NCBI GenBank assembly: GCA_024763055.1
Contig: JANTGH010000022.1
Location: 1-34,323, forward strand
DNA: 34,323 bases
From: Desulfobulbaceae bacterium
GTDB taxonomy: Bacteria > Desulfobacterota > Desulfobulbia > Desulfobulbales > Desulfobulbaceae
Direction: 5' to 3'
The notes under the pieces are model-generated. The model made no database searches. It saw nothing but the letters and a program-made list of their open reading frames with translations, and was not told where the DNA came from. Made by a program: the position numbers and the translations under genes. This document shows positions 1 through 34,323 of this stretch, in pieces; within the stretch, counting starts at the first letter, position 1; each line of letters opens with the position of its first letter.

Positions 1-97
1 AGTGTTCTGTGGCGGGTCTTAACTATACATGTAGTATGTTGAGAATCGCCACAGGACACACGACGCAGTAGATCGAAGTTTTTACGACGCCATCAAA
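1..97 (+). repeat. Left copy of a 97-bp terminal inverted repeat, containing a long imperfect hairpin
   Basis: agtgttctgtggcgggtcttaac...gacgccatcaaa is the exact reverse complement of 34227-34323. Confidence 0.95.
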
Positions 98-150
98 TGA
101 TGGTTTCGTAAAAAATCACGACTTGCTTCAAGATAGCTAAGCATAACATT

Positions 151-171
151 CGCGGCTAAAGCCGCTCCTAC
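151..171 (+). repeat. REP-like palindromic element (single unit)
   Basis: cgcggctaaagccgctcctac: GCGGC/GCCGC stem with TAAA loop; differs by one base from 9591-9611. Confidence 0.7.
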
Positions 172-221
172 CTTGAGTTGCAGGCAAGGCCCTCCTTAGT
201 AAAAATGCACAACGATACTCC

Positions 222-875
222 ATGAAACAACAACATATTCCCCTTGCCCGGGAAGGGTATCCCTTTATTGCCCTGTCCGGATTCATCACCTTCATCCTGG
301 CCCTGACCGGACCGGTCGCGCTTGCGTTCGCCGGCTTGGTCATCACATTATTTGTCGTCTATTTTTTTCGTGATCCATCACGAATACCCCCGGACAATCC
401 TGAGGCTATTCTGTCCCCTGCCGACGGCAGGGTTATCCTGATCAAAGAGATCGATGACGAACGATTTCTCAAAAAAAAGGCGTTGAAAATCTCGATCTTT
501 ATGAATGTGTTCAACGTGCATGTCAACCGCATCCCCCTGACAGGTACTGTGGAGGATATCTCTTTTAAACCCGGCAGGTTCTATTCCGCCGACAAGGACA
601 AGGCCGCCCTGCACAACGAATACAGTGCCGTCACCCTGACAACAACGGCTGGCATCCGCTATTGCGTGGTTCAGGTTGCCGGACTGATTGCCCGCCGGAT
701 TGTCTGCCGGGCGGAAAAGGGTGATACCATAAAATCCGGTGAGCGGTATGGACTTATTCGTTTCGGATCCCGCCTTGACCTATACCTGCCCCCCGGCACC
801 CGAACCAACGTTCAGCTTCGCGATAAGGTCAGGGCAGGGGAAACCATTCTTGCGTACCTCAAAGACAGGGCCTAA
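222..875 (+). CDS. psd: Phosphatidylserine decarboxylase proenzyme (short, single-TM type)
   Basis: SPADGRVILIKEI, NVFNVHVNRIP and C-terminal RFGSRLDLYLPPG pyruvoyl-site region; followed by pssA. Confidence 0.93.
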   Translation: MKQQHIPLAREGYPFIALSGFITFILALTGPVALAFAGLVITLFVVYFFRDPSRIPPDNPEAILSPADGRVILIKEIDDERFLKKKALKISIFMNVFNVHVNRIPLTGTVEDISFKPGRFYSADKDKAALHNEYSAVTLTTTAGIRYCVVQVAGLIARRIVCRAEKGDTIKSGERYGLIRFGSRLDLYLPPGTRTNVQLRDKVRAGETILAYLKDRA

Positions 876-915
876 ATTGCCCGATTGCATTTTTACCCGC
901 TTTCCTGGTATAGTG

Positions 916-950
916 CATCATGATGGACTTGTAAAAAGTCCAAGATGATG
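916..950. repeat. Intergenic stem-loop
   Basis: catcat-ga-tggactt-gtaaa-aagtcca-ag-atgatg: two nested stems (6 and 7 bp). No U-tract follows. Confidence 0.5.
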
Positions 951-1148
951 TTAGCTGAAAACGTAAAACAATACGTTAACAGCTTAACACCGTTGGTTTC
1001 GTGTCTTTTTAATAAACCGGCAATCATAACAGACTCATAAAAAATCTGAAACGGCATTATTCTGTGACGTATAATCGACGTGTTATAACGTTTCATCAGG
1101 GCAACTTTTTAAACAATACGCGACGCCCCACAACACAGGAATAAAAAT

Positions 1149-1904
1149 ATGGGAACACCAACTTCAAATAAATTTTATCCGCTCCCCTGCCTGCTGACCT
1201 GTACCAGCCTGTTCAGCGGATTTTACTCCATCGTTGCCTCCATTAACGGCCACTTCTATCCGGCAGCCATTGCCATTCTCGTTGCGGCTGTCTTTGACGG
1301 CCTTGACGGACGGGTGGCACGAATGACAGGATCCACTTCTAAATTCGGTATGGAACTTGATTCCCTGTGTGATCTGGTTTCCTTTGGGGTCGCTCCCGCG
1401 CTGCTGGCCTACCTGTGGGCATTGACCCCTTACGGTCGCTACGGATGGCTGGCTGCCTTCCTCTTTGTAGCCACTACCGCCCTTCGTCTCGCCCGTTTCA
1501 ACTCTGCGGCAGATAATGAAAACAAGGGTCACGATTTTGTAGGCCTCCCCTGTCCGGCCGCTGCGGGCATGATCGCAACCGCAGTCATGTTCTGTCGGTT
1601 TCTGGGGGCCGATGAAACAGTCAAGCATATTTCCTTGCTGCTTCTGGTCTACGTCCTCTCATATCTCATGGTTTCCACGCATCGATATTTAAGTTTTAAA
1701 CAAATCAATATTTCACGGGAAAAAAAATTTCAGGTCCTGGTCGGGATGGTACTTCTCCTTATTTTATTAGCCACTGAACCCCCGATAACCTTGTTTATTG
1801 TCTCCTTTATCTATATATTCTCAGGACCATCCATGGCTGTTTACGGTTTCCTGACTCATCAAAGGAAAAAGCTGCCCGCAAAAAACAAGTCTGAAAAAGC
1901 GTGA
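1149..1904 (+). CDS. pssA: CDP-diacylglycerol--serine O-phosphatidyltransferase
   Basis: CDP-alcohol phosphotransferase motif DGLDGRVARMTGSTSKFGMELDSLCD; multi-TM; adjacent to psd. Confidence 0.93.
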   Translation: MGTPTSNKFYPLPCLLTCTSLFSGFYSIVASINGHFYPAAIAILVAAVFDGLDGRVARMTGSTSKFGMELDSLCDLVSFGVAPALLAYLWALTPYGRYGWLAAFLFVATTALRLARFNSAADNENKGHDFVGLPCPAAAGMIATAVMFCRFLGADETVKHISLLLLVYVLSYLMVSTHRYLSFKQINISREKKFQVLVGMVLLLILLATEPPITLFIVSFIYIFSGPSMAVYGFLTHQRKKLPAKNKSEKA

Positions 1905-1940
1905 AACCAGCCGGTTTTCATCGTTGTAAAACAGCATACC

Positions 1941-2516
1941 GTGCGCATCACCGGAGGAACAGCCCTCGGCCGAACAATCATCGGTCCCAAACCTGCCCAT
2001 AACACTATTCGACCAACCAGCGACCGTGTTCGTGAGGCAATCTTTAATATACTTGCACCAACAGTTTCCGGAAACACCGTACTTGACCTGTTTGCAGGGA
2101 CCGGCGCTTTTGGCCTGGAGGCTTTAAGCCGTGGAGCGGAATCCGTTGTTTTTGTTGACCGGGACCGTGCCGCACTGGAACTCATTGGCCGCAACCTGCA
2201 GGCCTGTTGTCCAAATGCCGCGACACGCGCGTTTCAACTTGACCTTGCCCGAACTTCAAGTCTTGGCCGTTTGCAAAAGCATTTACCGGAAAATTATAGA
2301 TTTAATCTCGTTTTTCTTGACCCTCCCTATGAAAAAAAACTGGCTGAAAACCTGCTGAAGATGGTAGGATTATCAGGAATTATTGGCGATGAGTCTCTTG
2401 TGATTGTTGAAGAACAACACAACCAGAAACTTCCGGCGACAATCAACCGGCTTACGTTAACAGACAGACGCCGCTATGGCGAAACCGGCCTCTGGTTTTA
2501 TACCGCTTGCTCCTGA
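1941..2516 (+). CDS. rsmD: 16S rRNA (guanine(966)-N(2))-methyltransferase
   Basis: MRITGGTALGRTI, RPTSDRVREAIFNIL, VLDLFAGTGAFGLEALSRGA, VFLDPPYEK; GTG start; followed by coaD, a common gene pair. Confidence 0.95.
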   Translation: MRITGGTALGRTIIGPKPAHNTIRPTSDRVREAIFNILAPTVSGNTVLDLFAGTGAFGLEALSRGAESVVFVDRDRAALELIGRNLQACCPNAATRAFQLDLARTSSLGRLQKHLPENYRFNLVFLDPPYEKKLAENLLKMVGLSGIIGDESLVIVEEQHNQKLPATINRLTLTDRRRYGETGLWFYTACS

Positions 2517-2523
2517 AAAACAA

Positions 2524-3057
2524 ATGCACTGCACCGAGCAAAACATACAAATAAGCTCACCCGACCTGACCACGGCCGTATATCCGGGCACCTTTGACCC
2601 GATCACCAACGGCCATCTTGACATCGTTGAACGTGCGCTTGGCCTCTTTGACCGGATTATCATTGCCGTGGCCGTCAATGCCGGTAAGCAGCCGTTGTTT
2701 TCCCTTGAGGAACGCATCAACCTGATCAGGCAATGTTTCAAACACGCTGACCGGGTTGAGGTTGCCGCCACAGACGGCCTTGTTGTCGATTATGCCGAAC
2801 AAAGGGAAGCTTGCGCCATTGTCCGCGGCCTGCGGGCCGTTTCCGACTTCGACTACGAATTCCAGCTGGCCCTCATGAACAGAAAACTGGCTCGCAGGGT
2901 GGACACGGTTTTTCTCATGACCGGTTTTCGCTGGATTTATATCAGCTCAAGCATTATCAAGGATGCGGCCAAGCATAATGGGAATATCAGTGGTCTGGTT
3001 CCGGTTCATGTACAACAGGCTTTATATAATAAATACCATGCCGACCACAAAGGCTGA
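2524..3057 (+). CDS. coaD: Pantetheine-phosphate adenylyltransferase
   Basis: AVYPGTFDPITNGHLDIVERA, VRGLRAVSDFDYEFQLALMNRKL, SSSIIKDAAKHNGNISGLVP. The supplied ORF starts at 2476, inside rsmD; 2524 is a later in-frame ATG. Confidence 0.94.
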   Translation: MHCTEQNIQISSPDLTTAVYPGTFDPITNGHLDIVERALGLFDRIIIAVAVNAGKQPLFSLEERINLIRQCFKHADRVEVAATDGLVVDYAEQREACAIVRGLRAVSDFDYEFQLALMNRKLARRVDTVFLMTGFRWIYISSSIIKDAAKHNGNISGLVPVHVQQALYNKYHADHKG

Positions 3058-3481
3058 TTCCGACGCCGGCCGGGATCGTCGTCATTTCTTAGCCCGCTTT
3101 CTGCAATGGACTCTCGGTCTTTTTTCCCTTATTCTTGTCTATCCACTGCTCCGTTTCTTAGGCTATACTGTCAAACCCAAACCGCGTCACATGACCGTTG
3201 CCGCCCCCCTGCCCCTTTCCGGCTATCATACTGAACGGGATTTTATTCTCTTTGCCGGAGACGGCAAACCCTTTGCCGTTTCCCGAACCTGCACCCACCT
3301 GGGCTGCAGGGTCAACTTTCTCGAGGATAAACAGATTATCGAATGTCCCTGTCACCAGAGCAGGTTCAGTCCCCGTGGCAAGGTCCTTTCCGGACCGGCA
3401 AAAAAGAACCTGACAACCCTTGCGGTAGTAACAAAAAAGACAGCCGATGGAGAGGTAAAAGACTATATTGTGACCCTGTGA
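3038..3481 (+). CDS. Rieske [2Fe-2S] protein of a quinol oxidoreductase
   Basis: CTHLGCRVNFLEDKQIIECPCHQSRFSPRGKVLSGPAKKNL Rieske cluster motifs plus an N-terminal TM; start chosen at the in-frame ATG at 3038. Confidence 0.9.
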   Translation: MPTTKADSDAGRDRRHFLARFLQWTLGLFSLILVYPLLRFLGYTVKPKPRHMTVAAPLPLSGYHTERDFILFAGDGKPFAVSRTCTHLGCRVNFLEDKQIIECPCHQSRFSPRGKVLSGPAKKNLTTLAVVTKKTADGEVKDYIVTL

Positions 3482-4332
3482 TGACGGGAATAAAAGAAAA
3501 AATCAGAGAAAAGATCATCCGTAATCGCTGGGGCGGGCAGACACTTGTCAGTCTGTACATATCCGTCCTCTCGGGGATTGTCCTAGCCCTCCAGTACAAC
3601 CCGGCAGAGCCCTTCTATTCCACGGCAACCCTTGAACTTGTTGTTCCCTATGGGGCCTTCTGGAGGGCCCTGCATTACTATTCAAGCCAGGCGTTTTTCC
3701 TGCTGCTTCTCTGTCATCTCGCCGTGATTATCTATCAGAAGGATACTTCCTTTCACCGCATCCCGTGGATCAGGTTGACCGCAAGCGTCCCGGTGGCCAT
3801 CCTCCTGCTGTTCACCGGATATGTCCTGCGCGGTGACGCCACCGGCGAAGCGGCCGGCGCCATTGCAGAACACATCGCCCTGTCCATCCCGATCTTCGGC
3901 AAACCGCTCAACGCCCTGCTCTTTGATATCATGGCCAACGGCATGCTCAAAGTCTATGTCAATCACCTGATCGGCCTGATGGTTTTAGGCGGCATCTGCG
4001 TCTGGCCGCATCTCAGGCGCTATACGGCTTCTTTTCAGCAGCATATTTTTCTTGTTTTTTCCCTCCTGGCCCTCTCCATTGTTTTCCTTACCCCTATGGA
4101 GCCGGACAAGATCGGCCTGACCCATATCACCGGACCATGGTTTTTTTTAGGGCTGCAGGAGTTATTACGTTACATCCCCCCATTCTGGGCCGGGGCCGTG
4201 GTTCCGGCAATGCTGCTCGGCGCCCTGTTCCTGTTGCCAAAGCAGGAACACAAAAGGAGACTCACCCTGTTCTTTATAGTGGCCTGGATGCTGGGATATG
4301 CAATACTGACCTGGATCAGCTACAATAGATAA
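3481..4332 (+). CDS. Cytochrome b (b/b6-type) subunit of a Rieske/cytochrome b complex
   Basis: RALHYYSSQAFFLLLLCH (H-x13-H) and NHLIGLMVLGGICVWPH (H-x14-H) haem-ligand pairs; multi-TM; start overlaps the Rieske stop (gtgatg). Confidence 0.88.
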   Translation: MTGIKEKIREKIIRNRWGGQTLVSLYISVLSGIVLALQYNPAEPFYSTATLELVVPYGAFWRALHYYSSQAFFLLLLCHLAVIIYQKDTSFHRIPWIRLTASVPVAILLLFTGYVLRGDATGEAAGAIAEHIALSIPIFGKPLNALLFDIMANGMLKVYVNHLIGLMVLGGICVWPHLRRYTASFQQHIFLVFSLLALSIVFLTPMEPDKIGLTHITGPWFFLGLQELLRYIPPFWAGAVVPAMLLGALFLLPKQEHKRRLTLFFIVAWMLGYAILTWISYNR

Positions 4333-4479
4333 AAAGACTGAAAAAAACAGGATCTCCCTCCTCAGGTAACGAATAAAACCCCTTGCAAGCGTACGTTTTC
4401 CGAAGTAATATTATCCAAGTTGCTTATTATCAGGTGATTACTTTGGGCAATCAGGCCGTCCACACACAGCCCCTTAACA

Positions 4480-5247
4480 ATGCAAGGGAAAAAAATAAAG
4501 CAGCATTTGTTACCCATGCTTAACAAACAGCCCTACAACATCCTGATTGTCGAAGACGATACCGGTATTGCGGAAATGCTGCGATTTTTTTTTGTATCAC
4601 AGGGGATGACCGCTGCCGTTGCTTCGGATGGAAATCAGGCGCTGGAGATCATCCCGGCATTTCAACCTGATATTATTATTCTCGATATTATACTCCCCTA
4701 TCTTGACGGCCTGTCCGTATTAGGCAGACTACGCGCCAATGCCGTGTCCATCCCGGTAATTCTCCTTACGGAAAAAAAATCTGTTGAAGAAAAACTACAG
4801 GGTTTTGATTTTGGTGCCGATGATTATGTAACAAAACCATTCAGCTTAAGGGAGTTGTTAGCCAGAATTCAAGCAGTTCTGCACCGTAACAAATCATCAA
4901 ACGCGTCGGGTATGAACCGGACAATTACTCTTGAGCCATTGACCATTAACCCGATGCAGCGGGAAGTAACGCTTTCGGACGGAACTGTCCTGCCACTGAC
5001 AAAAACAGAATTTAACCTTTTGTACTTTTTTGCTGAAAAAATCGGTCAGGTGGTGCCCCATTCCGTCATTTTAAAAACCATATTGGGGTATGACCCGGAC
5101 AGCCAGACAAAAGCGCTGGTCATGCATATTGCCAATATCAGAAAAAAATTAAAAACCCAGAACATCACCACGCTGCAGCTTAAGGCTGTGCCTGGGATCG
5201 GTTATAAACTGATTGACGATTCGGTCACTGACAAAAACAGACGATGA
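4480..5247 (+). CDS. Two-component response regulator, OmpR/PhoB family
   Basis: ILIVEDDTGIAEML, DIIILDIILPYLDGL, ADDYVTKPFSLRELLARI receiver motifs; C-terminal winged helix (LTKTEFNLLYFF...IRKKLKTQN...VPGIGYKL). ATG at 4516 is an alternative start. Confidence 0.92.
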   Translation: MQGKKIKQHLLPMLNKQPYNILIVEDDTGIAEMLRFFFVSQGMTAAVASDGNQALEIIPAFQPDIIILDIILPYLDGLSVLGRLRANAVSIPVILLTEKKSVEEKLQGFDFGADDYVTKPFSLRELLARIQAVLHRNKSSNASGMNRTITLEPLTINPMQREVTLSDGTVLPLTKTEFNLLYFFAEKIGQVVPHSVILKTILGYDPDSQTKALVMHIANIRKKLKTQNITTLQLKAVPGIGYKLIDDSVTDKNRR

Positions 5248-5340
5248 ATGGTCTTCTCAGGGGATGACGGTAAAAACGCCTTTTATACATCCATTCCCCT
5301 GTTGTTAGTTTTTTTTATTTTCAGAAACCACACGGACCAA

Positions 5341-7032
5341 ATGGCCATGAAGACAACACATAATACACACTATAGGCAGGTATTTTTTTCCACGCTTATC
5401 CTGACACTAACGTTTCTTTTCCAGGCGGCTCTTTTAATGCCTTCGCAGGCGGAAACTCTGGTTCCGCTTCATGTCCAAAAGGGGACAAATCTGATCCGCA
5501 TTGCCCGACAATACTGCACCAACCCGTCGGACTGGAAAACCATTGCTGCGGTCAACCGCCTAAAAAGCCCATACATCATCTACTCCAGATCCACCATTCA
5601 AGTTCCCCTGTCCATCTTGCGCACCAAGAGCATCTCCGCAAAAGTTGCCTCTATAAGCGGCTCTCCTATTCTTGTCACCGGTGATTCCCAAACCAGGGAG
5701 ATCCGCAAAGGTGACCTTGTTCTGCCGGGCCAGACCGTTGTCACCGAGGACGACGAGTATGTACACCTTATCTACCCCAACAACAAACATACCAGGATCG
5801 GCCCGCAATCAAAGATGCTGCTGGTCTACCTGATGCGGCTTGCCGACGATAATCTCCAAGCGGAATTTTTGTTAAAAAACGGGAGAATTACCCATAAGGT
5901 AAACAAAAAACTTGGCGCAAACGAACATTTCAGAACCAGAACGCCGATGGCCATCACCGGCATTCGTGGCACGGAGTTCCGTATTAAAATAGAGAACCAG
6001 GAAACAAATATCGTTGAAACGCTCAAAGGAAAAGTTGCTCTTTCCGCTGCCGGCAAACAGATCCTGATAAAAAAAGGCGAGGGATCAAAGGTCAAAGAGG
6101 GCCGCCCCCCTGAACCACCCCACGCCCTGCCGCCCAGCCCGAAGCTGCCGCAGATGAGAGATATCTATCGTACCCTGCCGGTAACTTTTGCCGCCCCGGC
6201 ACAAAAAAACATCCAATCCATGCGCCTCAGGGTCACGTCCGACATCAAGGGACTGAACACGCTTGTTGAGCAAAACGCCAAACCTGGACAAAACTTTACC
6301 CTGTCTTCACTGACCGACGGCCACTATTTTCTTTTTTTTACCGGCACGGATAAACAAGGCTTTGAAAGTCTGGCTGCAGGACCCGCCCCCCTGCATATCA
6401 GGACCAATCCGGGAGCACCTATTATCTCCAGCCCGAACAATAACCGTAAAATCTTTGACACCACCGTTACAATTCGCTGGCTGAAATCCGATCAGGCTGA
6501 TCACTACAAGATTCAGCTGGCAACAGATCCCGAATTCACCAAGATAGTTGATGAACAGCAACTGAAAGAAGCCACGTATACCACCGCTGCCCTCAAACCG
6601 GGAAAATATTTCTTCCGTGTTCAATTAGTGACAGGCGACGGCTTTGAAACATTGTTTTCCAGTTCTCTTGCCTGGGAAGTTATGGCCCGGCCGAAATTAG
6701 GCAACCTGAACACCTCGGCCCAAGGTAAGGAAGGCGGCATCACACTTCAATGGCCGGCCATGGCTGATACCGCTGGTTATGCGCTGCAGATCGCAAACGA
6801 CAAGGAATTCACAGATATTATCGTCTCCGAAAACAACCTGACAGAGCCGTCTTATACCATTAATTTTCTTATTGTCTCCGGAGAGTATTACGTCCGGATA
6901 CGCTCTATCACAAAGGATGGACAAAAAAGTCCCTGGACACCGCCGCAAACCATGACTATTGACTCTGATTCTTCATGGATGCCGCATGCCTTTGCCGCTC
7001 TTGGTTTCATTGTCCTGATCCTGATCTTTTAG
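5341..7032 (+). CDS. FecR-domain envelope protein with LysM-like and FN3-like segments and a C-terminal TM
   Basis: Signal peptide from 5341 (MAMKTTHNTHYRQVFFSTLILTL...SQAE); LysM-like VQKGTNLIRIARQYCTNPSDWKTIAAVN; FecR-type MAITGIRGTEFRIKI...ETLKGKVALS; two FN3-like segments with HYKIQLATDPEF and GYALQIANDKEF; hydrophobic C-terminus. The supplied ORF begins at 5248. Confidence 0.82.
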   Translation: MAMKTTHNTHYRQVFFSTLILTLTFLFQAALLMPSQAETLVPLHVQKGTNLIRIARQYCTNPSDWKTIAAVNRLKSPYIIYSRSTIQVPLSILRTKSISAKVASISGSPILVTGDSQTREIRKGDLVLPGQTVVTEDDEYVHLIYPNNKHTRIGPQSKMLLVYLMRLADDNLQAEFLLKNGRITHKVNKKLGANEHFRTRTPMAITGIRGTEFRIKIENQETNIVETLKGKVALSAAGKQILIKKGEGSKVKEGRPPEPPHALPPSPKLPQMRDIYRTLPVTFAAPAQKNIQSMRLRVTSDIKGLNTLVEQNAKPGQNFTLSSLTDGHYFLFFTGTDKQGFESLAAGPAPLHIRTNPGAPIISSPNNNRKIFDTTVTIRWLKSDQADHYKIQLATDPEFTKIVDEQQLKEATYTTAALKPGKYFFRVQLVTGDGFETLFSSSLAWEVMARPKLGNLNTSAQGKEGGITLQWPAMADTAGYALQIANDKEFTDIIVSENNLTEPSYTINFLIVSGEYYVRIRSITKDGQKSPWTPPQTMTIDSDSSWMPHAFAALGFIVLILIF

Positions 7033-7046
7033 ATTACTGAAAAAAC

Positions 7047-9332
7047 GTGCTGAATCGACTTTCGGCTCTCATTATCGCAACAGTCCTGTTTGGCCTGTTA
7101 TACGTTGGAGGCGTCGTTTCATCACTTTCCAACAAGGCGCTGGACGCCCTGTTTCTGCTACGTGGCCCGGCCCAACCCAGCCAGGAAATTATTATTATCG
7201 GCGTCGATGATGACAGCCTGGCAGCACTGGGTCCCTGGCCCTTTCCCCGAAAATATCATGCCGAACTCCTGGCAAGACTTCAACAGGCAAAAATCATCGG
7301 CTTTGATTTTCTTTTCAGTGAACCAGGCAGTCAGGATTCCATATTTAACAGGGCCATGGAGTCATCCCCGCCCATTGTGCTGGCGTCTGCACGCAACACA
7401 CAACATAAAATCCTGTTTCCGGCGCAAACGCTGAGCAATCGTTTCGGAACAGGACACATCGAAATCATCTTAGGCCGGGACGGAGTCGTTCGTCGAATTG
7501 TCCCGATTCAGCAGACCGGGCAGGGACCGCTCCCGGCCTTTGCCCTTGTTATGGAAAAAGGAGCGGGCATCACCTATCACCCGAAATCTCCTGAAAAATC
7601 GATCCTTATTAATCATTACGGACCTGAGCATTCCTTTTTGTACCTGTCATATCTTGATGTTCTTCAAGGTACAATTCCAAAAGATTTTTTCTCCGATCGT
7701 TTTGTTATTATCGGGGCTGAAGCACTTGGCATCGGTGATGCCCATGTCACCCCATTCACAAAACACAACCAGACACCCGGCATTGAAATTCAGGCTACTA
7801 TCCTCAACAATCTTCTTGATAACAGCTGGCTTAAACCCCTGCAGGTTGTCACCTGGTTTTGTCTTGCAGGAATCGGTATGTTATGCCTGCTTGTCTGGCC
7901 CCGAAAAGCTGAAAAATGGAACCTGATTGTCAATATATCCTTATCGACGTTCTTTCTCTTTATCGCAGCGGCTCTCTTTCAGTTTTCTTTTTTTCTTGAC
8001 CCGGCGCCGGTACTCCTGTTTTTGACGCTCTGCTATCTTGTCCATCTTGTTATTGAACGACTCTGGACAGCCAAAAGAATATATTCGGAAATGACCGAGC
8101 TGGACCACAGGCTGGTAAGCGAACTGCAGCAGGTGTACACAAACATACCGTCCCGGGTTTTCAACCTGCAGCCACCCCCGACCACCGGAGGCGGCGTCAG
8201 AAGACATCTCGTCCACCTGCAGGCCGGTGTCAAAGTTCTGAGCCTGCAGCATCATTTTATTGAAAACCTTCTTAATAAAGAACTGCCTCCTCTTATCCTC
8301 TGGGACAGAGAAAGCGGCATGGTTATTCTTGCAAACGCCATGTTCAATACGTTCTGGAGCGCCTACTTCCCAAAGCAATCCTCCCTGCCGGCCCTTAATC
8401 AATTTATGTCTCTGCTGCAGAAAAATCTGTCTTCTAAAAGCAATGATTCGATTGACCTGGCAACGATATCGGATACAACACCGGCACCGGCCTTTGATAT
8501 CAGTTTATCCGGGGACGGTCAAAAAAAATTCTTCCGCGTCACCATCCATTCGGTTGATGTTGAAAATCTTGAATTTTCAGGTGTCCTTGCTCTGCTTACC
8601 GATGTGACTGAAATCAAGGAGCTGGAACAGATTAAAGATGAACTTGTTTCCGTTGTTTCCCATGAGCTGAAACTACCGCTGACGGTGATTCTCGGCTACG
8701 GGGAAATGCTGTCCGGAAGTCTGAAAAATGAAGAAAAACTCTATGTTGACAAAATGAACGAGCAGGCACGGCGCCTGAACAGGCTTATTGAAAATTTTCT
8801 CGATGTAACCCGGCTGGAACATGGCCGCCGGGAGATCAAACAACTGCCGCTTGACCCGGTTGCCCTGATCGGTGAAGCATCCGAACTCATTCGACAGGTT
8901 GCCGATCAAAAAAATATCACCATCACACAAATCCTTCCATACAAGGCGACACCGCTCATCGGTGATGCCATCCTTCTCCTGCAGGCAATAACAAATCTAT
9001 TAGATAATGCGATTAAATTCAGCCCTGAACAGACGGAAATAACGATTAAACTTGTTGAAGAGCCGAAAAGATTTATTCTCTGTGTTGCCGATGAGGGGCC
9101 GGGTGTTCCTGCCGAATCACGAGATCTTATTTTCAAAAAATTCAACCGGGGTAAACAGGAACCCGGCCGGGAAGGTTTCGGCCTTGGGCTGAACTTTGTC
9201 CAGCAGGTGGTGCAAAAACACGGAGGAAAAATATGGCTTGAGCCGGAAACAGACTCCGGCGCAACCTTTTGCCTTATGCTGCCGAAAAAAACACCCGACC
9301 CGACCATCTCTCAAAACGACATATGTCCATAA
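7047..9332 (+). CDS. CHASE2-domain sensor histidine kinase
   Basis: CHASE2-like IIIIGVDDDSLAALGPWPFPRKYHAELLARL; TM helices; H-box SVVSHELKLPLTVILGYGEML; N-box LLDNAIKFSPEQTEI; G-boxes DEGPGVPAE and GFGLGLNFV. Confidence 0.93.
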   Translation: MLNRLSALIIATVLFGLLYVGGVVSSLSNKALDALFLLRGPAQPSQEIIIIGVDDDSLAALGPWPFPRKYHAELLARLQQAKIIGFDFLFSEPGSQDSIFNRAMESSPPIVLASARNTQHKILFPAQTLSNRFGTGHIEIILGRDGVVRRIVPIQQTGQGPLPAFALVMEKGAGITYHPKSPEKSILINHYGPEHSFLYLSYLDVLQGTIPKDFFSDRFVIIGAEALGIGDAHVTPFTKHNQTPGIEIQATILNNLLDNSWLKPLQVVTWFCLAGIGMLCLLVWPRKAEKWNLIVNISLSTFFLFIAAALFQFSFFLDPAPVLLFLTLCYLVHLVIERLWTAKRIYSEMTELDHRLVSELQQVYTNIPSRVFNLQPPPTTGGGVRRHLVHLQAGVKVLSLQHHFIENLLNKELPPLILWDRESGMVILANAMFNTFWSAYFPKQSSLPALNQFMSLLQKNLSSKSNDSIDLATISDTTPAPAFDISLSGDGQKKFFRVTIHSVDVENLEFSGVLALLTDVTEIKELEQIKDELVSVVSHELKLPLTVILGYGEMLSGSLKNEEKLYVDKMNEQARRLNRLIENFLDVTRLEHGRREIKQLPLDPVALIGEASELIRQVADQKNITITQILPYKATPLIGDAILLLQAITNLLDNAIKFSPEQTEITIKLVEEPKRFILCVADEGPGVPAESRDLIFKKFNRGKQEPGREGFGLGLNFVQQVVQKHGGKIWLEPETDSGATFCLMLPKKTPDPTISQNDICP

Positions 9333-9543
9333 TTGCCGGCAAATCACCTGAAAAATTCATTTCCAGTCGATATTTCACCAGCTTACCGAAACTTTACTTG
9401 ACCAGGTAAATACCCTGTGGCATTGTAACCAGACTGATAATCATTTATGTTTTTTTACCAATGTTTTGCAAGCCTACCTACAGACAATCGCCTGGAAAAA
9501 CCTCGAAATGGAGCGGAATAATACTGCGAAAATATTTGTCCGC

Positions 9544-9609
9544 AGGAGCGGCTTCAGCCGAGAATTGTATGCCGGCCATTGCGACCATTTCGCGGCTGAA
9601 GCCGCTCCT
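9544..9609. repeat. BIME-like pair of inverted REP units
   Basis: aggagcggcttcagccg (9544-9560) is the exact reverse complement of cggctgaagccgctcct (9593-9609); same family as 151-171. Confidence 0.8.
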
Positions 9610-9637
9610 ACATCGGTTCGTAGGCAAAACCGGTCTT

Positions 9638-9711
9638 CGTCATTCCTGCAGTCAGTTGGACGGGAATCCATTATTTCGTCATTCCCGCAGTCTGTTGGGC
9701 GGGAATCCAGG
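9638..9711. repeat. Tandem pair of cgtcattcc[t/c]gcagt...gggaatcca repeats (period 39 bp)
   Basis: Copy A cgtcattcctgcagtcagttggacgggaatcca from 9638; copy B cgtcattcccgcagtctgttgggcgggaatcca from 9677. Confidence 0.8.
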
Positions 9712-9817
9712 CAACATTGTAAAAACCATTGAGCAAACAACAACAATAATGATCACAAACAAAGAAACGATGGCCGGTTTACAGAAAAACAACCTCCTTG
9801 TTAGGGAATGATACGCC

Positions 9818-12800
9818 ATGAAAAAGAAGATTAAACGACATCTCCTTCTCGAACAGCTTGAAGACCGGATCTTCCTCAGCGCAAGCCCCCTTGCCGCTGT
9901 CGGCCCGGCGGACCATGTTGCGGAATCCGAACCCGTCGACCTGCACGCCCATGACACCCTGGTCCCGGCAACCGAGACACAGCACACTGCCGCGTCGGAT
10001 TCCGGGCATGTTACACCAGCCGGGCAAGAGCAGCCCAAGGCTGCGGAAACGTCGGAATCAACAAATTCCGCTAATAACATGGGAGCGGAGCACGGCAACC
10101 AGAGTAAACCGGATGATGCCGAGGCAATAGACAATGACCATGATAATCAGGCTGATGCCCAGACGGTGGCTGGTAGTGTACAGCAGGCCGACCAGGCGGC
10201 CGTATCCTCTGAAACCCATGGTACACAGGCAACTGACACAGGAACAGCAGATAACGCCGATCAAGCGGTAGGTGGCGTAGATACAACCATCCAAACTGAT
10301 AGTGATACTTCAGCCGGCATTGCAACCGATCAGGTCCGGGATGGTCAAAACGCAGATCATGAAAGCACAACCGCTGCCGGGGAAAACACTCCCCTGAGCG
10401 ATGCTGCGGACCCAACCACGGACCATGTTAATCCAGACGGTACCGATACAATAAATACCACCGATCTGGCTGACGCCGGTACGGATAGAGCTGATAGTGA
10501 AGCTGCTGACAATACGGCAAACAATGAGGTCGCATTGGCCGATGCTGCCGATGCAGTCGCCACCGACGATCAGGCCATTGACCCGATGATCGGCGAGGAT
10601 TTTACCTTTACAACTACTTTTGACAACACCACCGGTTCCGATGTATTCGGTCCCTATATTGACCTGCTGTTAGATGGAGGCCAGGATGGAAGTGATGCCG
10701 CTACTGATGATGGTATCTCTTTTGTCAGCGCCACCTATCTTAATGCCGACGTAGAATCAACGATAATTGACATCACCCAGAATGAGGTGGATAACGGTAT
10801 CACCCACCCCTGGGCAACGGACAACACCGGAGCGCCCTTAATTGTGCACGACATTGATGGTCAGACCTTCCATGTGGGCGACCAGTTTGTCTCCCTGCGC
10901 ATGCCATTCGGCTCCTTTACCCCTGATCAGCCGGCGGCCGAGGTGCAGGTAACCGCGCACATGGGAGTAAACGCCGATGTGGATGTGAATCTTGGAGTGC
11001 ATACAACAACCGGCGCCATGTACGGCCATGATGCTCTTGATAACCCAGCCAGTGATTCCCCACTTCGAGGTGCGGCGAATGGTCTCGCTCAAGAAACTGT
11101 TCACTATAAACCTGAGGTCATCACCTATCGTAAGGACATCATTGTCCCGAATGTTGGAGCCGACTGCCAGGAACAACATGCAGGCACTGATGATATCAGG
11201 CATTTTGCCGATGACGGCTCGCAGATTTTTGAACAGAATCACCAGGAAATCCCCACCGGTCCCAACTTCCCCGCCACCTACGTGGCCACTATTGATGTGG
11301 CCGATGGCCAGGAAGTAACAAACCTGAACCTGACCGAGCATTTACCTGATAACATTGTCTATACCGGCAATGTTACGGTTCAAGTGGGTGGTGTTGCTGT
11401 TGCCCATACCATAAATTTGACAGGGAGCGACCTTGTCATTAGCCTGGACAATAGCGTGACGGGTACAGCCAATGGTGACGACGTCGTCATCACCTATGAC
11501 TTTTATGTCCCGGATCAGACCACCACAGGAACTGATATCCTTAATCCTGCCACAGGTGATGATGGACATATCATCAATGACGGCGAGGTTGGCTACAGCT
11601 GGCAGCCAAACGATGGCAACGATCCGAATGTTGTTGACGCAACCATTGACCCGGAGGTTAATGCCGATGGTCATTTTTCCGACAATCCCAATGTAGACGA
11701 CATCTCTCATGCCCAGTCAATAGCCATTCAGAAAGACCATGCCCTGGATAACGATGCGGGTCATGCCGGTTACACACCCGGTGATCGTGTCCGGTTTACC
11801 CTTGATTTTGAAATTTCCGATTATTTCGGGTTCGGCAATATTGTCATTGATGACCTGTTGGCCGACGGTATGGACCTTCTCGCTGCGGCAGATGGTTTTG
11901 CCCCAACGATTACCATTGCTGAACGTGGCACGGACATTGTCACAAATCATGAACTTACAATTGGTTCGGAACTCGTGACTGGAACAAACGGGACGAACGA
12001 CGAAACCCTGCATTTTGATATTTCCCAGATTATTGGCGGGGATGGTGTCCTTGACGGTGGATACACGGACGGTCATACCGACGGAGCCACCCGGGGTACC
12101 ATCACCTACTGGGCAGAAATTCAACAAAACTATGTCAGCCCTGAAGGCGGCGGGGAAGCTAATGTCGACCAAGGTGACCTGCTGACCGGTGGCGTGACCA
12201 TTGAAGGGGATATATACGATTACCAGGCAAACGCATTGACCGCCAATTCAGAGGCCGACGAATCCTGTGACAGTATCGACATTATAACGGGTTCAGTGGA
12301 CAAGGATATTTATGCCGTAACTAATAGCACCGGCACAACGTATAATCCCGGGGACAACCCACATCTATCACCTGGAGACACAGTCACCTATCGCATACAC
12401 TATGCCATGCCCTTTTCCTCCACAGAGGACTTCAAGCTGACCGACTATCTCCCTTTACCGGTCTTTGATGTGTCAGCATACAGCTGGAGCAATACTGCGG
12501 ATGCAACCATCTATGATGGTACAACCACACCTGCTGCAGGCCACTGGGGATACACGACAAATGACAGCTATCACAATTTAGATACTCCTGATACAGTTTC
12601 AATAGGAGCAGGCAATACAATCATCTTTGATTATGGTGAGTATCATGATGGTGGTGACACCAACGCGGAAATAGAAATAGTATTTACCGTCACCGTTTCT
12701 GATGAGCCTTTTGCCGACGGCATGTTCCTGACCAATCAGGTCCGGGCCACCGAACAGGGTACCCCGCTGGCAGATAACAACACCGATGCCATTGTCCAGA

Positions 12801-15800
12801 TCGTGCTGGATGAACCGGATCTGACCATTGACAAAATTGCCAACCCTGCCTCAGGTATTGACGCAGGTGATACTGTCACCTTTACAGTAACGGTAGAAAA
12901 CACGGGAAACTCCTCTGCTTTTGACACCATTATCAAGGATACCTTACCCGATGGTTTTGATCCGTCGGCAGTGACCTTTACCGTGACCCAGGGAGCAAAT
13001 ACCCTTGTTGCCGGAACTGATTTCAACTGGACAGGTGGTGGTATTGACGGCGATATCAATACAACCGGTGATAATTTCTTTGCAGATCCCGGTACCGATG
13101 GCATTTATGGTACAGCTGATGATGGAAATGATGGCGGCATCGAACTGATAGACGGTACAAACGGCCAGCTTGACCCCAGTGAAACCGTCGTCATCACCTA
13201 CACCCTGACCGCCGCAAATGCTATCGGACCCAACCAGACTCTCACCAACACGGCAACAATAACCAACTTTGCCGGGGCGGAAGGGGCAACTGATCACACC
13301 AGCCAGGATATTTCCGATAATGCCGTCGTCCAGGCAACCAATGTCACTGTGGACAAAAGTATTGCCGATACCAGCCAACCCGACAGCGTCACCAGTGGCA
13401 GCAACGTCACCATAGGCGAGACAGTCACCTATTCTGTGACGATCACCCTGCCGGAAGGTTCGGCAACAAATGTTAGATTTGCTGATGCTATGGATCTAAA
13501 CAGCGGGCTGGAAATTATTTCCCTTGATTCTTTAACAGATTCATCCGGTGGCGACATTCTGTCAAGTCTTGATGGTGGCAACACCACTATTGACGATACC
13601 TTTTTAGCCAATCATGGTTCCATTGCCGGAGACAATCTTTCTTTTTCCATTGATTTTGGTAACCTTGAAAATCAAAACCGTGACAATGCGACAACAGAAA
13701 CAATAACCCTGACCTATACCGCCCTGGTTCGCAACATCTCCCATAATCAAAGCCAGACAGACCTGAACAACACGGCCCGGTGGAACTGGACGGATGGTAA
13801 CGGTACCGACCAATCGGCCAATGATACCGAAACCGTTACCATTGTTGAACCCGACCTGCAGGTAACCAAGACCGCGCCCGCTGGTCTGACGCCCGATGCC
13901 GGGGATACCTTTACCTACACTCTGGTCGTTGGACATGATGGCAGCACAAGCACTTCCGACGCTTTTGACGCGGTTTTAAGCGACCCTATTTTAGCCGGAT
14001 TGACTTATGCCGGAAATCTAACTTCCACCGGTGCAGCCACTGCGAGTCTCGCCTATGATGCAGGAACAAACTCCATTAACGCAACCTGGGACATACTGGC
14101 CCAGGGAACAACCACAACTATAACCTTTGACGTAACCGTGGATGATCCGATCCAGGCCGGCACCGACTTGACAAATACAGCCGGTATTTCCTGGACAAGC
14201 CTGCCGGATGGAGATCCCGGCACAAATGATGTCAACGAACGCACTGGGGACGGTGGTATAAACGATTACACTGCCACCGATACTCTGACCTTGACAGTTG
14301 CCGGAACAATCGACAAACTGGATCCTGTTCCAGCCACCTATACTATCGGCGATGAAGTAACCTATGATATCGTTGTTTCCCTTCCTGAAGGAACGACCGA
14401 TAATCTGGTAGTCACCGATGCCCTGCCTGCGGGAATGGAGTATATAAATTCTCAGGTGGTCCAGGTGGTATCAGGCAATACTTTCAATGGAACGGTTACG
14501 ACAACACCGACTGTTAACGACACAGCGGGTGACGGTAATGACATTACCTGGTCTTTTGGCAATATCACAGTAAACACAGATAACAATACGGCGAACAACA
14601 GCTTTATCGTTCGGGTAACCGCCCTGGTCACCGATATTCCCGGCAATCATGATGATCCGGACGCAGGAGGTCCTGCCCTGGCAGCATCTCTTGTCAATGA
14701 AGCGTCCATGACCTATGATGATCCCGATGGCGGAACTATCTTCACTGATGATCCAACAGATCCTGTAGTTACGGTTATTGAACCCTGGATTGAGACTACA
14801 AAAGATGTAAGGCCGACAACACATGTCGAAGCCGGAGATGTGCTGACCTATACGGTCAACCTGCAAAACGGCGGCAATGCCACAGCTTATGAGGTCAACT
14901 TCAATGATACTCTGGCCCCTGGCACCACATTTGGCTCAGTGCAGACGGCGGAAATAGGGGGGGCAGGCGTTTCTCTTGGAACCACATCCACATCGGGAAG
15001 TGTGATCACTTTTTCAGACGACACCTGGGACCTTGACCCCGGCCAGGTACTGACCCTGACCTACACTGTCAACGTTACCTCGGCCGCCCTGGTGGACGGT
15101 ACGCACACCAATACCGTTGATGCCGATTGGTCAAGCCAGAATGGTACGGACTCCAACGAGCGCGTTTATGATGAGAATGACGGCATCGATTCACCAGTAG
15201 ATGGCGGCGCCAATGGTGACAGAGATGTCGATACCGCTGTCTTTGCCATGGATCCGGTCACCATCGCCAAGAGTGACGGCGGCGTGACCGAGGCAACCAT
15301 CGGCGACACCATCACCTACACCCTGACGATAAACTCTCCCCAGGGCACCATTGATAACTTTGCGGTGGAAGATGTGCTGTCTCAGGGGTTGATATTTAAT
15401 GATGACGCGGTGATCAGCACAGCCAGCGGTTCGTTTTCAACTGAAAATTCTCAAGCACCAACCTTCACCCTTAATGACGGATCTGCAGATGTGACCATCA
15501 CCTGGGACCTCGGCGATACGGTTGTCAGCACCGACGACCCGATACTTATTACCTATACGGCAACAGTAGCCAATGTAAACAGTAATTTCTTAGGTGAAGG
15601 TCTTGGCAATACGGCATCCATTGAATACGACAACGCCCAGGGCGGGCATGAAACTCCAGCTCCGGTGACGGATGGTTTGACTGTGGCTGAACCACAGATC
15701 ACCACAGATAAAACGGTTGTCGATTCCGCAGACACCGGCACCGACGCCTCACCCGGCGAGACCCTGACCTATACCGCCCGATTTACCAATACCGGCGATT

Positions 15801-18800
15801 CCACGGCCTATGAAGTCACGGTTGATGATATCCTGCCGGTAGGCGTAGATTTTGACCCCTCTTCAGCTATAACATTGGTTGGAACTGGGATTCTTAATGC
15901 CGTTGATATCAATGCCAGCTATGATGCCAATGCCCAGACAATTAATTTTACCAACTCAGAGGATGGATGGGATCTTTTAGCAGGTGGCTGGTTTGAGATC
16001 CATTACACAGTCACCGTGATGTCGGCAGGGTTTACAGCAGGCAGTTACACCAACACCGTTGATGCCGACTGGTCCAGCCAGGACGGCACTGATCCCAACG
16101 AACGGGTGTATGATGATTCAGGGAACTCCCCTGTTGACGGTACTCAAGATGAAAATAATGCTGCTTTTAATGTAGTCGCTACTGCCTCCTTGGGCGACAC
16201 GGTCTTTTTTGATGCTGCAGGAGACGGCGGCGCGTTTGATGCTGCTTCCGGAGATGTCGGTATCAGCGGTGTGGATGTTACCATAAGCGCTGACGTTGAT
16301 GGTGACGGTACCCCCGAATTTACACAGACGGTGCGTACCGATGCCGACGGCAATTATCTCTTCACCAACCTCGCTGCCTTTGATAATTATGTCATTTCAG
16401 TTGATCCGGCCACCAGCGGCGGTGCCAATCCCACAGACCTGACCGCATCCGGCTACCACCAGACCTATGATCTGGATGAGGGGACGGTTGCCCTGGACAA
16501 CACAGCAACCAGTATCAGCCTGAGCGCCGGACAAAACCGCACAGATATAGATTTCGGTTATACCGGTCAAAATTCTGTTGGTGATACGGTTTGGTTTGAT
16601 GTGAATGGCAATGGTGGGCAGGATACCGGTGAAGACGGCATCGGTGGTCTGACGGTTACCCTGACCGCAGATATTGACGGTGATAGTGTGGATGAATACA
16701 CAACCACCACAACTACTGATGAAAATGGCCATTACAGTTTTGACCACCTGCCGGCCGGTGACTATGATATAACCGTAACACCGTCTGACGGTTCCACTCC
16801 CACCTATGACCAGGACAGCGGCACTGGATCGCCCGATAACACAACACCCTTTACCCTGGCGGCGGATCAGGATCGTGACGATATCGACTTCGGTATCCAG
16901 GGCACCGGTTCGATCGGCGATTATGTCTGGTATGATGCCAATGCCGACACTAATTCACAAAATGACGGACCCAATGCCGGTCTGGCTGGAGTGACGGTCA
17001 CCCTGTCCGGCGATATCGACGGTGACGGCACCATCGATTATACCACCTCAACAACCACCGCTGCCGACGGTAGTTATCTCTTTGACCACCTGCTTGGCGG
17101 TACCTATACCATAACCGTTGATGACTCTACCCTGCCGGGCGGTTCCTCCAACTGGTCGCAAACTTTTGACCGTGATGAAGGAACGAACCCGCCTGCACTG
17201 GATAACACGGCAACCGACATTGTTCTGGCTCCAGGTCAGAACCGGGATGACGTGGACTTTGGATACACCGGCACCGGTTCCCTTGGCGATACGGTCTGGT
17301 ATGATGCCAACGGCAACGGCGTCCAGGAGGGGACTGAGCTTGGGCTGGCCGGGGTCACTGTCACCATTTCCGCTGACGTGGATGGTGATGGCACAGCTGA
17401 ATACACTCATACCGCCATTACTGATGCCAACGGCAACTATCTTTTTGATCACCTGCCAGCGGCCGACTACACCATTTCTGTCGATACCAATACATTACCA
17501 GCCGGCGCCACGCCGACCTATGATCTGGACAGCGCCACCAGCTCACCGGACTCTACAACCCTCTATACTCTGGCCACCGGTGAACACACCGACCGGGTCG
17601 ATTTCGGCTACACAGGAACCGGCTCTATCGGTGATACGGTCTGGAACGACATTAATGGCGACGGCGTTCAGGATACCAGTGAAAACGGCTTTGGTGGTGT
17701 GACGGTTACCCTGACCGGTGACTTTGACCATGACGGCCAGGCCGATGATACCCTGACCACGACAACGGACGCCGACGGTCATTACTCATTTGACAACCTC
17801 TTTCTTGGCGCATACATGGTGGCCGTTGATCCAGCCACCCTGCCGGCAGGCAACAGCCAGACCCATGATCTTGATGACCCGCATTCCACAACACCAACGA
17901 CTCCCAATACGGCGGCAGTTACTCTGGATGCAGCCAATCCGATCAACAATGATGTGGATTTCGGCTATAACTCCAAGTCCACCATCGGTGATACCATCTG
18001 GTATGATGCCGATAACGACGGCGTTCAGGATCCGGGTGAGCCGGGGTTAGCCGGTGTGACCGTCACCCTGACCGGGGACGTGGATGGTGACGGCAGCCAG
18101 GACACGGTTATCGCTACCACTGATGCCGATGGGCATTATCTCTTTGATCAGCTGCAGGCCGGCGACTATACAATTACAGTGTCCGACCTTCCTGCTGGTA
18201 TGGCCCAGACCGCTGATCCGGATGGAACCAATGATAATACCACCACCCTGACCCTTGGTGGCGGTGAGACCAACCTGGATCAGGATTTCGGCTATACCGG
18301 CACCGGAACCATCGGAGATACCATCTGGAACGATGGCGATGGCGACGGCTCACAGAATAACGGCGAGTCCGGGCTGGCCGGGGTCACCGTCACCCTGAGG
18401 GCTGATCTCAACAACGATGGAATTCTTGACACGGTGACCACAACCACGGATGCAAACGGCAACTATCATTTTGATAACCTGCCTGCCGACGACTACACCA
18501 TCACCGTTGATCCCGCCACCCTTCCGCCGGGCATGAACCAGACCGCTGATCCGGACGGAGGCAATGACAACACCGCAGATGTTACCCTGGCGGCCGGTGA
18601 AACCAACAACGATCAGGATTTCGGCTACCAGCAGACCGGCACCATCGGAGATACCATCTGGTATGATGCCGACGGTGACGGCATTCAGGATCCCGGCGAG
18701 TTAGGCCTGAACGGGGTTACCGTCACTCTGACCGACGGGAGCGGCAACACCGTTGCTACGACAACAACCGCAAGTGACGGCAAGTATCTCTTTGATAATC

Positions 18801-20923
18801 TCACGGCGGGTGACTACACCATCACCCTGACCGGTCTGCCGAACGGCATGACCCAGACCGCAGATCCCGATGGCGGCAATGATAATTCCGCGCAGGTCAC
18901 CATCGGCGGCTCCAGTCCGCTGGTCGACCTGGACCAGGATTTCGGCTATACCGGCACCGGCTCCATCGGCGATACCATCTGGAATGATGCCGACGGCAAT
19001 AGCGCCCAGAATAACGGCGAAACCGGTCTTGCCGGAGTGACCGTCACCCTGAGCGGGGATTTCAACGGCGACGGCGTACCGGACACGGTGACCACCACCA
19101 CCGATGCCAATGGCCAATATCATTTTGAGCGTCTACCGGAAGGCCAATATACCATTACCGTTGACCCGGCCACCCTGCCGCCGGGCATGCAGCAGACCGC
19201 TGACCCGGATGGAGGTAACGACAATACCGCCGACGTCACCCTGCTCGCCGGTGAAACCAATAACGATCAGGATTTCGGCTACCAGCAGTCCGGCACCATC
19301 GGTGATACCATCTGGTATGATGCCGACGGCGACGGAGTCCAGGATCCCGGCGAGCTTGGACTGGCCAATGTCCAGGTCACCCTGGTCGGCGATCTTGACG
19401 GCGACGGCCAGGCCGATGACACTCTGACTACGGTAACCGACGCAAACGGCCATTACCTCTTTGACAAACTGCCCGCAGGAAGCTATGCCATTACCGTTGA
19501 CCCGGCCACCCTGCCCGGTGGCATGGAAGAGACCCATGACCTGGATGGGACAGGGTCAGCCAATACCGCCCAGGTGACCATCGGCGACCATGAGGCCAAT
19601 CTGGATGTTGATTTTGGTTACAAGGGCACCGGTTCCATTGGCGACACCATCTGGTATGACGTGGATAATGACGGCGTCCAGGACCCGGGAGAGGTCGGAA
19701 TTCCAGGAGTCACCGTCACCATTACCGGTGACTTTGACAACGACGGTCAGGCCGATGACAGCATGACCGTCACCACCGGCCCGGACGGAACATACCTGTT
19801 TCCCAACCTGCCGGCCGGTGAGTATGACATCACCATTGATCCGACCACCCTGCCCGGCGGTATGCAGCCTGCCGGCGACCCCGATGGTACCCTGGACAAT
19901 ACCACCCATCTGAGCCTGAACGCCGGTGAGGTCAATCTTGACCAGGATTTCGGTTATACCGGTACCGGCTCCATTGGCGACCAACTCTGGAATGACCGGA
20001 ACGGCAACGGCATTCTTGATCCCGGCGAAGCACCGCTCCCCGGTGTGGAGGTCTGTATAGGCGTGGATCTTGACGGTGACGGCACTCCTGATTTCCGGGC
20101 AACCACGACCACCGGCGCCGACGGCACCTATCTCTTTGACAACCTGCCCGCAGGCGCGCACACGGTCTGCGTCAATCCGGCAACGCTTCCCCCGGGCATC
20201 AGGCCCAGCTTTGATCCGGACGGCACCAATGACAACGCAACCGTTGTCAACCTCGGAGCTGGTGAAAATAATGCAGACATTGATTTTGCCTATGTTTTTC
20301 CGCCGAAACCAGTGCCTCCGGTAACACCGGTTGTACCGCCTGCCCCTGTGCCGCCGGCCCCCGTGCCACCGACTCCCGGGCCCGGTTTTGCCAGTGACCC
20401 GCTGCTGCCTTATCAGCAGTTTGGTGACAAAGAAATCGAAGATATTTTCCTGTATCCATTTGAAGAAATTCCCTGGCAGATACCTGTCCTGCCGGTAACC
20501 CCCATCTACACCGGACACGCGGAGCCGGGAACTACCCTGGAATTTATTCTGTACGACGTAATGGGCAACCAGATCGGCCAGCAGTCCATCATGGCCGATA
20601 CCGCAGGCAACTGGCTGGCCAGTTTTCCCGATACCATCATGTATGACCTGCCCCACCATATGGCAATCACCCAGAACCTATCCTCGTACAATGTAAGTTC
20701 CGCAGGATTCTTTAACATGCGGACCTATTTCAGTCCCAACTTCAGCAGCATGGTCTTTTCCAGCACTGAACTGGATATAGATACAATCTTTGCCTATCTA
20801 CCTTCCACGATACTCAATTCCATGCACGCCGGGAATATGTCGATCTTCAATATCCAATGGAATGACTTTAATGAATATGAATTCTTTGCTCCATCAACAC
20901 AACCGGCTAAGACCGGTCACTGA
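9818..20923 (+). CDS. Giant (3701 aa) LEPR-XLL-like/DUF11/SdrD B-like repeat protein, probable surface adhesin
   Basis: Single uninterrupted ORF. N-terminus MKKKIKRHLLLEQLEDRIFLSA; DUF11-type modules (e.g. EPDLTIDKIANPASGIDAGDTVTFTVTVENTGNSSAFDTIIKDTLPDGF); 12 SdrD B-like modules (GSIGDTIWYDxDxDGVQDPGExGLxGVTVTLxGDxDGDG...YLFDNLPAGDYTITV); Pro-rich linker; unique C-terminal domain. Confidence 0.93.
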   Translation: MKKKIKRHLLLEQLEDRIFLSASPLAAVGPADHVAESEPVDLHAHDTLVPATETQHTAASDSGHVTPAGQEQPKAAETSESTNSANNMGAEHGNQSKPDDAEAIDNDHDNQADAQTVAGSVQQADQAAVSSETHGTQATDTGTADNADQAVGGVDTTIQTDSDTSAGIATDQVRDGQNADHESTTAAGENTPLSDAADPTTDHVNPDGTDTINTTDLADAGTDRADSEAADNTANNEVALADAADAVATDDQAIDPMIGEDFTFTTTFDNTTGSDVFGPYIDLLLDGGQDGSDAATDDGISFVSATYLNADVESTIIDITQNEVDNGITHPWATDNTGAPLIVHDIDGQTFHVGDQFVSLRMPFGSFTPDQPAAEVQVTAHMGVNADVDVNLGVHTTTGAMYGHDALDNPASDSPLRGAANGLAQETVHYKPEVITYRKDIIVPNVGADCQEQHAGTDDIRHFADDGSQIFEQNHQEIPTGPNFPATYVATIDVADGQEVTNLNLTEHLPDNIVYTGNVTVQVGGVAVAHTINLTGSDLVISLDNSVTGTANGDDVVITYDFYVPDQTTTGTDILNPATGDDGHIINDGEVGYSWQPNDGNDPNVVDATIDPEVNADGHFSDNPNVDDISHAQSIAIQKDHALDNDAGHAGYTPGDRVRFTLDFEISDYFGFGNIVIDDLLADGMDLLAAADGFAPTITIAERGTDIVTNHELTIGSELVTGTNGTNDETLHFDISQIIGGDGVLDGGYTDGHTDGATRGTITYWAEIQQNYVSPEGGGEANVDQGDLLTGGVTIEGDIYDYQANALTANSEADESCDSIDIITGSVDKDIYAVTNSTGTTYNPGDNPHLSPGDTVTYRIHYAMPFSSTEDFKLTDYLPLPVFDVSAYSWSNTADATIYDGTTTPAAGHWGYTTNDSYHNLDTPDTVSIGAGNTIIFDYGEYHDGGDTNAEIEIVFTVTVSDEPFADGMFLTNQVRATEQGTPLADNNTDAIVQIVLDEPDLTIDKIANPASGIDAGDTVTFTVTVENTGNSSAFDTIIKDTLPDGFDPSAVTFTVTQGANTLVAGTDFNWTGGGIDGDINTTGDNFFADPGTDGIYGTADDGNDGGIELIDGTNGQLDPSETVVITYTLTAANAIGPNQTLTNTATITNFAGAEGATDHTSQDISDNAVVQATNVTVDKSIADTSQPDSVTSGSNVTIGETVTYSVTITLPEGSATNVRFADAMDLNSGLEIISLDSLTDSSGGDILSSLDGGNTTIDDTFLANHGSIAGDNLSFSIDFGNLENQNRDNATTETITLTYTALVRNISHNQSQTDLNNTARWNWTDGNGTDQSANDTETVTIVEPDLQVTKTAPAGLTPDAGDTFTYTLVVGHDGSTSTSDAFDAVLSDPILAGLTYAGNLTSTGAATASLAYDAGTNSINATWDILAQGTTTTITFDVTVDDPIQAGTDLTNTAGISWTSLPDGDPGTNDVNERTGDGGINDYTATDTLTLTVAGTIDKLDPVPATYTIGDEVTYDIVVSLPEGTTDNLVVTDALPAGMEYINSQVVQVVSGNTFNGTVTTTPTVNDTAGDGNDITWSFGNITVNTDNNTANNSFIVRVTALVTDIPGNHDDPDAGGPALAASLVNEASMTYDDPDGGTIFTDDPTDPVVTVIEPWIETTKDVRPTTHVEAGDVLTYTVNLQNGGNATAYEVNFNDTLAPGTTFGSVQTAEIGGAGVSLGTTSTSGSVITFSDDTWDLDPGQVLTLTYTVNVTSAALVDGTHTNTVDADWSSQNGTDSNERVYDENDGIDSPVDGGANGDRDVDTAVFAMDPVTIAKSDGGVTEATIGDTITYTLTINSPQGTIDNFAVEDVLSQGLIFNDDAVISTASGSFSTENSQAPTFTLNDGSADVTITWDLGDTVVSTDDPILITYTATVANVNSNFLGEGLGNTASIEYDNAQGGHETPAPVTDGLTVAEPQITTDKTVVDSADTGTDASPGETLTYTARFTNTGDSTAYEVTVDDILPVGVDFDPSSAITLVGTGILNAVDINASYDANAQTINFTNSEDGWDLLAGGWFEIHYTVTVMSAGFTAGSYTNTVDADWSSQDGTDPNERVYDDSGNSPVDGTQDENNAAFNVVATASLGDTVFFDAAGDGGAFDAASGDVGISGVDVTISADVDGDGTPEFTQTVRTDADGNYLFTNLAAFDNYVISVDPATSGGANPTDLTASGYHQTYDLDEGTVALDNTATSISLSAGQNRTDIDFGYTGQNSVGDTVWFDVNGNGGQDTGEDGIGGLTVTLTADIDGDSVDEYTTTTTTDENGHYSFDHLPAGDYDITVTPSDGSTPTYDQDSGTGSPDNTTPFTLAADQDRDDIDFGIQGTGSIGDYVWYDANADTNSQNDGPNAGLAGVTVTLSGDIDGDGTIDYTTSTTTAADGSYLFDHLLGGTYTITVDDSTLPGGSSNWSQTFDRDEGTNPPALDNTATDIVLAPGQNRDDVDFGYTGTGSLGDTVWYDANGNGVQEGTELGLAGVTVTISADVDGDGTAEYTHTAITDANGNYLFDHLPAADYTISVDTNTLPAGATPTYDLDSATSSPDSTTLYTLATGEHTDRVDFGYTGTGSIGDTVWNDINGDGVQDTSENGFGGVTVTLTGDFDHDGQADDTLTTTTDADGHYSFDNLFLGAYMVAVDPATLPAGNSQTHDLDDPHSTTPTTPNTAAVTLDAANPINNDVDFGYNSKSTIGDTIWYDADNDGVQDPGEPGLAGVTVTLTGDVDGDGSQDTVIATTDADGHYLFDQLQAGDYTITVSDLPAGMAQTADPDGTNDNTTTLTLGGGETNLDQDFGYTGTGTIGDTIWNDGDGDGSQNNGESGLAGVTVTLRADLNNDGILDTVTTTTDANGNYHFDNLPADDYTITVDPATLPPGMNQTADPDGGNDNTADVTLAAGETNNDQDFGYQQTGTIGDTIWYDADGDGIQDPGELGLNGVTVTLTDGSGNTVATTTTASDGKYLFDNLTAGDYTITLTGLPNGMTQTADPDGGNDNSAQVTIGGSSPLVDLDQDFGYTGTGSIGDTIWNDADGNSAQNNGETGLAGVTVTLSGDFNGDGVPDTVTTTTDANGQYHFERLPEGQYTITVDPATLPPGMQQTADPDGGNDNTADVTLLAGETNNDQDFGYQQSGTIGDTIWYDADGDGVQDPGELGLANVQVTLVGDLDGDGQADDTLTTVTDANGHYLFDKLPAGSYAITVDPATLPGGMEETHDLDGTGSANTAQVTIGDHEANLDVDFGYKGTGSIGDTIWYDVDNDGVQDPGEVGIPGVTVTITGDFDNDGQADDSMTVTTGPDGTYLFPNLPAGEYDITIDPTTLPGGMQPAGDPDGTLDNTTHLSLNAGEVNLDQDFGYTGTGSIGDQLWNDRNGNGILDPGEAPLPGVEVCIGVDLDGDGTPDFRATTTTGADGTYLFDNLPAGAHTVCVNPATLPPGIRPSFDPDGTNDNATVVNLGAGENNADIDFAYVFPPKPVPPVTPVVPPAPVPPAPVPPTPGPGFASDPLLPYQQFGDKEIEDIFLYPFEEIPWQIPVLPVTPIYTGHAEPGTTLEFILYDVMGNQIGQQSIMADTAGNWLASFPDTIMYDLPHHMAITQNLSSYNVSSAGFFNMRTYFSPNFSSMVFSSTELDIDTIFAYLPSTILNSMHAGNMSIFNIQWNDFNEYEFFAPSTQPAKTGH
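12812..16180 (+). repeat. Array of seven DUF11-type modules within the giant protein, alternating A/B types
   Basis: Module starts about 12812, 13341, 13846, 14301, 14779, 15250, 15689. A types begin EPxx...K; B types carry TIGDxVTYxxxxxLPEGT-like text. Confidence 0.75.
16185..20299 (+). repeat. Array of 12 SdrD B-like modules within the giant protein
   Basis: Twelve occurrences of [SG][LVTI]GD-x-[VIL][FW] module starts, each ending in a D[FV]D/DQDFGY-type strand. Confidence 0.9.
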
Positions 20924-20947
20924 TAACACAAGAGAGAAGGAAGAAAC

Positions 20948-22765
20948 ATGAAGAAAAATCTTGGAATACTTGCCTTGACCGCTTTAGGGAGCCTGACGGT
21001 TGTATCACCCGTACTGGCTGATAATGATCAGCCCACGGATTATGAAGTGGCCGTTCAGGCAACCGATGAGAACACTCTTGACTATGAACACATAAAAGAA
21101 AGATTGTTTAAACGATATGTGCCCCTCGTTGAGCGTATGGAGCAGGGTGAGAAAGGATATACTTCCATTTTCTCCGCTTCCTCAGGAGACCCGACCACGA
21201 ACTCTGGAGCTATTCCTGAGAAGTTCACTCCCTGGTGGCAAGCCAAAGTCAATAAAAAAATCAACACCAAGGTGACAAATATCTCCACCGATGTTACTTC
21301 GCTTTTTACCCGGGCCTTGAAACACTCTTCACAGATTCAGGTATTCAGTGATCTGCCGCTCATTCGAGAAACGACTATCCAGGAGGCCGAAGGGCCGTAT
21401 GACTTCAGACTGTTTGCCGAAGGCCGTCTAAGTGATCTCGACGAACCGGTTGGCGATGACCTGAAGACCGGTGGCCCCCTTCGTTATGAGGAAACCTCAA
21501 AAAATCTTGAATACGGAATCCGGAAAAAATTTATCACCGGCACCGAAGTCGAATTAAAACAGAACATCGGTGATATAGATACCAACTCAACGTTTTTCAA
21601 CCCGGAAGATCAGGCCCGCACTGGTACATACCTGACCATCAAACAGCCGCTTCTCAAACGGTTCGGTATTGTCTACAATCGTTCTCCTATTGACCTGGCC
21701 ACCATTGATCACTCCATTGCCGGAGAAGAGCTGCGGCGAAATGTGGAAAGTCATCTGCTTGAGGTCAGCCGTGCTTACTGGGGCCTGTATCTCGAGCGTT
21801 CCCTGTTACTGCAGAAGAAACAGCTTGCCGAGAAAAGTATGAAAATCTTTGAAAAAATGCGGCAGCGTACTTCTGTGGATGTACCTCCCAGCCTGCTGGC
21901 CCGAGCTAAATCATTGGTCAACGCCCATAAACTGGCCGCAATGCAGGCGGAATTTGCCATGCTCAATGCCCAGTCACGAATCCGTGCTCTCGTTAATGAT
22001 CCTGAGCTTACAGGCCAATCCGCCCTTGAGTTAACTACCAGTCAGCTGCCTTCCCACAAGCCCTTTAACGTCAGCTTCGATAATGCCCTCAAGACAACCC
22101 TTGAAAACCGGCCCGAAGTCGCCCAATCCATGAAGCATATCCAATCCGCCTACCTGCGTCTGCAACGCTCTGAAAATGAACTTCGCCCGGACCTGGATCT
22201 CTTCTTCCAGACCTATGTCAAAGGGCTGGAGGGTGATTATGAGTACGGCAACGCTTATTCCAATCAATTTGATGAGGGCGGTCCCAGTTATGTCGGCGGC
22301 CTGCGTTTTGAGTATCCGCTGGGCAACAACGGCGCCGAGGCCCGAAACCTGCGGAAGAAAATTGAAATTCGTCAGCTCCTGCACCAGTTGGATACCACGG
22401 TACAGAATGTTCTGCTTGAAGCGCAGGTTTCCTATCGTGAGCTTGAAAAAAACTATCGTTCCATGGTACAAAGCTACCAGATCATGCTCTCCGACAATGA
22501 AGAGGTCAAAGCCCTGCTGTCGCGGGTTGATTACCTGTTGGCCAACCATGACCCCTATGGAGACGTGTTGTACCGGTTGATGGATGCCGATGAACGGTTG
22601 TCTGATTCCGAAGAGCTGTTTGCAAAAAGTGAACTAACCTATAACTATTCCCTCTATAACCTGTATCGGGCCATGGGTATTCTGGTCTCCAATCAGCAGA
22701 TAGTCTTTGAAAAAGATACCAACGATCAGGATGAACTTCCGGTTATGCATGTTAAAAGGCAATAG
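20948..22765 (+). CDS. TolC-family outer-membrane efflux protein
   Basis: Signal peptide MKKNLGILALTALGSLTVVSPVLA; TolC-like helical repeats (LLEVSRAYWGLYLERSLLLQKKQLAEKSMKIFEKM; VQNVLLEAQVSYRELEKNYRSM; RLMDADERLSDSEELFAKSELTYNYSLYNLYRAMG); strong Shine-Dalgarno (gagagaaggaag). Confidence 0.88.
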   Translation: MKKNLGILALTALGSLTVVSPVLADNDQPTDYEVAVQATDENTLDYEHIKERLFKRYVPLVERMEQGEKGYTSIFSASSGDPTTNSGAIPEKFTPWWQAKVNKKINTKVTNISTDVTSLFTRALKHSSQIQVFSDLPLIRETTIQEAEGPYDFRLFAEGRLSDLDEPVGDDLKTGGPLRYEETSKNLEYGIRKKFITGTEVELKQNIGDIDTNSTFFNPEDQARTGTYLTIKQPLLKRFGIVYNRSPIDLATIDHSIAGEELRRNVESHLLEVSRAYWGLYLERSLLLQKKQLAEKSMKIFEKMRQRTSVDVPPSLLARAKSLVNAHKLAAMQAEFAMLNAQSRIRALVNDPELTGQSALELTTSQLPSHKPFNVSFDNALKTTLENRPEVAQSMKHIQSAYLRLQRSENELRPDLDLFFQTYVKGLEGDYEYGNAYSNQFDEGGPSYVGGLRFEYPLGNNGAEARNLRKKIEIRQLLHQLDTTVQNVLLEAQVSYRELEKNYRSMVQSYQIMLSDNEEVKALLSRVDYLLANHDPYGDVLYRLMDADERLSDSEELFAKSELTYNYSLYNLYRAMGILVSNQQIVFEKDTNDQDELPVMHVKRQ

Positions 22766-23666
22766 CCCCTCCCCTGCCCGCCTGCTTCTCAGGCGGGCAG
22801 GAATTCACTCGTTATCGCTCGCTGTTTTCTTCATTTCAGCTTCGGCTTTTTCCGCTTTTGCGGCTACTTTTGAGACCTTTCTTGAACCGGCGCAGATTGT
22901 TGACATTTCAACGCCTTATCGTGACCGTATTGATGTCATCCATGTCCGGGAAAATGATCACGTCCACAAGGGAACCCTGCTGGCCGAACTTGCCACAGGG
23001 GTGCTTGAAAGTCGACTGGCCCAGGCAAGGGAAACCGCGAAAAACCACGGAGAAATTGACGCGGCCAGAGCCATGGTGTCGATGCGGAAAAACCGGGTTC
23101 AAATGCTTGTTGAGTTGAAAAAATCCGGCAATGCCAGGCCTCAGGAACTGAGTACCGCAAAAACCGAACTGACCATGGCAAAAGCGGATTTACAAAGCGC
23201 CCTTGATCGGCAACGGCTAAAGAAAAGTGAAGCCAAGGTCATTGAAGCGCAGCTGGAAGAAAAAAAGCTGAAAAGTCCCATAGACGGCGTTGTAGTCACC
23301 ATCTATAAACAACAGGCCGAGCTGATCGGTGGTGCTGATACCCAGCCATTGTTGACCATTGCCCAGCTTGATCCGTTGCATGCAGTTTTTCATCTACCGC
23401 CCGAGGCGGCGCACAGTCTGAAAAATAAAAAACAAATCTCCCTCGTAGTGGCGGGACAACAGACAACCGGGAACATAGACTTTATCTCGCCGATTATTGA
23501 CGCGCAGAGCGGCACTATCACCGCGCGCATTATCCTGACCAATACAAATCATACCCTGGACAGCGGCTCCCGCTGCACTCTTGTCCTTAATGATACTCCA
23601 GGAGAACCCTCCCATGACCGAACAGGAACAGAAAACCCAACAGCAGATCAAGGTCCGCTACAATGA
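22749..23666 (+). CDS. HlyD-family periplasmic adaptor
   Basis: Signal peptide; barrel-sandwich/lipoyl pattern DVIHVRENDHVHKGTLLAEL...KLKSPIDGVVVTIYKQQAELI; coiled-coil hairpin. The supplied ORF starts with TTG at 22707; in-frame ATG at 22749 preferred. Confidence 0.87.
   Translation: MLKGNSPSPARLLLRRAGIHSLSLAVFFISASAFSAFAATFETFLEPAQIVDISTPYRDRIDVIHVRENDHVHKGTLLAELATGVLESRLAQARETAKNHGEIDAARAMVSMRKNRVQMLVELKKSGNARPQELSTAKTELTMAKADLQSALDRQRLKKSEAKVIEAQLEEKKLKSPIDGVVVTIYKQQAELIGGADTQPLLTIAQLDPLHAVFHLPPEAAHSLKNKKQISLVVAGQQTTGNIDFISPIIDAQSGTITARIILTNTNHTLDSGSRCTLVLNDTPGEPSHDRTGTENPTADQGPLQ
22773..22801. repeat. Perfect 12-bp stem-loop at the TolC/HlyD gene boundary
   Basis: CCTGCCCGCCTG-CTTCT-CAGGCGGGCAGG. 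Confidence 0.9.
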
Positions 23667-23919
23667 AACCTCGGCCCTTTTTGCCTCCCAGTTCATTGTC
23701 AACACCAGCGCCGAAGATGTGACGATCAACTTCTCCTCCGGCCCCTTAAGCGACCCGGCGACCGGAGAAACCATCCTGCCGGTCCATACCCGGATGGCCA
23801 TGACCCGGGAAGGGGCGCGGCGGCTGCATGCCGTGTTAACCAATGTCTTGGGCGACCCGGAAAACAAGGGTAAAATTCCCGCCAACGCCCAGGCAAAACT
23901 CCCGGACATCAAGCAATAG
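23614..23919 (+). CDS. DUF3467-like small protein
   Basis: QQIKVRYNETSALFASQFIVNTSAEDVTINFSSG...RMAMTREGARRLHAVLTNVL resembles DUF3467; ATG at 23614, overlapping the adaptor gene. Confidence 0.7.
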   Translation: MTEQEQKTQQQIKVRYNETSALFASQFIVNTSAEDVTINFSSGPLSDPATGETILPVHTRMAMTREGARRLHAVLTNVLGDPENKGKIPANAQAKLPDIKQ

Positions 23920-23924
23920 CAGCA

Positions 23925-25772
23925 GTGCGGCACACCCCGAACACCGAAGGGGAGACCTTTACGATCTCCGCGCCTGACCTGCGCCAACTGACAGCGCTCT
24001 TCAGCAGCTCAGCTTTTCAGCAGGCTGATCGCCGAACACTTCTGCAACAGTTCCTGCAACAGACTATTGCCCTGATCAATGCTGCCGGCGCAGTCTATTT
24101 TTCCCGGCAGGGGACAAATCTTACACCGGAGATGTCTCTGCTGGCCCGGCAGATGCAAAGCCGGGGTGACGCCCTAAATGATGAGCTGAAAAGCTGCGCC
24201 TTAAATGCGCTTTCCCGAGAAGAAGTCTGCTATAACAGGTTTGGCGGCAGTAGTTCCATGTACTGCATAAGCTGTCCCGTTCCTCTGAACAAAGGCTGTC
24301 TAACGGTACTTCTCGTCACCGACCACGGCTCGCTCTCCCCTTTTATTGTAACTCTGCAGCTGTTAGCGGCGCTGCTTGACCAGTATCTGTTGCAAGAGAA
24401 GACAACAATAAAGAGTAACGCAGATCCCTCGCTCTCTATTCAGTTCCTGCCAACCCTGAGTACTCTATTTTCACTGCCGCCCGGCAAGGAACGTATCCTG
24501 CATCTGAACCAATCGCTGAAACTTTTTACCGGCGCGGATCTTTCCGTGCTTGCCCGTGGAAAAAATGGAAAAAATATTCATATTTCCGCTCTTTCCGATG
24601 TGGCCTCCCTGGACCGACGAACACATCAGATTCGGCTGCTGCAGAAGGGGATCGATGAATGTGTTCTTCGTGGGGTTCCTCTCTGCTGGCCGGAAAGCGA
24701 TGACAAGTCAACCCAGGGCTCGCTGGTCCTTGAAGAAATAGGACGAAACACAGGCGGAGCCCAGGTGATGGCAATCCCGCTTGCCGCCGAAGGAAACGCC
24801 CCGCACGCTGTGCTCCTGTTGACTTGGAAGACACTCGCCGACAGGAGTCAAATACAACAGGCCCTGTCCGGATTTGCTCCGGTGCTCTCCGGTATCCTTC
24901 CCTGCCTTGACAAGGCAAAAGGAAAACAGGGTTCGGACCAAAAACAAATCAAACCCGGTGCGCATTGGACGCTTCAAAATAAGGTCACGACTGCCGTGGC
25001 CGCGTGCCTTGTCCTGCTGCTCTTGCTTCCTGTTCCCTATCGTCTGGCGGCAGAGGCAATTGTTCAGCCCAGGGTCACCCGATTTGTGGTGTCCCGTTAT
25101 GATGGTCTACTCATTGAGGCCAGGGTCCGTCCCGGTGACCGGGTTGAAAAAGGCGACATACTTGCGCGTCTTGACGGTCGGGAAACCGAGGTGAAACTGG
25201 CCTCCCTGCAGGCAGAGATGGACAAGGCAAAAAAATTGTTCGACCAGGCCACGGCATTGGGAAATACGCCTGCCGCCCAGGTCGCGCGCCTCGATATGCT
25301 CCGATATGAACAACAGCTCACCCGTCTCCGCGAACACCGGGACCATCTGACCCTTACAAGTCCGGTGACCGGCATGGTTCTGACCGGTGATCTGCAACGG
25401 GCGGAAGGCAGTCCGGTGAGCCGGGGCCAGACATTATTTGAAGTAGCCCCCCTTGCTCAGATGGAAGTCGAGGTCGCTATCGATGAACAGGATATAGCCC
25501 AGGTTCCAAACAATGCTGTAGTCACCATTCGTTTTGATGCGTATCAGGACCTGTCCTGGAAGAAAAAATTTGAGCGTATTGAACCCAGGGCTCAGATTCG
25601 AAACAATCAAAACGTGTTTGTCGGCATTCTCGAATTTGACAACCCGCAAGGCCGTCTTCATCCCGGAATGCGCGGAACAGCAAAAATCCATGCCGGCACA
25701 AGACTGTTAGGCTGGATCATCTTCCGCAAACCATGGCACACCCTGCTTCGCCTGTTTGACTCCCTGTTGTAA
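23925..25772 (+). CDS. GAF-like N-terminal region fused to a HlyD-type membrane-fusion adaptor
   Basis: Long N-terminal cytoplasmic-type region; TM TTAVAACLVLLLLLPVPYRL; HlyD lipoyl halves (LLIEARVRPGDRVEKGDILARLDGRETE ... LTSPVTGMVLTGDLQRAEGSPVSRGQTLFEVAPL) and GMRGTAKI end; GTG start 5 bp after the upstream stop. Confidence 0.82.
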   Translation: MRHTPNTEGETFTISAPDLRQLTALFSSSAFQQADRRTLLQQFLQQTIALINAAGAVYFSRQGTNLTPEMSLLARQMQSRGDALNDELKSCALNALSREEVCYNRFGGSSSMYCISCPVPLNKGCLTVLLVTDHGSLSPFIVTLQLLAALLDQYLLQEKTTIKSNADPSLSIQFLPTLSTLFSLPPGKERILHLNQSLKLFTGADLSVLARGKNGKNIHISALSDVASLDRRTHQIRLLQKGIDECVLRGVPLCWPESDDKSTQGSLVLEEIGRNTGGAQVMAIPLAAEGNAPHAVLLLTWKTLADRSQIQQALSGFAPVLSGILPCLDKAKGKQGSDQKQIKPGAHWTLQNKVTTAVAACLVLLLLLPVPYRLAAEAIVQPRVTRFVVSRYDGLLIEARVRPGDRVEKGDILARLDGRETEVKLASLQAEMDKAKKLFDQATALGNTPAAQVARLDMLRYEQQLTRLREHRDHLTLTSPVTGMVLTGDLQRAEGSPVSRGQTLFEVAPLAQMEVEVAIDEQDIAQVPNNAVVTIRFDAYQDLSWKKKFERIEPRAQIRNNQNVFVGILEFDNPQGRLHPGMRGTAKIHAGTRLLGWIIFRKPWHTLLRLFDSLL

Positions 25773-25777
25773 CGCCC

Positions 25778-27955
25778 ATGAATAACGCAGGATCAACCCA
25801 GATGCCTCGCCTTCGACCAGGACTTCGTTTTACCCCTGTTGGAGAGCATAATCAGGCCCATTACATTGTCGAAGATACCGCCCGCCATGTATATTACCGT
25901 ATCGGCCTGGAAGAATACCTGTTGCTTGCCCATCTAAACCGGTCCTCCTCCCTTGAAGAGCTCCTGCAAAAGGCTGCTGCCACCTCCGATGTGGCGTTAG
26001 CACCTGAGCAGGCGATGACAGTCCTGAAATGGGCTGCAGCAAAACAGTTGCTGCAGACCGATAGTCCCAAAACTCTCAACGCCCTGTTAGGTCAGGAAAA
26101 ACAGCTTCAGGCGATGCGTGCCTTAAATCGAATGAACCTGGTCTCTTTTAAGATACCTCTGGGCAATCCTGATCCGTTACTGCAGAAAATCTCCCCATGG
26201 CTCAGGCCGCTCACCGGTCCCTTCTTCGGTCTGCTCTGGATAGTTGCCGCCTTATTTGCCATGGGCACACTTTTTTCCCACTGGCAGGAATTTCATGCCG
26301 GCAGCACCGGTTTTTTTTCACCGACAAACCTCTTTCTTCTCTGGCTGATCTGGCTTGGCCTGAAAATTTTACACGAGCTGTTCCACGCCCTGGTCTGTTA
26401 CCGTTACGGCGGCAGGGTCCATGAGGCCGGTATACTTTTTATCCTTTTTATGCCGTTTACCTATGTCAATGCCACCTCTTCGTGGAAATTCCCCTCCCGC
26501 TGGCAACGTATCCATGTTGCCATAGCCGGTATGTTCATCGAGCTGGCCGTCGCCTGGACAGCCCTGATCATCTGGGCGAAAAACCCCGACACCACTGCCG
26601 GGCTCATTGCCCATCGCACCGTCATTGTTGCCGGAATCAGTTCACTGCTCTTCAACGCAAATCCCCTGATGCGTTTTGACGGCTATTACATCCTCTCCGA
26701 CCTGGTCGACATTCCCAATCTCTATCAACTGGGCCTGCAAAGCACGAAAGAACTCTGGGCCCGTCTGCTGTTAAACATCAAAGCACCCTCGGTTATCACC
26801 AGCGCTCAACAGGCACACTGGCTGTTTATCCGTATCTACGGCGTATTGGTCTTTCTCTGGCGGATTCTGATTTTTGCATCGCTTGGTTATATGGCCTCCA
26901 AACTTTTCGGCGGCCTGGGCACGCTTATCAGCCTGTTGGCTGTTCTGGTCTGGATATCCTCTCCAATACATGATTTCATCGCCCGCTTACCGGCATACAG
27001 GGAACAGAATCCACAGGTGCTCCGAAATCTGTTGCTGCGCACTTCCATCATGATATGCCTAAGTACGATTCTGTTGGCTACGGTGGGCTGGAAACGGTCG
27101 ATCCGGGCACCGGCAGTGGTGGAATATGAACAGCAATACCGGGTCAAGGCAGGGGCCGGTGGTTTTGTCAGTACAATTCTTGTTAAAGATGGCGACAGGA
27201 TATCGGCAGGACAAAAGCTGATGATCCTGGAAGATCCGGATCGTGTCGCTACACTGCATGTTGCTGAACTTGAGCTTCAACAGACACGGGTTAAAATCAG
27301 GATAGCCTACAACAGGGGACAATTGCCTGCAATGCAGATACTGCGGCAACAGGAGAAGGCATTAATCACAAAGCTCAAACAGCAGCAGGATGAATTCGCG
27401 GCGCTGACCGTTACGGCCCCCGGCAGTGGCACAGTCATTGCCGAGGGCCTTGACCAACTCATGGGAACCTATATGAAGAAGGGGAATGAGATTCTGTGGA
27501 TCGTCAACCCCGAACAAAAACAAATGGTTGCCAGTGTTGCTCAAGATGATATCGACCAGATGCGCGACCTGGTGGGAAAAAATGTTACCATTGACATGCG
27601 TGACAGCGGTCTTGGTCTTTTCACCGGCAGGGTAAAACGCATAACCCCGACAGCCTCAACGGAATTGACGCATCCCGGCCTTGCCGCCAAATACGGGGGG
27701 TCGATTGATGTTCTTCAAAAAACGGTCGGCAGGAAAGACAGCTCCATGCGGGAACAGATCCAGTTTGAATTTTTCGAACCTCGCTTTTCAATGGAAATCA
27801 CCGTGCCCGGAGAATTTGTCCGAAGGCTTTGGTCCGGCCAGCTCGCCTATGTTCTGGCCCGGGGTCCCCGCATCACTCTGCGTCGAAAAATCCATGATAT
27901 ATTTTCCACATGGGTCAGCAACAAGGACAGGGCGGCAGCGATTAAGACCAGATGA
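25778..27955 (+). CDS. PqqD-like / M50 (site-2-type) metalloprotease / HlyD lipoyl fusion membrane protein
   Basis: PqqD-like N-terminus (RPGLRFTPVGEHNQAHYIVEDTARHVYYRIGLEEYLLLAHLNRSSSLEELL); HExxH in KILHELFHALVCYRYGG; NANPLMRFDGYYILSDLVDIPNL third-ligand motif; lipoyl region VKAGAGGFVSTILVKDGDRISAGQKLMILEDP and APGSGTVIAEGLDQLMGTYMKKG. Confidence 0.88.
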   Translation: MNNAGSTQMPRLRPGLRFTPVGEHNQAHYIVEDTARHVYYRIGLEEYLLLAHLNRSSSLEELLQKAAATSDVALAPEQAMTVLKWAAAKQLLQTDSPKTLNALLGQEKQLQAMRALNRMNLVSFKIPLGNPDPLLQKISPWLRPLTGPFFGLLWIVAALFAMGTLFSHWQEFHAGSTGFFSPTNLFLLWLIWLGLKILHELFHALVCYRYGGRVHEAGILFILFMPFTYVNATSSWKFPSRWQRIHVAIAGMFIELAVAWTALIIWAKNPDTTAGLIAHRTVIVAGISSLLFNANPLMRFDGYYILSDLVDIPNLYQLGLQSTKELWARLLLNIKAPSVITSAQQAHWLFIRIYGVLVFLWRILIFASLGYMASKLFGGLGTLISLLAVLVWISSPIHDFIARLPAYREQNPQVLRNLLLRTSIMICLSTILLATVGWKRSIRAPAVVEYEQQYRVKAGAGGFVSTILVKDGDRISAGQKLMILEDPDRVATLHVAELELQQTRVKIRIAYNRGQLPAMQILRQQEKALITKLKQQQDEFAALTVTAPGSGTVIAEGLDQLMGTYMKKGNEILWIVNPEQKQMVASVAQDDIDQMRDLVGKNVTIDMRDSGLGLFTGRVKRITPTASTELTHPGLAAKYGGSIDVLQKTVGRKDSSMREQIQFEFFEPRFSMEITVPGEFVRRLWSGQLAYVLARGPRITLRRKIHDIFSTWVSNKDRAAAIKTR

Positions 27956-30435
27956 AACGAAAATTGCTTATAGTGGTGCTCGCGCTGCTCATTCTTGTGC
28001 CGACCCTCCTTTTTTTCCGGTTGCAGATCACCACTTTTATTCTTACCAGGGCCCTGATCCACGCCGGTCTAAGCAACATAGAACTTGAGCTTGCGGATCT
28101 GGGCAGCCGAAACATGCATTTAGGTCGGCTCACCTGCGTCCTGCCCGGTTCCGGTGGCAGCATTATTCTTCAAAACGGTGTTCTCGACTGGAACCGATCG
28201 CTCCTGCGTGACAAACAATTAAACACCATCAATATTGATTCTCTTGCTGTTGAGCTTCCCCGAAAAACAAACGCGACATCATCCAGAAAAATATCGATAC
28301 AACAGATAGTTGAAAACATTTCCTCCCAACTGCAAAAGCTTCCCTTCAAAGAACTGCATATTGCCCGGCTCATCATCAACGGCAAGGCTGCCGGTCCCAT
28401 TACCGGTCGAGAGCTCACCCTGGATCTGCACAAAAACGGCAAAAAGATTTTCGCCGGTCTGCTGCTGGTAAAGGAAAAGCTGCGCCTGGCCTTGGACGCT
28501 GCCGACCCAAACCGGTGGCGCTTAGGCGTTGTCGGCCCGATACAGGACGCGCCCTTTCTCAGCGCGGATTTTCATCTCAGTTCCGCGCGGCTTCAAGGGG
28601 AGATAACGGCTGAATTATCACGCCTGAAAACGCTTAATCCATTGCTGAAAACGCCGCTGCCAAAGCTTGCGGGCAAGTTATCAGCAACCGTTGCAGTCTC
28701 ACTGAACAAAAAGAACACGGCTGATATTGAGCTTCACCTGCAGCAACCGGTTTTCGCCGATTGGAGCGCCGCTTCCATCCGACTTGAACTGCATGGACTT
28801 CCGGGTTCCCCGGGACAGGTTCTCCTGGGGCAGCATTCAGGAATGCACATTGTAAACCTGCAAAAAGATACCCTTTCCATTGATGACTTGACCATTGACC
28901 TCGACGGCCGGCTCACCCGGACAAAAGACTTTCTTCAATATGTTTTTGCTGAACAATCAATGATCAGCACCCGGGGAATCAACAGCCCCAAACTGCAGGT
29001 CAGCTCCATCCGGCTGCCCGCAGCCATTGACGCAACAATTACCGGAAACAAAATAACGTTGAAGCTGCCCGCAAAGCAGCAATTTCTTCTCACTGATTTT
29101 CATACCAAAACGCTCTCAATACCAAAGGCACGTCTAACTCCCACACAAGACACAGACATCTCCCTGCTTATCAATAAAGATTTTCCCTGGACTATCGCTC
29201 CCGGACACTGGCAGTGCAACCTTACAGCAGTCCGACGGGACAACATGATACTTGAGCCCGCCCCTATTGACATTGATATGCAACGGCTCGCGGGCAGGGC
29301 GAAAGACTGGCGGATACAAACCAGCATCACCTGCTCTGAGAGTCATCTGAGTGACAAAAACAATGGGCTGACTGTTGAAAACATCTCTATGGAACTGAAA
29401 GGTGGTTTAGAGAAAATCGAAGGAACCGGTTCCTGGTCGCTGCATGGCATTCCCGGCGTTCTGGCCCTGAATTTTTCCCATAATCTGAACACCGGAAAAG
29501 GTAAGGCCGCAATCAACAGCAAGAATCCATTCACCCTGTCAAAGGAGTTGCCGTTGAGCGCAATCCTTGATCGGTGGACCCTGCCCGCCGACCTCACCGG
29601 CGGTCGTCTGCAGCTGCAAAGTACCATCCGCTGGCAGCCCGTGAAAATGAACCTGCAGGTAGAACTTACCGAGGGCGAAGGGCATTTCAAAACAACCCGT
29701 TTTTCAGGTCTTGCAACCCGTCAGAATATCCAGATCCTTCCCGCCATACAATCCCGAAAAACCGGCATTGTCACCATAGATAAAGTGAATGCCGAAATAC
29801 CCATGCAAAACTTCTCGACAATAATTCGCCTGCAACCCTCTTCTCACGGGCCTTTGCCTGAAATTATCCTTAAGGATACGCGGATATCACTCTTTGGCGG
29901 GACAATTTCCGATGATCTTCTCTCCGTAGATCTGCAGAAACCGGAAATTCAAAGCCGGGTAACACTCAACAACATTGATTTACCCGAACTTATCAATCTG
30001 CAGCAGGTCAAGGGACTCAAGGTTTCCGGAAAACTTCATGGCCGTCTTCCCTTTCGCATAGACAAGTCCGGGCTGCACATTGATAACGGCAGGTTGGAAA
30101 ATATGTCGCCTGGAGGAATTATCGAGTATAATCCGCCTGGCAATATCGGGCTGCAACAATCGCCGTTTTCAGAATACGTGCTTAAAGCGTTGGAAGAGTT
30201 CCATTTCGATCTTCTCTCGGCCACGGCCATGTATTCTCCTGATGGAAAATTACAGATGAACCTTCACCTTGAGGGAAAAAGCCCAAAACTTGAAACGAAT
30301 CGACCCGTGCATCTCAACATCAATACTGAACAGAATCTCCTTTCCCTCTTGGAAAGTCTTCGTTATAGTAAATCACTAACCGATGAAATCGATACGAAAG
30401 TTCAACAGCATTTCCAAAACAAGCCATCTCCATAA
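27952..30435 (+). CDS. ydbH: YdbH-family AsmA-like intermembrane protein
   Basis: N-terminal TM; YdbH-like C-terminus GKLHGRLPFRIDKSGLHIDNGRLENMSPGGIIEYNPP...ALEEFHFDLLSATAMYSPDGKLQMNLHLEGKSPKLETNRPVHLNINTEQNLLSLLESLRYS; ATGA overlap with upstream gene; followed by YnbE and YdbL homologues. Confidence 0.87.
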   Translation: MKRKLLIVVLALLILVPTLLFFRLQITTFILTRALIHAGLSNIELELADLGSRNMHLGRLTCVLPGSGGSIILQNGVLDWNRSLLRDKQLNTINIDSLAVELPRKTNATSSRKISIQQIVENISSQLQKLPFKELHIARLIINGKAAGPITGRELTLDLHKNGKKIFAGLLLVKEKLRLALDAADPNRWRLGVVGPIQDAPFLSADFHLSSARLQGEITAELSRLKTLNPLLKTPLPKLAGKLSATVAVSLNKKNTADIELHLQQPVFADWSAASIRLELHGLPGSPGQVLLGQHSGMHIVNLQKDTLSIDDLTIDLDGRLTRTKDFLQYVFAEQSMISTRGINSPKLQVSSIRLPAAIDATITGNKITLKLPAKQQFLLTDFHTKTLSIPKARLTPTQDTDISLLINKDFPWTIAPGHWQCNLTAVRRDNMILEPAPIDIDMQRLAGRAKDWRIQTSITCSESHLSDKNNGLTVENISMELKGGLEKIEGTGSWSLHGIPGVLALNFSHNLNTGKGKAAINSKNPFTLSKELPLSAILDRWTLPADLTGGRLQLQSTIRWQPVKMNLQVELTEGEGHFKTTRFSGLATRQNIQILPAIQSRKTGIVTIDKVNAEIPMQNFSTIIRLQPSSHGPLPEIILKDTRISLFGGTISDDLLSVDLQKPEIQSRVTLNNIDLPELINLQQVKGLKVSGKLHGRLPFRIDKSGLHIDNGRLENMSPGGIIEYNPPGNIGLQQSPFSEYVLKALEEFHFDLLSATAMYSPDGKLQMNLHLEGKSPKLETNRPVHLNINTEQNLLSLLESLRYSKSLTDEIDTKVQQHFQNKPSP

Positions 30436-30450
30436 CACCGGGAGAACCTT

Positions 30451-30639
30451 ATGAAAAGCATTCTATTCTTTTTCGTTCTATTTTCATTTTCCATAACCGC
30501 CTGCTCGCCAACCGTAAAAGTGGCGCCGCCTGATAAACCAATTACCATCAATCTCAATGTGAAAATTCAGCATGAAATACGAGTGAAGGTGGAAAAAGAA
30601 CTGGACGATGTACTCAGCGAAGACAGCGGACTTTTTTAA
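30451..30639 (+). CDS. ynbE: YnbE-family lipoprotein
   Basis: Lipobox ITACSP; TVKVAPPDKPITINLNVKIQHEIRVKVEKELDDVLSEDSGLF matches the YnbE pattern as I recognise it. Confidence 0.92.
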   Translation: MKSILFFFVLFSFSITACSPTVKVAPPDKPITINLNVKIQHEIRVKVEKELDDVLSEDSGLF

Positions 30640-30709
30640 TCACGCCGGAACGTGGCAAGGTAAGAATATTGGCAGTAAAAAATAAAACCTGTTTCCTCGA
30701 ATAGTTAAG

Positions 30710-31039
30710 GTGAATATCATGAAAAAAACGATCCTTTTTCTCCTAACAACGCTGTTTCTCTTCTGCCAGACCGGTTTTGCCCTGGACCTCGGAGCGGCCA
30801 AGGCCCAAGGCCTGGTGGGAGAAACCGTGACCGGCTATCTGGCGCCGGTCAAGGCAACACCGGAGGTACAAAAACTGGTCAACAGCATCAATGCAAAAAG
30901 AAAGGCCATGTATGCAAAGATCGCCAAACGCAATGGGACCAGCCTGCCAGCGGTTGAACAATTAGCCGGAAAAAAAGCCATTGAAAAAACCCCGCCGGGC
31001 CAATTTATCAACTTAGGCAAGGGCTGGCAGAAAAAATAA
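30710..31039 (+). CDS. ydbL: YdbL-family (DUF1318) protein
   Basis: Signal peptide; AKAQGLVGETVTGYLAPVKATPEVQKLVNSINAKRKAMYAKIAKRNGTSLPAVEQLAGKKAIEKTPPGQFI; adjacent to ynbE. MKKT start at 30719 is plausible. Confidence 0.92.
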   Translation: MNIMKKTILFLLTTLFLFCQTGFALDLGAAKAQGLVGETVTGYLAPVKATPEVQKLVNSINAKRKAMYAKIAKRNGTSLPAVEQLAGKKAIEKTPPGQFINLGKGWQKK

Positions 31040-31150
31040 GCGGCTGGACGGCAGAAAATAGATCCGGTGCTTTTTTCAGAAAGAAACAGGCACGAGATTG
31101 GTATGGTGTCCCCCGATCTTGGTCCCCCGATCTTCGAAGTCCCGGCCGGA

Positions 31151-31942
31151 TTACCTGCCGCGAAAATGTGCTTGTCGTTTGCTCAGAAATGCCTTTGTCC
31201 CTTCCCGGAAATCCTCGCTTGAGGCAACCAGACCAAAACAGTCCGCCCCCAGTCTCGTGGATTCCTCCATTGACAGATCAAGACCCCGCTGCATGGCCTC
31301 CCAGGTCAGGTTTACCGCCACAGATGAATTCCGCAAAATTTCTTTCAACAGGGCCTCGCCCTCTTCCGTCAGATTTTGCGGGTCAACCACCCGGTGAATC
31401 AGGCCCATTTGCAATGCCTTTTCCGCGGTTACCTGCTTTCCCGTAAGAAGCATTTCCGCGGCCCGGCTTTTCCCGATGAGCCGCGGCAGCCTGGTGGTTC
31501 CTCCCCAACCGGCAACAGCACCGATACGAACTTCAGGGTGGCCAAGCCTTGCTGAATGGACGGCAATCCTGAACATGCAGGATTCGGCAAGTTCAAGGCC
31601 GCCTCCCAAGGCAAAGCCATTAATCAGGGCAACGGAGATCTTTGATAAATTCTCAATGCGCCGGGTCACCGAAATGGCCAGCCGCGCCAATTCCCTGACC
31701 TGCAGCGGGCTGGATGTATTGAGGTATTTGATGTCTGCACCGGCCGAGAAGGCCCTGTCACCGGCGCCGGAAATGACAACAGCCCGGATATCAAGATTAT
31801 CTGCTATATTCTCCAGTTCTTTTTTCAGGGCCAGAAGTAATGGCCTGTCAAGAGCGTTAAGAACGTCCGGACGGTTCAGGGTAAGAAAAGCGATGTTTTC
31901 TTTCTGCCGGCAAAGAAGAGGGGGATGGGAAGAATCAGGCAT
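31151..31942 (-). CDS. Enoyl-CoA hydratase/isomerase (crotonase family)
   Basis: FLTLNRPDVLNALD, FSAGADIKYL, ALINGFALGGGLELAESC, GHPEVRIGAVAGWGGTTRLPRLIG. Confidence 0.93.
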   Translation of the reverse strand: MPDSSHPPLLCRQKENIAFLTLNRPDVLNALDRPLLLALKKELENIADNLDIRAVVISGAGDRAFSAGADIKYLNTSSPLQVRELARLAISVTRRIENLSKISVALINGFALGGGLELAESCMFRIAVHSARLGHPEVRIGAVAGWGGTTRLPRLIGKSRAAEMLLTGKQVTAEKALQMGLIHRVVDPQNLTEEGEALLKEILRNSSVAVNLTWEAMQRGLDLSMEESTRLGADCFGLVASSEDFREGTKAFLSKRQAHFRGR

Positions 31943-31992
31943 GGGAAAGTCACTCCTTGATGTTTATGGTGATCTTTGGAGCAGTCGGCGGG

Positions 31993-32328
31993 TTACGTTG
32001 TAGCGGTATAACGATCAGGCTCGTTGAAGAACGTGATATCAGCATACCCCGCATGGATTTTGCCGGAATGCTTTACCCCGGCGGGGATATAGTATCGGTC
32101 CCCCTTGGTGAAACAGTGGTTTTCACCATCAATGGTCAGTTCAATCTTCCCTGCCAGAACTATTCCCATTTGAGCGGCATGGGTATGTTCCGGCAGGATG
32201 ACGTCTTTTTCAAACTGCATGAACAGTATCTGATGGGTGTCGGCTTGTGAGAGGTAGGCCGTAACCCCTTCCAGCCCGATATCAGCAACCGGTAAATCTG
32301 TTACCGCTTCAGGAAAAAATGTTTTCAT
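31993..32328 (-). CDS. Cupin-domain protein
   Basis: EHTHAAQMGIVLAGKIELTIDGENHCFTKGDRYYIPAGVKHSGKI cupin motifs; in-frame MKTFF start at 32328 preferred. Confidence 0.88.
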   Translation of the reverse strand: MKTFFPEAVTDLPVADIGLEGVTAYLSQADTHQILFMQFEKDVILPEHTHAAQMGIVLAGKIELTIDGENHCFTKGDRYYIPAGVKHSGKIHAGYADITFFNEPDRYTATT

Positions 32329-32440
32329 CCCACCGCTGCCCACAACCAGCTAAAAAACCATAGAAAGTTTCTTTTGCAAGGATTCTTATACGATACGACA
32401 GCCAGATTCTTTTCTTCTCCATCCACACAGCCGCCCGTTT

Positions 32441-33037
32441 TTAAAGAAGTTTTTTCACAAGCCGTCTAATTTTTCTTCTGTGTCTGTCCGGTAACGCCCG
32501 GTGAGGGTCCTTGGCAATCAGACCAATAAACAGGGTGCCGACAACATCCGCGCCTATGACTGCGGAGGTCATTTTGAGCTGTTTGTGGGTTCCATACATA
32601 AGGCGTCCCAGGATTCCAGGGGCCGCGCACGAGGAAACCAGGATCGATCTTTTCCGTGCCGCCTTTGCTTTTCTGTATGCGGGGGAATTCTTCTCCCATG
32701 GCCAATAGGCGTAAACAATCAGCCGTTCCATAAAACGTTTAAAAAGGGCAGTGGCCGAGCCGAAGTTGGTGGGAGCGGCAAGAATATAGCCGTCTGCCCG
32801 CTCGATCCTGTTGATTAATTCTTCCATCCCATCCCGCAGCACACATGCACCGGGTGCTTCACCCGCCCGCTGCGTACACTCCCGGCAGTTCAGACAAAAC
32901 TCGATAACCTGTTTTCGCAGCAGCACGACTTCAACTTCCGCCCCGGCTGCTTCCACGGCCTGAGCTATTTCCTCAACTGCCTGATCAGTGATGCCATTTT
33001 CGCGATAAGAACCGTTGATGGCAAGTATCTTTCCCAT
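32441..33037 (-). CDS. Flavodoxin/NADPH-dependent FMN reductase family protein with Cys motif
   Basis: MGKILAINGSYRENGITDQAVEEI, FCLNCRECTQ, GYILAAPTNFGSATALFKRFMERL. Confidence 0.88.
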   Translation of the reverse strand: MGKILAINGSYRENGITDQAVEEIAQAVEAAGAEVEVVLLRKQVIEFCLNCRECTQRAGEAPGACVLRDGMEELINRIERADGYILAAPTNFGSATALFKRFMERLIVYAYWPWEKNSPAYRKAKAARKRSILVSSCAAPGILGRLMYGTHKQLKMTSAVIGADVVGTLFIGLIAKDPHRALPDRHRRKIRRLVKKLL

Positions 33038-33085
33038 AATATTAGTTCAGTTAGCATTCAACATATCACTCAGATACACAGTCTG

Positions 33086-34066
33086 CTATTGGACAGAATC
33101 AAGATAATGCTCTACCACAAACTTGAAACCATACTCATCATTATACTGCGGGTCCTGGCGAGCCTTTTCCAAAAATTGTATTGCCTCGGGTGTGCCCAGG
33201 TCACCAATTGATTTAAGAGCCATAAATCGATCTATGTCATTAAATTCAGCATATTTTTCTTTCAGGAAATCTAAAGTATCTTCCCTGCCTATCATCCCGA
33301 AGGCGGATAGAGCACATGCCCTGATAAGGGTGTCATTATTTTCTGTGAATGGCTTGAGGTAATCAATTGCTTTTGGATTATTTGACTGTCCAAGCTCTAA
33401 AACCGTTAAATAAGCATTTGGCGCTGATGAGCCGACTTTATGTTCAGCATTTGCATTCAATTCACTGAGCTGGGTGTCGTTCATATGATAATGAAGTGCA
33501 AGACGATTTACTTTGGCGGCTATACCTTTAATCAAGATGGCTGCCGGCATATCAAAACAAGGAACCTGAACCTCATCCATTGACCAAACCGGTGTTTTAC
33601 CATAAACAAAAAAAGATCTGACCGGCTCATTTGAATTGGCATCTTTAATAGTCCCGGAGAAAAAATGATACGCAATATACGGGTGAAAAGCTGATGTTCT
33701 TGAATTTACTATCTGATATTTCGTTACTGTCAATATGGCATCAGCAGAATCTTTTTGTTTGTCATCTGTTGTAAATTTCACTGCAATATCATGTGATGCA
33801 AATTCTTTTTCCAACGCCTGCGCCAGCCAGGAAACAGGGTCATCCACATTACCAATTTTTAAATCAATACCCGCCAACCCTGTCATGCCCTTAATGAATC
33901 TCTTGTCTTGTCGATTATCGTAAACATAAACAAGATGCTGTTTATTTGTATTGTTTTCGTATCGGGCAATGGAGCTCATCGGTGGGTTAAGATTGTATTT
34001 CAGGGAACATCCCGTAAGGACAAATCCAATTAAAAAAATAATTGGTAACTTCATTAACTGTCTCAT
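33086..34066 (-). CDS. Lipoprotein with C-terminal HEAT-like repeats
   Basis: Lipobox FVLTGCSLKY; C-terminal HEAT-like helices AIDYLKPFTENNDTLIRACALSAFGMIGREDTLDFLKEKYAEFNDIDRFMALKSIGDLGTPEAIQFLEKA. Confidence 0.75.
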   Translation of the reverse strand: MRQLMKLPIIFLIGFVLTGCSLKYNLNPPMSSIARYENNTNKQHLVYVYDNRQDKRFIKGMTGLAGIDLKIGNVDDPVSWLAQALEKEFASHDIAVKFTTDDKQKDSADAILTVTKYQIVNSRTSAFHPYIAYHFFSGTIKDANSNEPVRSFFVYGKTPVWSMDEVQVPCFDMPAAILIKGIAAKVNRLALHYHMNDTQLSELNANAEHKVGSSAPNAYLTVLELGQSNNPKAIDYLKPFTENNDTLIRACALSAFGMIGREDTLDFLKEKYAEFNDIDRFMALKSIGDLGTPEAIQFLEKARQDPQYNDEYGFKFVVEHYLDSVQ

Positions 34067-34226
34067 CTTTTGACTCCTTTTTTGATCTGTATCTATTGGG
34101 TTTTTCCCATCTAACTAATAAAAATCCACCCCCCAAAGAAGGTGATATTGAGTTAAGCCCAAAGGGATTTTGTTTATTGATAGGCGATGAATACCGATCA
34201 AGAAACCTTCCGTCAAGCAATTCAAG

Positions 34227-34323
34227 TTTGATGGCGTCGTAAAAACTTCGATCTACTGCGTCGTGTGTCCTGTGGCGATTCTCAACATACTACATGTATA
34301 GTTAAGACCCGCCACAGAACACT
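34227..34323 (-). repeat. Right copy of the 97-bp terminal inverted repeat
   Basis: Exact reverse complement of 1-97; identity stops after catcaaa (tga versus ctt). Confidence 0.95.

Follow-up and report, generated by a model that had tools for sequence, protein, structure and literature searches.

Does a YdbH-YnbE-YdbL phospholipid bridge whose genes stand directly behind those of a giant-protein exporter serve that exporter, or does it merely share its operon? This question is raised by a stretch of 34,323 nucleotides from a Desulfobulbaceae bacterium (contig JANTGH010000022.1; hereafter the window), for which an earlier note had proposed that the bridge is dedicated to, or co-expressed with, giant-protein export. 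The conserved gene junction makes co-expression of the triad with the exporter a reasonable inference and probable, whereas dedication was not supported, since the two modules also occur apart. In the reading preferred here, to which a probability of roughly two thirds is assigned, the triad encodes a housekeeping phospholipid bridge that, in one branch of the Desulfobulbaceae, came to form the 3' end of an export operon for a giant surface protein of the LEPR-XLL/SdrD type, with which it is probably co-expressed.

Gene content of the locus

All genes described for the window lie on the forward strand. Its regulatory part, assigned by domain search, comprises an OmpR-type response regulator (4480..5247), a LysM/FecR/fn3 protein (5248..7032) and, upstream of the giant gene, a CHASE2 sensor histidine kinase (7047..9332). 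The giant gene itself (9818..20923) encodes an SdrD_B/Cna-B-like surface protein of 3701 amino acids with a LEPR-XLL N-terminus (PF17210; NF012209), which is the presumed cargo. Its start (9818-9910) carries the LEPR-XLL motif (LEQLEDRIFLSA; 17.3 bits for NF012209, cut-off 17) and no obvious signal peptide.

The exporter cassette begins with a TolC-like outer membrane channel (OEP; 20948..22765; PF02321, E=6.5e-17), followed by an HlyD-type periplasmic adaptor (22707..23666; HlyD_D23, E=2.8e-13; RND_mfp above cut-off), a small DUF3467 gene (23581..23919; PF11950, E=2.1e-6, above its cut-off) and a second HlyD adaptor (23925..25772; HlyD_D23, E=3e-19), whose N-terminal extension of about 380 residues gave no Pfam match. 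The DUF3467 reading frame fills a gap of 258 bp between the two HlyD genes, and the gap length is identical in the genomes G001, G004, G005, and G007. The last gene of the cassette encodes a fusion of an M50 metalloprotease with HlyD (25778..27955; Peptidase_M50 and HlyD_D23), found at 80 loci in several phyla; its M50 half (25778-27000) resembles the model of the daptide biosynthesis HExxH protease (146 bits, cut-off 300). No ABC, RND or MFS pump was recognised among the cluster genes scanned. Judging from its parts and their conservation, the cassette probably exports the giant protein.

The triad begins with a ydbH-like gene (27952..30435), encoding an AsmA-superfamily inter-membrane bridge protein of 827 amino acids that matches PF11739 (E=1.4e-70; 239.6 bits, cut-off 26.3) over residues 246-818, the C-terminal conserved part. 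Directly downstream, after 15 bp, lies a ynbE-like gene (30451..30639; PF13617, E=3.2e-19, 68.8 bits) for an outer-membrane lipoprotein of 62 amino acids with the lipobox ITAC and serine at position +2. It is followed by a ydbL-like open reading frame (30710-31039), which more likely starts at the ATG at 30719, giving a periplasmic protein (DUF1318) of 106 amino acids (30719..31039; PF07027, E=9.8e-29, 100.2 bits). The Pfam matches to all three families bear out the triad identified in the earlier note, including the YnbE and YdbL homologues behind ydbH, and its coordinates proved correct when the sequence was re-read.

An AlphaFold model of YdbH (19 sequences, mean pLDDT 86) predicts that a single membrane helix at the N-terminus leads into about 50 strands, which form an extended beta groove, and that a further helix stands at the C-terminus. 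The top PDB match of the model was LPD-3, a bridge-like complex for lipid transfer (E 1.5e-7), with a low TM-score of 0.21. Furthermore, YdbH changes in evolution much more rapidly than the products of the neighbouring operon genes: the proteins of the window and of G007 are 39% identical for YdbH, compared with 69% for M50-HlyD, 81% for YnbE and 86% for YdbL. Fast evolution of YdbH was also observed in the exporter-less genome G002 (43% identity to the window).

Conservation of the junction and separability of the modules

The stop codon TGA of the M50-HlyD gene (27953-27955) and the ATG of ydbH (27952) share the four letters ATGA (27952..27955) within 'ccagATGAaacg', confirming the -4 overlap that had been claimed for this position. 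A terminator between the two genes is ruled out, because they overlap and leave no space for one. A promoter and terminator scan of the operon yielded weak promoter-like matches inside it, at a frequency near background, so that ydbH could own a promoter. Overlaps of -4 are common in bacterial operons generally. They couple translation, and short spacings are 4.5-fold enriched among the subunits of complexes in E. coli (PMC10666635).

Across genomes, ATGA was found in 5/5 testable intact-exporter junctions of the window genus, namely in the window and in four further genomes (G001, G003, G005, and G007), the junctions of G004 and G006 being cut by contig ends and standing outside this count. 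Among the comparable genomes of these five, YdbH is 34-46% identical, and retention of the overlap despite this divergence argues that it is not due to chance. The sister genus g5 (G011, G023, and G031) showed the same gene order in 3/3 genomes. A junction unique to the window genome is thereby ruled out, and the refuting condition set in the earlier note does not apply. In g5, the spacing between M50-HlyD and ydbH amounts to 6, 12, and 95 bp, which indicates that the coupling is not universal. The co-directional overlap or short spacing by which an operon member is recognised was thus present in the window genus (ATGA in 5/5) and at 6-95 bp in g5.

Other members of the family showed looser arrangements. 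In G029, the triad adjoins the giant gene in divergent orientation with 685 bp between the reading frames and therefore cannot share the exporter transcript. In G017, M50-HlyD is followed by a different reading frame of 494 amino acids and ydbH lies on another contig; G079 carries the orthologous exporter and gave no YdbH match. A distant HlyD-HlyD-M50HlyD set (25% identical) stands divergent to a ydbH triad in G032 (L079:10566-17907), which belongs to another genus of the family, and the same distant set is unlinked to the triad in G014 of that genus.

The triad also persists where the exporter has disappeared. The genome G002, a member of the window genus, has lost the exporter and kept an intact ydbH (826 amino acids), ynbE, and ydbL, and a relic reading frame of 60 amino acids from the M50-HlyD C-terminus, comprising the last 47 homologous codons, is still linked to ydbH by ATGA. 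This loss is derived, since the YdbH tree, whose deep branches are weak and from which only the g1, g5, and g2 groupings were used, places G002 as sister to G003 with its intact exporter junction (support 100/99). Just upstream of the relic (L070:11757-12200) lies a nearly perfect direct repeat, which starts with TTTATCCGAAAAT.GCCCACGAAGTG and is possibly a deletion scar. In G021 (genus g2), genes for a response regulator, a FecR protein and a CHASE2 protein lead to an M50-HlyD relic of 134 amino acids (HMM E=2e-12) and then to an intact triad; in genus g2, a homologue of the CHASE2 kinase of the window adjoins the triad without an exporter. G008 and G036 have flanks similar to those of G021, with neither an exporter nor a recognised relic. 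The exporter was thus lost at least twice, in G002 and G021, with the triad undisturbed. In total, 28 of the 62 exporter-less family members (about half) carry the triad. The co-occurrence of exporter and ydbH in the family (Fisher test, p=0.013) ignores phylogeny and carries no weight here. Exporter and triad are separable in both directions.

The surroundings of the linked genes are less stable than their linkage. Sequenced flanks of relatives contain nothing that matches the genes following ydbL in the window (31151 on), and G031 lacks, upstream of its giant gene, the regulators that stand there in the window, while the block giant-OEP-HlyD-HlyD-M50HlyD-ydbH-ynbE-ydbL stays whole. These observations bear on the possibility that the neighbourhood was simply inherited by descent, ydbH being merely downstream without functional coupling. 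The restriction of the linkage to one branch of one family, the variable spacing and the two or more exporter losses that left the triad undisturbed are all consistent with such passive inheritance. However, an intact block amid changing sequenced neighbours argues against it in its pure form, the block having persisted while YdbH diverged down to about 30% identity and ATGA having been retained at each of the five intact junctions that could be tested in the genus. Passive inheritance is therefore considered unlikely, although it deserves to be taken seriously.

A tighter relationship than co-expression was also considered, in which YdbH of this Desulfobulbaceae branch has been recruited into a trans-envelope unit for export and surface assembly. 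It would contact M50-HlyD through co-translational assembly at the ATGA overlap and so couple phospholipid delivery to the outer membrane with insertion of the exporter channel. Such a contact is conceivable, since short overlaps are enriched among subunits of complexes (PMC10666635); as a whole, the proposal appears improbable.

Exporter distribution and the question of dedication

Exporter loci were searched by a contig scan with an alignment query, which detected 80 loci, 70 of them outside the family of the window; the OEP-HlyD-HlyD-M50HlyD set is kept in many of the 80. The cassette (20948-27955 in the window; loci L103-L182) occurs in Planctomycetes, in Gammaproteobacteria (relatives of Thiomargarita and Beggiatoa), in Verrucomicrobia and in an Elusimicrobia metagenome-assembled genome. 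Triad genes were found near 0/70 of the loci outside the family within the fetched flanks (up to 10 kb), at least 3 kb of downstream sequence having been fetched for 52 of the 70. YdbH was not detected in 31 of 42 sampled exporter genomes outside the family, which are mostly drafts and in which distant YdbH proteins may escape the profile. In the remaining 11 of the 42, it lies on a contig other than that of the exporter, as judged by contig numbers. Overall, the cassette has a much broader distribution than the triad, which usually does not accompany it.

Within the genome of the window (97% complete, 350 contigs), a genome-wide search recovered exactly one YdbH and one orthologous M50-HlyD, and the second, unlinked ydbH copy that the earlier note had suggested looking for was not found. 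A search with PF04357 gave no TamB match in this genome, and one other AsmA-type fragment was detected, at a contig edge. YdbH, YhdP, and TamB have been described to maintain outer-membrane lipid redundantly (PMC8593681; PMC11226057). The single ydbH, the missing TamB match and the one other AsmA-type fragment together suggest that the triad of the window likely carries a general lipid-bridge duty, and among bridges of this subtype it is probably the principal one of the genome, or the sole one.

These distributions weigh on the idea that the bridge is a dedicated part of the exporter, supplying lipid or remodelling the envelope for giant-protein export. The genera g1 and g5 show tight and conserved linkage, the two modules are also neighbours in G029 and (with the distant exporter type) in G032, and GspN, an AsmA-like protein serving the type II secretion system (T2SS; PMC12802150), sets a precedent; all this speaks in favour of the idea. 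On the other hand, the 70 outside-family loci (52 of them with 3 kb or more of downstream sequence) include none with a triad gene in its fetched flanks, YdbH went undetected in 31 of the 42 exporter genomes, G002 and G021 lost the exporter and kept the triad intact, and the ydbH of the window is the only copy in its genome. Furthermore, YdbH has diverged alike in the exporter-less G002 (43% identity to the window) and the exporter-bearing G007 (39%). Neither co-occurrence with the exporter across lineages nor joint loss with it was found, and the sequence gives no evidence of lipid being supplied to the exporter, as the earlier note had envisaged. A dedicated part is accordingly rated as improbable. 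A role like that of GspN, in which YdbH would shield the acyl chains of lipidated export cargo, is very unlikely. In its favour, GspN is structurally YdbH-like and required for T2SS surface lipoproteins (PMC12802150), and YdbH gave a weak match to the GspN model TIGR04411, well short of the cut-off (E=6e-4). However, no lipobox was found in residues 1-60 of the giant, FecR/LysM, and OEP proteins, and this role was rejected on that ground; YdbH also retains its own partners YnbE and YdbL.

For the preferred reading, that of a co-expressed housekeeping bridge, the following course is proposed. From its anchor in the inner membrane, YdbH would extend a hydrophobic groove to the lipoprotein YnbE in the outer membrane, and YdbL would assist in the periplasm. 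This triad would have become the tail of an operon encoding the giant protein, the TolC-like channel, HlyD, DUF3467, HlyD, and M50-HlyD, and we infer that it is co-transcribed with them. In the window genus, the ATGA overlap probably couples the translation of YdbH to that of M50-HlyD. The likely benefit would be co-regulation, with phospholipid delivered to the outer membrane when the giant surface layer and the trans-envelope channels are built.

Comparison with known systems

The locus bears on the question of what the individual AsmA-type lipid bridges do and why several of them are maintained in bacteria. Where one bridge is tied to an export operon and close relatives have naturally lost the exporter, comparison of genomes can help to show when this bridge is required. 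The locus also draws attention to the M50-HlyD exporter cassette, which is widespread and, in the window cluster, comes with no obvious energised pump. In the literature searched, no paper describing the linkage of triad and exporter or the M50-HlyD cassette was found, nor any experimental account of the latter.

Three known systems invite comparison. The ydbH-ynbE-ydbL genes of E. coli, whose YdbH-YnbE bridge has been described (PMC8593681; PMC11784454; PMC12977461), belong to the same three families in the same order, with YdbH and YnbE recognisable by Pfam and a lipobox in YnbE. However, the tight overlap in E. coli is that of ydbH with ynbE (PMC10666635), whereas in the window ydbH overlaps the upstream exporter gene; a further difference is that TamB was not found in the window genome (PF04357). 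GspN of the T2SS likewise has an AsmA-like beta groove, and its gene accompanies those of the secretion system that it serves (PMC12802150). It is, however, part of the T2SS operon and acts on lipoprotein cargo, while the window carries a full triad that is separable from the exporter and for which lipidated cargo was not detected. The cassettes with LEPR-XLL giant proteins and HlyD-M50 components in Planctomycetes, Gammaproteobacteria, and others share the OEP-HlyD-HlyD-M50HlyD set and the LEPR-XLL motif with the window, and differ in that 0/70 loci outside its family have the ydbH triad in the fetched flanks. The triad is thus already known and the exporter cassette is of a widespread kind, whereas their union at the operon level is a new, lineage-specific arrangement, for which co-regulation of envelope building is the simplest explanation.
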